From Terriglobia bacterium (GTDB lineage Bacteria; Acidobacteriota; Terriglobia; Terriglobales; Acidobacteriaceae): a stretch of DNA of 64,000 nt. The notes below the pieces were generated by a model. That model did no database searches, was not told where the DNA came from, and saw only the letters and a list, made by a program, of their open reading frames with translations. Positions 1 to 64,000 of this stretch are shown piece after piece (positions within the stretch are counted from its first letter, which is position 1; each line of letters begins with the position of its first letter). The stretch is taken from contig JAIQGE010000017.1 in assembly GCA_020072815.1 (NCBI GenBank), forward strand, positions 1 to 64,000. The letters are read 5' to 3'. The translations under genes were made by a program, and so were the position numbers.

Positions 1-53
1 TCCAGACGGAAGTAGTAGAACAGTGACTCGGTCCGGGATTGTTCACCCATCAT
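1..53 (-). CDS. IS transposase, N-terminal fragment running off the left edge
   Basis: Reading the minus strand from position 53 gives two ATG codons followed by GEQSRTESLFYYFRL and the edge of the window. That opening matches the N-terminus of IS1182/IS4-type transposases, which I know to start with M(M)GE..R.E.LFYYFRLE. An AGGAGGAG ribosome binding site lies at 62-69, eight bases before the first ATG, so the start is well supported. Only about 17 residues are present, so the family assignment is provisional. The outer end of the element should lie shortly to the right, probably within 100-180; I could not identify the terminal repeat because the other end is outside the window. Confidence 0.75.
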   Translation of the reverse strand, partial: MMGEQSRTESLFYYFRL

Positions 54-930
54 CTGGTGTGCTCCTCCTGAACATCTCATTAGCACACTTGATGATCATC
101 ACCAACAACAAAACCCGGATGTGCAGCCGAGTTTTTCAATAGTCTCATCTGCTTTTGAAACGCTGCACTTTGGTTGTCTGAGTGTCTTAGAATCAGCTAC
201 TTGACCAAGCTCTCGCTGGCAGCCTTTTGGAACGACATGAGAGTCATGCCAGATGGCGCCTGCGAAAAAGCAAAGATTCCCAGGAACAAACCGGACCTTG
301 GAGATATCTAAAACAAACAAGCAATCCTGCATCGCACTTTGCCAGTGTGAGACGCCGGTTTCAAGGCTTTACACTGTGGTCTTTTTCCGACGAACTTTTA
401 GCCCGCAGGCTTGCTAATGGATTAAGGCATTTTAACAATTTGTCTTGACACGATTATTAGCCAGGACTAACATCTGGCCGCTTCTAAAGGGACCTCTCTC
501 GCGAGTCTCTGGCCCTTTGCCAGAGAGGGTTTCCCGAGCCAGCCTCCGTTTTGAAGGCTGGGCAGGAAAAGGGGTTGTGGCTTCTCTCAACAAGCCACTC
601 GGCATAACTTCCGGAGCCGATATGTTAAGCACGCACTCACAGACGACCGTCTTTGGGTTCCGTCATCCGCGTTCGAACCTCGTTTGCAGGGATCGCGGTC
701 TAAAGTGCGCGTTTGACCTCATTATTCTTAGGCTTCTCCTCATACGTAAATCGTAACCGCACGGAGCGCGGTCCTCTTCCCCTGACCGCTCTGGACGCCT
801 CGGTCAATCCCGCGCGTAGCAGAGTTTGTTGCGCGACGTTCCCCCAACGGCAGAAGAAATCTCAACCAGCCGAGATTCTTGCGGCTGCAGGCCCCAGGTG
901 GAGAAGGAATCAAACACCAAGGAGAAACAC
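54..930. other. No convincing gene; leader and IS-flanking DNA
   Basis: Short open frames on both strands here have no recognisable product and no consistent ribosome binding site. The left part is the untranslated end of the IS element. The right part leads into the multicopper oxidase gene. The only structure I see is the hairpin at 506-526. I see nothing else I can support. Confidence 0.5.
506..526. other. Perfect 8-bp stem-loop
   Basis: TCTCTGGC (506-513), five-base loop, GCCAGAGA (519-526). An alternative pairing of 492-499 with 523-530 is also possible, so two mutually exclusive structures can form. There is no T-run, so it is not a clean terminator. It lies about 400 bases upstream of the multicopper oxidase start. 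Confidence 0.4.
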
Positions 931-3228
931 ATGGGTCGCAGAGACGACAATGACCATTTCTGGCTTTCGGAAAAGTCTGACAGAGCAAGGCTGCGAGCGG
1001 CAGAAGACGCACGCAGAAACCGAGCAGAGATCACCAAAGCTTTATCACACGGCCAAGTTTCGCGGCGGGAACTGGTCAAATGGGGGCTGTTCACATCGGC
1101 GGGCATTCTGGCGCCCATCGGCGGGCTGAACCCCTTTGTCCAGCCGGTGAACGCGCAGACGGCCAGCTTCAGCAGCTTCGGCGGCAGCCGGGGAAGCGGC
1201 AGTGGCGTCCCCACCGGGCTGCCGAAGAGCCCGCTGTTTGGCGTGCAGCCATTTACCACACCAATGCCGCGCTTTGACCTATTGCCGCGCATCCCGGTTG
1301 CGAACTTGAATCCCGTTCCCGAGGCACAATCCAACCAAACACAGCAGCCGCTCGATCCCAAGCTGGTCGGCGGACAGACGGGACTGACAGGACCCATCGA
1401 AGGGCGTCCACCAGGAGCGATTTGGGCACACCAGAGGTTTACCCAGTTTGCTCCGCAGATTGCGATTGAGGTCAACACGGCGCAGGCTGCCACCAGTACC
1501 ACTTACAATCCCGGCGTTCCCTCCAGCCTGAACTCCGGCATTGATCCGACGCAGCCCATACCGTTGAAATTCCATCCCGGATTGCCCACGCAACAAGCCA
1601 ATTCCGTATGGACGTTCAACGGGACGGTTCCGCCCAAGCTGGGGCAAGTCCGTTACGGAGAGCCGGTGCTTTTCCGCAACCACAACCGGCTGCCCGCGGA
1701 CGTGACCCAGAACAACGGCTTCGGCCGGAATACCATCTCTACTCACGAACACAATGGCCATCATGGGGCGGAGAACGACGGCTTCACCGGCGCCTATTTC
1801 TTTCCCAACCAGTTCTATGACTATCACTGGCCGTGGGTGCTGGGCGGATTTACTACTATCAACACCACAGCCACCGATCCGAAGGCCGGCGCGCCGGACG
1901 GCAGCGGCGGTATCAACAAGGTCGCGGGCGACTGGCATGAGACCATGAGCTCGCACTGGTTCCACGATCACATGTTCAGCTTTACAGCGCAGAACGTGTA
2001 CAAAGGCATCGCTGCGATGAACAACATTTACAGTTCGCTCGATCGCGGAAACGAAGGGATCAACGACGGCGTCAACCTGCGGTTGCCCAGCGGCACCACC
2101 AAAGACTGGGGCAACGTGGACTACGACGTCAACCTCATGTTCGCCGACAAAGCCTGGGACGCCAACGGCCAGCTCGCCATGGACATCCTGGCCTTCAACG
2201 GTTTCCTGGGCGACGCCATGACTGTGAATCTCACCTACAGGCCGTTCTTCGAGGTGGAACGGCGCAAGTACCGGTTCCGCCTTCTGAACGCCGCCGTGTC
2301 GCGCTTCTTTGTATTCGCGCTGAGTGACAGCTCAGCCATGATCCAGATCGGCAATGACGGCAATCTGCTTCCCAACCCGGTGACCCTGACCCAGCTTGAC
2401 CAGTTAGGCATCGCCGAGCGGTATGACATCGTCATTGATTTCTCCCGCTACAGCATTAACCAAACCGTAGACCTGGTTAACTTGCAGGAGCAAACAGACG
2501 GCGCGCTGCCGGGCCAGATACTCTCCGTATCGCAGGCACTGGCTGGTTCGTCCAGCGACCCGTGCGTCGGCAGGTGTCTACGATTCAAGATCGTGCGGAA
2601 CCCTGCCCAGGCTGATCAGAGTCAGGTACTGGCCACGCTCATCCCGAATCCTGACTTGTCGGCCATTCCGATCGCCCGGCAACGCACCATGGTCTTCGAC
2701 GACCGGGCCAACCAGACCACCAACGATCCCATCACGTCGTACACCGGCGGCGGTGATTGGGGTATCGGGGTGGAAAACACTGGAGGTAGCAGCAGGCACC
2801 GGGGAGGCTCGGCGCTCAAAGCCGACTTCGGCCGCATCTCATCGGCGCCGAAGTTCGGCACGCGAGAGGTCTGGACCCTGCAGGGAGGCCGTAACTGGGA
2901 CCATCCCATCCACATCCACTTTGAAGAAGGCCAGACTCTCGCGCGCAACGGACAGGCCAGCCAGGTTCCGGCGTGGGAGAAAGGCCGCAAGGATGTGTAT
3001 CGCCTGCGTCCCAGCGGAAGCGTCACCATCACCATGCAGTTCCGTGACTGGGGCGGCATGTTCATGGAACACTGCCACAACACCGAGCACGAAGACAACG
3101 CCATGCTCATGCGCTGGGAGATCAACAACGCCGGAGGCGTGTTCCTGAACCCGCTCCCAACCCCGATTCCCCGGCCGACGGGAGTAACGTTCCAATCACC
3201 GGACGACATTCTTGCGAATGCATTCTGA
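931..3228 (+). CDS. Tat-exported multicopper oxidase
   Basis: 765 residues. The chosen ATG follows AAGGAG with six-base spacing; the frame is open further upstream but without such a site. A twin-arginine motif SRRELVK at residues 44-50 precedes a hydrophobic stretch ending near VNAQ (73-76), so the protein should be exported folded with copper. All four copper-ligand clusters are visible: HEHNGHH at 272-278, HWFHDH at 342-347, HPIHIH at 658-663 and HCH at 714-716 with H720 and M725. The last cluster gives a type 1 centre with an axial methionine. The enzyme should oxidise a substrate or metal in the periplasm and reduce oxygen to water. Substrate is unknown. The first cluster differs from the usual laccase HWHG. 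The next gene encodes a SCO-cytochrome c fusion, which supports a copper/redox unit. Confidence 0.9.
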   Translation: MGRRDDNDHFWLSEKSDRARLRAAEDARRNRAEITKALSHGQVSRRELVKWGLFTSAGILAPIGGLNPFVQPVNAQTASFSSFGGSRGSGSGVPTGLPKSPLFGVQPFTTPMPRFDLLPRIPVANLNPVPEAQSNQTQQPLDPKLVGGQTGLTGPIEGRPPGAIWAHQRFTQFAPQIAIEVNTAQAATSTTYNPGVPSSLNSGIDPTQPIPLKFHPGLPTQQANSVWTFNGTVPPKLGQVRYGEPVLFRNHNRLPADVTQNNGFGRNTISTHEHNGHHGAENDGFTGAYFFPNQFYDYHWPWVLGGFTTINTTATDPKAGAPDGSGGINKVAGDWHETMSSHWFHDHMFSFTAQNVYKGIAAMNNIYSSLDRGNEGINDGVNLRLPSGTTKDWGNVDYDVNLMFADKAWDANGQLAMDILAFNGFLGDAMTVNLTYRPFFEVERRKYRFRLLNAAVSRFFVFALSDSSAMIQIGNDGNLLPNPVTLTQLDQLGIAERYDIVIDFSRYSINQTVDLVNLQEQTDGALPGQILSVSQALAGSSSDPCVGRCLRFKIVRNPAQADQSQVLATLIPNPDLSAIPIARQRTMVFDDRANQTTNDPITSYTGGGDWGIGVENTGGSSRHRGGSALKADFGRISSAPKFGTREVWTLQGGRNWDHPIHIHFEEGQTLARNGQASQVPAWEKGRKDVYRLRPSGSVTITMQFRDWGGMFMEHCHNTEHEDNAMLMRWEINNAGGVFLNPLPTPIPRPTGVTFQSPDDILANAF

Positions 3229-3233
3229 CCAAC

Positions 3234-3264
3234 CCCGGCGCGCGCCATGGGTGTGGGCGCCGGG
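3234..3264. other. GC-rich intergenic stem-loop
   Basis: CCCGGCGC (3234-3241) pairs perfectly with GCGCCGGG (3257-3264). It begins six bases after the multicopper oxidase stop and is not followed by a T-run. It may protect the upstream message 3' end or partly attenuate transcription into the SCO gene. Confidence 0.45.
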
Positions 3265-3355
3265 CACCTAGCCATCAGATAAGGGAAGTTGCGGGTCCTG
3301 CTTCCGCATCGCGTGTGGGCGGGACCCGCTTCCGAGGACTGCAAGGAGGTTGGAA

Positions 3356-4339
3356 ATGTTGCGCAAACAGTTTGTATTCCTGCTGGGCAGTTTTGCATTA
3401 CTAGCGGCCATCATCGCGGCCTTATTCGCGCCATCGGTATTAGCGGACCGCCTGCCTGCCGACCGTTTTCCCAATATCGAACTCACCACTCAGGACGGGA
3501 AGAAAGTTCATTTTTACGACGATCTGATCAAAGACAAGATCGTGGCCATTAACCTGATCTACACCCATTGCGAGTATTCCTGCCCGCTTGAAACCGCGCG
3601 GCTGGTGCAGGTGCAGAAACTGCTCGGCGACCGGGTTGGAAAAGATATCTTTTTCTATTCCATCAGCATTGATCCCAAGCGCGACACGCCCGAAGTCCTG
3701 AAGGAGTACGCCGAGAAATACCACGTTGGCCCAGGATGGCTGTTTCTCACCGGCAAGAAGGACGAGATTGATTTCCTCAGCAAGAGACTCGGGCTTTACT
3801 CCGATCCCGCCGTTAGCCTGGACGGGCACACGCCTCATCTTCTGATCGGGAATGAGCCCATGGGCCAGTGGATGCGCAACTCCGCGCTCGACAACCCGCG
3901 TTTTCTTTCGCAGATGCTCGGCGAGTTTATTGACAACTACAAAAACGCAAAGCTGACGCAGCCGTCCGCTCCTGCCCAGGCGGCAAAGCTCAACTTCGAC
4001 AAGGGACAGTACCTTTACACGCGGCAGTGTGCCCCCTGCCACACCATCGGCAACGGTGACAAGATCGGGCCGGACCTGCTGGGCGTGACCAACGTGCGCA
4101 ATCGCGATTGGTTGGTACAGAAGCTCCTGAAACCGGACCAGATGCTGGCTGACAAAGATCCGCTCACTTTGGCGCTAAATGAAAAATATAAGAACGTAAA
4201 GATGCCGAACCTGCGCCTGAGCGACGAGGAAATCAACATCCTGATCGCCTATATGGTGTCGCAAACCTCGGCCCACGACCGGGAAGGGGCAGCCGCAAAA
4301 ACGGGAGGCGGCGCAAGCGCGCAGCCTCAGCCCAAATAA
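3356..4339 (+). CDS. SCO1/SenC copper chaperone fused to cytochrome c
   Basis: 327 residues. The ATG at 3356 is preceded by AAGGAGGT (3343-3350), a near-perfect ribosome binding site. An N-terminal hydrophobic segment (about 5-30) anchors or exports the protein. Residues about 35-195 form a thioredoxin-fold SCO domain with the copper-binding CEYSC (72-76) and the conserved distal histidine in DGHTPHLL. Residues about 215-300 are a class I cytochrome c domain with CAPCH (225-229) and a candidate axial methionine near 283. The tail is a low-complexity Ala/Gly/Gln stretch. SCO proteins deliver copper or electrons to CuA centres or act as thiol-disulfide reductants. The haem domain suggests electron exchange with the neighbouring multicopper oxidase (inference). 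Confidence 0.92.
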   Translation: MLRKQFVFLLGSFALLAAIIAALFAPSVLADRLPADRFPNIELTTQDGKKVHFYDDLIKDKIVAINLIYTHCEYSCPLETARLVQVQKLLGDRVGKDIFFYSISIDPKRDTPEVLKEYAEKYHVGPGWLFLTGKKDEIDFLSKRLGLYSDPAVSLDGHTPHLLIGNEPMGQWMRNSALDNPRFLSQMLGEFIDNYKNAKLTQPSAPAQAAKLNFDKGQYLYTRQCAPCHTIGNGDKIGPDLLGVTNVRNRDWLVQKLLKPDQMLADKDPLTLALNEKYKNVKMPNLRLSDEEINILIAYMVSQTSAHDREGAAAKTGGGASAQPQPK

Positions 4340-4357
4340 GGAACTCCGGCAACTCTG

Positions 4358-5200
4358 ATGTATTGGCCTGCATTTGAATTCGATTACCGCCTTGATCTTG
4401 CTCGGCTCATGCCGCACATCGCGGCCATTGAGTCCTACCGGCAGGCTGCCGTTACGCGTGTGCTTCCGCCGCAATGGCGGGAACAGCCGGTCCGGCCTGA
4501 TTCAAATTCATCAGAGAACCTGAAGGCCGCCCACCTGGCCCAGGCGCGCGCCTGGGTGACCGAGCGTTTTACCCCGGCGAGCGCTCCGCTTTCCCTGGAC
4601 GATCTGCTGACCATGCACCGCATCGCCGCCGACCCAACCAACCCGGAGTGCACGCCCGGAACTTTGCGGACCCTGCCCGTTCAGGTGGGACGGCGCGAGG
4701 TGGGCGGTCTGCACCTGGGAGCGCCTGCGGAGAGCCTGCCAAGGTTGATGGAACAATACATCCAGTTCATCACCAGCGAAAAATCGCTGAAACTACATCC
4801 TGTCATGCACGCCCTTGTGGCCCACTTCTTCCTGGTGACCATCCACCCGTTTGATGATGCGAATGGGAGAGTCTCCCGCCTGCTCACCGCGGGACTTCTC
4901 TCCCAGCGCGGCTACAACGTGCACGGCGGGTTTTACGCCTTCTCCGCATACTTCTACCAGAATGACATCGAGTACCACACGCTTCTTCACCGCTGCTGGC
5001 TGCTATCCCCTCCGTTTGATCTGACCCAGTTCGTCGCTTTTGGCATGCAAGGATTTGTGATGGAGTTAAGGAGCATTGACAGTTTTGTGAAGATGAAACT
5101 GAACCGAATCGTCGACCGCGAGACGCTGATAGCGGCAGCACACCGGAAACGCTCTAGGAGATTCGGTCAGATGACTCATCGCTCGGCAGTTTTTCTTTGA
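4358..5200 (+). CDS. Fic-domain protein (probable AMP transferase)
   Basis: 280 residues, starting 18 bases after the SCO-cytochrome stop, so probably co-transcribed. The catalytic Fic loop HPFDDANGR lies at 163-171 and keeps His, Asn and Arg, so nucleotidyl transfer to a target hydroxyl is expected. SNSSEN at residues 49-54 fits the (S/T)xxxE(G/N) inhibitory helix seen N-terminal to the Fic core in class II proteins, so the enzyme may be self-inhibited. There is no signal peptide. The C-terminus ends soon after the core and is shorter than in many chromosomal Fic proteins, which often add a winged helix, so truncation is possible. The target is unknown. Confidence 0.85.
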   Translation: MYWPAFEFDYRLDLARLMPHIAAIESYRQAAVTRVLPPQWREQPVRPDSNSSENLKAAHLAQARAWVTERFTPASAPLSLDDLLTMHRIAADPTNPECTPGTLRTLPVQVGRREVGGLHLGAPAESLPRLMEQYIQFITSEKSLKLHPVMHALVAHFFLVTIHPFDDANGRVSRLLTAGLLSQRGYNVHGGFYAFSAYFYQNDIEYHTLLHRCWLLSPPFDLTQFVAFGMQGFVMELRSIDSFVKMKLNRIVDRETLIAAAHRKRSRRFGQMTHRSAVFL

Positions 5201-5216
5201 GTAGTCGTTTAGAGCA

Positions 5217-6818
5217 TCATTTGTGCAGATAGAACAAGCCCCGTTCAATCTGTGACTCGCAGTCACGGAATGCCTCGGCAAGATTTTCCAGCAGGTCAGT
5301 GGCGAGCACGGTGTTTTCATGGAGAATATCGCGGGAAAGGTCGCCTGTGAGCCCGTGCAGATAAACAGCGGCGGCAACGTGCAGGTCGTGAAGAAAAGCG
5401 GATGAGGTCTCTCTTCGCCTGGCCAGCGCCGCGCCAATGATGCCGGAAAGAACGTCACCCGCCCCACCTTTGGCCATGGCGGGATTGCCTGTCATGTTGA
5501 TCCAGGTTTCTCCTGATGCGCCAGAGATGATCGTTCTCCATCCCTTAAGCACCGCGCAGGAGCCGGTCTCACGCGAGATGTGGCGGGCAACTCCAACCCT
5601 GTCTGCCTGGACATCTTTGATCGTGGTTCCGGTCAGCCGCGCAGCCTCTCCGGGATGGGGCGTGAGGACGCGGAAGGGCGCTGCGTCACCGCGCGGCTTC
5701 AGTTCGCCATAATGTCCGGCGAATGCATTCAGGCCGTCGGCATCGAGGACTAGCGGCAGCCGACAACCAGCCACGAGATTCCGCACATACTCTGCTGTCT
5801 GATGATTGCCCGATATCCCTGGACCGAGAACAATAGCGTCTTTCCCAGCCAGGAGCGAATCCATTTTCCCGGCTGCATCGAGGGCAATCGTGCCGCTATC
5901 TGTTTCTGGCAGGCCTTCCGTCATGAGTTCTGGAGCAAAGCCGGCAACGGTCTGCTGAATTGATTCTGGGCACGCGACAGTCACCAGGCCCGCTCCGGCG
6001 CATAGCGCCGCCATTCCCGCAAGGCCGGCGGCCCCGGCCTTGCCGCGCGAACCTGCAATCACCAACACGTGCCCAAAATCCCCTTTGTGTGAGTCGCCGG
6101 TTCGCGGAGGAAATGTGATTCCCACTTCCTGGGCGGTGACGACCTCCAATCTTGTTTGGTTGGAAACGAGTGCGGGCTGTACGCCCAGTTCGCTCACCGC
6201 GACGGGACCTGAGGTCAACTCACCGAAAACATGCGCCGGTTTCGGGGCGACGAAGGTGACGATTCCGTGGGCGAACACCAGATCAGAGGCGTTCTCGAGC
6301 ATGGGAGCCTTGCCGTCACCGTCAACTCCAGCGGGAAGATCGAGAGAAACGACTGTGCCGGATACATCGTTGATTGCTCTTACAGCTCGCAAGGCCAGGC
6401 CATCCAGCGGGAGGGGGGACCCGCAACCGGCAATGGCGTCGATAATCAGGTCGGCAGCAAGCGCTTGTTGAACTGCTTCCGATTCGAAACCGGCTTCGTC
6501 GCCTAGCCATATCGGACCAGCAGCGAGTTGCGAGCTAAGGGCTTGTGCGTCCGGATTCAGTTCGCCCAGCGCTGTTGCCAGAAGCATGACAAAGACATCT
6601 TCGGAAACTCGAGACAAGGCCTGAGCCGCAGCTAATCCCGCGCCGCCAATTTCGCTTTCCCCGCATACTACACAGACGGACCGGAACTTAAAATGAGCCA
6701 AGCAAAACTGCGCTGCGGCATAACCCGCCCGCTGTTTGAGTAGCAACGTGGAAACCTGCGGCCCACTGGCCACCTGAAGCGCCGCTTGACGCACTTCATC
6801 GCAAGTAAGGATTCTCAT
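5217..6818 (-). CDS. nnr: Bifunctional NAD(P)H-hydrate epimerase/dehydratase
   Basis: 533 residues from the ATG at 6818 (MRILTCDEV, the usual YjeF opening); a GTG six codons upstream is less likely. Residues about 1-215 are the YjeF_N/NnrE epimerase domain and about 225-530 the NnrD ADP-dependent dehydratase domain. Together they repair hydrated NADH and NADPH. The dehydratase half looks intact: a GSRGKAGAAGLAG nucleotide region, VLTPHPGEA and GGAGDVLSG with the catalytic Asp. The epimerase half is unusual. The family GNNGGDG loop reads GESEIGGAG (53-61), although IDAIAG and DLPAGVDGDG are kept. The gene is convergent with the Fic gene, 16 bases apart. Confidence 0.9.
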   Translation of the reverse strand: MRILTCDEVRQAALQVASGPQVSTLLLKQRAGYAAAQFCLAHFKFRSVCVVCGESEIGGAGLAAAQALSRVSEDVFVMLLATALGELNPDAQALSSQLAAGPIWLGDEAGFESEAVQQALAADLIIDAIAGCGSPLPLDGLALRAVRAINDVSGTVVSLDLPAGVDGDGKAPMLENASDLVFAHGIVTFVAPKPAHVFGELTSGPVAVSELGVQPALVSNQTRLEVVTAQEVGITFPPRTGDSHKGDFGHVLVIAGSRGKAGAAGLAGMAALCAGAGLVTVACPESIQQTVAGFAPELMTEGLPETDSGTIALDAAGKMDSLLAGKDAIVLGPGISGNHQTAEYVRNLVAGCRLPLVLDADGLNAFAGHYGELKPRGDAAPFRVLTPHPGEAARLTGTTIKDVQADRVGVARHISRETGSCAVLKGWRTIISGASGETWINMTGNPAMAKGGAGDVLSGIIGAALARRRETSSAFLHDLHVAAAVYLHGLTGDLSRDILHENTVLATDLLENLAEAFRDCESQIERGLFYLHK

Positions 6819-7168
6819 CGCGGACCAAAGTGCCACCGCTGAAGTTTCAGCGGACCGGGTTTCCCGGCGTGTGCAGTATACAAAGCCGAGGCCGCAGGAC
6901 CAAGCGCTGCGCCAGGTGCCCGACTCCGTTCCGGACGTGTGGTTGGCAATGCGGAAGTAATCCGGGCGCTCTCAGCGGTGGCGCTGTCCAGAAACGGGCT
7001 TGTGGGAAGCGCCATTTAAGGTTTCGAGCACGTAATCGGTCGACCGGCTATACGCAAGCGATTACACCTTTCGAGTCCGTTTGCCCCCTGCGCAAGAAGA
7101 GAAAGTAACGTTCCATCGGCGGTCGTCAGCGGCAACGCTGCCCTGCAGTGCAGTGGCTGACGAAGGAA
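6819..7168. other. Upstream region of nnr; no gene seen
   Basis: Roughly 350 bases between the nnr start and the end of the small-gene trio. Open frames on either strand lack family resemblance and ribosome binding sites. It should contain the nnr promoter, but I cannot point to convincing boxes. Confidence 0.4.
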
Positions 7169-7366
7169 CTATTTGCTCGTGATCGGTATGCGGAGGACGT
7201 AATGCTTCCCGTCTGGGGTCATATCTGGCGGAGTCTGCCCTGGCAGCGGGCGTGGACGGGGTATGCTGTGGATGATGACCAGCGTGTACTCCTGCTCCTC
7301 TTCCAGGAGACGCAAAAGTTCTCGCTGCTCTTGCTCGGTGAGTCCGTTCACATTGGACTGTGGCAT
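7169..7366 (-). CDS. Small acidic protein, paralogue of the adjacent 68-residue protein
   Basis: 65 residues. The ATG at 7366 follows AAGAGGT with about eight-base spacing, a good ribosome binding site. It opens with a Glu/Leu-rich helix (NGLTEQEQRELLRLLEEE) and continues into LVIIHSIPRP and a Pro-rich part. The same order of helix, EE, hydrophobic strand and Pro-rich tail occurs in the protein encoded at 7394-7600, so the two are probably old duplicates. There is no signal peptide or cysteine pattern. Function unknown. It is the last gene of a three-gene minus-strand run. Confidence 0.55.
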   Translation of the reverse strand: MPQSNVNGLTEQEQRELLRLLEEEQEYTLVIIHSIPRPRPLPGQTPPDMTPDGKHYVLRIPITSK

Positions 7367-7393
7367 CTGTGGTTACCTCTTTGCGGCCAGTTC

Positions 7394-7600
7394 TCAGCGC
7401 TTTGCAATGGGCAGAGAGTCCCACCATTCACGTCCCTTCCACCAGGGTGGGTAGATCGGTGGCAGAGTCTCCGGGGGAAGGTTGCTACCGATGTGTCTAA
7501 TTGTAAAAACAACCGTGGGCGGCTCAACCACTTCTTCGTGCTCCAGAAGCTTCTGCAGTTCGGCTTGCTCCTCGGCATTCAAGTTGTTCAGGTCTGACAT
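7394..7600 (-). CDS. Small acidic protein, paralogue of the adjacent 65-residue protein
   Basis: 68 residues, beginning MSDLNNLNAEEQAELQKL. The start ATG (7600-7598) overlaps the TAA of the upstream gene as TAATG, so translation is probably coupled. The N-terminal helix and the following VVFTIRHIG strand align with the neighbour at 7169-7366. The tail is rich in Pro and Trp (YPPWWKGREWW). The frame is open upstream to 7816, but that part overlaps the upstream gene and looks out of frame. Function unknown. Confidence 0.55.
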   Translation of the reverse strand: MSDLNNLNAEEQAELQKLLEHEEVVEPPTVVFTIRHIGSNLPPETLPPIYPPWWKGREWWDSLPIAKR

Positions 7601-7782
7601 TACTGCACATGCTCGTTTCTGCCCTCTGGCCGTACAAACCCAGCCTTCTGCAGCAGGTAATTCAGGCGGTCTTTCTTCTGCTCCGGCGTCATCTCCGCGT
7701 CTTCGTCGCCGGTCAAGTACTTCCGCAGGCTCTCCAGGGCGGCATGTTTGGCTGGGGTCAGTTTCAATTTGATCTCGCGCAC
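7600..7782 (-). CDS. Small charged protein, possibly the 3' part of a longer gene
   Basis: 60 residues from a GTG at 7782. Lys/Glu-rich, with EIKLKLTPAKHAALESL followed by an acidic loop and a second helix. The frame remains open and protein-like upstream (residues such as RYSAAIQEITEKTW) to about 7860, where it meets the duplicated ridA fragment, and no ATG occurs there. I infer that the original 5' end was lost at that junction and that the GTG is a surviving start. It leads a three-gene run with two smaller paralogues. Confidence 0.45.
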   Translation of the reverse strand: MREIKLKLTPAKHAALESLRKYLTGDEDAEMTPEQKKDRLNYLLQKAGFVRPEGRNEHVQ

Positions 7783-7863
7783 CGGCCGGGCGTTCTCCCC
7801 CTTGCCTTCGGTCCAAGTCTTCTCAGTGATCTCTTGAATGGCTGCGGAATACCGCGGAAGGGG

Positions 7864-7947
7864 CCTCTTGGGGCCTGCGTCGAGATCGATCTCATTGTCA
7901 AGGCCTGAGGTGGGGCATGGTGGTCGATCTCATGAAGTACGCATTTG
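7864..7947 (+). pseudogene. Truncated duplicate of the ridA 3' end
   Basis: This stretch matches 9444-9527 with about seven differences in 84 bases. It encodes the last residues of RidA (GACVEIDLIVKA, stop TGA at 7906-7908) and continues about 40 bases past the stop. Nothing upstream of 7864 resembles RidA, so only the end of a second copy remains. The LysR-ridA pair is therefore flanked by direct repeats. Confidence 0.85.
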
Positions 7948-7969
7948 AGATTTCGGATGTGCGCGGCGA

Positions 7970-8929
7970 CTACTTGCGCGATTGCGACTTCCGCCGATTC
8001 GCGGGCACACCCCTTCGGCTCCTCGTTACGGGCTTCGTGGTGTTGGCTGCCTCAAACAAATGCCGAATGCCGAGTTCCAACAGTTCGACAGCCCTCTCCA
8101 AAGCGCCGAGTTGTCCAACCCGCACTATTGCGACGGACAAGTGCAACTCAAATGACGGGGGGCGCAACACTTCAACTGTGCCTATGAATTCTTTCCTGGC
8201 AATAAAGCGAGCCGGCAGCAGCCCGACTCCATATCCTGACTGAATGAGTGCTAGATGCAAATGTACGTTGTGGTGGATTTCGGCTGCAATCGTGGGGGTG
8301 ACGCCGGCACGCTCCATCTGATCGATGAGGCTTGCCCGAAGCAAGCACCCGGGCGGATTGAGCACCCAAGGTGCTCTGCCCAAACTTTCCCAATCACCGC
8401 CCACGTTGCCTGCGGCGCCTTGAACGATCTCCATATGGTCGCGAGCGATGATATTTGTCAAAAGAGGTGGAGGCGCGGTTTTACCTTCGGGCAAAAACAC
8501 GGCAGCAACGTCGAGTTCACCGGCAAGCAGCCGGTTGAACAATTCACCGGTAAGTCCGCTCAACAGCCGCAGTTGGACCTTGGAGTATTTTTCAGTCAGC
8601 GCCCGAATAGGTTCGATAAGCGTCCCCTCGGCCAGGGCATGCGCGAGCCCGATGCGCAAGAGGCCGTGAGGTTCGGCGTCGGGCGACGCAAGAGATCTCA
8701 GCGCCTCCGTCCGCTGCAACATATCTCGCGCTCGCTCAAGCACCCTGGAGCCCAGCGAGTTCAGGCGCGGCGGCTTCGTTGAGCGGTCGAGTAACTCAGC
8801 ACCCAATTCAGCCTCCAGCCTTTGCAGTTGCCGGGTTATAGCCGATGGTGTCCGGAATAGACGATCAGCTGCGCCGGCAATGGACCCGGCCTTGGCAAAC
8901 TCTACGAGCGCGTGTAAATCGTCGAGCAC
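7970..8929 (-). CDS. LysR-family transcriptional regulator
   Basis: 319 residues. An N-terminal winged helix-turn-helix (about 1-60, with AGSIAGAADRLFRTPSAI) is followed by the periplasmic-binding-like effector domain (about 90-290), the standard LysR size and order. It is divergent from ridA with a 178-base gap, the classic arrangement in which the regulator controls the divergent gene and itself. The extreme C-terminus is Arg/Lys-rich (SRRGVPANRRKSQSRK), longer and more basic than usual, and lies next to the duplicated ridA fragment, so it may have been altered by that rearrangement. The effector is unknown; an imine/enamine or amino-acid metabolite is plausible from the ridA context. Confidence 0.92.
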   Translation of the reverse strand: MLDDLHALVEFAKAGSIAGAADRLFRTPSAITRQLQRLEAELGAELLDRSTKPPRLNSLGSRVLERARDMLQRTEALRSLASPDAEPHGLLRIGLAHALAEGTLIEPIRALTEKYSKVQLRLLSGLTGELFNRLLAGELDVAAVFLPEGKTAPPPLLTNIIARDHMEIVQGAAGNVGGDWESLGRAPWVLNPPGCLLRASLIDQMERAGVTPTIAAEIHHNVHLHLALIQSGYGVGLLPARFIARKEFIGTVEVLRPPSFELHLSVAIVRVGQLGALERAVELLELGIRHLFEAANTTKPVTRSRRGVPANRRKSQSRK

Positions 8930-8999
8930 GAGATCCTCCTAAAGTAACTCCTGAAACCTCCCCCCAACCAATAGCAGAATCGTGCGAAAACAGCAACAT

Positions 9000-9015
9000 C
9001 ATTGTGACAATAATG
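9000..9015. promoter_or_regulatory. Candidate LysR operator in the lysR-ridA gap
   Basis: The sequence CATTGTGACAATAATG contains the perfect palindrome ATTGTGACAAT (9001-9011) nested in a CATT...AATG pair. It is about 92 bases upstream of the ridA ATG and 70 from the LysR start, where a divergent LysR site would be expected. There is no functional proof. Confidence 0.45.
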
Positions 9016-9107
9016 AACTTGTTGAATGTTGGTTGTCCAGCGATACTACATGGGATTCGTGCGTTTGTAGAGATTGATCAGCTACGGAAGTAGCTACAGG
9101 AGTTGCT

Positions 9108-9488
9108 ATGAGCAAGACCGCAATTACCTCGCCTGAACTCGCGCCGCCGGTCGGCCCATTTTCCCAGGCAGTCAAAATCGATGGTTTCCTCTTCTTCAGC
9201 GGACAGGTCGCCCAAGACCCGGCCACTGGCAAGGTGGTCGAGGGGGGCATTGTGCCCGAGACGGAGCGCGTCTTCCAAAACCTATCGGCGGTTCTGAAGG
9301 CGGCCAGCAAGAGTTTTGATGATGTCGTGCGCGCCGGTGTGTTTCTCACGAACATGACTGACTTCGCCGCGATGAATGGCATCTACGCAAAATATTTCAG
9401 TCAGCCCTTTCCCGCCCGCACGACGATCGCGGCTGCCGCGCTACCACTTGGGGCCTGCGTCGAGATCGATCTCGTTGTCAAGGCCTGA
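9108..9488 (+). CDS. ridA: RidA-family enamine/imine deaminase
   Basis: 126 residues, the standard length. An AGGAG site at 9098-9102 precedes the ATG. The N-terminal PVGPFSQAV and the C-terminal FPARTT (Arg104, the carboxylate-binding and catalytic arginine) with GACVEIDLVVKA are family hallmarks. RidA hydrolyses reactive enamines and imines such as 2-aminoacrylate released by PLP enzymes, in the cytoplasm as a trimer. It is probably controlled by the divergent LysR gene. Its last 45 bases plus the 3' flank are duplicated at 7864-7947. Confidence 0.95.
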   Translation: MSKTAITSPELAPPVGPFSQAVKIDGFLFFSGQVAQDPATGKVVEGGIVPETERVFQNLSAVLKAASKSFDDVVRAGVFLTNMTDFAAMNGIYAKYFSQPFPARTTIAAAALPLGACVEIDLVVKA

Positions 9489-9527
9489 GGCGGCGCATGG
9501 AGGTCGATCTCATGAAGTGCGCATTTC
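9444..9527 (+). repeat. Right copy of the 84-bp direct repeat
   Basis: The end of ridA and its 3' flank, matching 7864-7947 at an offset of 1580 bases. Identity continues through CGATCTCATGAAGT and ends near GCATTT, so the duplication involved DNA beyond the gene. Confidence 0.85.
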
Positions 9528-9595
9528 AAATCGTCGATTTTTTCATTCGGCGTTACGGGTAGCACGAGGCGTTGAGTGACGGAGAGGAGTTCCAC

Positions 9596-10114
9596 ATGAA
9601 GAAGATTCTGACTCAGTACGGACTGTGCGCGCTTGCGGTCGCTCTGATGGTGCCGTTGGCGCAGGCGCAGTCGGCAGGAATACAGGCTGCCTTCGCAAAA
9701 GATGCCGGAACGCTTTCCGACAAATTCACCGGACTCGCGCGCGTTATGTCGGGCAAGTACGACTGGAAGCCGGGCCAGGGCGTTCGCTCCGTCGGCGACG
9801 TGTTCAACCTGATCGTTGTGGAGAACGGCGTGCTCGCCGGCGTGCTTTCGGGCACACCGAATACGGGGGCAAAGCCCGCGCCCATCACCGATCCGGAGAA
9901 AATGCAGGAAGCCCTGAAGGCTTCTTACGTCAATCTGCAAAAAGCGATTACGGGACTTTCCGACAACGACCTGCAGGCGCCGGTGAAACTGTTCGGAAGA
10001 GACATGACGAAGCAGGGCGCGCTGATGCTGATTCTCGAAGATCAACACGAGCATCTGGGGCAGTCCATCGCGTACGCGCGCAGCAACGGCGTGGTTCCGC
10101 CCTGGTCCAAGTAA
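9596..10114 (+). CDS. Secreted DinB-like protein
   Basis: 172 residues from ATG 9596, which follows GAGAGGAG. A clear signal peptide ends at AQAQS (about 23-27). The rest is an all-helical DinB/DUF664-type domain, ending in the motif EHLGQSIAYARSNGVVPPWS that I recognise from acidobacterial family members. The position where the first metal-binding His normally lies (SVGDVFN.I) carries Leu, so metal binding may be lost or altered. These proteins are usually of unknown function or thiol transferases. It lies 107 bases after ridA and may share its transcript. Confidence 0.8.
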   Translation: MKKILTQYGLCALAVALMVPLAQAQSAGIQAAFAKDAGTLSDKFTGLARVMSGKYDWKPGQGVRSVGDVFNLIVVENGVLAGVLSGTPNTGAKPAPITDPEKMQEALKASYVNLQKAITGLSDNDLQAPVKLFGRDMTKQGALMLILEDQHEHLGQSIAYARSNGVVPPWSK

Positions 10115-10208
10115 GAGTGCCGATCTCCTCCGTAAAGTGTTGCGTGCACGGAATCGGTAGTCCCCAGCGATCCAACCTCCAAGTCAAGATCTGAAAGGAA
10201 AATGGCAT

Positions 10209-10727
10209 ATGAATAAAAAGAGAATGGGCACGGTATTTCTTGCACTCCTTATGTGTGGCTTGGTTTCTCAAGCGTCGGCGCAGGACGCGGAACCCAAATT
10301 CAACTCCAACGGCGATGACCTCACGAAGATTCGTGGCGTATTGGAGCAGTTCCGTCAGGATATTATTCGCAAGGACGGGTACGCCCTAACGAAGCTCGTG
10401 CTGAACCCTGATGTGCTCTTTCATCACACCAACACCCAGGAAGAGATTGATAGCGCCCGCAAATATAACGCCCAGTTCGATGGGATTGGACCGAGCCAGC
10501 TGGATGGATTTGCAAAACTCCTCGCTACGTCGAAGGACAAACTCGAAGAGAGATTTCGCAACATCGAGATTCGCCAGGACGGCCCTCTAGGGCTGGTGAC
10601 ATTTAATTACGATTTTGACATCAACGACAAGGTTCACCATTCAGGCCTCGAAGTCTGGCAAGTGTGCAAAATTGATGGGCAGTGGAAGATCTTGTCCGTT
10701 GTCTGGACTATTGATAGTCACAGCTGA
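10209..10727 (+). CDS. Secreted NTF2/SnoaL-like (DUF4440-type) protein
   Basis: 172 residues. A signal peptide ends near ASAQD (about 24). The body has the alpha+beta cone pattern of SnoaL/DUF4440 proteins: an N-terminal helix (IRGVLEQFRQDIIRKDG), a pocket region and paired strands ending in GQWKILSVVW. Such domains bind small hydrophobic ligands and sometimes isomerise them; the activity here cannot be told. An AAAGGA site precedes the ATG. It follows the DinB-like gene on the same strand. Confidence 0.7.
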   Translation: MNKKRMGTVFLALLMCGLVSQASAQDAEPKFNSNGDDLTKIRGVLEQFRQDIIRKDGYALTKLVLNPDVLFHHTNTQEEIDSARKYNAQFDGIGPSQLDGFAKLLATSKDKLEERFRNIEIRQDGPLGLVTFNYDFDINDKVHHSGLEVWQVCKIDGQWKILSVVWTIDSHS

Positions 10728-10905
10728 CAGCCAACAGCGCTCCAGAGAACAAGGCGAGCATCCGCCTGATGGTTGCGCCGGACCGCTGAAGAAAGTGAAA
10801 TCAGCGAAATCTAGGACAGACGGAAATGACCCCAACTGATTGGTTCCAAGTCGGGGAATTCGCCTTTCTGTGATTCCGAGGTTATCGATCGAGAGGAGTG
10901 TCTTC

Positions 10906-13409
10906 ATGGGGACTTTACTTCAGGATGTTCGCTATGGTCTGCGCATGCTGGTTAAGAAGCCCACATTCACGATCGTGGCTGTCCTGACGCTGGCTCTGGG
11001 CGTGGGAGCCAACACGGCCATTTTCAGCATCGTGAACGCCGTGCTGCTCCGTTCTCTTCCGTTCCCCGACCCCGACCGTCTCGTAAGGATCTACTTTAAC
11101 AACCCAGGGGTAGGATTGCGGGGCGTTCGGTTTTCCGTTCCGGAATTCGACGATCTTAGAACGCAGACGGATGTGTTCGAAGATGTGAGTGTCATCGTTT
11201 CGGGCCCCACAAACCTGACCGGCGCCGAACAGCCCGAACATTTGGAAATGGTCGAGGTTTCTCCCAAATATTTTTCCATGCTCGGCGCCACTCCCGAACT
11301 AGGGCGCTTATTTGGTCACCAGGACTTCGCGCTCGGTTTCGCGCCCGTGGTCGTGATCAGCGATGCCTTGTGGCGCCGATCTTATGGGGCTGATCCTGGC
11401 GTCCTCGGCCGCAGCCTCCGCCTCGATAACGATCTATACACCATTGTAGGTGTACTTTCTCCCGGATTTCGCCACCCCGGACCGACCATTCCAGCCGTGG
11501 AGGTGTGGATTACCTGCGGATTCAGTGGCGATCCGTACCCAGCGCCAGCGCGTGGTCTGCGCATACTACCAGGGGCAATCGGTCGTCTCAAGCCGGGCCT
11601 CACCCCAGCGCAAGCTCAGGCGCGGCTTGATGCCCTGACTGCTAATTTGCGTCGCGAATTTGCGAATGATTACCCTCCGCAAGCCGAATGGACGATTGAG
11701 ATTCTGCCGTTGCAGCAATCGTTGGTGGGCAAGGTTCGGCCGATGCTGGTCGTGTTGATGGCTGCCGTAATCTTAATCGTTTTCGTCGTGTCTCTAAACA
11801 TTGGAGCCTGCTTCTGGCGCGCGCCTCTGGACGACAGCAAGAGATGGCAGTGCGCGCGGCGATGGGAGCGAGCGGCGGCAGAATGATTCGGCAGATGCTC
11901 ACCGAATCGCTGTTGCTGGCTTTCATCGGGGGAATCGCAGGGCTCACGACGGCGGCGATTACGCTGAAAGTCGTCTTGCGATTTGTGCCTGCGAATCTTC
12001 CGCGGCTGGGCGAAGTAAACATTGATTGGCGGGTGCTGGGATTTGCGTTACTGATTTCGGTCGCGACCGGGCTACTGTTTGGGCTGGCTCCCGCGATTCA
12101 TTCCTCGAAGGCGGGACTTGCGAGCACGATGCGCGAGGGCTCGCGCGGCTCGGGCTACAGTGCGAAGGCCGGGCGCATGCGCGATGCGCTGATGGTGTCG
12201 CAGCTGGCTTTTGCGGTAGTGCTGATGGTCGGCGCAGGGCTCCTATTGGAAACGCTGCGCGATTTGTTGCGGCAGAATCCGGGCTTCAATCCATCGCAAG
12301 TGGTGACGGCGAATATCTATCTGCCGAACCCGAATAATCCGCAGCTCGATTCATATCACACCTTCGCGCAGCAGATTCCGTTTAATCGCGAACTGCTGCG
12401 GCGCGCGAACGCGATTCCCGGCGTGGAGTTGGCGGCGATTACGTCCAATTTGCCGGCCGCCGACACAATTAACAACGATTCGGCGGCCTACGGCGCCACG
12501 AATCACAATTCGCTGGCAATCGAAGACCGGCCCACGGAATCCTCGGGAGATTTGAGCGCCGAAATTATCCGCATCAGCCCGGATTATTTTCGGGTGATAC
12601 AAACACCGCTGGTGGAAGGCCGCTTTTTCACCGAAGCCGACGAGAACGGCAAACTGCCCGTGGTAATCATCGATGAGGCGACGGCAAGGCGCTACTGGTG
12701 GCCGGATCATGATCCGGTGGGCCGGCGCCTGCGTATCCGGTTGCGTTTCGGGCAGAATCCTGTGAATCCGTGGAGCACCGTGGTGGGCGTGGTGAAAGAT
12801 ATCAAGCACGACGGGCTCGATGTCGATGGCGTGCCGCACCTCTATGTCCCGCTGAATCAATTCGTCGGGCGGACGTTGAGCTTGGCGCTGCGAACTTCGT
12901 TGCCGGCGAGCAAGCTGGAGGCGCAAATTCGCGGCGCGATTCAGAGCCTGGATCCGGGGCTGCCGGTGTTCAACGTCACCTCGATGGATGAGGTACTGGA
13001 TGCATCGCTGGCATCGCGCAGGTTTTCGGCGAATTTGGTAGCGGGATTTGCGGGTGGGGCGCTCTTGCTGGCCTCGATCGGAATTTACGGTTTGCTGGCC
13101 TACATGGTCAGCCAAAGATCGCGCGAGATCGGTATCCGCATGGCCCTGGGTGCGCGGCGGGACGACATTCTGAGGATGTACTTGCGCAAGGGGGTCGCGC
13201 TTGCTGGCGTGGGCATCGTTGCCGGATTGGTCTTTTCTGCAGCCACTGCGTCCATGATGGCAAGTTTGCTCTATGGGGTGCGCCCCCATGATCCGGCTGT
13301 GTTTCTGATCGTGCCTCTGCTTTTGCTGGCAGTGGCCGCGCTGGCTAGCTATCTCCCAGCACGCCGCGCGACGAAAGTGAACCCAATGATTGCCTTGCGC
13401 GAGGCATGA
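10906..13409 (+). pseudogene. ADOP-type MacB/FtsX permease with a single frameshift
   Basis: A GAGAGGAG site precedes ATG 10906. The reading frame opens with MGTLLQDVRYGLRML and a MacB_PCD domain, runs to about 11804, then continues in another frame from AGC at 11805 (SLLLARASGRQQEMAVR) to the stop at 13409. Adding one base near 11803 gives an uninterrupted protein of about 834 residues, the normal ADOP length, with two FtsX permease domains of four helices each. The break falls in the first FtsX domain. In the first frame it would end at 11886 after a nonsense tail. ADOP permeases resemble MacB efflux components but lack a partner ATPase gene. One missing base could be real or an assembly error. 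Confidence 0.85.
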
Positions 13410-13814
13410 ACTCGCCGTTTGACCTACATGGTCGGTCGGCGGGCGCACGAGAGTCCGCATGGCGCCGGGAGCCATGCCCTCAACCATTGAAAAAATGATG
13501 GTGAGCTGGGGCGCGAAGTCTGGCCGGCATCGGACGGCAATCCGGTTCTTTGCCTTTAAATTCGCTCGCATGAAGGAGTAGGAAGCCAATATCTGTTTAT
13601 CGGTACGTCCGTCTCGAAGTATAGGAAAAACAAAACTCCGCTAATGCAGCACTCAGCACTCAGGTTCGACACCGGAACCGCACAAGCGCTCCGAGCGATG
13701 TAACGGGGCAAGAAAACAACGGGGAGTCGAAAGAGCGTTTTTGGAGGTGGGATTTCTCGGCAGGCGGGCAAACCAATGCAGTCTGTTACCCTGACTTTAT
13801 ACGGAGCTTTAAAA
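13410..13814. other. Intergenic, no gene seen; contains a short tandem repeat
   Basis: No supported coding region. At 13646-13664 there is a short tandem of the form GCAGCACTCAGCACTCAGG, resembling the CAGCATTCAGC units found after uvrB at 49845-49874. Confidence 0.45.
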
Positions 13815-14597
13815 TCATTCCGCCAGTATCGGTGGTAGCCGGCGTACCCACTGCATCCGGCGACCCGAGTGGTCGAGCAGCGGGTCCCACCCGAAGTCCC
13901 GCTTGATGGAAAGAGCCCAAGGGAGGCGTTTGGGGCGCGGTCGTCGTACCTGGCCGATGATCGAGAAGATTGTTGAGAAGTTTTGGCTTACGACCCGGGG
14001 AGCAAACAGTCCAAAATACCGTATGGCGTGCCGATAGGGATCAGGAAGCTGCTTAATCCATCGTTCGATAAACTCTTTGAGCGCATACTTCACCGTTACG
14101 ATACGCCTTAGCCTTTTGTACTTGCCCCCGGCGATCTGATTGGCAAGCGCTTTCTTTTGAAAGTGCGGCTCCAGCTCCAGCGCGAGCACGACCCGAACAA
14201 AATTGTTCCACGCCCGCCGAGGCCGATGGTGGCGAATGATGAACTCAAGCGCCTGTTCGTCAGTGAGCACGTGCTCAATGCACTCAAGGATTGCTTGACC
14301 CTCGCTGACCGCATCATGCCAGGCGGCAAAGCCGGAGATGATGATTCCGTTCGTTGTGATCTCGATTGACTCTGAGAATGCAGGCTCTGTGAATCGAATA
14401 GGCTGATGGGGTTCGGCCGCCAAGTGGACTAGATTCAATCGAGTCAGAGCCGGGTGGGCATGCAGTTTGTCCGGTGAACGTAGAACCAGTTGACGCGGGC
14501 CGTGGCCGTGCCTTAGGAGTGGCAAAGGCGCCGTGACCGGCGAATGGTCCTCTTTAGGAACTTGAGCTTGTTGAAATTCTGCGCTGTTGATTCCCAC
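13815..14597 (-). CDS. Transposase-like fragment (resembles IS91/Y2 C-terminus)
   Basis: 260 residues if the GTG at 14597 is used, but that GTG lies inside a repeat next to the att-like site and the true start is uncertain. The C-terminal part, FIERWIKQLPDPYRHAIRYF followed by GLFAPR, resembles the region of Y2-type (IS91-like) transposases where a lysine/arginine helix precedes RYYG.L; a short DPLLDHSGRRMQW tail follows. The catalytic tyrosines and zinc finger of a complete enzyme are not seen, so this is probably a remnant. Its position beside a tRNA-Glu fragment fits an island end. It could also be an unrelated domain of unknown function. Confidence 0.4.
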   Translation of the reverse strand: MGINSAEFQQAQVPKEDHSPVTAPLPLLRHGHGPRQLVLRSPDKLHAHPALTRLNLVHLAAEPHQPIRFTEPAFSESIEITTNGIIISGFAAWHDAVSEGQAILECIEHVLTDEQALEFIIRHHRPRRAWNNFVRVVLALELEPHFQKKALANQIAGGKYKRLRRIVTVKYALKEFIERWIKQLPDPYRHAIRYFGLFAPRVVSQNFSTIFSIIGQVRRPRPKRLPWALSIKRDFGWDPLLDHSGRRMQWVRRLPPILAE

Positions 14598-14613
14598 AAC
14601 AATCCCACAACAG
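14590..14613. repeat. ATTCCCACAACA repeat, left of the tRNA fragment
   Basis: Contains two tandem CCCACAACA units. A closely similar run occurs at 14774-14794 on the other side of the tRNA-Glu fragment. The pair could be integrase arm-type sites. Confidence 0.55.
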
Positions 14614-14694
14614 CAGCTTGTCTTTAGCAGTCTTTACGGTCCCGCCCGTGCGCCTGCTATGCTGCTAAGTCTTTGAATTGCTGTGCGAATTACT

Positions 14695-14740
14695 CCCTTT
14701 CACGGCGGTAACACGGGTTCAAATCCCGTCGGGGACGCCA
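14695..14740 (+). tRNA. 3' fragment of tRNA-Glu (UUC); candidate attachment site
   Basis: CCCTTTCACGGCGGTAACA is the tRNA-Glu anticodon stem-loop 3' part with anticodon TTC. It is followed by a perfect T-arm (CGGGTTCAAATCCCG) and the acceptor 3' strand ending GGGGACGCCA. The 5' half is missing: no GTCCCCG acceptor strand or D-arm occurs upstream. A 46-nt 3' tRNA remnant is what site-specific integration into a tRNA leaves at the far end of an island. With this orientation the inserted DNA would lie to the left. The intact tRNA-Glu is not in the window. Confidence 0.85.
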
Positions 14741-14773
14741 AAAAATCAAGGGCTTAGAGACATCCTGGCCGTA

Positions 14774-14794
14774 ATTCCCACAACACTCCACAAC
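14774..14794. repeat. ATTCCCACAACA repeat, right of the tRNA fragment
   Basis: ATTCCCACAACACTCCACAAC, the partner of the run at 14590-14613, in the same orientation. Confidence 0.55.
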
Positions 14795-14805
14795 GTTCGT
14801 CAAAT

Positions 14806-15145
14806 TCATGCGTGAAAAGCCGTTCCCGCGCGCATGATCAGGTCCGCCAAAGCTGCTTGTGCCTGGCGTTTCGTTGCTTCGACGGCCTGCTTGTAGCCGT
14901 CCATCGTCGTTTGAATGAAGCAGGCCGCAGAAGTTCCTGGACCATTCGTCCCAACGCAGCAGTTGCATCTCCACACGTTCCGAGGGCTTTGTCACACCAT
15001 TCTCATCCCTATGTTCAGGTAATAGATTTACTGCTCGTCTTCGCGAATGAGCTCTTCGGATCTCCAGCGACACTTCAAGCGGCATTAGATTCGCCAGGGC
15101 TTGATCAACCTGCTGCCAATCAAATGGGATGAGTGGAGAGGACAT
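14806..15145 (-). pseudogene. Unknown small gene, probably frameshifted
   Basis: An ATG at 15145 opens a plausible protein (MSSPLIPFDWQQVDQAL...RVEMQLLRWDEW). Further on, a different frame looks more protein-like (YKQAVEATKRQAQAALADLI) and stops at TGA 14808-14806. A single shift near 14920-14950 would join them into about 110 residues. The uninterrupted first frame instead runs into the antisense of the tRNA fragment, which is not credible protein. No family recognised. It sits at the edge of the mobile-element scar. Confidence 0.35.
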
Positions 15146-15216
15146 GGGTGCTAAACACCTAAAATTACCATCTCGTGACTGAGAGCGCTCCTAAGCGGCC
15201 CGCTTAATGCTGATGA

Positions 15217-15429
15217 TCAGTAGCTCACTGGCTTCCAAACCACAAGATTGTGGAAGGTGATCTGTCTTCCTGAAATCTCTAAATGCAGTGCTGGTGCGCT
15301 TTGAAATGAAGTGGTCCAATGACAATGAACTTTCCCGGTAAGTATCGCTCCTTCATCCTTAAACCCCGCTGGCTGGGCCGTTTGCAGGCCGCTCAGACTG
15401 TTCCTGTCTGCACCATTGACTGGCGCCAT
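15217..15429 (-). CDS. Small protein of unknown function
   Basis: 70 residues. The ATG at 15429 follows GAAGGAAG with a good spacing, the main support for it being real. No signal peptide, membrane segment or known motif; it has one Cys and two adjacent His (KVHCHW) near the middle. It is divergent from the giant secreted-protein gene and shares an AT-rich upstream region with it. Confidence 0.35.
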   Translation of the reverse strand: MAPVNGADRNSLSGLQTAQPAGFKDEGAILTGKVHCHWTTSFQSAPALHLEISGRQITFHNLVVWKPVSY

Positions 15430-15497
15430 GATGGCTTCCTTCTAGCTAAAGTGCTGTCGACGTGGATTTCCCATTTTGGGAATTGTCACAGATGAAA

Positions 15498-15516
15498 TTA
15501 TAGTTTCAAGCTATAA
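15498..15516. promoter_or_regulatory. Palindrome in the AT-rich upstream region of the surface-protein operon
   Basis: TTATAG (15498-15503) and CTATAA (15511-15516) form a perfect inverted repeat with a seven-base centre, an operator-like layout. It lies about 230 bases upstream of the giant Ig protein and 70 bases upstream of the divergent small gene, in a locally AT-rich stretch (15480-15550). Confidence 0.4.
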
Positions 15517-15749
15517 ATTCACTTGACAACTCATAGGTATAAGAGTGATTGTTGCGCGCACAAAACTTATGTGAAGTGTCCGGTCCTGATCTGAGTCCGG
15601 GAAGCTTCAGTCCAGATTGACAAATCATAGCTTCATCCTACTGCGGATCAGTGTGTTTGTATGCGCTAACTATTTCTCGCTTTAAGGTTCCTTATAGATT
15701 TCCTTCAATTGACGGAAGAATGCCTTCTTTCTAACCGGAGATAAAGCAG

Positions 15750-18700
15750 ATGCCGAGAAACAACGCGTTTCAATTCTGCCGAGTGGTCTTGGCCTTTGTA
15801 GCATTGCTAACGGCCGGAACAACTTTGGCTCGAGCCGGAAGTTTTACGGCATTTGGGCCGCAGGACTATGCGCGTGGCACAGGCGCTCCGGTCACCGTAA
15901 CCAATACCTTTTCCGTGCAAAACCCGAACGCGCCGTACACGCTGAAGGTGTTTAACGGCGGACTGCACGACGATGTAACAGAATTGGTATCCAGCAGCGT
16001 AATCACGGTGAATGGCGTTGACGTCATTGGACCCAGCAATTTCAATCAAAACGTGACTGAAGTGGACGTGCCGGTTACGCTTCACGCAAGCAATACAATT
16101 TCAGTTCAGGTCAGGGGGGCACCGGGCGGCCTGCTCACGATCCAGATTGTCGGGACCGACAACGACCCGCCGATCATTCACGCGGCAGTCTCTCCGGCCG
16201 CTAACGCCGCCGGCTGGAACAACTCGCCGGTCACGGTCACGTTTACATGCAGTGACGCGACTTCCGGAATTGCGAACTGTCCGCCGCCGCAAGTGGTAAG
16301 CAACGAGGGTGCAAACCAGATTGTGGGCGGAACAGCCACCGACGTTGCCGGCAACTCGGCGAATGTTTCAGTTACAGTCAACCTGGATAAAACTCCCCCG
16401 GGCCTGAAGATCACGTCTCCCGCAAGTGGTTCAACCATAAATTTGAGCACGTCTACCATCAGCGTGACTGGTTCGGGCAGCGACCAGCTGTCTGGCCTAT
16501 CGGGTATCACCTGCAACGGAACTCCGGCTGTTATTTCTGGCCAGGGTTTTGTCTGCAAGCTTTCGCTCGTCCAGGGAGCCAATTCCATTCCTGTCATAGC
16601 TACCGACGTGGCGGGAAACTCGACTACCTCAACGCTAAACCTCACGTACGCCCCGGCCCCGCTGGTGGCCATCACTACTCCCGCTAACCTGAGCGTCACT
16701 AACCTGACGCCGGTCACGGTGAACGGCACGATCAATGATCCCGCAGCGACCCTGACAATCAATGGAATCAATGCTCCGCAGAGTTCGGGCAGCTTTTCCA
16801 TTCCTGTTCCTTTGGTCGAGGGACTCAACGTTCTGACTGCCGTGGCAAAAAATGCGGCTGGAATCGCGAGCACGGCAACCGTCCAAATCACTCTGGATAC
16901 CACGCCTCCGCACATTACCGTGGACGCTCCCGCGGACGGGTCCGTTACCACCGACGCGACCGTGACTGTCACAGGTTTGGCAAATGACATTGTTGTGGGG
17001 ACGGTGAATGCCCAGGATGTTCAGGTAACTGTGAACGGGATCCCCGCCCAGGTAGCCAATCGCACCTACGCTGCCGTCGCGGTGCCGCTCACGGTGGGCA
17101 AGAACACGATTCAGGCCGTCGCGCGGGACCGTGCCGGCAACGGCACCACCACGAGCGTTAGCGTTACTCGCGTGCTGCCCTCGCAACCGCCTGCGCCCGC
17201 GATCGGAACAGCCGTCATCACCCAGTCGCTTGCGGTGGTATCGGGCAACAATCAGACAGGCACGATCGCGACAAAATTGCCGGCGCCTCTGGTAGTCACC
17301 TTGACTGACTCAGCCAATCATCCGCTGGCGAACCAAACTGTAGTATTCAAGGTCACGGGAAATAATGGCGGCGTCTCTCCAGACGCTTCCACCGCTCCCT
17401 CGCCCGCCCTGGCGGTGAGCACGGATGCGAATGGCCACGCGCAGGTTTTGTGGACGCTCGGTGAACGCTCAGGTGCAGGCATCAACAGTGTGCAGGCTTC
17501 CGCGCCTCTGGCGGTGAGTTCTGTAAATTTCACGGCGACCGGCGTTGCCGCCAGTGCGGCCACCATTGTTGTGGATTCCGGCAACGCCCAGGTGGGCGTT
17601 TTGGGCGCGCCGTTGGCATTTCCGTTTGTGACCGCGGTGGTTGATTCCGGGCACAATCGAGTTCCTGGCGTTCCCGTTGTTTTTACGGTCAAACGGGGCG
17701 GCGGGAACATTGGCGGCGCCTCAAGCCAGACTGTGACCACCGACAGCAACGGACGCGCCATCGTCGTGCTGAACCTGGGTACCGAGGCGGGGAACGACAA
17801 TAACGTTGTGGAAGCAACTTTCCCGGGCAATGCGGGCATATCCGCATCGTTTGTTGCTTCGGCCCGGGCACCGGCCGATCCGGCGAACACATCCATCAGC
17901 GGCGTCGTACTGGATAACAGCAACAACCCGATCGTGGGCGCCACGATGCGGCTGTTCCAGACGAATCAGGGGAACGTTAACAATCTTCCTCAGCAAATCG
18001 GCACACCGGTAGCCACGGATGCGAAAGGGACATTCTTGATTCAGCCGGCGCCCGTGGGCTTCTTCAAGCTGATGGCGGATGGGACAACTGCCACTAGCTC
18101 CCTGAGTTATCCGACGCTTGAATACGACATCGTGACCGTCCCCGGAAACAACAATACCGTGGGAATGCCCATCTACCTTCCGGCCCTCGACACGGTGAAT
18201 AAGCTTTGCGTTGATGAAACCCACGGCGGCACATTAACCCTGCCGCAGGTCCCGGGCTTTTCCTTCACCGTTCTGCCCGGGTCGGCTACCTTCCCCGGCG
18301 GCGCGCGCACGGGCTGCGTCACCGTGACGCCGGTGAACGGCGACAAAGTGCCCATGGAGCCCGGGTTTGGCCAGCAGCCGCGGTTCATCGTGACCATTCA
18401 ACCGGTGGGAACCAAATTTGACCCTCCGGCGCCGATTACGCTTCCCAATGTTGACGGCCTGGCGCCGAACGCCGTCACCGAAATGTATTCCTACGATCAC
18501 GATCTAAGTATGTTCGTGGCCATTGGCACCGGGACGGTCAGTGCCGATGGATCAGCGATTGTCTCCAATCCCGGAGTGGGCGTGCTCAAGGCGGGATGGC
18601 ACTGCGGAGGCAACCCCAATTCGAGCGGCGGCGCAGCGCCCGTATCGGTCTCCATCACCTCAACCCAGTCGCCACAAGTTGAAGTTGGAAAGACCGTCAC

Positions 18701-19601
18701 GATTACCGCTTCGGGAAGTCCCTTGCCCGGTACCTACAGTTGGTCGAGCAGCGACACGACGATTGCCACCATCCAGTCATCCACGGACGGAACAGCCGTG
18801 ATTCTTGGAACAGGAGTCGGGACCGCGACGATCACGGTTACCTTCACCTGCCAGTCCGGGGCCACCGCCACGGCCACGGTGGACGTAAAAGTGACGACCG
18901 CCGACATCGTCATGATCGGGTGGGTCAATTCCAGCGCCATTACTTTGCCAAGCGGCGCCAGTTTCCTTCTGCGTATCGATATAAACACTCCGCTGATCTG
19001 TTCGGCCTTGTTGCTCGACTGGGTTGTTGGATTGCCGACGGACCTGTTTGGCCAGGCCGAGGTCGACTACGCTAACGCGTTCCTGCTTATCCATTCGGGG
19101 AACGCGCAGCCTCCGGCGACGATCAATCCGGACGCCCAACTCGCGGCCGGCGATTTCCGCCTGTTCAACCGCTTACAGGCAACGTACTCTACATCCGGCG
19201 GCACTGTTTCCAACTTCTCGGCCATTCACAGCAACACTCAAGTTGGCACCACGCCGGATCCCTGCGGCTTGGTGGGAAATGCTTCGGGTCAGACCCATCC
19301 TTCAAGCGGCTCCAACGGGGTGACCTCTTCCGGCACGGCTGTATACCAGCTTGCAGAAGGCCGCCTTGGCACCCTGGGTCAGCGCGTGAACCATACCATC
19401 AACGGCACGACCACACCCTGGATCTGGAGCGTCATTCGCTTTGACATTTCAGGCAATCCCGACACTTCCGATCATTCGATCTTCCCTACGTTCTACGTGT
19501 ACCAGGATGGATCGCTGATTGCGACTTACCCGCAGAGCGCTCCAACAGCGTTTATACCGCTGGGAGACACTTATCAGAGACTGCCCTCGCAAATCCAATG
19601 A
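15750..19601 (+). CDS. Giant secreted multi-domain Ig-like protein
   Basis: 1283 residues with a signal peptide ending near ARAG (about 28). Approximate order: unique beta domain (32-130); three or more Ig-like modules with the spacer DxTPP (135-480); two Big_1/invasin-like modules with TDANGHA and TDSNGRA signatures (510-705); a carboxypeptidase-regulatory-like domain opening ISGVVLDNSNNPIVGATMRL (about 712-800); a Big_2-type module (about 970-1045, SSDTTIATI..GTGVGTATITV); and a C-terminal region of about 230 residues I do not recognise. No membrane anchor or sorting signal is visible. This architecture suits a cell-surface or secreted adhesive or scaffold protein. A GGAG site precedes the ATG. 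Its stop overlaps the start of the next gene, so the two are co-translated. Confidence 0.85.
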   Translation: MPRNNAFQFCRVVLAFVALLTAGTTLARAGSFTAFGPQDYARGTGAPVTVTNTFSVQNPNAPYTLKVFNGGLHDDVTELVSSSVITVNGVDVIGPSNFNQNVTEVDVPVTLHASNTISVQVRGAPGGLLTIQIVGTDNDPPIIHAAVSPAANAAGWNNSPVTVTFTCSDATSGIANCPPPQVVSNEGANQIVGGTATDVAGNSANVSVTVNLDKTPPGLKITSPASGSTINLSTSTISVTGSGSDQLSGLSGITCNGTPAVISGQGFVCKLSLVQGANSIPVIATDVAGNSTTSTLNLTYAPAPLVAITTPANLSVTNLTPVTVNGTINDPAATLTINGINAPQSSGSFSIPVPLVEGLNVLTAVAKNAAGIASTATVQITLDTTPPHITVDAPADGSVTTDATVTVTGLANDIVVGTVNAQDVQVTVNGIPAQVANRTYAAVAVPLTVGKNTIQAVARDRAGNGTTTSVSVTRVLPSQPPAPAIGTAVITQSLAVVSGNNQTGTIATKLPAPLVVTLTDSANHPLANQTVVFKVTGNNGGVSPDASTAPSPALAVSTDANGHAQVLWTLGERSGAGINSVQASAPLAVSSVNFTATGVAASAATIVVDSGNAQVGVLGAPLAFPFVTAVVDSGHNRVPGVPVVFTVKRGGGNIGGASSQTVTTDSNGRAIVVLNLGTEAGNDNNVVEATFPGNAGISASFVASARAPADPANTSISGVVLDNSNNPIVGATMRLFQTNQGNVNNLPQQIGTPVATDAKGTFLIQPAPVGFFKLMADGTTATSSLSYPTLEYDIVTVPGNNNTVGMPIYLPALDTVNKLCVDETHGGTLTLPQVPGFSFTVLPGSATFPGGARTGCVTVTPVNGDKVPMEPGFGQQPRFIVTIQPVGTKFDPPAPITLPNVDGLAPNAVTEMYSYDHDLSMFVAIGTGTVSADGSAIVSNPGVGVLKAGWHCGGNPNSSGGAAPVSVSITSTQSPQVEVGKTVTITASGSPLPGTYSWSSSDTTIATIQSSTDGTAVILGTGVGTATITVTFTCQSGATATATVDVKVTTADIVMIGWVNSSAITLPSGASFLLRIDINTPLICSALLLDWVVGLPTDLFGQAEVDYANAFLLIHSGNAQPPATINPDAQLAAGDFRLFNRLQATYSTSGGTVSNFSAIHSNTQVGTTPDPCGLVGNASGQTHPSSGSNGVTSSGTAVYQLAEGRLGTLGQRVNHTINGTTTPWIWSVIRFDISGNPDTSDHSIFPTFYVYQDGSLIATYPQSAPTAFIPLGDTYQRLPSQIQ

Positions 19602-20416
19602 GACATATGCATATCACTGGTATCTCGTTCGGCAAGTGGCTGGGCACATGGTTAGGATGTGCCCTGCTATGTGGGGCGCTATCCCCGGTTCTTTTGGCCC
19701 AGGCTGGACAGACCCGCCCGAAGAGCGTTGACGATGCGATCAACGAGGTCAAACAGGGACAGGTCAATCCGGTGGCCCTGCAACGCATTGCCAGGGCCGG
19801 CGCCGTGGATGCCATTCCGCTCCTTCATCAGCAATTCGAACGTACTGACGAAGACCTTCTGAAAGACGCTATAGCCAGCGCCCTGGTCAGGCTTGGTGAT
19901 AAAGATCGGACCTACTGGGACTTTCTGGAAACTCACGCCCGGGAGGTGATTCAAAGCGATGTTCCCTTTCCCGTTCCGTTTGACACGCAGGGAAACACCG
20001 TAAAGAAGCAATTCGCCCAGGAATTTTTGGAGTGGGCAAAGACCAACCACATTGACCCGCAGGCAGCCGCCACGGCCCAGATGCAGACGGTCCCCGCCCA
20101 GATCAGCTTCCTGGCTGCAACCGGCGACCCAAGAGGACTGGAGTTGCTGCGGAGAGCGATGGCCTCCCGCAACTACTTTGTTCAGGCCATTGCAGCAAGA
20201 GGGTTGGCGAAGCTCCAGGATGTAGATTCCGTGCCTTTGATTATTACGGCCTGCAAGCGGGCCCCCGCGGAAGCTGCGGCGCTCATTGCGCGCTCTCTGG
20301 TGTTTTTCAACACTGCCCAGGCGCAAAGCGCGGCCGAGACTTTCATCAAAAACCGGGAAGTGCTGGACGAACTCCGCAAACTCAGTAGGGATAAGGGAGC
20401 TGACGCATTGTTCTAG
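19598..20416 (+). CDS. Exported HEAT-like repeat protein
   Basis: 272 residues. The ATG overlaps the previous stop (ATGA, 19598-19601), implying translational coupling; a second ATG at 19607 is possible. A hydrophobic signal segment ends near LAQAG (about 36). The mature part is alpha-helical with HEAT/PBS-lyase-like pairs (AVDAIPLLHQQFE, DPRGLELLRRAM, DVDSVPLIITACK), spaced about 30-40 residues apart. No catalytic motif. Probably a periplasmic or surface interaction partner of the giant proteins on either side. Confidence 0.75.
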   Translation: MRHMHITGISFGKWLGTWLGCALLCGALSPVLLAQAGQTRPKSVDDAINEVKQGQVNPVALQRIARAGAVDAIPLLHQQFERTDEDLLKDAIASALVRLGDKDRTYWDFLETHAREVIQSDVPFPVPFDTQGNTVKKQFAQEFLEWAKTNHIDPQAAATAQMQTVPAQISFLAATGDPRGLELLRRAMASRNYFVQAIAARGLAKLQDVDSVPLIITACKRAPAEAAALIARSLVFFNTAQAQSAAETFIKNREVLDELRKLSRDKGADALF

Positions 20417-20473
20417 GGAATTCCCCCGGTTCGATGCCCGTTAGACCGTTGGCTGAATCTGGAAAAAAGGTAG

Positions 20474-23400
20474 ATGAAGGTGGCTATGGCACAACGCATC
20501 TTGTCCAAATCGATGAACGCCGCTGTCGTGGTCCTGGGTTTCCTGCTGGCAGCCATGGGCGTCGCAAACGCTCAACTGAACGAGAACTGTACGGTCAGCA
20601 TTCTGAACCGCACTGCCCAGGCGCAGGCGGATGGCAGTTGGACCATTAGCAATATTCCCGCAGGATTCGGGCTGGTGCGGGCCAGAGCCACGTGTGTGCA
20701 GAATGGAATAACCCAGTTCGGCCAGTCGGACCTGTTTCAGATCGCGGCGAACCAGATCAACGGTTTCAACGCCAATATCAGGCTTGGAAATACAACTCCT
20801 ATTCCGGTCGCTCTTACCGTGCAGGCCCCAACCACCACCCTGAGCCAGGCCGGCGCTACGGAACAGCTCACCACCACCGCAACATACGCCGATACAACCG
20901 TAAAGGATGTCACTGCCGCCGCAGCCGGCACGCAATATACGGTGAGCAATCCTGCCATTGCTACCGTCAGCGCCGGTGGCCTGGTCACCGCGGTCAGCAG
21001 TGGGACCGTAGTCATCCAGGCGGTCAACGAAGGACGGCAAGGCATTACCACGATCCGGGTGCTTGTTGCCGGGGCCTCTCATGGAGGCATTCCCGACGAC
21101 TGGGCGATTGCGCACGGACTCGACCCGAATGATCCCGCGATGCCCTTTGAGGACCCGGACCACGACGGGCTGACGAACCTGCAGGAGTTTCAGAACGGCA
21201 CCGATCCGCACAATCCTGATACCGACGGCGATGGCCTTACCGACGGCCAGGAAGTGCTGATCTATCACACCAGCCCGTTGCTGCTCTCTACGGACGGTAC
21301 CGGCATCCCGGATGGAATCGAGGTCCAGACAGGAACCCTTGGAGGTTCGCTCACCGCCAAACTGGCCGCCGCGCTGAAGACGCTGGAAGTGAAACCCAGC
21401 ACCTTCGTGCTCACTGTCAACACAATTCAGGGTCAGGCGTCCCAGCAACTGAGCGTTTTGGGTCATCTCATCGATGGCAAGACCACTCTCGACCTTACCT
21501 CCACGGCAGAAGGTACGAACTATTCTTCGAGTGATCTCACGGTCTGCAACTTTGGCTTGCCTGATGGCAACATTTTCGCGGGCTCTAACGGTTCCTGCAT
21601 CATCACCGTCAGCAACAACGGCTTCAGCGCGCAGGCCACTGCAGTGGTGCGGACTTTTGCGCCCACGGCGCTGGCATTCATCAGTATTCCGGGCTTCGCC
21701 AATGGTGTGGACGTGAACGGCAACTTCGCCTTTGTGGCTGCCGGCGCTTCCGGCCTGCAAGTGGTGAATGTGAGCGATCGCAGCCATCCCGTAATCGCCG
21801 GTTCGCTGGCGCTGGCGGGCAATGCCAATGACGTCAAGCTGTCGAGCAATCTCGCCTACGTTGCCGCGGGCAGCGCGGGCGTACATATCATCGACGTTAG
21901 CAATCCGCTCGCCCCCGTCAGGTTGGGAACGCTGAGCACCGGTGCAAACGCTCTGGATATTGTGGTTCGTGGCACCAAGGCTTACGTGGCCAACGGATCA
22001 AATCTGTTGATCGCCGACGTGACGAACCCGGCCTCACCGACCCGCATATCCACCCTGCCACTGACCGGGACCATTCAGGGGCTGGACGTAGACACGCAAC
22101 GCAATCTGGCGGTGGTCGCCGCCGGGACGAGTGGCATCTATACCGTCGACATGTCGAACCCTGCCGCGCCCGTTCTTCTCGGCAGGACATCTACCGGCGA
22201 TGCGCGGGATGTGGCTCTCCAGGGCAACTTCGCCTTTGTTGCGGACTTCCTGAACAGCACCACGTCGGTCGATATCACGTCGCCAGCAACGCCGATTGTC
22301 CTGTCGCACATTCTCGACCCGAACCTCGGCGGATTCCTGCAGGACATCGTCCTTTCCGGCAACTTCGCTCTGGCAGCGGACGTGAAGTTCGTGAACGGCA
22401 TTCCGATCACCGACATATCGGATCCGCATAACCTTACCGCGCGCGCCATCCTTAATTTCCCGCAGCGTGATGACAACGGCATGGGAATTGCCGCCGATGG
22501 CAACTTCGTGTATCTGGTCACCGAGCACAACAATCTCGGCAAGTTCGGGTCGGTGGGTGACAGCCGGCTCTACATCGGACAGTATCTGGCCCAGGTGGAC
22601 AACAAAGGCATTGCTCCCACGGCGGCCATCACCTCTCCGGCTGCGGGCAGCACTGTCATTCAAGGGGCCACGCTGCCGATTACGGTCAGCGCCACAGACG
22701 ATGTGGCAGTCGCGGCCGTCAACTTCCTGGTGAACGGCCAGGTGGTATTCACGGCAACCTCATCGCCTTACCAGTTCAACTTTACGGTGCCTCTCAACGT
22801 GACATCTCTCACGCTTAGCGCCACCGCAGTTGATTTGGGCGGGAACATAGGCACGGCGCCAAACGTCTTGGTCAACGTGATACCTGATCCGGGGACCACG
22901 GTCATCGGTCGTGTCCTGGACAAGAACCAAAACCCGGTCGCCGGAGCCACGGTCACAACGGTCGGTGGAAAGTCATCAACCACCGGCGTGGATGGAAGGT
23001 TCTCCATCAGCGGAGTTCCGACCGTGCAAGGCAGCATCTCAGTGAGAGCTGTTGGAACAGTGAACGGGACATCCAGAAGCGGCAACTCTGCCAGCGTGTC
23101 GCCGGTTGCGGGCGGAACCACGGACGTTGGCAACATTACCCTGGGTGGAGGCTTTATCGTCGTTGCCAATACCAACTCCAATACGGCGACGGTCATCGAT
23201 CCTTCTTCAGCCCCGCCGACAGTCGTGGCAACGTTACCGACCGGTGGCAGTTTCCCAATCGGCGCTTCTGAAACCCCTGATGGAACGACCGCGCTGGTCT
23301 CGAATTTCAGCTCGGGATCTGTGACCATCATTGATCTCACCAAAACGCCGCCGGTAGTCAGGGGAAATCCCATTTCCATTGGAACGCTAACGGAAAGCAC

Positions 23401-24100
23401 GGCTATCACCAGTGACAGCCGGTTCGCCATCACGGCGGATGGAAGCGGCTCCGCAACGAATGTTTCTGTCATTGACATCGCCAGCGGCGCCATCCTCAGC
23501 ACGGTGAGCATACCGGCGACCGCCGTGGCTATTACGCCGGACAACCGGACCGTAATCCTTGGCGATGACACCAACAACCGGTTCTCGATTCTGGCGCTCT
23601 CGACGCAGGGAATTTTGACGGATACAGGAGTTCGCGTGCAGAATACGCAGGGCAACGGGCAGCGCACCCTTGCCATAGCTCCGAATGGTCATTTCGCCCT
23701 GGACACCAATCTGTCCGGTTCCATGACGATCCTCAAGATCGATCCAGTGACCGGAGTTACCATAAGGGGATCGGTTCCCCTCTGTTGCAGTCCCAGCGGC
23801 GTTACGTTCGCGCCGGACGGAAGTAAGGCCTACGTGTCCATGACCAACTCAACCGTGGCAGTGCTCAACATAGATACTGCCGATAACGTTACTGATTCGG
23901 GAATACGGATTTCCATTCCCGGTGGCACGCCGGAGACTTTTTACGGAACCCCAGGCATTGCGGTCTCGGCTGATGGCACGCGCCTATACGTCTCCAATCC
24001 GTTTTCCAATACCATCACCCTTGTCGATACAGCAACCAACGCGATTGTGGGGACCGTTCCCGTAGGTAGCGGACCCGCCGGAATTGGGGTTCCAAGATGA
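20474..24100 (+). CDS. Giant secreted LVIVD/YVTN propeller and Ig protein
   Basis: 1208 residues; the signal peptide ends near VANAQ (about 34). Approximate order: short carboxypeptidase-like start (35-110); Big_2-type module (115-200); calcium-binding thrombospondin type 3-like repeats, DPDHDGLTNLQEF and DTDGDGLTDGQEV (about 230-265); a second Big_2-like module (295-395); about six LVIVD repeats of the form GLQVVNVSDRSHPVI (400-700); Ig-like module (705-800); carboxypeptidase-regulatory domain opening VIGRVLDKNQNPVAGATV (about 810-880); and a YVTN-type seven-bladed propeller (885-1208), rich in VANTNSNT-like strands. It shares two module types with the gene at 15750. Likely a surface scaffold with calcium-stabilised segments. 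An alternative ATG lies at 20486. Confidence 0.85.
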   Translation: MKVAMAQRILSKSMNAAVVVLGFLLAAMGVANAQLNENCTVSILNRTAQAQADGSWTISNIPAGFGLVRARATCVQNGITQFGQSDLFQIAANQINGFNANIRLGNTTPIPVALTVQAPTTTLSQAGATEQLTTTATYADTTVKDVTAAAAGTQYTVSNPAIATVSAGGLVTAVSSGTVVIQAVNEGRQGITTIRVLVAGASHGGIPDDWAIAHGLDPNDPAMPFEDPDHDGLTNLQEFQNGTDPHNPDTDGDGLTDGQEVLIYHTSPLLLSTDGTGIPDGIEVQTGTLGGSLTAKLAAALKTLEVKPSTFVLTVNTIQGQASQQLSVLGHLIDGKTTLDLTSTAEGTNYSSSDLTVCNFGLPDGNIFAGSNGSCIITVSNNGFSAQATAVVRTFAPTALAFISIPGFANGVDVNGNFAFVAAGASGLQVVNVSDRSHPVIAGSLALAGNANDVKLSSNLAYVAAGSAGVHIIDVSNPLAPVRLGTLSTGANALDIVVRGTKAYVANGSNLLIADVTNPASPTRISTLPLTGTIQGLDVDTQRNLAVVAAGTSGIYTVDMSNPAAPVLLGRTSTGDARDVALQGNFAFVADFLNSTTSVDITSPATPIVLSHILDPNLGGFLQDIVLSGNFALAADVKFVNGIPITDISDPHNLTARAILNFPQRDDNGMGIAADGNFVYLVTEHNNLGKFGSVGDSRLYIGQYLAQVDNKGIAPTAAITSPAAGSTVIQGATLPITVSATDDVAVAAVNFLVNGQVVFTATSSPYQFNFTVPLNVTSLTLSATAVDLGGNIGTAPNVLVNVIPDPGTTVIGRVLDKNQNPVAGATVTTVGGKSSTTGVDGRFSISGVPTVQGSISVRAVGTVNGTSRSGNSASVSPVAGGTTDVGNITLGGGFIVVANTNSNTATVIDPSSAPPTVVATLPTGGSFPIGASETPDGTTALVSNFSSGSVTIIDLTKTPPVVRGNPISIGTLTESTAITSDSRFAITADGSGSATNVSVIDIASGAILSTVSIPATAVAITPDNRTVILGDDTNNRFSILALSTQGILTDTGVRVQNTQGNGQRTLAIAPNGHFALDTNLSGSMTILKIDPVTGVTIRGSVPLCCSPSGVTFAPDGSKAYVSMTNSTVAVLNIDTADNVTDSGIRISIPGGTPETFYGTPGIAVSADGTRLYVSNPFSNTITLVDTATNAIVGTVPVGSGPAGIGVPR

Positions 24101-24186
24101 GCAGGCAGGCCTGCATCGCCATGAAATGGCTGCAAGGGAAAAGATCGAGCTGGGCTGGGCACGGGGGAAAAGGGAGGAATTGATCC

Positions 24187-24528
24187 ATGAGAAGAAGCGG
24201 CGTATCTAAATCGTGGTTGGTCCCGGTGGCGGTGGTCTTGCTTGGTCTGCTATGGGCGATCTCAGCCTTTGCTGATGCCAAAGCCGACATCTCCATCAGT
24301 CCCCAGGGGGCCTGTGCCGGCGGGGGAACAACGTTTGTGATCACCAACAACAACGCGAACAGTGGCATACACGCCACGGTCACGCGGAACGATTCGCAAA
24401 CCGCGACTTCCACCACGATCGATATTTCTCTCCTGGCCGGTGAACAAAAAGTCCTTGGCTGCGCTCCCCAGGGCCCGGCGGGGAATTTTCTGGTTAAGTG
24501 GCAGGTCCAGAGCGCACAGTATCAATAG
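24187..24528 (+). CDS. Small secreted beta-type protein
   Basis: 113 residues. GGGAGGAA precedes the ATG. A signal peptide ends near SAFAD (about 29). The mature part is about 84 residues, rich in Thr, Asn and Ala, with two cysteines (GAC.GGG and VLGCAP) that could form one disulfide, and alternating strands typical of a single beta sandwich. No family recognised. It lies between the propeller protein and the diheme cytochrome on the same strand, so it is a candidate subunit of the same exported assembly. Confidence 0.65.
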   Translation: MRRSGVSKSWLVPVAVVLLGLLWAISAFADAKADISISPQGACAGGGTTFVITNNNANSGIHATVTRNDSQTATSTTIDISLLAGEQKVLGCAPQGPAGNFLVKWQVQSAQYQ

Positions 24529-24607
24529 GTTCTGGAAGGCGTTTTGACCGAGCCGGGAAAGAACCTGAATTCGGCAAGCTAATTCTGAAGTAAGAGGTGT
24601 AGTCTCC

Positions 24608-26233
24608 ATGGTATCGGCCAAGGGTTCCTGCATTGCATTCGTTGTGATTGGCTTGGTCGCATCAGGCATTTCTGCCGCTGCGCAGACGCAGAAGCCGTCA
24701 CGCATCGGTCGCGAAGTCGCCATTCCCCGCCACTTGCAGGACGATGAAGAATTCTCGCTGCCGCTCAAGGACTTGCTTGATTACGGCAAAAACCTCTTCA
24801 TGGCGAATTGGACTGACCAGGAGGGGGCTGGACGGCCGCGGACGAAAGGAAACGGGACCGGACTAGCGGACCCTTCTCAGCCGCTGGTTGGCGCACGCGC
24901 CTGGAACCGTATCTCCGGCCCTGACGCCAATTCCTGCTATGGCTGTCACAACATGCCGTACGGCATCCCGGGAGGAGGAGGCGACTTCACCACCGGCGTT
25001 TTCGTCCTGGCCCAGCGATTTGATTTCGCTACGCTTGACCGGTCAGACTCGCTTCCTGCCAAAGGGACCGTGGACGAGGAAGGAAAGCCCGTCACCATCC
25101 AGAATATCGGCAATCTGCGGGCCACCACTTCCATGTTCGGAGCAGGATATCTGGAAATGGTCGCCCGGCAAATGACTGCCGAACTGCAGGCCATTCGCGA
25201 TTCTCTTAAGTTGGGTGAAACGAAACCATTGATCGCCAAAGGAGTGTCTTTTGGAGAGCTCACCCGAAAAAAAGATGGCTCATGGGACACGAGCAAGGTA
25301 GAAGGGCTTCCGCGGGCGAGCATCGTCGCTCCCACACCCGTGGACCGTCCCAATCTGATCCTGCGGCCATGGCACCAGGCGAGCAACGTCGTCTCATTGC
25401 GCGAATTCAGCAACACAGCATTCAACCAGCACCATGGAATGCAGTCGAGTGAACGCTTTGGATTAGACAACGACCCGGACGGGGATGGCTTTAAGAATGA
25501 GTTGACGCGCGCGGACATCACCGCCGTCACCCTATTTCAGGCCACCCTGGCGGTGCCCGGTCGCGTGATTCCCAATGATCCGGAAATTGAACAGGCGGTG
25601 CTGAATGGCGAGAAGGTCTTCGACCGCGTTGGCTGCTCCTCTTGCCACGTCCCAAAATTGCCGCTCGATCATGACGGCTGGGTATTTACTGAGCCGAATC
25701 CTTACAATCCCCCCACGAATCTCCGCCTGGGAACGATAAAAAATATCAAAGTTGACTTGAACAGCCATGACCTGCCATTGCCCCGTCTTGCGCCGGACCC
25801 GGTCCGGCCCGGTGTAACCTGGGTCCCGGCATTCACGGATTTCAAGCTGCACGATATTTCCGACCCGAGCGAGGCCGGCGAACCGCTCGACCAGAACCAG
25901 ACGCCCTGGACCAAACGGTTTCGTCAGGGCAACCGGCGTTTCCTGACGAAGCGCTTGTGGGGCGCTGCCAACGAACCGCCGTTCTTCCATCATGGTTTAT
26001 TTACTACAATGAGGCGCGCGGTCCTGGCCCATTCTGGCGAGGCGCTTCAGTCCCGGCGTCAATTCGAGCGCCTGGACGCATACGATCAGGACTCACTGAT
26101 CGAGTTTCTCAAGTCTCTCCAGGTCCTTCCACCGGGAACGGCATATTTGGTGGTAGATGAGAATTTCCGGCCAAGACAGTGGCCGCCCCCGGCGCCAAAC
26201 TCGGTGAACGCAGCGACCAAAAGCTCTCGTTAG
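24608..26233 (+). CDS. Diheme cytochrome c peroxidase-like oxidoreductase (DHOR type)
   Basis: 541 residues with a signal peptide ending near SAAAQT (about 22). Two haem c motifs, CYGCH (about 115) and CSSCH (about 347), with a DHOR-like C-terminus (LHDIS...KRLWGAANEPPFFHHG, HSGEA, LIEFLKSLQVLP). This family is related to MauG/CcpA diheme enzymes, acts in the periplasm and is annotated as putative peroxidase; activity is rarely shown. It ends a same-strand series of exported proteins. The pairing of a high-valent-haem type enzyme with giant scaffold proteins suggests substrate modification or extracellular electron flow, which is inference. Confidence 0.85.
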   Translation: MVSAKGSCIAFVVIGLVASGISAAAQTQKPSRIGREVAIPRHLQDDEEFSLPLKDLLDYGKNLFMANWTDQEGAGRPRTKGNGTGLADPSQPLVGARAWNRISGPDANSCYGCHNMPYGIPGGGGDFTTGVFVLAQRFDFATLDRSDSLPAKGTVDEEGKPVTIQNIGNLRATTSMFGAGYLEMVARQMTAELQAIRDSLKLGETKPLIAKGVSFGELTRKKDGSWDTSKVEGLPRASIVAPTPVDRPNLILRPWHQASNVVSLREFSNTAFNQHHGMQSSERFGLDNDPDGDGFKNELTRADITAVTLFQATLAVPGRVIPNDPEIEQAVLNGEKVFDRVGCSSCHVPKLPLDHDGWVFTEPNPYNPPTNLRLGTIKNIKVDLNSHDLPLPRLAPDPVRPGVTWVPAFTDFKLHDISDPSEAGEPLDQNQTPWTKRFRQGNRRFLTKRLWGAANEPPFFHHGLFTTMRRAVLAHSGEALQSRRQFERLDAYDQDSLIEFLKSLQVLPPGTAYLVVDENFRPRQWPPPAPNSVNAATKSSR

Positions 26234-26418
26234 TTTGCGATGCGCGAAGTCTGTTCCAGCCAGTGACGCCGTCTGCGACTTTATGCTTTGCGGTCGAAGG
26301 TGTTTATGACATGCTGGCAGGCGATATTCCGTGACCATCGCCGGAACGCTTCTGGTTCTCAGTCCTCTGGACCTGCTTATCGGAGGGCCGAAAGGGTGGC
26401 GCACCGACTTTTATTGTT

Positions 26419-26802
26419 ATGGTGATTCTTGGCTTCTTGTTAGTACTCGTCCTCTGCCTCTATGGGATGTGGCGACTCTCCGCCCGAACTCCAGGCCAGC
26501 TCTATAGCTGGCCAGTCGTATGGCGCTTGGCTTGTCTCATTGCCGCATTGCGCATTGCCGCTATCTGGCTAGGAATAGCTGGGCTTCAGCGTAGCGACTG
26601 GGTACAGGTTCCGGCGTATTTCCTGTTGATGGCAGGGTTGCCGGATATATATGTCGTTAGGGCAGCACGGGCCGACCCACTGCGGTGGGGGATATTCGCC
26701 AGCCTGGTACTGGCGGCTACCAGTCTCGCTTGGTCTGCCGCTTTCCTCTGGCTCGCGCAATGGCTTCGGAGCAAACCAGCCACGCGAGGTGACGCGACCT
26801 GA
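26419..26802 (+). CDS. Small integral membrane protein, unknown
   Basis: 127 residues with four hydrophobic segments (about 1-20, 31-53, 58-75 and 88-115), short loops and a basic C-terminus. No signal or catalytic motif. The ribosome binding site is weak, so the start is uncertain. It is separated from the diheme gene by 185 bases and could be independent. Confidence 0.5.
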   Translation: MVILGFLLVLVLCLYGMWRLSARTPGQLYSWPVVWRLACLIAALRIAAIWLGIAGLQRSDWVQVPAYFLLMAGLPDIYVVRAARADPLRWGIFASLVLAATSLAWSAAFLWLAQWLRSKPATRGDAT

Positions 26803-26875
26803 AAACGGTGTGTGGATAGTGACGAAAGTCCAACCTGGGTCCGGAGTAACGCAAACGGCGAAGCCCCAGCCTGCC

Positions 26876-27640
26876 CTACTTTGAGGTTTGCGCCACGCTG
26901 CGGAGCTTGTCCAAAGGAGTGGCGTCCGTGATCTGGTAGTCCTTATATTCGATGGTGAAATCAGCGTGGCCGCCGAGGCGTACTGAGGTAACGCTGTGAT
27001 TGTGTGCAGGCAGCCAGAAATCGTTCACCTTCATGTTGACTTCTTCGATCTTGGTATCTTTGATCCAAAAAGAGGGGTTCTTCGAAGGCTGGGCCTCAAT
27101 CCGCGCCACGGCAAATGCCTGGGCATCCACCCAGATGCGCCCCTCAAAGAGAAACTTGTTTTTCGTCTTCGGCTTCACACCCAGAACGTAGAACGAACCG
27201 CTGGGCGACTCTTCAAAACCCGCCAGGGTGAAGTCATAATTTTCCGCGTTGATGGCGGTATGCTTCCGGCTTTCAAAAGCCTCTTGTTCGCTTTCCAAGA
27301 GCTTCTTGAACACCCTGTTGATCAGCAGCTTGGATCCCGAGGAAGAAACCACGGTGAATTCCTTGGTGGCGGGCGAACGGTACTTAATGCTCACCACCAT
27401 CTCCGCGTCTCTGGCGCCGGGAAATCCCCGGTATTCGAGACGGTAGACCCGCGTCGCTTCATAGGCACGCAGGGCGTGGGCGCGCTCCTGGTTCATCTGG
27501 ACCAGGTTTTCGACCACTTGTTCCGCCGTGAGCTTGGAGCGTTGGCCTGGGGCATCGGCTTGCTGCCCCATCGCGGGCTGGTGCAACGCAACATAGAGGG
27601 AAAGGATGAGAAGAAAAACACCGGGATGGAGACGGGGCAT
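26876..27640 (-). CDS. Exported LolA/DUF-type outer-membrane lipoprotein-sorting-like protein
   Basis: 254 residues from ATG 27640 (MPRLHPGVF); a longer frame to 27703 exists but the signal peptide starts here and ends near PAMGQQ. The mature part starts with helix QVVENLVQMNQERAHALRAY and alternates strands typical of the LolA/LppX fold (EMVVSIKYRSPATKEFTVV, FEGRIWVDAQAFAVARIEAQ). Such proteins bind lipids or lipoproteins in the periplasm. No close LolA identity can be claimed. Monocistronic, 190 bases after the Crp/Fnr gene. Confidence 0.7.
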   Translation of the reverse strand: MPRLHPGVFLLILSLYVALHQPAMGQQADAPGQRSKLTAEQVVENLVQMNQERAHALRAYEATRVYRLEYRGFPGARDAEMVVSIKYRSPATKEFTVVSSSGSKLLINRVFKKLLESEQEAFESRKHTAINAENYDFTLAGFEESPSGSFYVLGVKPKTKNKFLFEGRIWVDAQAFAVARIEAQPSKNPSFWIKDTKIEEVNMKVNDFWLPAHNHSVTSVRLGGHADFTIEYKDYQITDATPLDKLRSVAQTSK

Positions 27641-27830
27641 CGTGTCAATTCTCTGGGCTTTATTTCGGGCCACTACAAACGAAGCGGGGCGTGAAACGAA
27701 CAATCATTTACTTTTAAATCATGACACACGCAGACGGAACAAACTGTGCTCAATTGAACAGTTTCGTAAACCCTCTGCCCTATTCGCACTTTTGGCGCCT
27801 CGCCCGAAATTCACAAGCCGCGGCTCCCAG

Positions 27831-28493
27831 CTAATCATGAAGGACGATATTCAGCAGGGAACCGTGCACGCGGATTTCCCCGTTGTATTCAATAAAACCC
27901 AGCTTGCGGAAACGATTCATGAAGAAATTGACTCGCGCCCGGGTGGTGCCCACCATCTCCGCCAGCACTTCCTGGCTTATTCTGGGGATCACCGGCTCCG
28001 GTTTGCCTTCTTTGCCAAACTGCGCGAGCAGCAGAAGAATCCGGGCCAAGCGTTTTTCGCTGGAATTGAAAAGCTGGTCTACCAGGTCTTCCTGCACGCG
28101 AGCGTTGCGGGCCAGCAGGTAGGAAACGAAAATGTCAGAAAAGGTGTGTTCGCGATGCAGCACGCGTATCATCGCCGCCTTTTCAATCTTGAGCACTTCA
28201 ACCTCGGTGATGGCCACGGCACTGGCGACGCGCCGCGGCTGCGAGGCTGCGATGCACTCTTCGCCCACAAAATCCCCCGGGCCGAGTATGGCGATGGTGG
28301 CTTCTTTACCGCTCTTGGAAACTACCAGGAGCTTGATCTTGCCTTTCTGGATATAAAACACAGCATTCGCAGGATCGCCCTGCGAAAATATCGCCCGTTT
28401 CTTCTGCAGACGAACAATGCTCCGTCCCAGGCCGGTTTCTGAAAGAAAGGTCTCTGGATTGAAACTGGCTCGCTTTTTCAGCGGGATATTAAT
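27831..28493 (-). CDS. Crp/Fnr-family regulator with probable ATT start
   Basis: 220 residues if translation starts at ATT 28493-28491. No in-frame ATG exists upstream of residue 45; a GTG at 28361 would cut off part of the cyclic-nucleotide-binding barrel (SQGDPANAVFYIQKGKIKL). The ATT is preceded by GGGAGGG (28507-28501) with seven-base spacing, and the residues that follow (NIPLKKRASFNPETFL) match the N-terminus I know from acidobacterial family members. The effector domain spans about 25-140 and the winged helix about 150-215 (SQEVLAEMVGTTRARVNFFM). No FNR-type cysteine cluster is visible. Target genes unknown. Confidence 0.85.
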   Translation of the reverse strand: MNIPLKKRASFNPETFLSETGLGRSIVRLQKKRAIFSQGDPANAVFYIQKGKIKLLVVSKSGKEATIAILGPGDFVGEECIAASQPRRVASAVAITEVEVLKIEKAAMIRVLHREHTFSDIFVSYLLARNARVQEDLVDQLFNSSEKRLARILLLLAQFGKEGKPEPVIPRISQEVLAEMVGTTRARVNFFMNRFRKLGFIEYNGEIRVHGSLLNIVLHD

Positions 28494-28943
28494 GTTTTGA
28501 CCCTCCCATGTTTCCCTAGAAATACATTCCTGCCGGGTAGAGCATCGCTCAAGGCCCTCTCCCCTGAAATCATAAAAAAGATACTACCTATCTGGAAGGC
28601 CCATCAAGCTTTCGTACACAGCTATTTAGGTTTGCGGAAATCGGTTGCCTTGCAAAAGCTAAAGATGCGGAAACTGTGCAAAAGAGGACAGCCTTGCAGG
28701 CAGGGCCTTATTTATATTACCCGCCAATAGCTGCGCTGCGCTCTGGAGTTTCGGTGCACCCGGCAGGACGGTTTGGGCGAACCGAGCCCCGGGTTCTGAA
28801 ACTCCTGAGCGTACTACCCGGACCAACCATGAAAAAGCTCTTTTGCGGGAGCTTTTTCTTTTTAGCGATCGAAGCAAACAAAGCACGCTTGTTAGGTTGC
28901 CGGCGCAAACTCGCAAGCGACGTTGCAAAAAATAAATCGGCGG
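28494..28943. other. Intergenic region between the glycosylation cluster and the Crp/Fnr gene
   Basis: Nothing coding that I can support. It should hold the Crp/Fnr promoter and contains the terminator at 28832-28857. Confidence 0.5.
28832..28857. terminator. Rho-independent terminator, usable in both directions
   Basis: AAAAAGCTC (28832-28840), eight-base loop, GAGCTTTTT (28849-28857), then CTTTTT on the plus strand. It lies 87 bases beyond the stop of the minus-strand glycosylation cluster and most likely ends that transcript. Confidence 0.75.
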
Positions 28944-29744
28944 CTAGCCGGGGAGAACTTCTTGCTCCGGCTGCTTCCCTTCGGGGCGAAAACTCAAGCC
29001 GGTCCACTGTCCCAACACCAGCGCCAGGTAGGCCGGACCTAAGAGCAGATATCGGCGCCAGAGACGGCGCGGTTCCAGGCAGAGGCGGAACAACCACTCC
29101 AACCCGTGGTCTTGCATCCACTTGGGGGCCATGCGCAGCGTGCCGGCAATGAGCGGGAAGGCCGCTCCGACGGCCAGAATCGGCACGTTCAAGCGGTCGC
29201 GAAACTCGTAAGCCCAAACTTCCTGGCGGGGACAGCCCAGGCCGGCAAAAACAATCTGGGCGCCCGACTGTTTGATCCTAGCGGAGATTTGGTCCGCGGT
29301 TTCCGGGCTGATGCGAACGAACTGTGAAGGCTCCGCGCCGGCGATCTTGATTCCGGGAAAGCGCTGCCGCAGGCTGGCGCACAAGAGTGTGATGACTTCT
29401 TGCGTGCTTCCGTACAAGTAGACCGAAATACCTTCTTCGGCCGCGCGCTGGATCACGTCCAGGGTGAGGGCGGGGCCGTAAACGCGCTGGCGAAGACCAA
29501 CGGAGTGGAGAAGGTTGAGCGCCCAGCGGACCGGCTGTCCGTCAGCCACGACCAGATCGAGGTGGTTCAAACGGTAGCGATGAGTGACGTCCAGTACTCC
29601 GCTCATCACCCCGTGCACCGCCAACGCGGATACTGAAAAACCGCGGCCCTGCCGGGCGGCCTCCATCACCATCTCGATGGCCGTCTGGCGGTCAATGCCG
29701 TCCACCAGCACGCCAATCAGGTTGTTTTTGGAGGAAGATTTCAT
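28944..29744 (-). CDS. WecG/TagA/CpsF-family glycosyltransferase (GT26)
   Basis: 266 residues. Starts in the ATGA overlap with the epimerase stop (29744-29741). Family signs: [12 protein letters not shown] near the start, [12 protein letters not shown] with the conserved Asp, [19 protein letters not shown] near 180, and [17 protein letters not shown] with a hydrophobic C-terminal region. These enzymes transfer a sugar such as N-acetylmannosamine(uronic acid) to a lipid-linked intermediate in polysaccharide synthesis at the inner membrane face. It is the last gene of the cluster. Confidence 0.9.
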
Positions 29745-30829
29745 GCTTGTGCTGATCGCGTCAACAAGCCCCGGCGTTCGAGTTCCTGGTCATGCATCTC
29801 GCGGAGAATGGCCGGCACGTCATATTGCAACGCGTAGCCAGGATAGTGCGACTGAAACTTCCTGATATCGCTGATCCACCAGATATGGTCGCCGGTGCGG
29901 TGCGAGGGCACATACTCCCAGGCCAGTTTGCAGCCGGAAATCTCCTGGCACAGGGCAATGGCTTCCAGCATGGAACAGTTGGAGAACCTGCCGCCGCCGA
30001 TGTTGTAGACTTCCGCGGGCCGGGGCTTGGAAAAAAACATGGCGAAGGCGCGAATCAGATCAGAGCTGTGCAGGTTGTCCCGCACTTGCTTGCCATTGTA
30101 TCCAAGGACCTTATACGGCGTTCCGGCCACCGTGCACTTCATCAAGTAAGCCAGAAAGCCGTGGAGTTGCGCACCGGAATGGTTGGGGCCGGTCAAGCAA
30201 CCGGCGCGGAAACAAACCGTCTTCATTCCATAGTATCGGCCATACTCCTGCACCATGACGTCGGCGGCCACTTTGGAGGCGCCGAACACGCTGTGCAACG
30301 ATTGGTCAATGGACATCTCTTCCGTGATTCCAAACGCGGCAAACTTGTGGTTTTTGTCCAGCTCCCAGCGCGACTCCTGCTCCACCAGCGGCAAATGGTT
30401 GGGCGAGTCGCCATAGACCTTGTTGGTGGACGTGAAAATAAACGGGGCGTCCGGACAAAACTGGCGGGTCGCTTCCAGCAGGTGCAGCGTGCCGCAAGCG
30501 TTCACTTCAAAATCAGTCATCGGCTCCAGCGCCGCCCAGTCATGCGAGGGCTGGGCCGCGGCATGGACCACCAAAGAAATGTCACGACCGAATTTCTGGA
30601 ACAAGCTGAGGATGGCCTGGCGATCACGCACGTCAACCGCATAATGCCGGTAGCCTGGGACGGATGCCATCAGCTCCTTTTGCAGCCATTCGGTGGAAGC
30701 TTCCGCGCCAAAGAAATATTTGCGCATGTCATTATCTATGCCAACGATGCCGAGGCCCTGTTTGGCAAAATAACGGACCGCTTCTGACCCAACCAGCCCT
30801 GCAGAACCGGTGATGACCGCGATACTCAA
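29741..30829 (-). CDS. NAD-dependent sugar epimerase (CDP-paratose 2-epimerase-like)
   Basis: 362 residues from TTG 30829 ([15 protein letters not shown]), chosen because AGGAGGG lies just upstream (30839-30833); a GTG at 30850 overlaps that site and is less likely. Rossmann motif [28 protein letters not shown] and STNKVYG match the CDP-paratose/tyvelose 2-epimerase branch of extended SDR enzymes. The catalytic YxxxK reads FGASK (182-186), so the Tyr is Phe; I recall the same substitution in related sequences, which would imply a different acid/base residue or activity. Its stop overlaps the WecG-like start. Confidence 0.85.
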
Positions 30830-31045
30830 GCTCCCTCCTGGGCTGAACACGCCGAAATCTTAGGCTTTCTGGCGACCATCCACATGCGATGACACAATCT
30901 GGTTAGCTAACAGTTTGACTGAGAATAACATGGAAACACGGCTACGGAACCATCTCCTGCCAAGCGGAAGTTGGGCCCGCAACGCGTGACTCAAAGCGTT
31001 CGTCGAATGAACAGAGTTGCCGCCGCAGCACGCAAGGGCCGGGCA

Positions 31046-32215
31046 TCAACCACGCGCGGCCTGAGCCTGGCGATAAATGCTGAGGAGTATTCGCGCGCTG
31101 AAGGCCCCGGTATATTTCTCATCAAAAGACGCCAGCGCTCCTTCCCTGAGCGCGCGGAGCTGCTCAAGGTTGCGCGAACACCACTCCACTTGCGCGCGGA
31201 GAGAGGCGGCATCGCCCGGCGTGAAGTGAAAACCGTTTTTGCCCGGCACGACCATGGAAAGCATGGGGCCGATGGCCGAAGCCAGCACGGGTGTCCCCAC
31301 GGCAAAGGCCTCCATAACGGTGCGGCCCATGGTCTCTTGCCACCTAGAAGGGAAAACGAGAAGCTCGGCCCGGCGCATCAAGTCCATCACTTCTGCCGGT
31401 GACTTGCTGCCCAGGTATTCGACAGCCGGGTTGGCCGGGCATGACGCGATCACCAGGTCTTTCAGCGGACCATCGCCAACGATCTTCAGCGGGACCGGCT
31501 TGCTGGCCGCTTTCCAGCCGTCAAGCATGGTGGCGATGCCCTTTTCCGGACTCAATCGCCCAACGTAAAGCGCATAGCCACCACCGCCGGCGCCGGGCGA
31601 AGGCGCAGGATCCAAAAAGTTGGGCTTCACCGCGACCTTTTCCGACGGCAAGCCGGCGGAGATGTATTTGTCGCGGGCAAATTCGGAGACGGCAATGTAC
31701 ATATGCACTTTGCTGGACCAGGTCCCCATCATGTTGTGCAAGCCAATCATTCCTGCCACCACCGCGCTGCCGGCACGGCTGTCACGGTAGCAGCGGTGGA
31801 CAATTCCCGGCCACGGAAACGTCCTGCCCAAGCAGTCTTCACACACGTGGTTGTCGCGAAACAAAAATGAGTTGATGCAAAAAAGACGGTAGTTGTGCAA
31901 AGTCTGCACTACCGGGACCCGGCAGCGCGAAGCGGCGTAATACACAGATGGAGACCACAAGGGGAAAAAATTCTGGACGTGGAGGATGTCATAGTCGCCC
32001 GCGTGCAGTTCTTTTTCGACGCGGACGCGGGAGCGCGAAGACCACAGCGTGCCGATGGCCGTCCTAGTCCTGCCTAACTCGGCGATGGCGCTGTTGTCCT
32101 GCTCCAGCAGCGCCACCTGCTGGCCGTGTTCGCGCAGCAACGCAACATCGGCGGCGGTGGCGTGGTCTTCCCCGCCGGAGACCAGGTAACGGTTGTGAAG
32201 CATCAACACTTTCAT
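31046..32215 (-). CDS. Family 4 glycosyltransferase
   Basis: 389 residues from ATG 32215 (MKVLMLHNRYLVSGGED). Two Rossmann halves: the acceptor side (1-185, LHVQNFFPLWSPSVYYAA) and the donor side (195-380, ALYVGRLSPEKGIATML, LKIVGDGPL, FPSRWQETMGRTVMEAFAVG), with the EX7E-type E..G region. It starts 16 bases after the GT2 stop. A CxxC-like cluster (HVCEDC) near 125, common in this subfamily, could bind a metal. It probably adds a sugar to an exported polysaccharide. Confidence 0.92.
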   Translation of the reverse strand: MKVLMLHNRYLVSGGEDHATAADVALLREHGQQVALLEQDNSAIAELGRTRTAIGTLWSSRSRVRVEKELHAGDYDILHVQNFFPLWSPSVYYAASRCRVPVVQTLHNYRLFCINSFLFRDNHVCEDCLGRTFPWPGIVHRCYRDSRAGSAVVAGMIGLHNMMGTWSSKVHMYIAVSEFARDKYISAGLPSEKVAVKPNFLDPAPSPGAGGGGYALYVGRLSPEKGIATMLDGWKAASKPVPLKIVGDGPLKDLVIASCPANPAVEYLGSKSPAEVMDLMRRAELLVFPSRWQETMGRTVMEAFAVGTPVLASAIGPMLSMVVPGKNGFHFTPGDAASLRAQVEWCSRNLEQLRALREGALASFDEKYTGAFSARILLSIYRQAQAARG

Positions 32216-32231
32216 CCAGACCTGCGTTCTC

Positions 32232-33182
32232 TCATAAGCTGGTGTTTTCCTTGGGCAGCTTGGCTGTACAGCCCGCCCATGCACCCTTATATAAGGACCA
32301 GACTCTACGCCAGTCGAGCCTGGCAGCGAAAAACAGGGTTCGGTAGACCATCCAGGCGCAAAAGAAAGGCATTTTGATGGGCCACAGGCGGAGGGGCAAG
32401 TGCTTGCGCGCGAAGATGATGTTGTTTCGCGCCAGGTAGAATTCGATGAACCCGCTGCGCTGGCCCTTGTCGGTGACGTAGTGCTCCTTGTGCCAAATGA
32501 CGGCTTGCGGGACGTACATGCCTTTGTATCCGGCCTGCACCGCCCGCAGGGACCACTCAATATCTTCGTAAAAGTGAAAATAAACTTCTTCGAACACGCC
32601 GATGCGGCGCACCACTTCCGCCTTGGCCAGCAGCGCGCATCCGGAAAGAAACGTCACTTCGCGAAGCTGGTCAAATGAGCCGTCATCACGCTGGCGAAGC
32701 CCGACGATCTTGGGGAACAATCTCCAGCGCTTGTGGATGCCTCCGGCATAGTTCAGGCGGGCAGGAGGATCAAAGAAATAAATTTTGGGGTTCAAGAGGC
32801 CGATCCGGTGGTCGCTCTCAGCAACGCGCATCATCTGGCTGAGAAAATCCGGAGCAACAACCGTGTCATTGTTCAGCAGCAGCACGTAGTCGGCGCCGCG
32901 GCTGAGGGCGTTGCGCATGCCCACGTTACAGCCGGCGGCAAATCCCAGGTTGACTTGGTTGCGGACCAGCAGGATTTCAGGGGCCGCTTCCGCAAGCTGG
33001 TCAGCGGACGAATCCGCCGAGCCGTTGTCCACCACCACCACTTCGTAATTGCGGTAGTCCAGCTTGCGCAGAGACTTCAGACAATCCAGGGTCACCGCAA
33101 AACTGTTCCAGTTAAGAATAATGATGCTCACCCTGGGCTCGCGCGCCAGCGTGGCTCCCTGGTTCGGCGGCGGAAATGTCAC
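32232..33182 (-). CDS. Family 2 glycosyltransferase (rhamnosyltransferase-like)
   Basis: 316 residues from GTG 33182. The frame extends to an ATG at 33338, but the extra 52 residues look non-coding and GAGGGAG precedes the GTG. GT-A fold: VSIIILNWNSF, VVVDNGSADSS, NLGFAAGCNVGM, LLLNNDTVV (DXD-like), FLSGCALLAKAEV, YFHFYEDIEWSLR (ED catalytic region) and IWHKEH. The C-terminal end is basic and aromatic, suited to membrane attachment. First gene of the glycosylation cluster, divergent from the MetX-like gene. Confidence 0.9.
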   Translation of the reverse strand: MTFPPPNQGATLAREPRVSIIILNWNSFAVTLDCLKSLRKLDYRNYEVVVVDNGSADSSADQLAEAAPEILLVRNQVNLGFAAGCNVGMRNALSRGADYVLLLNNDTVVAPDFLSQMMRVAESDHRIGLLNPKIYFFDPPARLNYAGGIHKRWRLFPKIVGLRQRDDGSFDQLREVTFLSGCALLAKAEVVRRIGVFEEVYFHFYEDIEWSLRAVQAGYKGMYVPQAVIWHKEHYVTDKGQRSGFIEFYLARNNIIFARKHLPLRLWPIKMPFFCAWMVYRTLFFAARLDWRRVWSLYKGAWAGCTAKLPKENTSL

Positions 33183-33400
33183 GATTGTGAGCGCTCCCTC
33201 ATTTGTGCTGATGGCTGTGGGCAATATTACACCCGCACAACGCGAGAGCCTTGCGGATGGAACCCTGACGGTAATTTGGCGTAGGGCGACGGGCGGCGGG
33301 CAAGTCGCGCGCTCGAGCGTTGTAGCAGTTTCCGCCAAGATGATTTACAAAGATGGTGCACCAGACGCCAGCATCGCCGACAAAAAGGAAGCCTTCAGCC

Positions 33401-34561
33401 ATGATCAAGCACATACTTCTCTGCGTCGCTTTATCAGGATTCGGTTCGCAGACACTGATCGCGCAGGACGCGGCTGCGAAGCCAGAATCGGCCAAGGGCC
33501 AGGACGCTGCCGCCGGCAAAGCCAAGACCCAGGCGGAGAGCGGTGAGCGCCATGAGTTTGTGATCGCCAATTTCAAGACTGAAAGCGGAGTCACGCTGCC
33601 CCAGGCGCGCGTGGTCTACGGAACGTACGGCCGTCTGAACGCGGCGAAGGACAACGTGGTGCTGCTGCCGTCGCACTACATGGCGGACTTTCACGGTTAC
33701 GAGTGGCTGATCGGACCGGACAAGGCTCTAGACACTTCCAAACTCTTTCTGGTGGCGACGGAGTTGTTCGGCAATGGACACTCGTCGTCGCCCAGCAACA
33801 CGCCGGAGCCGTTTCACGGCCCGCGCTTTCCGGTGACGACGATTCGCGACAACGTGGAGGCTGTCCACCGGCTGCTGACCGAAGAATTGAAGATCACGCA
33901 CGTGCGGGCGATCGTCGGGTTTTCCATGGGCGCGCAGCAGGCGTTCCAGTGGGCGGTGAGTTATCCGGCGTTCGCTGACCGCATTGTGGCCACCTGCGGC
34001 ACCGCGAAGACTTACTATCACGGCGTGGTGCGGCTGGAAGGGCAGATCGCCGCAATCACGACGGACGCGGCCTTCCAGAACGGCGACTACACGGCCCAGC
34101 CGAAGAAAGGCCTGGAGGCCTTTGGCGTGGTGTGGACGGCGTGGCTGTTCTCGCAGGAATGGTGGCGCAAGGAACTGTGGCGCGAGGTGTCACCGCCGGG
34201 CACCACGTTTGAGCAGACGCTGAATGAGTTCCGCACCAATTTCATCCCCGGCGCCGACGCCAACAACCTGATCCTGCAGGCGCGCACGTGGGAGAAGCAC
34301 GACGTGGGCTCCACGCCGGGCTTTAATGGCGACGCGGAGAAGGCGTTACGGTCCATCAAAGTTCCCTTCCTTTATATGCCGTCAGAAACCGATCTGTACT
34401 TTCCCGTGGGCGATGCCCGCTACGAAGCGGGATTCATGTCCACTGTTACGCTGGCGCCGATTCCCTCGCTGTGGGGACACACCGCTGGCGCCGCTCCCAA
34501 CCCCGCGGATGGAAAGTTTCTGAATGAGACGATCGGGAAATTTCTGGCGGGCGGGCGATAG
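33401..34561 (+). CDS. Secreted MetX-like alpha/beta hydrolase
   Basis: 386 residues from ATG 33401; signal peptide (MIKHILLCVALSGFGSQTLIA) and an Ala/Lys-rich linker to about residue 50. The rest is the homoserine O-acetyltransferase fold: nucleophile GFSMGAQQAF, Asp in MPSETDLYF and His in LWGHTAG, plus the family NGHSSSPSNT segment. True MetX is cytoplasmic, so an exported version is more likely a hydrolase or acyltransferase on a periplasmic substrate. Divergent from the glycosylation cluster. Confidence 0.85.
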   Translation: MIKHILLCVALSGFGSQTLIAQDAAAKPESAKGQDAAAGKAKTQAESGERHEFVIANFKTESGVTLPQARVVYGTYGRLNAAKDNVVLLPSHYMADFHGYEWLIGPDKALDTSKLFLVATELFGNGHSSSPSNTPEPFHGPRFPVTTIRDNVEAVHRLLTEELKITHVRAIVGFSMGAQQAFQWAVSYPAFADRIVATCGTAKTYYHGVVRLEGQIAAITTDAAFQNGDYTAQPKKGLEAFGVVWTAWLFSQEWWRKELWREVSPPGTTFEQTLNEFRTNFIPGADANNLILQARTWEKHDVGSTPGFNGDAEKALRSIKVPFLYMPSETDLYFPVGDARYEAGFMSTVTLAPIPSLWGHTAGAAPNPADGKFLNETIGKFLAGGR

Positions 34562-34593
34562 CAGATGGGTATAACCCGTGTCATGCTCTCCTT

Positions 34594-34830
34594 GTGAAGA
34601 CGACGATCTCGTTACTTGACAACCTTTGCCGCCTAGCGGAGGCTGCTGCCCGCAAGCTGAAGATGTGGCGCAGCCAATTGGGAGGCACAGCCATCGCAGA
34701 GTTCTTGGAACGCCGCCAGACCAACACAATTACGAAACGTCTGAATGAAATCTATTCCGCCGAACCAGCCAAGCTCGACCCTGCGCTGCATTCCGCCCAG
34801 TTGAAATCTCTTGAAACAGATTCATGGTAG
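34594..34830 (+). CDS. Orphan ribbon-helix-helix antitoxin
   Basis: 78 residues from GTG 34594. MKTTISLLDNLCRLAEAAA, ..SQL..TAIAEFLERR and the tail LDPALHSAQLKSLE are hallmarks of CopG/MetJ-type antitoxins found upstream of MazF-like toxins. No toxin follows: the next 139 bases hold no open MazF frame. Substitutions (LKMWRSQLGG in place of the usual LK.SRSQLY) suggest decay. It starts 32 bases after the MetX-like gene. Confidence 0.65.
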   Translation: MKTTISLLDNLCRLAEAAARKLKMWRSQLGGTAIAEFLERRQTNTITKRLNEIYSAEPAKLDPALHSAQLKSLETDSW

Positions 34831-34969
34831 GAGCCTTGTTACCGGCTGTTGAAAGTTGTAAGACGTTGGGCCCCTCGCCGCGACAAACCCTCCGCCCCTC
34901 CTTTAGAATGAACGGTCGCTTCCCTGGGTTCGATTCCAGATTCGTTGACCAACGCGTCTCCCTTTAAAT

Positions 34970-36610
34970 ATGCCATCTGCCGAAAACGGTTCGAAAAAAT
35001 ACGACGTAATTGTGATCGGCGGCGGCCACAACGGCCTGGTCAACGCCGCTTATCTCGCACGCGCGGGAAAGAAAGTGCTGGTGCTGGAGCGCCGTCATGT
35101 GCTGGGCGGGGCCGCGGTGACGGAGGAAATTTTTCCCGGCTTCAAGTTCTCCGTGTGCTCTTACGTGGTTTCTCTGTTGCGGCCGGAGATCATCCGCGAC
35201 CTGGACCTTCCCCGCCACGGACTGGAGATCCTGCCGCTGGACGGCACGTTTACGCCGATGCCCAATGCCGACTACTTGTGGCGCGTGAACGACCACGGCA
35301 AAACGCATCGCGAGATCGCACGCCACTCCAAGGTTGACGCGGAAGCGTACGACGAATTCGGCAAAGCCATGCAGGCCATGTGCCGCTTTGTGAAGCCGAT
35401 CCTGAGCATGGTGCCGCCTGATCCGGCCACGCTCAATCCGCGCGAGCTGATGAAGATGCTGTTCATCGGCAAACGGTTTCAGGGCCTGACCAGCGAAGAC
35501 AAGTACAACCAGGTGCAGCTCATGACCATGAGCGCCATTGATTTCCTGGACCAATGGTTTGAGACCGATGTGCTCAAGGCGACGATGTCCGCGTCGGGCA
35601 TCATCGGGACGTTTCTCGGCGTGCGCTCGCCCGGCACGGCGTACGTTCTGCTGCATCACTACATGGGCGAGATTGACGGGGCTTTCCGTTCGTGGGGCTT
35701 CGCCCGCGGAGGCACCGGGGCAATCTCCAACGCCATTGCCGACGCGGCACGCGAAGCAGGGGTGGAGATTCGCACACAGGCGCCCATCGCCAAGATCATC
35801 GTGAAGAACAATCGCGCGCAGGGTGTAGCGCTGCAGAACGGCGACGAAATTTACGGCGACGTGATCTCCTCCAGCGTTGATCCGCGGCTTACGTTCATCA
35901 AATTCATTGAAGAGAGCCTGCTTCCGGGCGAATTTCTAGAAGACATCCGGCGTTACAAATTTCGCGGGTCGTCGGGGAAAGTGAACATCGCGCTGGACGC
36001 GCTGCCGGACTTCAAGTGTCTTCCCGGCCCGGGCGCGCATCTGCGCGGCGCGATTTCCGTTTCGCCCAGCGTGGAATACATGGAACGCGCGTACGACGAC
36101 GCCAAGTACGGCAACTTTTCGCGGCGTCCTTACATAGATATGGTGATCCCGTCGCTCACGGACCCGTCGGTGGCGCCGCCGGGCAAGCACGTGATGTCCT
36201 GTTTTGTGCAGTACGCGCCGTACAAGCTGCGCCCGGGCCTCGACTGGGACGAGCAGCGCGAAGCCTTTGGCAACAACGTGATTGATACCATCGCCGAGTA
36301 CGCACCGAATATCAAGAACATCATCCTGAACACACAGGTGCTAACGCCGCTGGACCTGGAGCGCGACTTCGGCCTGAGCGAAGGCAACATCTTCCAGGGC
36401 GAGCTCTCGCTGGAGCAGCTTTTCTTCCTGCGTCCCGTGCCAGGCTACGCGCAGTTCCGCACACCCATCAAGAACCTTTATATGTGCGGATCCGCCACGC
36501 ATCCCGGCGGCGGCATCATGGGCGCTCCCGGACGGCTGGCCGCGCTGGAGATCCTAAAAGACGTTGGCGGCAAAGACGTGAAGATAAACGCCGTGAAAGG
36601 TGCCAGCTAG
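34970..36610 (+). CDS. FAD-dependent phytoene desaturase/PYROXD2-like oxidoreductase
   Basis: 546 residues. N-terminal dinucleotide-binding VIVIGGGHNGLVNAAYLARAG followed by the VLGGAAVTEE loop, and a C-terminal FAD-binding NLYMCGSATHPGGGIMGAPG. The domain order and length fit the CrtI/PYROXD2 family, which removes hydrogens from lipids, isoprenoids or amines. The paralogous gene at 36621 follows directly. Substrate unknown; no phytoene synthase or other carotenoid gene lies in the window. Cytoplasmic or membrane-associated; no signal peptide. Confidence 0.88.
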   Translation: MPSAENGSKKYDVIVIGGGHNGLVNAAYLARAGKKVLVLERRHVLGGAAVTEEIFPGFKFSVCSYVVSLLRPEIIRDLDLPRHGLEILPLDGTFTPMPNADYLWRVNDHGKTHREIARHSKVDAEAYDEFGKAMQAMCRFVKPILSMVPPDPATLNPRELMKMLFIGKRFQGLTSEDKYNQVQLMTMSAIDFLDQWFETDVLKATMSASGIIGTFLGVRSPGTAYVLLHHYMGEIDGAFRSWGFARGGTGAISNAIADAAREAGVEIRTQAPIAKIIVKNNRAQGVALQNGDEIYGDVISSSVDPRLTFIKFIEESLLPGEFLEDIRRYKFRGSSGKVNIALDALPDFKCLPGPGAHLRGAISVSPSVEYMERAYDDAKYGNFSRRPYIDMVIPSLTDPSVAPPGKHVMSCFVQYAPYKLRPGLDWDEQREAFGNNVIDTIAEYAPNIKNIILNTQVLTPLDLERDFGLSEGNIFQGELSLEQLFFLRPVPGYAQFRTPIKNLYMCGSATHPGGGIMGAPGRLAALEILKDVGGKDVKINAVKGAS

Positions 36611-36620
36611 TCTTCAATCT

Positions 36621-38210
36621 ATGGCCATGACTCGCGATGTCATCATTGTCGGCGGCGGCCACAACGGCCTGGTGACTGCTTTTTATCTGGCCAAAGCCGG
36701 GTTCAATCCACTGGTGCTGGAACGCCGCGCGCAAACCGGCGGCGCGGCCATCACGGAAGAATTTCATCCCGGCTTCCGCTGCTCCACGCTGGCCCACGCG
36801 GCTGGCCCGTTGTTGCCGGAAGTGTTGCGCGACATGCAACTGGAGCGGCACGGCCTGAAGCTGATCACGCCCGACGTCGGCGTGACTGCGCTGCATCCCG
36901 ACGGCCGCGCGCTGGCCCTCTACAACGACATCAAACGCGCCGCAGAGGAGATTGGAAAGTTCTCCGCGAGAGACGCAGCCAAGTATCCGGAGTTTCAGGA
37001 GTCGTTGCGAAAGATCGGCAGCGTGATTGGCCAGGCGCTGAAGCTTACGCCGCCCAACATTGACGATCCCAGCCGCACCGACCTGTGGGCGATGCTCACC
37101 ACCGGACGCGCCCTGCGCAAACTGGGCAAGCGCGACATGTATCGCGTGCTGCGCTGGGGGCCGATGGCCGTGGCCGACCTGGTGGCCGAATACTTCGAGA
37201 CCGAGCTTTTGCGCGCCACCGTGGCCGCGCGCGGAATCTTTGGCACGGCGATGGGACCATGGTCGGCGGGAAGCAGCCTGGTATTGCTGATCCGTGCGGC
37301 GGGCGATTCGCATCCCGCAGGCGCTGCCAGCTTTGCCGCAGGCGGCATGGGCGCGGTAACGCAAGCCATGACCGCAGCCGCAAAGGAAGCCGGAGCGGAA
37401 ATTCGCACCGGCGCGGAAGTGAAAGAGGTCCGCGTAAAAGATGGCGCAGCCACCAGCGTTATGCTGGCCGATGGCGAAGAGATCATCGCCAAGGCAATCA
37501 TCTCCAACGCTGATCCGCGGCGCACGCTGCTCAAGCTGGTGGACCCGACTCATCTGACGCCCGACTTTGTGATGAAGCTGCAGAACGTACGCATGGCGGG
37601 GACCGTGGCCAAAGTTAACTTGGCGCTCTCCTCGCTGCCTAAGTTCACTGCTTTGGCGAATGCGAACAACGACGATGCCCTCCGCGGCCGCATACACATT
37701 GGCCCGGAGATTGATTACCTGGAGCGCGCGTTTGACGAATCCAAATACGGCGACTTCTCGCGGCATCCTTATTTGGAAGTGGCGCTTCCCTCACTTACGG
37801 ATTCGTCGCTGGCGCCCGCGGGCCAGCATGTGATGTCGCTCTACGTGCAGTACGCTCCTTACAAGCTCAAAGGCGCAGATTGGAACCAGCAGCGCACGGC
37901 GCTGGGCGAAACGGTGATCAAGAAGCTGGCGGAGTATGCACCCAATGTGAGTTCAGCCATCGTCGGCCAGCAGGTGATCACGCCTAAGGACCTGGAAGAA
38001 ACCTATGGTCTCACCGGCGGACACATCTTCCATGGCGAACTGGCGTTGGACCAGTTCTTCACCATGCGTCCGCTGCTGGACTGGGCGCAGTATCGCACGC
38101 CGATCAAAAACCTGTATTTATGCGGCTCGGGGACACATCCCGGCGCGGGATTAACGGGCGGCTCGGGCATGAATGCGGCGAGAGAGATTGTAAAGGAGTT
38201 ACGGAAATAA
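36621..38210 (+). CDS. Second PYROXD2-like FAD oxidoreductase, paralogue of the previous gene
   Basis: 529 residues from ATG 36621 (an ATG at 36627 is also possible). Same order: VIIVGGGHNGLVTAFYLAKAG, TGGAAITEE, and C-terminal NLYLCGSGTHPGAGLTGGSG. The pair shares long stretches (SLTD.S.APPG.HVMS..VQYAPYKL), so it is a tandem duplication, but they have diverged enough for different substrates or a heteromer. It is 10 bases after its partner. A Rieske oxygenase follows. Confidence 0.88.
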   Translation: MAMTRDVIIVGGGHNGLVTAFYLAKAGFNPLVLERRAQTGGAAITEEFHPGFRCSTLAHAAGPLLPEVLRDMQLERHGLKLITPDVGVTALHPDGRALALYNDIKRAAEEIGKFSARDAAKYPEFQESLRKIGSVIGQALKLTPPNIDDPSRTDLWAMLTTGRALRKLGKRDMYRVLRWGPMAVADLVAEYFETELLRATVAARGIFGTAMGPWSAGSSLVLLIRAAGDSHPAGAASFAAGGMGAVTQAMTAAAKEAGAEIRTGAEVKEVRVKDGAATSVMLADGEEIIAKAIISNADPRRTLLKLVDPTHLTPDFVMKLQNVRMAGTVAKVNLALSSLPKFTALANANNDDALRGRIHIGPEIDYLERAFDESKYGDFSRHPYLEVALPSLTDSSLAPAGQHVMSLYVQYAPYKLKGADWNQQRTALGETVIKKLAEYAPNVSSAIVGQQVITPKDLEETYGLTGGHIFHGELALDQFFTMRPLLDWAQYRTPIKNLYLCGSGTHPGAGLTGGSGMNAAREIVKELRK

Positions 38211-38224
38211 AATCGTCATGGCAG

Positions 38225-38318
38225 ATTGCCAAAATTGCCATAATCGCCGGAATTGCCAAAATTGAAATAAAATCGAACCATCAGAGTTCGTTGGTTTTCA
38301 TTTGTCAATTTTGGTAAT
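38225..38318. repeat. ATTGCCAAAATTGCC repeat cluster with a 14-bp stem
   Basis: 38225-38264 consists of ATTGCC(AAA/ATA) units around ATCGCCGGA. The last unit (38252-38265) pairs with TCAATTTTGGTAAT (38305-38318) with one mismatch. An inverted copy of the same cluster occurs at 44070-44110. The stem could act as a terminator or processing site between the FAD oxidoreductase and the Rieske gene. Confidence 0.8.
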
Positions 38319-38354
38319 CCAGTCACTGATCACCCGATCTCTTGAGGGTTCCTG

Positions 38355-39491
38355 ATGTCTTCTTACTCCAACACGCGTCCTGAAGTCTCCGTCTCTGAAG
38401 CGATGACGCTGCCGCAGCGCTATTACACAGAACCTGAGTGGTTCCAGCGCGAGATGGAGGCCATCCACTTTGACATGTGGCTGTGCGCGGGACGCGTGGG
38501 CCAGATCGCGAATGCCGGCGACTACTTTGTCCGCAATATCGCCAACGCCAGTGTGATTGTTGTCCGCGACGAGCAGAGCGGTGTGCGGGCGTTCCACAAT
38601 GTATGCCGCCATCGCGGCACGCTGCTGTGTTCCGAACATGAAGGCAAGTTTGCCGGACGGATCCAATGCCAGTATCACGCATGGACGTACAAGCTGGACG
38701 GCACGCTGGCCAACGCCCCGCACATGGAGAAAGCTCAGGGCTTCCGCGAGGCTGATTATCCGTTGAATTCGGTGGCCGCAGAGATCTGGGACGGCCACAT
38801 CTTCATCAACCTTGCCGCGCGGCCTATGCCCTTCGCGGAACATCTTGCGGGGCTCGGCAAAAAGTTCCGCCCGTGGCGCATGGAAGAACTGCAGCTGGTC
38901 GAACGGCGCGTGTACCAGCTCAAAGCCAATTGGAAGCTGATCATCCAGAATTATTCCGAGTGCCTGCACTGCCCCATTGTTCATCCGCTGCTGAACAAGC
39001 AGTCGCACTACATGAGCGGGGACAACGAGCCGCCGCAGCCGACGTATCTCGGCGGGCGCATGGACCTGCGGGAAGGCGTGAAGACCCTGACCATGGACGG
39101 AACGACGAGCCGCTGTTCGCTGCCGAGCCTCAGCAGCAGCGACCAGCGCCACGTCTACTACTACTGCCTGTTGCCCAACTTCTTTCTCAACCTGCATCCC
39201 GACTACATGCTGACGTTCACCATGTGGCCCAAGGCCGTGGACCAGACGGAGATCATCTGCGAGTGGCACTTCCATCCTGACGAAATCAAGAAACCCGATT
39301 TCAATCCGTGGGACGCCATCGAGTTCTGGGACATCACCAACAGGCAGGACTGGGCGCTTTCCGACATGGCGCAGCAAGGCATCAGTTCCAAGGGCTATCA
39401 GCCAGGGCCGTACTCCAATCGCGAGGAGCTGTTGGTTGCGCTGGACCGGTTTGTGCTGGAACGCGTCAATCGCCAGAGAGCGATTGAGTAA
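38355..39491 (+). CDS. Rieske-type ring-hydroxylating oxygenase, alpha subunit-like
   Basis: 378 residues. The Rieske [2Fe-2S] site is C84-R-H86 and C105-Q-Y-H108. The catalytic SRPBCC domain follows, with the mononuclear iron site in NYSECLHCPIVHP (two His) and a later acidic ligand. The length fits aromatic, choline or carnitine-type oxygenases. It needs a reductase, but no ferredoxin or reductase gene lies beside it. Co-oriented with the two FAD oxidoreductases and two unknown genes, it suggests an oxidation pathway acting on one skeleton (inference). A GAGGG site precedes the ATG. Confidence 0.92.
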   Translation: MSSYSNTRPEVSVSEAMTLPQRYYTEPEWFQREMEAIHFDMWLCAGRVGQIANAGDYFVRNIANASVIVVRDEQSGVRAFHNVCRHRGTLLCSEHEGKFAGRIQCQYHAWTYKLDGTLANAPHMEKAQGFREADYPLNSVAAEIWDGHIFINLAARPMPFAEHLAGLGKKFRPWRMEELQLVERRVYQLKANWKLIIQNYSECLHCPIVHPLLNKQSHYMSGDNEPPQPTYLGGRMDLREGVKTLTMDGTTSRCSLPSLSSSDQRHVYYYCLLPNFFLNLHPDYMLTFTMWPKAVDQTEIICEWHFHPDEIKKPDFNPWDAIEFWDITNRQDWALSDMAQQGISSKGYQPGPYSNREELLVALDRFVLERVNRQRAIE

Positions 39492-39569
39492 CGCGGCCGA
39501 GATCAGGCCTGAACCCATCGCAGCAACGTTCGGCACTGCGCGAGCGGCACGAAGGAGCCCAGGGCAGAA

Positions 39570-40523
39570 ATGCATAAAGAACTGGTCAGTGCGTTGCGCA
39601 CCGCAGCCGCCAAACTCAACGTCGGCGCCGCTACGCCGCTAACGGACGGCCCCTGCGACGACAGCAAAGAACTGGCCAGCTACATTGCCGCTGCCGCGGA
39701 GCAAATCGAAAAAGGGAATTTGGAATTCTGGCCCGAACTCCAGCGTATCTTCGCGCCCACCAGCGCCTGGGACGACGCTGGCGGCGCAGCCACGCTCGGC
39801 AACCAAATCTTCGCGATGCTGCAAGAGAGTTCTGCCGCGTCACAGACTGGATCGCGCACAGAGCATGCGGCTGGAGAGCAACCACGGCCGCGGTGGAACG
39901 TGGATCGCGACCGCCTCAGACTCGCCGTCGAAGGAGACACTGACGGTCTGCGCGTGCCGCTTCCCTTCTTTGATCGGGCGCAGTTCCAGCGGTTTGTCGC
40001 CGACCTGGAAGACACGCTTCTCTCGGAAGGAATTAGCGACGCCGCCGTCATGCAGATTGGCCCAGGCACCACGGGCTGGAGCGGCAACCCGCAGCGTTAC
40101 TTCGATTACATGGAGCGCGGCGGCACCGACAAAGGATGGTTCGAGTACGGCGCGTGGAAACCTGGCACAGACACCGACTTTGTCATCTTCAGCGACCATG
40201 CGCTCGTTCAGGCCATGGAAGTCATGGAACACAACCCGCAGGTTGACAGAACGCACCAGCTATTCAACAACGGCGAGGCCCCGACGCAAGCCAACAAAGC
40301 AGGCAGACCGGGATTTGCCAATGCTCCTCTCGGCGCCAAGCTCCTGCAGTTGGCCTTGCGCTGGAACCAGGAGATTTACGGAACTCCCAATCCCCCGGCC
40401 GGAGGCTTCGATTTCAAACTCAACTTGGATATAGACCTCACGACGCACTCGCCGGCCTTGGCCGTGTATCGCGGACCGGAGTGCGCCGCGCGCGAGCAAC
40501 GCAGAACGGCCGACCGCAAATGA
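39570..40523 (+). CDS. Unknown protein in the Rieske/FAD oxidoreductase run
   Basis: 317 residues. No signal peptide or membrane segment. Helical N-terminal part to about 90, a charged linker, then an alpha/beta region with GTTGWSGNP, GWFEYGAWKPGTDTDFVIFS and FDFKLNLDIDLT. I do not recognise the family. The next gene overlaps it by ATGA, so the two proteins probably act together. It lies 78 bases after the Rieske gene. Confidence 0.65.
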   Translation: MHKELVSALRTAAAKLNVGAATPLTDGPCDDSKELASYIAAAAEQIEKGNLEFWPELQRIFAPTSAWDDAGGAATLGNQIFAMLQESSAASQTGSRTEHAAGEQPRPRWNVDRDRLRLAVEGDTDGLRVPLPFFDRAQFQRFVADLEDTLLSEGISDAAVMQIGPGTTGWSGNPQRYFDYMERGGTDKGWFEYGAWKPGTDTDFVIFSDHALVQAMEVMEHNPQVDRTHQLFNNGEAPTQANKAGRPGFANAPLGAKLLQLALRWNQEIYGTPNPPAGGFDFKLNLDIDLTTHSPALAVYRGPECAAREQRRTADRK

Positions 40524-40861
40524 TCGCGCTGGAAAGAACGACAATGGACTTCCGTTTCGAAAGCGATCTCCCGCTCGCCGGCATGAAGCGCGCCCTCAGC
40601 GTTCCCGGCAGGCATGAGTGGATTTTCGGCGACTCGGAGTGGCACGGCGATTATCTGGGAGGCAGCATCACTGCGGAAGCAGTGGCGCGCATCTATCCGA
40701 CGAAGAGGCAGACGCTCTTCCACGTTAGTCTGCGCTTTGTCACCGGCACCGGCGAGCCGCATGCCGAAGCCAAGCTGCGCGAAGCAGAACGAGCATTGCT
40801 CGACCAGGTCCTTCCCGCGATTCAGGCGCGCAATGCCCAGCCGGCCGAGCCTCTGGGATGA
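40520..40861 (+). CDS. Unknown small protein, translationally coupled to the preceding gene
   Basis: 113 residues from ATG 40520, which overlaps the previous TGA (ATGA, 40520-40523). A longer frame from 40481 lies inside the previous gene and is less likely. No signal peptide; moderately charged with central GDYLGGSITAEAVARI and C-terminal helix AEAKLREAERALLDQVLP. No family recognised. It is convergent with the E1 gene, 17 bases apart. Confidence 0.6.
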   Translation: MIALERTTMDFRFESDLPLAGMKRALSVPGRHEWIFGDSEWHGDYLGGSITAEAVARIYPTKRQTLFHVSLRFVTGTGEPHAEAKLREAERALLDQVLPAIQARNAQPAEPLG

Positions 40862-40878
40862 ATGGTTGGCTGACAGGT

Positions 40879-43104
40879 TCAGAACTTCGCCAAACTCTCC
40901 ATCGCCTTATACATATCCTCTGATTGCGGCAGGATCACGTCTTCCAGAATCGGCTGGTAGGCGACGAACGTATCCGTCGCGGCCACGCGGCGAACCGGCG
41001 CGTCCAGGTCTTCAAACAGTTCGTCGGCGATGCGGGCAGCGATCTCCGCTCCGTAGCCCCAGCTCAGCATGTCTTCATGGGCCACAATCACGCGGCTGGT
41101 CTTGCGGACGGACGTGGCAATCGCCTCCCAGTCGTAAGGGCTCAGAGTGCGCAGGTCAATCAGCTCCACGCTCACGTTCTGCTCGCGTTCGATCTTCTGC
41201 GCCGCCTGCAGCGCGCGGGGAACCGTAGCGCCGTAGGTAATCACCGTGAGGTCTGTGCCTTCTTTGACGGTCTTGGCTTTGCCGAACGGAACCATGTAGT
41301 CGGCGCCGGGATAGGGCGAGCGGCCAAAGGTTTCGCGGTAGAGACGCTTGTGCTCCAGGAACAGCACGGGATCGTCACAGCGAATCGCGGTGCGCAGCAG
41401 GCCGTTGGCATCCAGCGCGTTCGACGGGAAGCAGACGCGAATTCCCGGCGTGTGTGTGAAAATGCTCTCGCCGCATTGCGAGTGATAAATAGCGCCGCCC
41501 GTGAGATAACCGCCAATGGCCACGCGGACCACCGCCGGGCAGGAAAAGTTTCCGTTGGAGCGCCAGCGGATTAGCGGCATTTCATTGCGCAATTGGTGCA
41601 TCGCGGGCCAAATGTAATCAAAGAACTGGATTTCAACGACCGGCTTGAGCCCGCGCGTCCCCAGGCCAATGGCCCGGCCCACAATGTTGGCCTCCGCCAG
41701 CGGCGAGTTGAATACGCGATCGCCGCCAAACTCGGTTTGCAGTCCCGCGGTCAGCTTGAAGACGCCGCCCTTGCCTTTGACCTGTTTCTGCTTGAGATAC
41801 TCTTCGCGGCTGCAGTCGGCGATATCTTCGCCAAACAGGACAATACGTTCGTCGCGCCGCATTTCATCTTTCAAACAGGCGTTGATCAGGTCAGCCATGG
41901 TCTTTTCCGCGCCCTCCAGCTTTGGCTCGGACGCCATGGTGCTCGGATCAAGGTCTTCGGAGTACACATGCCGGTAAATGGAGTCGGTCGCCGGGAAGGC
42001 GGCATGCTCGGCGCGTTCGGACGCCGCGGCAACTTCGTCTTCCACGGATTTTTCCAGCTTATTGATGCCGGCTTCATCCAAAATATTTTCCCGCACCAGA
42101 AAGAGCTGCATGCGGGTGATGGGATCGCGCTTGGCGTCTTTGTCGCGCTCGGATTCAGGGCGATACTGCCGCTCGTCGTCTGACAGCGAATGCGAATACG
42201 GACGGATCACGTGCCCGTGCACCAGCGCCGGCCCTTTACCCGAGCGGCAATAATCCGCGGCGCGCTTGCACGCGGCGTAAGCGACGATGGGATCAGTGCC
42301 GTCACACTCTTCGACCAAAAGATTTGGCAGATTGCGCACCAGGTGGGAGATGTTGCCGCCCGCGGTCTGCACTTCCACCGGCACGGAGATGGCGTAGCCG
42401 TTGTCTTCAATCACAAACATTACCGGCAGCTTCAGGTTGCAGGCCGAGTTCAGGGCTTCCCAGAACTCGCCTTCGCTGGTGGTGCCGTCGCCGGCGGAGC
42501 AGTAAACCATTTCGTCGCCGTGGAACATCACGTCTTTGAACTGGCGATAATCGCCGGCCTTCTTCTCGGCGATTTCCGGATGCTTGCTGAAATATCTTCC
42601 AGCCTCCGCGCATCCCACGGATTGCAGAAACTGCGTGCCCGTCGGCGACGACTGGGTGACGATGTTCAGCTTCTTGTTGCCCCAGTGGGAAGGCATCTGG
42701 CGTCCGCCGGAAGCCGGATCGTCGGCCGCGCCCACGGCTTGCGCCAGCATTTCATACGGCGTTACGCCCAGGGCCAGACACAGCGCGCGGTCGCGATAAT
42801 AAGGATAGAACCAGTCGTATGCCGGCTTCATGGCCATGGCCGACGCCACGTTCAGCGCCTCGTGCCCCGCGCCGGAAATCTGGAAGAAGATTTTCTGCTG
42901 GCGCTTGAGCAGGATTTCGCGGTCGTCCAGCTTGCGTGAGAGATACATCACGCGATAAATCTCCACCAGTTGCTGGCGAGTCAGTCCTTCGTAGGTCTTT
43001 TCCGTCTTCTTTTCAGGCGTCTTTCCAGCCGCGGCAGGGGCTTCGGCCACTGCGGAGGCATGCTTCTTGGTGTCAGCCTTGGTTTCAGCCTTAGTGAGGG
43101 CCAT
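40879..43104 (-). CDS. Fused alpha/beta E1 subunit of a 2-oxoacid dehydrogenase
   Basis: 741 residues from ATG 43104, preceded by AAAGGAG; a longer frame to 43131 lacks a site. An Ala/Lys-rich N-terminus is followed by the alpha part (about 35-400) with the thiamine-diphosphate motif [14 protein letters not shown]...EDN, and the beta part (about 415-740) with [42 protein letters not shown] and [12 protein letters not shown]. Most bacteria encode these as two genes. Likely branched-chain or pyruvate-type oxidative decarboxylation. E2 and E3 genes are not adjacent. Confidence 0.92.
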
Positions 43105-43218
43105 GGGGCTCCTTTTAGCTTGGGTTGGCACAGAACGGCTTGGGCGCCGCTGAAGTACTCACCATTCTAAATCTTCCCGCAGGCCGCGATATACTGAAAA
43201 AGGGTGCTTGCTGGAAAA

Positions 43219-44028
43219 ATGATTCGTAAGAACCGCGCCATCCCGGCCCACCAAATTCGGCTTCTCATCTTTGACCTGGACGGGACCCTGGTGGATTCGC
43301 GCCTGGACCTGTCCAACTCCGTCAACGCCATGCTGCGCCATTACGGCAAGCCTGAGCTGCCCTGCGACGTGATTGCCAGTTATATCGGCAACGGCGCTCC
43401 CATGCTGGTGCGGCGGTCGCTGGGCGATCCGGACGACGAAAGCTTTGTCCAGGAGGCCCTGTTGTATTTCATGGGCTACTATCGCGAACACAAGCTGGAC
43501 AACACTTATGTTTACGATGGCGTCATCGCCGCTCTGGACGCCATCCGCGCCAGCCATGACGGTCAGCGCCAGGCCGCCAGCCGCGAAGCTTCCCGGGGAA
43601 TCGCCGGGCGATATGGGTTGCAACATCTGGCAAGCCAGTACAGCCTGGGCGAATTGAAGATGGCGGTGTTGAGCAACAAGCCTGTTGGCCCGTCCAAAGG
43701 CATTGTTGACGCGTTGGGCCTGGGAAAATATTTCTTTCAGGTTTACGGCGGCAACAGCTTTCATACCAAAAAGCCCGACCCCGCCGGCGTACAGGCGTTG
43801 CTTTCTGAAGCCGAAGCCCACGAGGAAGAGACGGTCATCATCGGCGACTCAGACGTGGACATGATCACCGCGCGCAACGCCGGGATTTATTCCGTCGGCG
43901 TGACCTACGGCCTGGCGCCGCACACCCTGGAAGACGCTCCGCCCGACGTGCTGGTGGACCATCCGAAAGAACTGGCCGACGTTCTGGGAAACCGCGAGCA
44001 GGCAAGGCTGGAATTCAAGGCGGAGTAG
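43219..44028 (+). CDS. HAD-superfamily phosphatase (Gph-like) with an insertion
   Basis: 269 residues from ATG 43219; a GTG at 43204 is also in frame. Motif I FDLDGTLVDS (18-27), motif II in VLSNKP (150-155), motif III lysine in KKPDP, and motif IV GDSDVDM. The domain order is that of phosphoglycolate phosphatase. Where the family passes directly from ALDAIRA to the motif II strand, this protein inserts about 34 residues (112-145, Arg/Ala-rich). Product specificity is not clear. It is divergent from the E1 gene, 114 bases apart. Confidence 0.9.
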   Translation: MIRKNRAIPAHQIRLLIFDLDGTLVDSRLDLSNSVNAMLRHYGKPELPCDVIASYIGNGAPMLVRRSLGDPDDESFVQEALLYFMGYYREHKLDNTYVYDGVIAALDAIRASHDGQRQAASREASRGIAGRYGLQHLASQYSLGELKMAVLSNKPVGPSKGIVDALGLGKYFFQVYGGNSFHTKKPDPAGVQALLSEAEAHEEETVIIGDSDVDMITARNAGIYSVGVTYGLAPHTLEDAPPDVLVDHPKELADVLGNREQARLEFKAE

Positions 44029-44069
44029 CCCGTACGCCGGCCACCATCGTCGTGACCACCGCAAATTCC

Positions 44070-44110
44070 CAAATTTTGGCAATTTTGGCAATTCCGGCGA
44101 TCTTGGCAAT
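44070..44110. repeat. Inverted copy of the AATTGCC repeat cluster
   Basis: CAAATTTTGGC units, AATTTTGGCAATTCCGGCGA and TCTTGGCAAT. The reverse complement matches 38225-38264, including the ATCGCCGGAATTGCC core. It starts 42 bases after the HAD gene. Confidence 0.8.
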
Positions 44111-44194
44111 CTCTAAGTTTACTTCCCAGTAACTCTTTCGCCCACCCCACCCCCCTTAGGACCGCTTTTGTTGCAAACAAAGGGTAAAGTGCAA

Positions 44195-44223
44195 TTCGAC
44201 CGGCCGGTGACCGGACGGTCGAA
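44195..44223. terminator. Long intergenic hairpin, probable terminator
   Basis: TTCGACCG (44195-44202) pairs with CGGTCGAA (44216-44223), with a second CCGG/CCGG stem inside, separated by a G-A mismatch and capped by TGA. A pyrimidine-rich run with CTTTT follows. It sits between the convergent HAD gene and the minus-strand membrane gene. It could instead be part of a structured RNA, as the flanks (44140-44290) are free of genes. Confidence 0.5.
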
Positions 44224-44447
44224 GCCTCTTTTGCCACTCCTTTTGGCTCCCAATCAGGCTGCTTTTTTCGAGGGCCTTTTTCGTGAGAAGTTTACCAAGT
44301 ACTAACTACCATCAAGTTGTCAAAGAGCTTCCGTCCCACCGCCTGGGCGATAGGGACCTTCGCAGCACGTCGGACTTTGACTACGCCAAGATCGCATTAT
44401 ACGCTTTTATTTCGCTTCGTCAAACCAGGAAATCGCGCCCCATGCAT

Positions 44448-44804
44448 CTACGCCGCCTCTGCTCTCTTCCCACGAAAATACTCCGTGGCCGCCGGCCGAA
44501 AGAGAAAATAGGCAAACACCGCGAGCAGCAACAAATGCATGAAGAACTGTTGCGTCGAGTGCAAGGCGCCAATCGCCACGTGGCAGGCAATCCAGGCAAT
44601 CGCCAACCAGCGCGCCCAGTTATGGCCGCGAAGCACGAACACACCAGCGAGAATCGCGAGAAGCCGGAGAAGCGCGATCCCAACCATGTCATGTTGAAAC
44701 AAATGCTGGGCCTTGAAGTCCGGCAGGTGGTAAATCAGCCCGACAACGCCCGCCGCGATGTAGATGCAGGCGATGATGGTCACCGGGAGTGGCCGCTTGG
44801 TCAT
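44448..44804 (-). CDS. Small four-helix membrane protein, unknown
   Basis: 118 residues from ATG 44804 (MTKRPLPVTIIACIY). Four hydrophobic segments (about 8-28, 39-58, 64-86 and 90-106) and a short basic tail. No family motif recognised. Its start is only a few bases from the possible start of the GNAT gene on the other strand. Confidence 0.6.
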   Translation of the reverse strand: MTKRPLPVTIIACIYIAAGVVGLIYHLPDFKAQHLFQHDMVGIALLRLLAILAGVFVLRGHNWARWLAIAWIACHVAIGALHSTQQFFMHLLLLAVFAYFLFRPAATEYFRGKRAEAA

Positions 44805-44809
44805 AAGAT

Positions 44810-45391
44810 GTGGGTGTAAGGACCTTTTTGCAAACCGACTTTTTTGCAAACAGATGGTACAAGGAATTGAATTCGCTTAACAATCCAGCGTTGACGGATG
44901 GAGTGATTTTCCTGCGGCCCCACACGCCTGAAGACGCAGCCGATCATCTGGCAGGTGAAGATGATGACATGGCGAAATGGCTCAGCGGCGGACGAAGTAC
45001 GCCGGCTGGCGTGAAAGCGTTCATTCGAAACGCTCAAGAGAGTTGGAGAACCGGTGGCCCGCGCAGACCTTTTGGAGTTTTCGATTGCGCCAGCCGGCGA
45101 TTGATCGGCTTTGTTGAGGTCAACCTGGCGCGCCTTGCTGGCCCTGGGCAAGTCAACGTTTCTTACGGCGTCTTCCAGAACTGGCGGGGCCAAGGCATTG
45201 CTCTGCGGGCCATCAATCTCATGGAACAGTATTTGCAAAGCGCAACGGAGGCGAAACAGATGGTGCTAAGGATCGTGCCGGAGAACGCGGCGTCTATCAG
45301 GGTGGCGGAAAAGAGCGGCTTCACGTTGCTGGGTGTGTTTGACGAGCCTGAAGGACGGCTGGTACGTTACGTAAAGGATATGAGATCTTGA
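44810..45391 (+). CDS. GNAT-family N-acetyltransferase
   Basis: 193 residues if the GTG at 44810 is used; the first 27 residues are not GNAT-like and a TTG at 44891 (LTDGVIFLRPHTPED) would give 166 residues and leave room for promoters, so the start is open. Acetyl-CoA signature YGVFQNWRGQGIALRAINLM and the C-terminal ENAASIRVAEKSGF are clear; the style is RimJ/RimL-like. Likely acetylates an amine on a small molecule or protein terminus. Confidence 0.85.
   Translation: MGVRTFLQTDFFANRWYKELNSLNNPALTDGVIFLRPHTPEDAADHLAGEDDDMAKWLSGGRSTPAGVKAFIRNAQESWRTGGPRRPFGVFDCASRRLIGFVEVNLARLAGPGQVNVSYGVFQNWRGQGIALRAINLMEQYLQSATEAKQMVLRIVPENAASIRVAEKSGFTLLGVFDEPEGRLVRYVKDMRS
44821..44852 (+). repeat. 16-bp tandem repeat at the GNAT start
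   Basis: Two units, GACCTTTTTGCAAACC and GACTTTTTTGCAAACA, differing at two positions. They lie in the first codons of the longer GNAT frame. They suggest regulatory DNA rather than coding sequence, which favours the shorter GNAT. Confidence 0.6.
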
Positions 45392-45612
45392 TGTGGTTGA
45401 GGGTTATGATTTCCCACCCTTTCGCAAAAAGCGCGAAAGGATGGGCCAGCCGGCCCTTTCGCGGTCATCTATTTAGAGCAAGAATCCACAATCACCCTCT
45501 GGGCTGTCGCCCACGGCAGCCGACGACCGGAGTACTGGACAGATAGGCTGTGATCGTTGTATTCCCCGCGTCGCCAACACCGGCGAAAGCGAAGGCCACC
45601 CCAGCGGTTAAT

Positions 45613-45644
45613 CTCCGTGCCTCCGTGTCTCCGTGGTGGATTTT
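45613..45644. repeat. CTCCGTGCCTCCGTG interspersed repeat, copy 1
   Basis: Three CTCCGTG units followed by GTGGATTTT. A second copy lies at 47812-47837. It ends 20 bases before the FMO start. Confidence 0.75.
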
Positions 45645-45664
45645 GCCGACGGTTCCACGTAAGC

Positions 45665-47413
45665 ATGTGTGGTATCTTCATTCCAAGCCACGGTGCTCTG
45701 GAGCTGTCTTTGGCAACCAACCCGGAACATTTTGACGTACTGATCATTGGCGCCGGCCTCTCCGGCATTGACGCCGCGCATCACCTGCAGAAATTCTGTC
45801 CCGGGAAAAGCTACGTGATCCTGGAGCAGCGCGAGCGCATTGGCGGCACCTGGGACCTGTTTCGTTATCCCGGCATCAGGTCCGATTCGGACATGCTGAC
45901 CATGGGCTACTCGTTTCGTCCGTGGACCTTGCCCAAAGCGATATCGCCGGGCGAGGACATCCGCGAGTACATCACGGCCACGGCGCGGGACGAAGGCATT
46001 GACCATAACATCCGCTTTCGCCACCAGATCAAGCGGGCGAGCTGGTCGTCGGACGAGGCGCTGTGGACGGTCGAGGCCGAAATTGCGAAGCAAAAGCCAG
46101 CCGCGAATGGCGCGAATCACACCAATTCGGGGACAAGTGCAGAGGCAACCGGCCATATAGGCGCCGACGGGAACGGTACGGCTGCAGGAGCAGCAGGGAC
46201 AACGGCAGTCGCGAACAACGCTAGCGGTGTTGCAGCGAAGAAAGTCACTTTCACCTGCAACTTCCTCTTCTCCTGCGCCGGCTATTATCGCTATTCGGCC
46301 GGCTACCTGCCCGAATTCCCCAACGCCGGCCGCTTCCGGGGACGCATGATTCATCCGCAGGCCTGGCCGACCAAAGTGTCGGCCGACGGAAAGACGGAGG
46401 AAGGCCTGGACTATGCGGGCAAGCGCGTGGTGGTCGTCGGCAGCGGAGCAACGGCGGTCACGCTGGTCCCGGCCATGGCCAAAACTGCCGCCCACGTGAC
46501 CATGCTGCAGCGGTCGCCGACGTACGTGATCTCCGCGCCCGAAAAAGACGCCATCGCAAACTTTCTGCGCCGCATCATGCCCGATATGTGGGCCTACCGG
46601 CTCAGCCGCTGGAAAAACGTGGGATTCATGACCTACATCTACCAGCTCTCGCAGTTGATGCCCAACTTTGTGAAGCGCGGCATCATCAAGAAGGCGCGCA
46701 AGCAACTGGGCACGGACTTTGACGTGGAGACGCATTTCACCCCGCGCTACCGGCCCTGGGAGCAGCGCATGTGCCTGATCCCCGACGCGGACATGTTTGA
46801 GGCCATCAAAGCGGGCCGCGCCAGCGTGGTCACCGACCAGATTGAGACCTTCACGGAACGCGGCATCCTGCTCAAATCCGGCAAGGAACTCGAAGCCGAC
46901 ATCATCGTTACCGCGACCGGCCTGATGATGCAGGCCTTCGGCGGCATGGAGCTTGCGGTGGACGGCCACGCCGTGGATCCGGGCAAGGTCCTGGCTTACA
47001 AAGGCGTGATGATGTCCGGCGTGCCGAACTTTGCGTCGGTGTTCGGCTACATCAACGCCTCATGGACGCTCAAGGCCGACCTGATCTGCAATTACGTCTG
47101 CCGGCTCTTGAATTTCATGGACCGCAAAGGCGTGCGACAAGTGACTCCCAAGCCGTCTTTGGGGAAGAACGGCGGCGAGCGTGCCGTGGCGCCCTTCGTA
47201 GAGAACTTCACCCCCGGCTACATTCAACGCGCACTGGCCAGCTGGCCGAAGCAGGGAGCGAAGAAGCCGTGGCGCGTGTATCAGAACTATTTCCGCGACA
47301 CCATCAGCCTGAAATGGACCCGGGTGGACGATGAAGGGCTGGAGTTCTCAAACCCGGCGGGGGCCGCGGCGCAGAAGCCGAAGTCGCTGAAGGAAGTAGC
47401 AGCTAGCAGCTAG
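45665..47413 (+). CDS. Flavin-containing monooxygenase (Baeyer-Villiger type)
   Basis: 582 residues from ATG 45665; a TTG 15 codons on is possible because the FAD motif VLIIGAGLSG begins near residue 25. FAD-binding GxGxxG, the fingerprint FRGRMIHPQAW (FxGxxxHxxxW) and the NADPH-binding VVVVGSGATAV are all present, so this is a class B flavoprotein monooxygenase. Between about residues 142 and 192 it carries a low-complexity insert rich in Ala, Asn, Gly and Thr, absent from the family. The last codons (VAASS) and the stop come from an intergenic TAGCAGC repeat. Substrate unknown. Confidence 0.9.
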   Translation: MCGIFIPSHGALELSLATNPEHFDVLIIGAGLSGIDAAHHLQKFCPGKSYVILEQRERIGGTWDLFRYPGIRSDSDMLTMGYSFRPWTLPKAISPGEDIREYITATARDEGIDHNIRFRHQIKRASWSSDEALWTVEAEIAKQKPAANGANHTNSGTSAEATGHIGADGNGTAAGAAGTTAVANNASGVAAKKVTFTCNFLFSCAGYYRYSAGYLPEFPNAGRFRGRMIHPQAWPTKVSADGKTEEGLDYAGKRVVVVGSGATAVTLVPAMAKTAAHVTMLQRSPTYVISAPEKDAIANFLRRIMPDMWAYRLSRWKNVGFMTYIYQLSQLMPNFVKRGIIKKARKQLGTDFDVETHFTPRYRPWEQRMCLIPDADMFEAIKAGRASVVTDQIETFTERGILLKSGKELEADIIVTATGLMMQAFGGMELAVDGHAVDPGKVLAYKGVMMSGVPNFASVFGYINASWTLKADLICNYVCRLLNFMDRKGVRQVTPKPSLGKNGGERAVAPFVENFTPGYIQRALASWPKQGAKKPWRVYQNYFRDTISLKWTRVDDEGLEFSNPAGAAAQKPKSLKEVAASS

Positions 47414-47421
47414 CAGCTAGC
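47397..47421 (+). repeat. TAGCAGC tandem repeat, copy 1
   Basis: TAGCAGC in tandem; its fourth to sixth units supply the stop codon (47411-47413) of the FMO gene. Related clusters lie at 58780-58809 and 58869-58913. Confidence 0.85.
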
Positions 47422-47531
47422 CACAAGAAAAACCTTATCGCTGATCAACGCTGATCGCTCTGATCAGGACTTGATCGAACGAATCTCACCGCAAACGGCG
47501 CGAAAGTCGCAAAGCAGCGGGAATTTCCGAC

Positions 47532-47560
47532 TTGCCGGGGCGAACAAAAGGTGGTATACT
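47532..47560 (+). promoter_or_regulatory. Candidate sigma-70 promoter for uvrB
   Basis: TTGCCG (47532-47537), 17-base spacer, TATACT (47555-47560) with a TGG just upstream of the -10. It is 292 bases from the uvrB ATG, so a long leader would be implied. No LexA-type palindrome that I recognise overlaps it. Confidence 0.5.
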
Positions 47561-47811
47561 AACCTGATTTTTCGGACGTGCCAGTTGGCGCTGGGTCACT
47601 GGCGGCAGTCGGCGGGTTGGCAACCGGGGAGACCGAGGGTAGTCGCCGGGGATGGTCCGGGGATGTATCGCGTAAGTGCTTTGTTTTCCTAGTTGAAGGG
47701 GACGGGAGAGGGGGAGGGATCGCCGTGATCGCGCGAAATCGCAACGTCATCGCCGAAATCGGGAAACCAGCCCACTTCAGAGCAAGGGGAGCAAGCTGTC
47801 CAGCAACTCTT

Positions 47812-47837
47812 CTCCGTGCCTCCGTGGTGGATTTTTT
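47812..47837. repeat. CTCCGTGCCTCCGTG interspersed repeat, copy 2
   Basis: CTCCGTGCCTCCGTGGTGGA then T6, matching 45613-45644 apart from one missing CTCCGTG unit. It ends 14 bases before the uvrB ATG. Confidence 0.75.
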
Positions 47838-47851
47838 CATAAAGGATGTAA

Positions 47852-49840
47852 ATGGACTTCAGGCTAGCAAGCGACTACACGCCCAAGGGCGACCAGCCCC
47901 GGGCCATTGACGAACTCACGCGCGGCATCTATGCCGGAGAGAAGCACCAAGTGCTGCTAGGCGTGACCGGGTCAGGCAAGACATACACCATGGCCAAGGT
48001 GATTGAGCAGCTCAACCGTCCGGCGATTGTGCTGGCCCACAACAAGACTCTGGCAGCGCAGCTCTACCATGAGTTCAAGCAGTTTTTCCCCGGCAATGCC
48101 GTCGAGTATTTCGTCTCTTATTACGACTACTACCAGCCGGAAGCCTACATCCCAGCGGGCGACATTTATATCGAAAAAGAATCCACCATCAATGATGAGC
48201 TGGACAAGCTGCGGCTTTCCGCCACGCGGTCGCTGTTTGAGCGGCGCGATTGCGTGATTGTCGCGTCGGTCAGCTGCATTTACGGCCTGGGATCGCCCGA
48301 CGCCTATTACGGCATGCTGCTGTTCCTGGAAAAAGGCCAGAAGATCTCGCGGCGCGACATTCTGAGCAAGCTGGTGGAGATTCTCTACGAGCGCAATGAC
48401 GTGGACTTCAAGCGCGGAACGTTTCGCGTGCGCGGCGACACCATTGAAGTCTTCCCCACCTATGACGACAACGCTTACCGCATCGAACTCTTCGGCGACG
48501 AGGTGGATTCGCTTTCCCAGATTGATCCGCTCTTCGGCACGGTGAAGCAGAAGTACACGCGACTGCCGATTTATCCCAAGAGCCATTACGTGATGTCGTC
48601 GGCGACCAAGAACCACGCCATGGAAACCATTCTGGAAGAGCTGGGCTGGTGGGAAAATGAGCTGCAGAAGGAAGGCCGGCTGGTGGAATCGCAGCGCATA
48701 CACCAGCGCACGCGCTTTGACCTGGAGATGATGAAGTCCGTGGGCTACTGCCACGGCATTGAAAATTATTCGCGGCATTTCTCTGGACGCCTGCCCGGCG
48801 AGCCGCCGCCCACGCTGCTGGATTACGTTCCCCGCGACTTCATCATGTTCATTGACGAATCGCACCAGACCGTTCCGCAACTGCACGCCATGTGGCACGG
48901 CGACCGCTCGCGCAAAGAAAACCTGATCCATTACGGTTTCCGTTTGCCATCGGCGCTGGACAATCGTCCGCTGAAGTTTGAGGAGTTTGAAGGCCGGGTG
49001 AACCAGGCGATTTACGTTTCCGCCACGCCCGGTCCGTATGAGCTCACCAAGTCCGCTGGAGTCGTGATTGAACAGATCATCCGGCCAACAGGACTGGTTG
49101 ATCCGGAAGTGGAGATTCGTCCGGTCAAGGGCCAGATTGACGACTTGCTGCATGAGATTCGCGATCGCGCCGGCCGCGGCGAACGCGTGCTGGTCACCAC
49201 GCTGACCAAGCGCATGTCCGAGGACCTGGCCGAGTATTATGCGGAAGTTGGCGTGCGATGCCGCTACATGCACTCAGAGATCGAAACCCTGGAGCGCATC
49301 AAGCTGTTGCGCGATCTGCGCAAAGGCGAGTATGACGTGCTCATCGGCATCAACCTGCTGCGCGAAGGACTGGACCTGCCGGAAGTGTCGTTGGTGGCCG
49401 TGCTGGACGCCGACAAGGAAGGCTTCCTGCGTTCCGCCGGATCTTTGATTCAGACCGTTGGCCGCTGCGCGCGCCATCTGCATGGGCGAGCGATTCTCTA
49501 CGCGGACCGCATGACGGATTCGATGAAACGCGCCATCGACGAAACCGACCGCCGCCGCGCCATCCAACGCGCGTACAACCAGGAGCACGGCATCACGCCG
49601 GAGAGCATCATCCGGCCGCTGACCATGTCGCTGGCGGGCATTGCCGAAGGCGATTACGTGGACCTGACGCAGGAAGCCGAAGGCCTGCCGGAATTCAAAT
49701 CGCAGGAAGAACTGGACGCTTACATCGCCAACCTGGAAAGCGATATGCGCGAAGCTGCCAAACGATTTGAGTTTGAAAAAGCCGCCAAGTTGCGCGATAC
49801 GGTGAGGGATTTGAGGACGAAGGAGTTTTTGTTTACGTGA
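47852..49840 (+). CDS. uvrB: Excinuclease ABC subunit B
   Basis: 662 residues, standard length. Walker A GVTGSGKT, the beta-hairpin [14 protein letters not shown] box ([10 protein letters not shown]), SATPGPYE, helicase motif [15 protein letters not shown] and motif [11 protein letters not shown], and the C-terminal UVR domain ([20 protein letters not shown]). It loads onto damaged DNA with UvrA and positions UvrC in nucleotide excision repair. A GGATG site precedes the ATG weakly. UvrA and UvrC genes are not in the window. Confidence 0.98.
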
Positions 49841-49844
49841 AGCC

Positions 49845-49874
49845 GTCAGCAATCAGCATTCAGCAGTCAGCCAG
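49845..49874 (+). repeat. CAGCAATCAGCATT tandem repeat after uvrB
   Basis: Four degenerate CAGCA(A/T)T units in 30 bases directly after the uvrB stop. A similar short run lies at 13646-13664. Confidence 0.65.
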
Positions 49875-49887
49875 ATTCGGTGCGACA

Positions 49888-50421
49888 TTACCGGGCTTTG
49901 GCGCCTCCGCGGTGCGCCCTCGTTTTCGGCTTCTCCGGCGTGCCGGTCATCTGCGCCAGGCGATGTTCCAGGTCGTCACGCTTCAGCGCGCCTTCCACTT
50001 TGCCGGCGATCTTCCCTTCGGCGTCAATGAAGATGGTGCCGGGAAGCACTTGGGCCAGGCCAAAGTCCTCCAGCGTTTCAAAGCCGGCGCCGAGGAGCAG
50101 CGTCAGGTCGTCAGCGTTGTGTTTGTGCAGGAAGGGCTGAAGCTTGTCGCGGTCCAGTTCGTCGTCAAGCGACGCCGCCAGAACAATGATCTTGTCTTTG
50201 TACTTCCTCTGCATCTCATTGAGCAGGGGCAGTTCCTCGACGCAGGGCACGCAGTACGTCGCCCAGAAATTGAGGACAATTACCTTGCCCTTGTAGTCTT
50301 CCAGCTTGTGGTGGCCACCTTGGAGGTCCTGCAGGTCAAGCTTGGGCAGCGGCTGGGCGGACGCCTGCAGAGCCATCACGGCGAGCGCCGCGGCGAAGAG
50401 CTTTAAGAGAAAAGAGCGCAT
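49888..50421 (-). CDS. Exported TlpA/ResA-like thioredoxin
   Basis: 177 residues. Signal peptide to ASAQP (about 23), then a thioredoxin fold with redox motif WATYCVPC (CxxC about 56-59), the TlpA-type segment LEDYKGKVIVLNF and cis-Pro region VLPGTIFID. The C-terminus is Lys/Arg-rich. Members reduce disulfides in the periplasm, often for cytochrome c or copper-centre maturation. It would fit the many c-type cytochromes in the window, but none is adjacent. Convergent with uvrB. Confidence 0.9.
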   Translation of the reverse strand: MRSFLLKLFAAALAVMALQASAQPLPKLDLQDLQGGHHKLEDYKGKVIVLNFWATYCVPCVEELPLLNEMQRKYKDKIIVLAASLDDELDRDKLQPFLHKHNADDLTLLLGAGFETLEDFGLAQVLPGTIFIDAEGKIAGKVEGALKRDDLEHRLAQMTGTPEKPKTRAHRGGAKAR

Positions 50422-50832
50422 AGAGTTATGGCCTCAACTATAACCCACTTCGGCAAGGAAGGTTCCTGCGAAAATGGAGCGATATGTCGCAGCAAAGTTC
50501 GGTATGTTTCCAGTCGTCAACCCTGTGATTTCGCGGCAGACTGGGCCGGTTGGGACAAACGTGCGTTGAGAGAACTCACTGAAGCGGCACGGCGGAAGAC
50601 GCACCTTCGGGGTCCTTCGACTCGCCCTAACTCCCTTCGGTCGCACGGGCTCGCTCAGGATGACACAACCTAAAGTGCGCTGCGCAGCGTCGCGTCGCTC
50701 AGGACGACACATCTTGAGTGAGTCGTGGATAATTGGGAATCGCTGTTCACGGATGCTTCGCCCGCGGCGCGAAGGCCTTGATCGCAACACTCGCAAAAAC
50801 CAAACTCATTTAGAATTCAAGCCGCCGGACGG
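50422..50832. other. Intergenic, no gene; two TCGCTCAGGATGACACA units
   Basis: Contains the repeat pair at 50651-50711 and the palindrome CGCTGCGCAGCG at 50678-50689 between them. No supported coding region. Confidence 0.5.
50651..50711 (+). repeat. Direct repeat TCGCTCAGGA(T/C)GACACA around a palindrome
   Basis: Units at 50651-50667 and 50695-50711 differ by one base and flank CGCTGCGCAGCG (50678-50689). Confidence 0.7.
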
Positions 50833-52848
50833 ATGTGCTTAACAACCATGTTACCTGCCTGTTTGCTGCTGATCATCGCCGTCGCGAGCGGGACTCTGCT
50901 CACGTTCCTATACGACCGCACCGCGCCTCTGCCGGCCCGCGTGTGCATGGGCGCAGCGACAGGAGTGGCTTTGTTGGCAATGGAGGGTTTTCTGCTCGCA
51001 CTGCTGCTTGGACTGAACGGGACGTCCGTCGCGATTGCCGCCGGCGCGCAGTTGTTGCCGGCGCTCCTGTTGGTCCGCCCGGCTTATCGCGAATTAGTCC
51101 GTAGCGCGATTACCACGACTTCGCAATCTGCGCGCGAAGCTTTCCGCCAGCGGCCGTATGCAACTCAGGGTTACGTGCTGTTCTACTGCGCCATCGCCGT
51201 GGTGCTGGGGCTGGTCTTCTCCGCCGGAGCCTATGAGTCGCCGCAGGGCATCTTCACCGGGATCGCCAACAACCTGGGCGATCTTCCATTTCATCTGCAA
51301 GTCATCTCCAGCTTCACCCAGGGCAACAACTTTCCTCCGGAAGATCCCACCTTTGCCGGCCTGCGCTTTGCCTATCCGTTCCTGTCCGATGTGCTCACGG
51401 CCATGCTGGTAAAGACCGGGGCTCCGGTCATCAGCGCCATGTGGCTGCAAAACGTCGCGCTGGCTCTGTCGCTCACCGGACTAATGCACTACTGGACCCT
51501 GGTGCTCACGCGCAGCCGGCTCGCCGGCATCATTGCTCCGCTGCTGGTCCTGTTCAGCGGAGGCTTTGGCTGGACGTGGATCCTGATGGAGCTCCACAAC
51601 AGTGCCGGTGGTCTGGTCTGGCTGCTGCAACATCTCACCCACGACTACACCATTGGGCCGGACAGCATTCTGCGCTGGGGAAACTCGCTGACCACGCTCT
51701 TCGTCCCGCAACGCGGCATCTTGATGGGAGTTCCCCTGGCGATTTGCGTTTTCTGCCAATGGTGGCAGGCGATCAACCCTCCGCAAGACTCCGATCGCAA
51801 GCTGGACCATGACGAAGCCCAGCAACAGAACTCGCCAGAAAGACGAAGCCGCATGATCGCTGCCGGCGCTTTTGCCGGACTGCTGCCTTTGGTCCATGCG
51901 CATTCTTTTCTGGTGGTGATGGGCATGGCCGCTTGCTTGGCTCTGATCTTCCGGACTGAGTGGAAGACCTGGCTTCTGTTCTTTGAGACGGCCGTGGTCG
52001 TCGCCCTGCCTCAGCTCATCTGGCTGGCGCGCACCGGCGCCATCAGCGCGGGCAGCTACTTAGGCTGGCAGCCGGGATGGGACCACGTCACCAAAACAGC
52101 TGACTACAACGTGCTGGCCTTCTGGCTGGTGAATACCGGCTTCTTTATCCCGCTCCTTATGATTGCGTTGCTGTGGGAAGGGAAAGACTGGGCGCTGCCT
52201 CGGCGGCTGTTGCTGTTCTACGCGCCGTTTCTCTTGTGCTTCATCGTTCCCAACCTGACGCGCGTCGCCCCCTGGATATGGGACAACATCAAGGTCCTCT
52301 TCTACTGGTACGTGGCCTCCGTGCCGATCGTAGCGTGGCTGCTGGCTCGCGGGCTGCGCGAAAAATCTGCATGGCGATGGATCGCCGGCGGCGTTCTGGC
52401 GTCCATGATCTTGTCCGGCGCGCTCGATGTGTTTCGCGCAACCTCTGGCCAAGCCGCCTACCTGGAATTCAGCCCTCGAGATATCGCCGCCGCCCGGCTC
52501 ATCACGGAAAAAGCCGGCCCGCGGGCCCTGGTTCTGCACGCGCCCACCTTCAACTCTCCGGTATTCTTAACGGGACGGCGGTCTCTGCTGGGCTATCCCG
52601 GATGGATCGCCTCACGGGGACTGGTCTATTCGCAGCGGCTTGCCGATATTGAACACATTTATGCCGGGTCGGCCGATGCGGACGCGCTTCTGCGGCAATA
52701 CCATGTAGATTACGTTTTGATCAGCCCGGCGGAGCGCGAGGCCATGCGCATCAACGAAGTGTTCTGGGCGGGACATATCAAGGTGGCGGAAACTCCGGGC
52801 TATCGTCTCTACCAGATTCAAGGTTCAGGAGAAAAGGCGGAACGATGA
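50833..52848 (+). CDS. Polytopic membrane protein, glycosyltransferase-C-like
   Basis: 671 residues with about 12-14 hydrophobic helices. The first extracytoplasmic loop (PQGIFTGIANNLGDLPFHLQ) sits where GT-C enzymes carry their catalytic acidic pair. The C-terminal soluble part ends in a strand-rich domain (VLHAPTFNSPVFLTGRRSLL). This fits a membrane glycosyltransferase using lipid-linked sugars, without a specific family. It has a central charged loop (about 315-340). The phosphofructokinase ATG overlaps its TGA, so they are one operon. Confidence 0.7.
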   Translation: MCLTTMLPACLLLIIAVASGTLLTFLYDRTAPLPARVCMGAATGVALLAMEGFLLALLLGLNGTSVAIAAGAQLLPALLLVRPAYRELVRSAITTTSQSAREAFRQRPYATQGYVLFYCAIAVVLGLVFSAGAYESPQGIFTGIANNLGDLPFHLQVISSFTQGNNFPPEDPTFAGLRFAYPFLSDVLTAMLVKTGAPVISAMWLQNVALALSLTGLMHYWTLVLTRSRLAGIIAPLLVLFSGGFGWTWILMELHNSAGGLVWLLQHLTHDYTIGPDSILRWGNSLTTLFVPQRGILMGVPLAICVFCQWWQAINPPQDSDRKLDHDEAQQQNSPERRSRMIAAGAFAGLLPLVHAHSFLVVMGMAACLALIFRTEWKTWLLFFETAVVVALPQLIWLARTGAISAGSYLGWQPGWDHVTKTADYNVLAFWLVNTGFFIPLLMIALLWEGKDWALPRRLLLFYAPFLLCFIVPNLTRVAPWIWDNIKVLFYWYVASVPIVAWLLARGLREKSAWRWIAGGVLASMILSGALDVFRATSGQAAYLEFSPRDIAAARLITEKAGPRALVLHAPTFNSPVFLTGRRSLLGYPGWIASRGLVYSQRLADIEHIYAGSADADALLRQYHVDYVLISPAEREAMRINEVFWAGHIKVAETPGYRLYQIQGSGEKAER

Positions 52849-53900
52849 AAGTTGGAATTCTTACCGGCGGCGGCGATTGCCCCGGACTCAACGCGGTGAT
52901 CCGCGCGGTAGTCCGCAAGGGTGTGTTTCACTATGACGACGAATTCGTCGGATTCAAAGAAGGCTGGCGCGGCGTGCTGGAGGACCTGACGCAGCCTCTG
53001 GACCTGAACGCCGTGGCCGGCATCCTGCCGCGCGGCGGCACCATTCTCCGCACCTCGCGCACCAACCCGGCGAAGAAAGAAGGCGGCCTGCAGGCCTGCA
53101 TCGCAAATCTGAAGAAGAACAAGATTGACGCGCTGATCGCCATCGGCGGCGATGACACGCAATCGGTCTCGCAAAAGCTTTTCGATCTCGGCGTGAAAAT
53201 GGTTGCCGTGCCCAAGACGATTGACAATGACGTGGGCGGCACGGAAGTTTGTTTCGGTTTTGACACCGCCGTCAGTATCGCCACCGAGGCCATTGATCGC
53301 GTGCACACCACTGCGGAGGCCCACAACCGCGTCATCATGGTAGAGGTGATGGGACGCAACTCCGGCTGGATCGCCATCTACAGCGGCATTGCCGGCGGCG
53401 CGGACGTGATCCTGATTCCCGAGCGGCCATTTGACATTGACGAAGTGTCGGAAATCCTCAAGCGCCGCCATGCGCGCGGACGCTACTTCAGCATTGTCGT
53501 GGTGGCGGAAGGCTGCAAGCCCACCAGCGCGTCCGGTCTGGTCACGGAAAGCGACAAAATGGATGAGTTCGGCCACGTGCGCCTGGGCGGGATCGGCAAC
53601 GTGCTGGCTCGCGAGATTGAGAAGCGCACCGGCTTTGAGACGCGCGCCGTGGTCCTGGGCCACACCCAGCGCGGCGGTTCGCCCACAGCGTTTGACCGCA
53701 TGCTGGCCACGCGATACGGCATCGGAGCCATTGACCTGGTCCATCGCGGCGAGTTCGGGGCCATGGTGGCCATGCAAAACAACAAGATCACTTCCGTGCG
53801 CATCGCCGACGCCATTTCTAAAACCCGCTTTGTCAGCCAGGAGTTTATTAACGCCGCCCTCAGCCTGCATGACAAGCAGGAAGAGGCGATGCACCCATAG
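52845..53900 (+). CDS. pfkA: 6-phosphofructokinase, probably pyrophosphate-dependent
   Basis: 351 residues. ATG overlaps the previous stop (ATGA, 52845-52848). Family motifs: GGGDCPGLNAVIR, IGGDDT (100-105), PKTIDND (123-129), EVMGRNSGWIA and GHTQRGGSPTAFDR. Position 104 is Asp and position 124 is Lys; in ATP-dependent enzymes of E. coli type both are Gly, and Asp104 with Lys124 is the signature of PPi-dependent phosphofructokinases. The reaction would therefore be reversible conversion of fructose 6-phosphate with PPi. It is flanked by two membrane glycosyltransferase-like genes. Confidence 0.95.
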   Translation: MKVGILTGGGDCPGLNAVIRAVVRKGVFHYDDEFVGFKEGWRGVLEDLTQPLDLNAVAGILPRGGTILRTSRTNPAKKEGGLQACIANLKKNKIDALIAIGGDDTQSVSQKLFDLGVKMVAVPKTIDNDVGGTEVCFGFDTAVSIATEAIDRVHTTAEAHNRVIMVEVMGRNSGWIAIYSGIAGGADVILIPERPFDIDEVSEILKRRHARGRYFSIVVVAEGCKPTSASGLVTESDKMDEFGHVRLGGIGNVLAREIEKRTGFETRAVVLGHTQRGGSPTAFDRMLATRYGIGAIDLVHRGEFGAMVAMQNNKITSVRIADAISKTRFVSQEFINAALSLHDKQEEAMHP

Positions 53901-53920
53901 TTTAAAATCAGGCCGTAGAC

Positions 53921-55555
53921 ATGGCACAAGTCTCCGCCAAGGCGGCAAGGAAAAAAATCAAAACTCCCGCGCCCGCTGCGGCTTCCGCCACGGAAGCGCG
54001 CCCCAGCGTTGTGCCGCAACGACGTTTTTCATGGCCCAACGCTTGGTGGTGGATGGGAGCAGGACTTCTGCTGGCCGCCGCCGCATTGCGCCTCTACGAC
54101 TTGAGCGCCAAAGTCATGCACCACGACGAAGGCGTGAACGGCGTTTTCACCTCCACGCTGTTCCACCAGGGCGGCTACAAATACAATCCAGACAATTTCC
54201 ACGGCCCCAGCTTGTATTACGCCGCGCTGCTCACCACCAGCATCAACAGCTTCTTTTACGGGCGTGAGGGACTGAGCACGTTTGCCGTCCGCTTGGTTCC
54301 GGCCATCTTCGGCATCGGCGTGGTCTGGCTGCTGCTCTGCCTGCGCCGCCAGTTGGGGACATCCGGCGCCCTTTCCGCCGCCGCCATCGCCGCCGTCTCG
54401 GCCGGCATGGTTTTCTTTTCGCGATATTTCATCCACGAAATCATGTTTGTATTTTTCACCCTAGCTATCATCGTGGCCTGGCTCAGATATCGCGAGACGT
54501 CGCAACCGCGCCACTTCATCCTGGCGTCGGCCTCCGCCGCGCTGCTGTGCGCGACCAAGGAAACCTGGATCATCACCGCGGCCGTACTCCTGCTGGCGAT
54601 TCCCTGCACCGTGGTCTACCTGGGTCTGCGCGGAAATCCTGACAAAGGCGCTGACGCGGACAAGAAAAATCGCGGGGAACTCGCGCCGCAGAACGCGAAA
54701 TTGTTTCCCGCGTGGAGCCAGCGTCGCTTGTACTTGACGGCAGCGATAGTCTTTGTCGCCGTATGGGTGCTGCTCTATTCCTCGTTCTTCATGAATTTTC
54801 CCAAGGGCGTGGAAGATTCCATTAGCACCTTCAGGACGTGGTTCCACACCGGGCAGCAGAGAGACCACATGCATCCGTGGTCTACATATTTCACCTGGAT
54901 GTGGCTGGAAGATGGTCCCATCCTGGTCCTGGGGGCGATTGGCGTGGTAGTGGCGCTGTTTCGGGCGACCAATCGCTTCGCTGTCTTCACCGCATTTTGG
55001 GCGATGGGAATTCTCGCGGCATATTCGCTGGTTCCGTACAAGACTCCCTGGCTGGCGTTAAGCATCCTGCTACCGCTGATCATTGTGGCAGGCTACGCGC
55101 TCGGCCAATGCTCTCGCGGATGGCAGCGCGCCGCAGCCATGATGGCGCTGGCCGCGTCCTGCGGCTGGTCCGCTTACCAGGCGATTGACCTCAGCTTCTT
55201 TTCCTATGACGATGATGTGCGGCATCCTTATGTTTATGCCCACACCAAGCGCGACTTCCTCGGATTGGTGGACGACGTGGAGTCAATCGCCGCGCACACG
55301 CGCCAAGGCAAGCAGATTGGCATCACCATCATGGCGCCGGAGCATTGGCCGCTCCCCTGGTATCTGCGCGACTATCCCAACGCCGGCTACTGGGGCCAAG
55401 TGGTCACCAACAACGTGCAGCCCATCATCATTGCTTATGACACGCAGATCGCCGAAGTCAACCGCCTCTTCGGCGACAAATACCGAATCATCAGCAGCCA
55501 CTACCTGCGCGGCAACCAATTGGTCCTTTATCTGCGCAACGACTTGCAACCCTAG
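53921..55555 (+). CDS. Agl23/TIGR03663-type membrane glycosyltransferase-like protein
   Basis: 544 residues. Lys/Ala-rich cytoplasmic start, then about 11 helices; the first outside loop has the acidic motif VMHHDEGVNG, and PDNFHGPSLYY follows. I recognise this pattern as the TIGR03663 (flippase activity-associated) family, related to GT-C and ArnT enzymes. The C-terminal soluble end contains MAPEHWPLPWYLRDYP. It starts 20 bases after pfkA and belongs to the same operon. Sugar and acceptor unknown. Confidence 0.85.
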   Translation: MAQVSAKAARKKIKTPAPAAASATEARPSVVPQRRFSWPNAWWWMGAGLLLAAAALRLYDLSAKVMHHDEGVNGVFTSTLFHQGGYKYNPDNFHGPSLYYAALLTTSINSFFYGREGLSTFAVRLVPAIFGIGVVWLLLCLRRQLGTSGALSAAAIAAVSAGMVFFSRYFIHEIMFVFFTLAIIVAWLRYRETSQPRHFILASASAALLCATKETWIITAAVLLLAIPCTVVYLGLRGNPDKGADADKKNRGELAPQNAKLFPAWSQRRLYLTAAIVFVAVWVLLYSSFFMNFPKGVEDSISTFRTWFHTGQQRDHMHPWSTYFTWMWLEDGPILVLGAIGVVVALFRATNRFAVFTAFWAMGILAAYSLVPYKTPWLALSILLPLIIVAGYALGQCSRGWQRAAAMMALAASCGWSAYQAIDLSFFSYDDDVRHPYVYAHTKRDFLGLVDDVESIAAHTRQGKQIGITIMAPEHWPLPWYLRDYPNAGYWGQVVTNNVQPIIIAYDTQIAEVNRLFGDKYRIISSHYLRGNQLVLYLRNDLQP

Positions 55556-55602
55556 CTTTTGTTCGCCAGTTTTTGTTGATGACGAAAGACTTGAGGAGAG
55601 AG

Positions 55603-56286
55603 ATGGCCCAGGAATCGTTCAGCCAAGAAACATTTGCCGCCGTTGACCAATATTATGCCGACCTGCTGGTCAAAGCCGGTCCCGCGCTGGACGCCGCGCT
55701 CCAAAGCAGTGACGCTGCCGGTCTTCCGTCCATCAACGTTTCGCCTAACGCCGGCAAGCTGCTCTTCCTGTTGGCGCGACTGATGGGAGCCCGCCGCATT
55801 CTGGAGCTGGGCACGCTCGGCGGTTACAGCACTATCTGGATGGCCCGCGCTCTTCCCGCGGACGGACGCCTGATCACTCTTGAATTCGACGCCAAGCATG
55901 CCGAAGTTGCCCGCGCCAACATCGCCCGCGCCGGACTCGCCCATCTGATCGAGATACGGATGGGACGCGCCCTGGACACGCTGCCGCAGCTTGCCGCCGA
56001 CGGCAGCGGCCCGTTTGACCTGATCTTTATTGATGCCGACAAAGCGAGCTACCCGGACTACTTCACCTGGGCTCTGAAACTCTCGCGCCGCGGCACGCTG
56101 ATCATCGCTGACAACGTGGTGCGCAAAGGCGCAGTGGCCGATCCCAACACCACTGATGCCAACGTGATGGGCGTGCGCCGGATGAATGAGTTGATCGCCG
56201 CGGAGCCGCGCGTGACGGCCACCGCCATGCAGACCGTCGGCGTGAAGGGCTATGACGGTCTGGCCTTCGCCCTGGTGGTCGGCTAG
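55603..56286 (+). CDS. Class I SAM-dependent O-methyltransferase
   Basis: 227 residues from ATG 55603, preceded by GAGGAGAG; upstream in-frame starts lack such a site. SAM-binding motif LELGTLGGYSTIWMA (about 75-90), acidic LEFDAKHAEVARANI, and the metal-site region FIDADKASYPDYF, characteristic of the caffeoyl-CoA/catechol O-methyltransferase type that needs a divalent cation. Substrate unknown. It lies 47 bases after the Agl23-like gene and 58 before the ADOP permease. Confidence 0.92.
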   Translation: MAQESFSQETFAAVDQYYADLLVKAGPALDAALQSSDAAGLPSINVSPNAGKLLFLLARLMGARRILELGTLGGYSTIWMARALPADGRLITLEFDAKHAEVARANIARAGLAHLIEIRMGRALDTLPQLAADGSGPFDLIFIDADKASYPDYFTWALKLSRRGTLIIADNVVRKGAVADPNTTDANVMGVRRMNELIAAEPRVTATAMQTVGVKGYDGLAFALVVG

Positions 56287-56344
56287 CCGCCGCCAAACAT
56301 CGCCCCGCGACAAAAGCGAATTTCACGCGTCTATAATCCTTGCC

Positions 56345-58774
56345 ATGTCTTCCCTGGTCCAGAACCTGCGCTTCGGCGCGCGCATGCTGCTCAAGAATCC
56401 GGGATTCAGCCTGGCCGCTATTGTCACGCTGGCGCTGGGGATGGGCGGCAACACCGCCATATTCACCATCACCAGCGCGCTCATGTTCAGGCCGCTGCCG
56501 TATGCCAGTCCTCAGCAACTGGTCGCACTGGACGCGCGGGACAAAGCGCAGAACAGCCGCTGCTGCACCCTGGGCTGGACAGACCTGATTCGCGAGCACA
56601 ACCAATCTTTTTCCGGCTTTGCCGTGGCCGCCCTGGACGGCTTCAACCTCAGCGGCCGGGGCGAACCGCGGCAGGTCGCCGCCGGACGCGTCTCGCCGGA
56701 GTTCTTTGAGGTTCTGGGCGTGAAGCCGGAACTGGGCCGCGCCTTTCTTCCTGACGAAGGCCAGCCCGCGGGAAAACCGGTGGTGATGATCAGCAATGAA
56801 CTCTGGCACAGCCAGTTTGGCGCGGACCGCAACGTCGTTGGCCAGACGGTGACGCTCGATTCCACCGCGTACACCGTGGTGGGCGTGCTGCCCGCCGGCA
56901 TACATTATCCGTTTCTTGGCCCGGCGGACGTGTGGACGCCGCGCTACTTCGAGCATTCCTTGTTCACGCCGCAGCGTCTGCGCCAGGGGGTTGGCTACCT
57001 GAGCGCGGTCGCCCGGCTGCGGCCCGGCGTCTCGCGCGAAAAAGCGCTGGCGGAGATGCAGGTGCTGCACCAGCAATACCGCAAAGAAAATCCCGCGGCC
57101 CCGGACGCTGATCCAGGCATCGCGCCATCGGTCAGCAACCTGCAAGACTCCCTGGTCGCCAATCTGCGCTTGACCCTGTTGCTGCTGTCGGTTGCGGTGG
57201 GCGTGGTGTTGTTGATCGCGTGCGCCAACGTGGCCAGCCTGTTGCTCTCGCGCGCGCTGGCCCGCAAAAGAGAAATTGCGGTGCGCACGGCGCTGGGCGC
57301 GCAACGCGCAGCGCTCATCTTTCAACTGCTTACCGAAAACGTCCTGCTGGCGTTCGTCGGAGGGGCGCTGGGCCTGGGCCTGAGTTGGGCGGCCACCAGG
57401 TATCTGTCGTCGCTCAGCCAGAACAATCTTCCCCAGGGCATCCCCATCACCATGGACGCACGCGTCCTGCTCTTCACTCTGGGGCTCTCGGTCTTCACCG
57501 GGCTGGCCTTTGGCATTTTCCCCGCGCTGCAACTCTCGCGCACCAACGTGAATGAAACGCTGCGCGATGAGGGACGCGGTTCCACCGGCAGCCATCATCG
57601 GGTGCAGCTCCGCGGCGCGCTGGTGGCAGGCCAGGTGGCGCTGTCTTTGCTGCTGATGATCAGCGCCGGTCTGCTGGTGCGCAGCTTTTCCCGGCTGCTG
57701 CGCGTGGATCCGGGATTTGATCCGCAAAACGTGCTGACCATGAACGTTTCTCTTCCCACGGTGAAATACGCGGACACGCAAAAGCAGATCGCGTTCTTTG
57801 ACGATTTGCTGCGCCGTGTGTCGGCGCTGCCCGGCGTGCGCTCCGCCGCAATCTCCGCCGCGCTCCCGCTCAACCCCATTCGCATCACGCCCATTCTTGC
57901 TGAAGGACAGCCGGAAGTGCCTCTGGGCGAGCGGCCCTTCACCATCATTGAAGCCGTCAGTCCATCGTGGTTCCGGACCATGAGCGTGCCGCTGCGCACC
58001 GGACGCCAGTTCACTGACGTTGACAACGCCGAGGCGCCCAAGGTCCTCGTCGTCAATGACGCGCTGGCGCGCCGCTACTGGCCGCATGAGAATCCAATCG
58101 GCAAACACATCGCCCTGGGCCGGCTGGCTCCCTCGGAAGTGGTGGGCGTGGTGGCTGACGTGAAGAACCGCGGCCTGGCGCAAGAAGCCCAGCCGCAGAT
58201 TTACCTGCCGTTCCCGCAGCTCCCCTGGCGCAACATGAATCTGCTGGTGCGCTCCGCGGTTGCTCCCCGCAGCCTGGTCTCCGCAGTGCGCGGGCAAATT
58301 GCCGCCGTGGACGCCGATCAGCCGGTCGCCAACATTCTCACCGTGGACGACCTGATGGATGGCTCGCGCGCGCGGCCTCGCTCCATCATGCTGCTGCTGG
58401 GACTTTTTTCCGCAGTCGCGCTGGTGCTGGCGATCGTCGGCATCTATGGCGTGCTGGCGTACTCGGTGGCGCAACGCCGGCAGGAACTCGGCATTCGCCT
58501 GGCGCTGGGCGCGGAGAAGTCTGACATCTTCCGGCTGGTTGTGGGTCAAGGACTCTTGCTGACGCTCATCGGCATCAGCATTGGCCTGGTCACGGCGCTC
58601 ATTCTTTCCTGGGCGATGTCCGGGTTGCTGTCGGAACATCTATATAACGTCAGCGCCCGCGACCTGGCAACGTTCTCGCTGGCGCCCCTGGCGTTCCTGG
58701 CGATCGCCGTTCTGGCCAGCTACCTCCCCGCACGCCGAGCGACCAAAGTGGATCCGACCGAGGCGCTGCGGTAA
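56345..58774 (+). CDS. ADOP-type MacB/FtsX permease, intact
   Basis: 809 residues from ATG 56345 (MSSLVQNLRFGARML). Two MacB_PCD periplasmic domains and two FtsX permease domains in tandem (helices about 20-40, 280-300, 330-350, 380-400, then 680-700, 735-755 and 770-790). It ends with YLPARRATKVDPTEALR, the conserved ADOP terminus also present in the frameshifted gene at 10906. These fused permeases have no dedicated ATPase in the window. They may export small molecules or peptides or act on lipoproteins; the true role is not known. Confidence 0.92.
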   Translation: MSSLVQNLRFGARMLLKNPGFSLAAIVTLALGMGGNTAIFTITSALMFRPLPYASPQQLVALDARDKAQNSRCCTLGWTDLIREHNQSFSGFAVAALDGFNLSGRGEPRQVAAGRVSPEFFEVLGVKPELGRAFLPDEGQPAGKPVVMISNELWHSQFGADRNVVGQTVTLDSTAYTVVGVLPAGIHYPFLGPADVWTPRYFEHSLFTPQRLRQGVGYLSAVARLRPGVSREKALAEMQVLHQQYRKENPAAPDADPGIAPSVSNLQDSLVANLRLTLLLLSVAVGVVLLIACANVASLLLSRALARKREIAVRTALGAQRAALIFQLLTENVLLAFVGGALGLGLSWAATRYLSSLSQNNLPQGIPITMDARVLLFTLGLSVFTGLAFGIFPALQLSRTNVNETLRDEGRGSTGSHHRVQLRGALVAGQVALSLLLMISAGLLVRSFSRLLRVDPGFDPQNVLTMNVSLPTVKYADTQKQIAFFDDLLRRVSALPGVRSAAISAALPLNPIRITPILAEGQPEVPLGERPFTIIEAVSPSWFRTMSVPLRTGRQFTDVDNAEAPKVLVVNDALARRYWPHENPIGKHIALGRLAPSEVVGVVADVKNRGLAQEAQPQIYLPFPQLPWRNMNLLVRSAVAPRSLVSAVRGQIAAVDADQPVANILTVDDLMDGSRARPRSIMLLLGLFSAVALVLAIVGIYGVLAYSVAQRRQELGIRLALGAEKSDIFRLVVGQGLLLTLIGISIGLVTALILSWAMSGLLSEHLYNVSARDLATFSLAPLAFLAIAVLASYLPARRATKVDPTEALR

Positions 58775-58779
58775 GAAAG

Positions 58780-58809
58780 CACCTAGCTACTAGCACCTAG
58801 CAATTAGCC
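58780..58809 (+). repeat. TAGCACC/TAGCTAC repeat, copy 2
   Basis: CACCTAGCTACTAGCACCTA and following units, just after the ADOP stop. Confidence 0.8.
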
Positions 58810-58868
58810 AAACCACTGAAGACAAAAAGCGTGAAAATTACCAGACTGTCTGGCACTAAGCGTTGCGA

Positions 58869-58913
58869 AGCTAGCGGCTAGTTGCTAGCTGCTAGGTGCT
58901 AGCTGCTAGTTGC
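58869..58913 (+). repeat. CTAGCTGCTAG repeat, copy 3
   Basis: Six to seven degenerate CTAG(C/T)(T/G)GCTAG units, on the opposite strand to the copy at 47397. They overlap the last codons (LAAST) and stop (58894-58892) of the enolase-superfamily gene. Confidence 0.85.
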
Positions 58914-60007
58914 TTCTTCCTCACCGTCAGTTTCTCAATCAGATCTGTTCTGATCTTGAAACCGCGCCCTGCGCCTTGCGGCAGCGGGATATATCCCTGG
59001 GCGGAGATCTCAACCTCAGGTTCAATGATGTCTTCTTTCCAGTAGCGCTTGGACGCTGAGACGTCGCCCGGCAAGCTGAAATTCGCCAGCGTCGAAAGCG
59101 CGATGTTGTGCGAGCGTCCAATGCCCGACTCCAGCATGCCTCCGCACCAGACGGGAAGCCCCGCGGTTTGGGCCGCGTTGTGCACGGCGATGGCTTCGGT
59201 GAATCCGCCCACGCGGCCGACTTTCACGTTGATGATCCGGCACGCGCCCAGTTCAGCGGCGGCCTGCGCGTCGCGGCGGCCGTGGATGGCTTCGTCCAGA
59301 CAGATGGCCGTCTGGAGCTGCTTCTGCAGCTTCGCGTGAAAATAGAAATCGTCATGCCACAGCGGCTGCTCAATCATCAGCAGGTTGAAGCGGTCAAAAG
59401 TCTTGAGATGCTCACTCTGGTCCAGCGTATACGCTGAGTTGGCGTCGCAGCTCAGCACGATGTCCGGCCAGCGCGCGCGAATTTTCTCGAAGACTTCCAC
59501 GTCCCAGCCGGGTTTGCATTTAACTTTGATCCGGCGGTAGCCCGCGCTCAGTTCGGTGGCGATCTTTTCAAGAAGCTGCTCGTGTGAATTCTGTATGCCG
59601 ATGGATACGCCGCATGCCAGCTCCGTGCGCGTACCGCCCAGCAACTTCCATAGGGGGACTTGCTTCTGCTGCGCTTCCGCGTCCCAAACGGCATTTTCCA
59701 CCGCACACTTGGCCATGCGATGTCCGCGGATCTTGCCGGTCAGCGCGGGCACGTCAGCGCCGCGTTCAACGTTTTTGCCCAGCAACGCCGGCGCCAGGTA
59801 GCGTTCGGTGGCGTACCAGGCCGTGTCCACGGATTCTTCGCTGTAAAACGGGTCCTCGCCGGCCACGCATTCGCCCCAGCCTTCCGCGCCGTCGGTGTGC
59901 AGCGTGACCAAAAGGATGCGGCGCTCCGTGGTGCGGCCGAAACTGGTTTCAAAAAAGTGCACCAGCGGCATGTGGATCTCGCGCAGGGTAACGGCTTCAA
60001 TCTTCAT
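58892..60007 (-). CDS. Enolase-superfamily N-succinylamino acid racemase/o-succinylbenzoate synthase-like
   Basis: 371 residues. Catalytic lysines and metal ligands are visible: KVKCKPG (Lys pair about 160), SCDANSAYT (Asp), LIEQPL (Glu), CLDEAIHG (Asp) and NVKVGRVGG (second catalytic Lys). The family includes OSBS and NSAR activities. The next upstream gene encodes a GNAT of the type that accompanies NSAR, so a racemase in N-succinyl amino acid conversion is the best guess, with OSBS for menaquinone as the alternative. The C-terminal LAAST and stop derive from the intergenic repeat at 58869-58913. Confidence 0.85.
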   Translation of the reverse strand: MKIEAVTLREIHMPLVHFFETSFGRTTERRILLVTLHTDGAEGWGECVAGEDPFYSEESVDTAWYATERYLAPALLGKNVERGADVPALTGKIRGHRMAKCAVENAVWDAEAQQKQVPLWKLLGGTRTELACGVSIGIQNSHEQLLEKIATELSAGYRRIKVKCKPGWDVEVFEKIRARWPDIVLSCDANSAYTLDQSEHLKTFDRFNLLMIEQPLWHDDFYFHAKLQKQLQTAICLDEAIHGRRDAQAAAELGACRIINVKVGRVGGFTEAIAVHNAAQTAGLPVWCGGMLESGIGRSHNIALSTLANFSLPGDVSASKRYWKEDIIEPEVEISAQGYIPLPQGAGRGFKIRTDLIEKLTVRKKQLAAST

Positions 60008-60044
60008 TCCATGCCCTCCTGGGGGCCTAGGCTAACGCATCTTC

Positions 60045-60836
60045 TTATTCGGATGAAGACGCGTAGGACCAGCGCTCATCCCAGCGTCCCAGCAAAAAAG
60101 CGCCGTTGCCTTCGGCATCGCGCTCATAGCCCAGCGCTGCCAGGCCTTCGCGGAAGGCGGCCAGAAATTGTTCACGATTGCGTTTCTGCACATCCGCGGC
60201 CTTGGGCCGGTTGTCCTCGGACGACTTCCACGCGTAAATCTGCGCCGGCACGTTGATCTTTTTCTCGACGGCGAATTTTGGCGGCTCGCCCTTCTCCAGA
60301 AGGTTCACCACGCGCTTGGACTTCAACCACCATTCGGCGACCAAGCGGTCCGTGGGCAACCCGCCCTGCAGCGGCGACGACGAGTATCCGTAATGGTTCA
60401 CGCTGTAGCGCCGCGCGATGGCCCCCAGCCGCACCATGTTCAGGTGAGCGTTCTTGATTTCCAGCGGATCAAAGGTCCACTCCAGCAGCTCAAAGCCTTG
60501 CGCGATGGCGTCATCGCGCTGGACCAGCTTGAGCTTGCGCCCCAGGCCGTAATTGCGCCAGCTCTCGCGCACCGCCAGCATGTGGGAGTGCAGGTAAGCT
60601 TGGCCGGCGCGCGTGCCGGGGATGGAAAACGCAAAGCCCACCAGTTCGCCGCCGTCAAACGCGCCAATGATCTGGCCGCCAATCTTCTGGCTGACCACGA
60701 ACATGCGCAGGGGAATCAGGTCAACGTCGTCAAAGTTCCAGACTTCTTTTTGCAGGGCAACGCAAGCCTTAAATTCGGCGATAGTGCTGCACTTGCGAAT
60801 GGTGATGCGATCAGCGGCGGTCGCGGTGGTGGTCAC
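60045..60836 (-). CDS. GNAT-family acyltransferase, NSAR-associated type
   Basis: 263 residues. N-terminal GNAT core with VGFAFSIPGT, HSHMLAVRESWRNYGLGRKL (CoA loop) and FELLEWTFDPLEIKNAHLN, followed by an extended C-terminal half typical of the COG3375-type family. In Geobacillus-like pathways a GNAT succinylates D-amino acids, NSAR racemises them and a hydrolase releases the L form. Its start overlaps the mazG stop (ATGA, 60836-60833) and the racemase follows 37 bases on. A desuccinylase gene is not in the window. Confidence 0.88.
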   Translation of the reverse strand: MTTTATAADRITIRKCSTIAEFKACVALQKEVWNFDDVDLIPLRMFVVSQKIGGQIIGAFDGGELVGFAFSIPGTRAGQAYLHSHMLAVRESWRNYGLGRKLKLVQRDDAIAQGFELLEWTFDPLEIKNAHLNMVRLGAIARRYSVNHYGYSSSPLQGGLPTDRLVAEWWLKSKRVVNLLEKGEPPKFAVEKKINVPAQIYAWKSSEDNRPKAADVQKRNREQFLAAFREGLAALGYERDAEGNGAFLLGRWDERWSYASSSE

Positions 60837-61753
60837 GGGCGGTCCTCAAAAGTTTTGGCTCGTTGCCACAGGCTTTCCATCTCGTCCAGCGTGGCGCTTT
60901 CCAGCGTCTTGCCTTGACTGGTTAGTTGTTCCTCCAGCCAGCCGAAGCGCCGCCGGAATTTTCGGTTGGTCTTGCGCAAGGCCGATTCGGAGTCCACGGA
61001 CAGCCGCCGCGCCAGGTTCACCAGCACAAAAAACAAGTCGCCTAGCTCGTCTTCCAGCCGCGCATGCAACTCGTCCGGGATTTTCTCTTTGCTCCCAGGC
61101 CGCAGCGCGCCGGCCGTGGCCTGGGTAATGTGCTCTTGCAACTCGCGCGTCTCTTCCTCCAGTTTATCGAACAGCCCGGCAAGTTCCGGCCAGTCAAAGC
61201 CCACGTGGGCCGCTTTGGAACTAATCTTATGCGCCTCCATCAGCGCCGGCATTTTGCGGGAGACGCCGTCCAGCAACGCTTCCCTCTCGTGCGGCTCTCC
61301 GTCGCCCTGCACACGCGCTTTTTTTTCTTCCGCTTTGATGGCTTCCCAATTCTTGAGGACCTGCTGCGAGTCTTCTGCCTTCACGTCACCAAAGACGTGC
61401 GGGTGTCTGGCGATCAACTTGTTGCTGAGCGCATCGAGAACGTGATCAATATTGAACCGTCCTTCTTCCTGCGCCATTTCCGAGTAGAAGAGCACTTGCA
61501 GGAGCAAGTCGCCCAACTCTTGCGGCAGCTCTTGCCAGTCGCGGTTGTCAATGGCTTCAATCACTTCATACGTTTCCTCTAAGGTGTAACGCTTAATGGT
61601 GTCGAAGGTCTGCTCGCGGTCCCAGGGACAACCGCCGGGCGCGCGCAAGCGGGCCATGATGGCAACCGCTCTCTCGAATTTTTCTCCGGTGGACACGAAA
61701 TCAATGCTATCATTGCCCAACTTTCCGGACCCTCTGAAAGACACGACGCCCAT
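60833..61753 (-). CDS. mazG: Nucleoside triphosphate pyrophosphohydrolase
   Basis: 306 residues from ATG 61753, preceded by AAAGGA. MazG signature IMARLRAPGGCPWDREQT, ELGDLLLQVLFYSEM and the second-domain LEDELGDLFFVLVNLARR give the two-domain form with EExxE and ExxD metal ligands. It hydrolyses aberrant NTPs. Its start shares the CATG at 61751-61754 with the ATG of the diguanylate cyclase on the other strand, so at least one of the two may start downstream. The first 15 residues (GVVSFRGSGKLGNDS) are not conserved. Confidence 0.92.
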   Translation of the reverse strand: MGVVSFRGSGKLGNDSIDFVSTGEKFERAVAIMARLRAPGGCPWDREQTFDTIKRYTLEETYEVIEAIDNRDWQELPQELGDLLLQVLFYSEMAQEEGRFNIDHVLDALSNKLIARHPHVFGDVKAEDSQQVLKNWEAIKAEEKKARVQGDGEPHEREALLDGVSRKMPALMEAHKISSKAAHVGFDWPELAGLFDKLEEETRELQEHITQATAGALRPGSKEKIPDELHARLEDELGDLFFVLVNLARRLSVDSESALRKTNRKFRRRFGWLEEQLTSQGKTLESATLDEMESLWQRAKTFEDRP

Positions 61754-63569
61754 GTTTCCTTTTGTGCCCGACAGCAAAGGAGAGGTCTGGCTTTGGCCTT
61801 TACTGCGCCAAATCCGTGACGTCCTCAAAGGCGCCTTGGAGGCCCGCAAGCTGCTACCCGCTGCATTCGTGCTGATGCTCGGGTTTCTCGCCCTGACCGC
61901 CTGGGATGGCTACTCCAGCACCCGTGAATTGCTCAGCGCGCAGGCCTACGTGCAGCGAACCCATGAAGTCCTGCATGAAATGGACGGCGTGGAAGACGGC
62001 CTGCAGGACGCCCGCGAAGCCTGGCTCCACTACGTGCTTACCCCGGAAAAGCAGGACAGGGTCAATTTTGAAAGCGCCGTGTTGCGCACCTGGACACAGT
62101 TGGACCGTGTTTCGGGAAAAGATCCTGAACATCAGGCCAGCATCAAGCAGTTGCGCGGCTTCATCACCGACGAACTGCAACAGTTGCGCGCCGACGTCTA
62201 TTCCAACTACTCCAAACGCATTTATCACTCGCCGGAAGCAGATGCCAAGATGGACCGCGTCCGCGATGCCATCCAAAATTTCAAGGACGAGCAGGAACGC
62301 CTGCTGCGCGACCGCAACCAGGCAGCGCAGGTGCGCTCCCGCCAGATCACGCGCAGCGTATTTTCCCGCACCATGGTGTTCAGCGGGCTCATGGCCGTGC
62401 TCTTTCTGCTGGTCATGCGGGATTCCAAGAAGCTTCGCGTCGCGGAACAAAAGGCGTTGCTGGCCCAAACCGGCCTGGAGGGTTCGCTCCTGCAGCTCAA
62501 GAGCGAATCGGAAAACAGCCGGCTTTTGAATGAGCTCCAGGCAGACTTCCAGATCTGCGTAAGCGCCACGGAAGCCTACAAAGTAGCCGCCAGTTATCTG
62601 CAACGACTGATGCCGGAAAGCCTGGGTACGGTTTTTGCGATTGATAGTTCGCAAGATGCGATGGATGCGCAGGCCATCTGGCCGTCGCCGGAAGCCGCTC
62701 CTTTACATCAGGTGTTTTCCCGCGAAGACTGCTGCGCCGTCCGCGGCGGGCGCTTGCATGCGCACTTGAATTCGCCCAAGGGCATTGATTGCCGGCACTT
62801 CACCGCAGCCGTCCCCGCCACCTACATTTGCTTTCCTCTTTCCGCGCTGGGAGAAACCCTGGGCGTGCTGCATTTAAGCGCTCCCAATCCTGAAATGTTC
62901 ACGGAAAACCGGCTGGCGCTGATCCAGCAGATTGGCGAATACGCCGCGCTGCGGCTGGCCAACCTAAAGCTGAAAGAGAAGCTGCAGCACCAGTCGCTGC
63001 GCGATCCGCTCACCGGGCTGTACAACCGGCGGTTTCTGGAAACCACCCTGGAACAGGAACTGGGCCGGACAGCGCGCGGCGGCGCCGGCATCGGCTTGAT
63101 CATGGCGGACATTGACGGCTTCAAACTTTTCAACGACAAATTCGGGCACGACGCCGGCGACCTGGTGCTCAAAGAGATTGCCGCGTTGTTGCGCCGGTCG
63201 GTCCGCGCGGAAGATATTGTCTGCCGCTACGGCGGAGAGGAATTTCTCGCCGTGGTCCCGGAGAGCACGCTGGAGAGCGTGCAGGAGCGCGCGGAGCAGA
63301 TGCGCGCGGCCGTCTCTAAACTGCAGCTCGACTATGCCGGCAACCGCCTGGGCAAGATTACCGCATCTTTTGGCGTGTCTTATTCGCAGGATGGCGCGGT
63401 GGCCTCCAGCCAGCTTTTGCGCTACGCCGACGACGCCCTGTATGAGGCCAAACGCAGCGGTTGCGATTGCGTCCGCCTCAGTGAAGCCGCCAGCGCCAAG
63501 CCGCCCGCTTCTGAGACCGACCAGGACAAAGCGCGCGCCCAGGTGCGTTCCATCACCGGCCGCAGCTGA
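61752..63569 (+). CDS. Membrane GAF-GGDEF diguanylate cyclase
   Basis: 605 residues from ATG 61752; the start is not certain because it overlaps the mazG start. First membrane helix about 35-55 (LPAAFVLMLGFLALTAW), an extracytoplasmic helical sensor region (about 60-195, CHASE3-like), second helix about 210-228, a coiled-coil (235-270), a GAF domain (275-420) and a GGDEF domain (430-590). The active motif reads CRYGGEEF, and RAED five residues before it is an intact inhibitory I-site, so a feedback-regulated cyclic-di-GMP synthase is expected. The tail is Ala/Lys-rich. Confidence 0.9.
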   Translation: MFPFVPDSKGEVWLWPLLRQIRDVLKGALEARKLLPAAFVLMLGFLALTAWDGYSSTRELLSAQAYVQRTHEVLHEMDGVEDGLQDAREAWLHYVLTPEKQDRVNFESAVLRTWTQLDRVSGKDPEHQASIKQLRGFITDELQQLRADVYSNYSKRIYHSPEADAKMDRVRDAIQNFKDEQERLLRDRNQAAQVRSRQITRSVFSRTMVFSGLMAVLFLLVMRDSKKLRVAEQKALLAQTGLEGSLLQLKSESENSRLLNELQADFQICVSATEAYKVAASYLQRLMPESLGTVFAIDSSQDAMDAQAIWPSPEAAPLHQVFSREDCCAVRGGRLHAHLNSPKGIDCRHFTAAVPATYICFPLSALGETLGVLHLSAPNPEMFTENRLALIQQIGEYAALRLANLKLKEKLQHQSLRDPLTGLYNRRFLETTLEQELGRTARGGAGIGLIMADIDGFKLFNDKFGHDAGDLVLKEIAALLRRSVRAEDIVCRYGGEEFLAVVPESTLESVQERAEQMRAAVSKLQLDYAGNRLGKITASFGVSYSQDGAVASSQLLRYADDALYEAKRSGCDCVRLSEAASAKPPASETDQDKARAQVRSITGRS

Positions 63570-63699
63570 AGCAAGGACTCTTACCCCTTTCTAATCCGTT
63601 TCTTTCTAAGCCACCTCTAACCTTCTAGTTCTAGCCTGGATAGTAGTGTTCCGAAGTAATGTTGTTTCTTCGCCCCAAAGCATCCAACAATAGAGGTAG

Positions 63700-64000
63700 A
63701 TGATTCGCTCTTTACCACAGCAAGGCCAGGGCTTTGACGTCCTGGTGATCGGCGGCGGCATCAACGGCGTGGCCATTGCGCGAGAGTGTGCTCGCCATGG
63801 CAAACGCACCTTGCTGGTGGAGCAAAGCGACTTCGCCTCCGGAGTCACCAGCCGGTCTACGCGGATTATCCACGGCGGGCTGCGTTATCTGGAACAGGGC
63901 GAGATCGCCATGGTGCGCGAGTCCCTGCGTGAACGCGAACGCTTGCTTCGCCAGTCGCCGCACCTGGTCCGCGCGCAGCAATTTCTCCTGGTGTTGCCGG
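63700..64000 (+). CDS. glpD: Glycerol-3-phosphate dehydrogenase, N-terminal part
   Basis: About 100 residues before the window ends. AGAGGT lies just upstream of ATG 63700. FAD-binding VLVIGGGINGVAIARECARHG, the ADFASGTS-like segment SDFASGVTSRST and RIIHGGLRYLEQGE are family hallmarks. The enzyme oxidises sn-glycerol 3-phosphate at the inner membrane and feeds the quinone pool. It follows the GGDEF gene after a 130-base gap. Confidence 0.93.
   Translation, partial: MIRSLPQQGQGFDVLVIGGGINGVAIARECARHGKRTLLVEQSDFASGVTSRSTRIIHGGLRYLEQGEIAMVRESLRERERLLRQSPHLVRAQQFLLVLP

Follow-up and report, generated by a model that had tools for sequence, protein, structure and literature searches.

The locus described here raises a simple question: how did a 46-nt piece of a tRNA-Glu gene come to lie in the window (the whole 64-kb stretch that was analysed, on contig C17), and on which side of it did the inserted DNA lie? 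The original prediction described this piece as the 3′ remnant of a tRNA-Glu gene left behind as an integration scar. This description held up, as the 46 nt have an exact match at C27:20858-20903 in the same genome (46 of 46 nt, 100% identity, E 9.6e-17), which is the second copy of the core that had been predicted. That copy is part of an intact 78-nt tRNA-Glu(TTC) gene called by ARAGORN at C27:20826-20903 (L002:1469-1546). The end of the anticodon stem, the T-arm and the CCA had been claimed to be intact and the 5′ half to be missing, in agreement with a core that corresponds to gene positions 33-78. It contains the anticodon loop with two bases ahead of it, the 3′ stem, the T-arm and the CCA. 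The boundary of the repeat falls in a tRNA loop, with the core starting at position 33 and adjoining the anticodon loop, and the crossover point of the recombination presumably lay within the core. The scar is thus the 3′ part of a tRNA gene of which an intact copy is kept elsewhere in the genome.

No tRNA was called by ARAGORN over the 64-kb window. Furthermore, the resemblance of the 40 nt to the left of the core to the absent 5′ part of the tRNA is no better than chance, with 971 of 1000 shuffles reaching the same score, so that no intact tRNA gene is recoverable at this position, as the reading of a scar supposes. A search of the 5.29-Mb genome with the tRNA and its flanks (E<=10) gave no third copy of the core, and the tRNA part returned only the core, the intact gene and one match of 18 nt. 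The features of the locus are listed in Table 1.

Table 1 Features of the window around the tRNA-Glu-derived core
Feature	Position	Strand	Remarks
Repeat end, probably of an insertion sequence	8..146	-	C17 starts in it; the same end closes C27 and starts C15
Cluster of multicopper oxidase, SCO1/cytochrome c, Fic and NAD(P)HX repair enzyme	826..6836	.	In other contexts in 4/5 congeners examined
ORF with weak Y2_Tnp (putative transposase) match	13815..14597	-	PF04986, E 0.002, 18.6 bits, under the 20.9 cut-off; partial overlap with the left repeats
Left TCCCACAACA repeat pair, spaced 11 bp	14590..14612	+	Putative arm-type sites, ~83-105 nt to the left of the core
ORF reading through the core	14690-15145	-	From the open reading frame list
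46-nt core	14695..14740	+	tRNA-Glu(TTC) gene positions 33-78; 100% to C27:20858-20903
3′ part of tyrosine integrase gene at the end of an element targeting tRNA-Glu	14741..14942	-	Last ~35 aa encoded at 14809-14913; no similarity beyond about 14942
Right pair TTCCCACAACA / CTCCACAAC	14774..14794	+	Putative arm-type sites, starting 34 nt to the right of the core

The repeats that had been claimed on both sides of the remnant proved to be real. The sequence ATTCCCACAACA, allowing for at most one mismatch, occurs at three sites in the 64 kb (14590, 14601, and 14774) against 0.20 expected, and none of 100 shuffles reached three. In its paired form the repeat has two occurrences in the 5.29-Mb genome, which are confined to the two sides of this core, and the reversed control gave none. 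Scored by shuffles that keep base composition only, not dinucleotides, the left pair was reached by 0 of 200. Meanwhile, the right pair alone is weak: 24 of 200 shuffles equal its score, so that on its own it is not beyond chance, and this counts against an attP-like reading of the site. The right pair is kept in the congener G004 and is present in G003 as CCCCACAACACTCCACAACA. Its pattern was found in four stretches of the contig database, from which the window's own records were possibly left out: one belongs to a Terriglobia MAG and three to unrelated bacteria, the latter taken as chance. We regard the flanking repeats as putative arm sites of an integrase; a literature search on arm-type sites returned nothing.

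The DNA to the right of the core also bears the mark of an integrative element. Positions 14741-14942 displayed 83% DNA identity over 202 nt to contig C19 of G004 (86% over 249 nt when the core is included), in an alignment with a one-base gap, and the right flank together with the core displayed 83% identity over 161 nt to contig C50 of G003. In both of these genomes the matching DNA follows an intact tRNA-Glu gene. In G004 there is a fragment of 140 aa (PF00589, E 9.4e-11) in which the C-terminus of a tyrosine integrase faces the tRNA, and the remnant in the window (14913-14809) shares 74% amino acid identity with it over 35 aa. The integrase gene of G004 appears to be broken too, with matches spread over two frames, and a small helix-turn-helix gene (PF12728) is found just upstream of it. 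Protein comparison found no integrase end beside the intact tRNA of G003, where that end is seen by DNA similarity alone, which counts against the attP-like reading. Across the family, the right flank was found in 10 of 300 genomes, our own included.

An uninterrupted relative of this integrase was found in G122, a genome of a different genus. Its frame of 455 codons from stop to stop ends within 10 nt of an intact tRNA-Glu gene, and over 89 aa its product shares 60.7% identity with the G004 fragment. At the att site of the window only the last ~35 aa of the integrase remain, and because the site's own integrase is reduced to its end, the site is probably inactive by itself and would need another integrase to act on it. 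The open reading frame that runs through the core is probably not a real gene. Four integrases about 44% identical to the one at tRNA-Glu adjoin tRNA-Met instead (G111, G135, G198, and G025; L098, L099, L101, and L103), which suggests a target switch within one integrase group. A fifth related integrase (G269, 39%) has no tRNA within its 3-kb stretch.

These findings changed the picture in one respect. The inserted DNA had been placed simply on the left of the core, where an integrase gene was to be sought. The genome has 13 matches to PF00589, and the profile search placed none of them on C17 or C27. The right flank is also an element end, as it carries the integrase 3′ remnant and the same kind of repeats, and about 8 kb away the left flank reaches a gene cluster that four of the five congeners examined (of eight) carry elsewhere.

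The left flank was characterized gene by gene. The open reading frame with the weak transposase match is probably a decayed mobile gene, parts of which displayed 65-74% DNA matches in other genomes of the family. A DNA search of the family with the left flank yielded mostly transposase-like or short matches, in 14 of 300 genomes (own included). Further left are an ABC permease gene spread over two overlapping frames, a weak DUF4440 match, good matches to DinB and RidA, and a LysR regulator. The permease is of the MacB/FtsX type and is split into overlapping frames at 10840-11886 and 11844-13409 (window 10840-13409), through either a frameshift or a sequence error. GC content dips around the scar (0.549 at 13501-15000 and 0.515 at 15001-16500, against 0.54-0.65 elsewhere); together with 0.542 at 27001-28500, these are the lowest values of the window. 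This dip weakly marks the area and gives no boundary. Composition does not part left from right.

The cluster at the far left was compared with G002, G003, G005, G006, and G007 (G001, G004, and G008 were left out, as were aligned stretches of 60 aa or less). It is syntenic in G003, G005, G006, and G007, with identities of 65-77% for the first gene. The stretches read of these four show different neighbours and lack tRNA-Glu, and that of G002 has the last gene alone. The cluster looks like ordinary genus-level chromosome, and it is also possible that it was carried in by an element. Its occurrence elsewhere in congeners argues against a left side made up entirely of one island, and it likewise counts against the reading of an attP-like junction. 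The NAD(P)HX epimerase/dehydratase gene has two copies, at window 5217-6836 and at G000:C5:171181-172584, which are 46% identical; the former adjoins the Fic gene and the multicopper oxidase, an arrangement displayed by four of the five congeners examined.

The intact tRNA-Glu lies close to a contig end. C27 ends 212 nt past the gene, inside a repeat that begins about 73 nt after it. This repeat was found at three contig ends (C27, C15, and C17), and the copy on C17 stands in the opposite orientation to that on C27, likewise that on C15, so that C27 and C17 are not joined through a single copy of the repeat. From its look we take the repeat to be an insertion sequence, which is its probable nature; a profile search for the PF05598 transposase found none in the genome. 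No repeat pair is present in the approximately 73 nt that remain on C27 behind the intact tRNA, suggesting that the gene is now adjoined by a different type of element or by an altered one. Since no unbroken stretch runs from the tRNA to the scar, no element is seen whole here. Both points count against the attP-like reading.

The other genomes of the genus provided insights into how often this gene has been used. Among nine genomes (own included), an intact tRNA-Glu was found in eight, and the one with no match is 81% complete. Five scars are distributed over four of the nine: one in our genome (G000), two in G003, and one each in G005 and G006. An element end stands beside an intact tRNA-Glu in two of the nine, as indicated by protein and DNA in G004 and by DNA alone in G003. 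A sixth scar comes from G216, of another genus, which displays the core without the tRNA 5′ part and, on its right, an integrase remnant 79% identical over 62 aa. Similarity to the tRNA begins at position 33 in G000, 35 and 35 in G003, 31 in G005, 33 in G006, and 35 in G216. A start at 31-35 in all six scars fits a single crossover region.

The order of features in G216 is that of the window, namely repeats, core and integrase 3′ remnant, with left repeats that differ in sequence (0 of 200 shuffles). ARAGORN called no tRNA gene in the 45 kb from this scar to the contig end on the presumed element side. On contig C42 of G003 (L020 7783-8642), two tRNA-Glu scars are separated by 824 bp that include an integrase remnant, and the second scar is shortened at its 3′ end. 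C17 has a single att copy. The two scars of G003 are probably a case of stacking in the same genus. The best direct repeats left of the scars were matched by 0 of 200 shuffles in the window and in G216, 17 and 7 in G003, 7 in G005, and 85 in G006; on the right, the figures were 24 in the window, 8 and 152 in G003, 198 in G005, 74 in G006, and 149 in G216. Hence, the scar repeats are strong in two cases, suggestive in three and without support in G006. That a left pair unreached by shuffles occurs in G216 alone among the other five scars counts against the attP-like reading, as do the 85 of 200 on the left in G006 and the values of 74-198 on the right in four of these five. By eye, a motif TTTCAATCAGTTAC (eighth base C or T) was seen about 13-28 nt left of the core in three of the six scars: G216 (L096), G006 (L022), and the second of G003 (L020).

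G006 is the sole case in which one contig contains both element ends, with 5,489 bp between the scar and the intact tRNA. The segment from tRNA to scar gave no match to any integrase compared. These 5.5 kb (G006:C62; L022 5776-11310) encode Hen1 with Hen1_L and a Pnkp/ligase protein, an RNA repair operon that is lodged in a tRNA gene.

An empty site, joining the upstream side of the tRNA to the downstream flank of the scar, was not found in the stretches read, which are parts of the tRNA-Glu contigs of seven congeners. For this comparison, 107 frames of C17 and C27, each 150 aa or longer, were searched against the tRNA-Glu stretches of the seven congeners and two scar contigs (E<=1e-20, identity of at least 45%), and the matches were the open reading frame over the scar and three genes upstream of the tRNA on C27 (G005). 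The HEAT-type protein encoded at 19598-20413 of the window was found in none of the eight congeners. Meanwhile, a WecG-like protein is present in seven of the eight, never on the contig that bears tRNA-Glu.

There are integrative elements with tyrosine recombinases that use the anticodon loops of tRNA genes. An element that targets a tRNA gene carries a copy of the 3′ part of that gene, and after a crossover in the core the gene is whole again on one side, with the 3′ copy staying behind on the opposite side. The core in the window extends from the anticodon loop to the CCA end, with the tRNA gene restored, as in such elements, and differs from them in that element DNA stands on both sides of it. 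The layout here would read as left arm repeats, tRNA-derived core, right arm repeats and integrase 3′ end. Element ends on both sides would mean either that two elements are stacked at one gene or that an attP has been stranded away from the tRNA. We infer both that the left repeats mark an element end and in which order the integration events took place.

Based on these findings, we propose, with a probability of about 0.8, that tyrosine-recombinase elements integrating at the anticodon loop of tRNA-Glu left an attP-like junction at this site. The internal att copy has element ends on both sides, as indicated by repeats left and right of it and the integrase 3′ end on the right. We prefer a junction of this kind to the edge of a single island because the right flank is derived from an element, the integrase of G122 adjoins tRNA-Glu, and G216 repeats the layout. 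An attR in the simple sense, with one island lying wholly to the left and the integrase remnant on the right being an older, unrelated leftover, seems unlikely to us: the orientation of the core, its intact tRNA partner and the repeats within 105 nt to its left would suit it, yet no repeat pair stands beside the intact tRNA, the far-left cluster is common to congeners, and the right flank is the integrase end of a tRNA-Glu element with the same kind of repeats. Such an attR accounts for the core but not for the right flank. A misassembly of unrelated pieces at the shared tRNA sequence is very improbable. It might be suspected from the 46 bases that are identical in both copies and from contigs that both end nearby in a repeat, but the scar differs from the intact gene in both flanks, its left and right repeats match each other, and G216 has a related right flank joined to its scar. 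As tRNA pseudogenes exist, one may also think of a decayed duplicate of the tRNA gene or another fragment that arose by chance or otherwise without integration. We give this hardly any credence, since identity is total over the 46 nt and absent to the left, the starts cluster at the anticodon loop in all six scars, and an integrase remnant adjoins the core.

Within the attP-like reading, our tentative preference is for a junction in a stacked and decayed array at tRNA-Glu over an attP that was stranded. In the latter case, a single element with its arms, core and integrase would have entered away from tRNA-Glu, by homologous recombination, an insertion sequence or a cointegrate, and its attP and integrase end would be what remains. 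We hold this to be quite possible, if somewhat less probable. It would explain why both repeat pairs match each other and nothing else in the genome, why the genome has no third core, why the DNA on the left soon becomes a cluster that congeners have outside tRNA-Glu contexts, and why no tRNA gene was called in the 45 kb on the presumed element side in G216; the absence of a third core from the assembly counts against an array because a full array of two elements would have one at its far end. Against a stranded attP, the two scars of G003 and the G216 scar, with its unlike repeats on each side, look stacked, and no alternative insertion boundary is seen here.

Stacked elements at RNA genes have precedents. 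A review (PMC5704250) treats the accretion of CIMEs, IMEs and ICEs by site-specific recombination and cites Pavlovic et al. 2004; the site in the window differs in holding no whole element. In Dehalococcoides, genomic islands stand in tandem at the 3′ end of ssrA (PMC3146451). As in the case proposed here, several elements are stacked at one RNA gene and bounded by short copies of its 3′ end, integration genes adjoin the boundary, and some islands are without integration genes (PMC3146451). The difference lies in the machinery and the target: a serine recombinase, a repeat of 20 bp and the T-loop of the tmRNA in Dehalococcoides (PMC3146451), versus a tyrosine integrase remnant, a repeat of 46 nt and the anticodon loop of tRNA-Glu in the window. 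Both the stacking of elements at RNA genes and their decay to remnants flanked by att sites have already been described (PMC3146451, PMC5704250). Among the titles listed by our literature search on tRNA-gene accretion, Acidobacteria islands (10 of 28 listed) and truncation of tRNA-Glu, none mentions scars of tRNA-Glu for this genus; this does not prove that none have been published.

The integration scar is real, well supported and of an ordinary, known kind, with traces of elements on both sides and not on one. General understanding of integration is left unchanged. For annotators, the 46 nt are not a gene, and the core together with the candidate arm sequences can be used to find such elements. 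One may speculate, as an idea that we regard as improbable, that tRNA-Glu is a repeatedly reused docking site in this lineage of soil Acidobacteriota and that complete attP sites stranded far from it persist as armed secondary sites. If so, dispersed attachment sites could receive later elements away from tRNA genes. What the locus confirms, from raw sequence, is that in a soil Terriglobia genus the tRNA-Glu gene has served as an integration site more than once.
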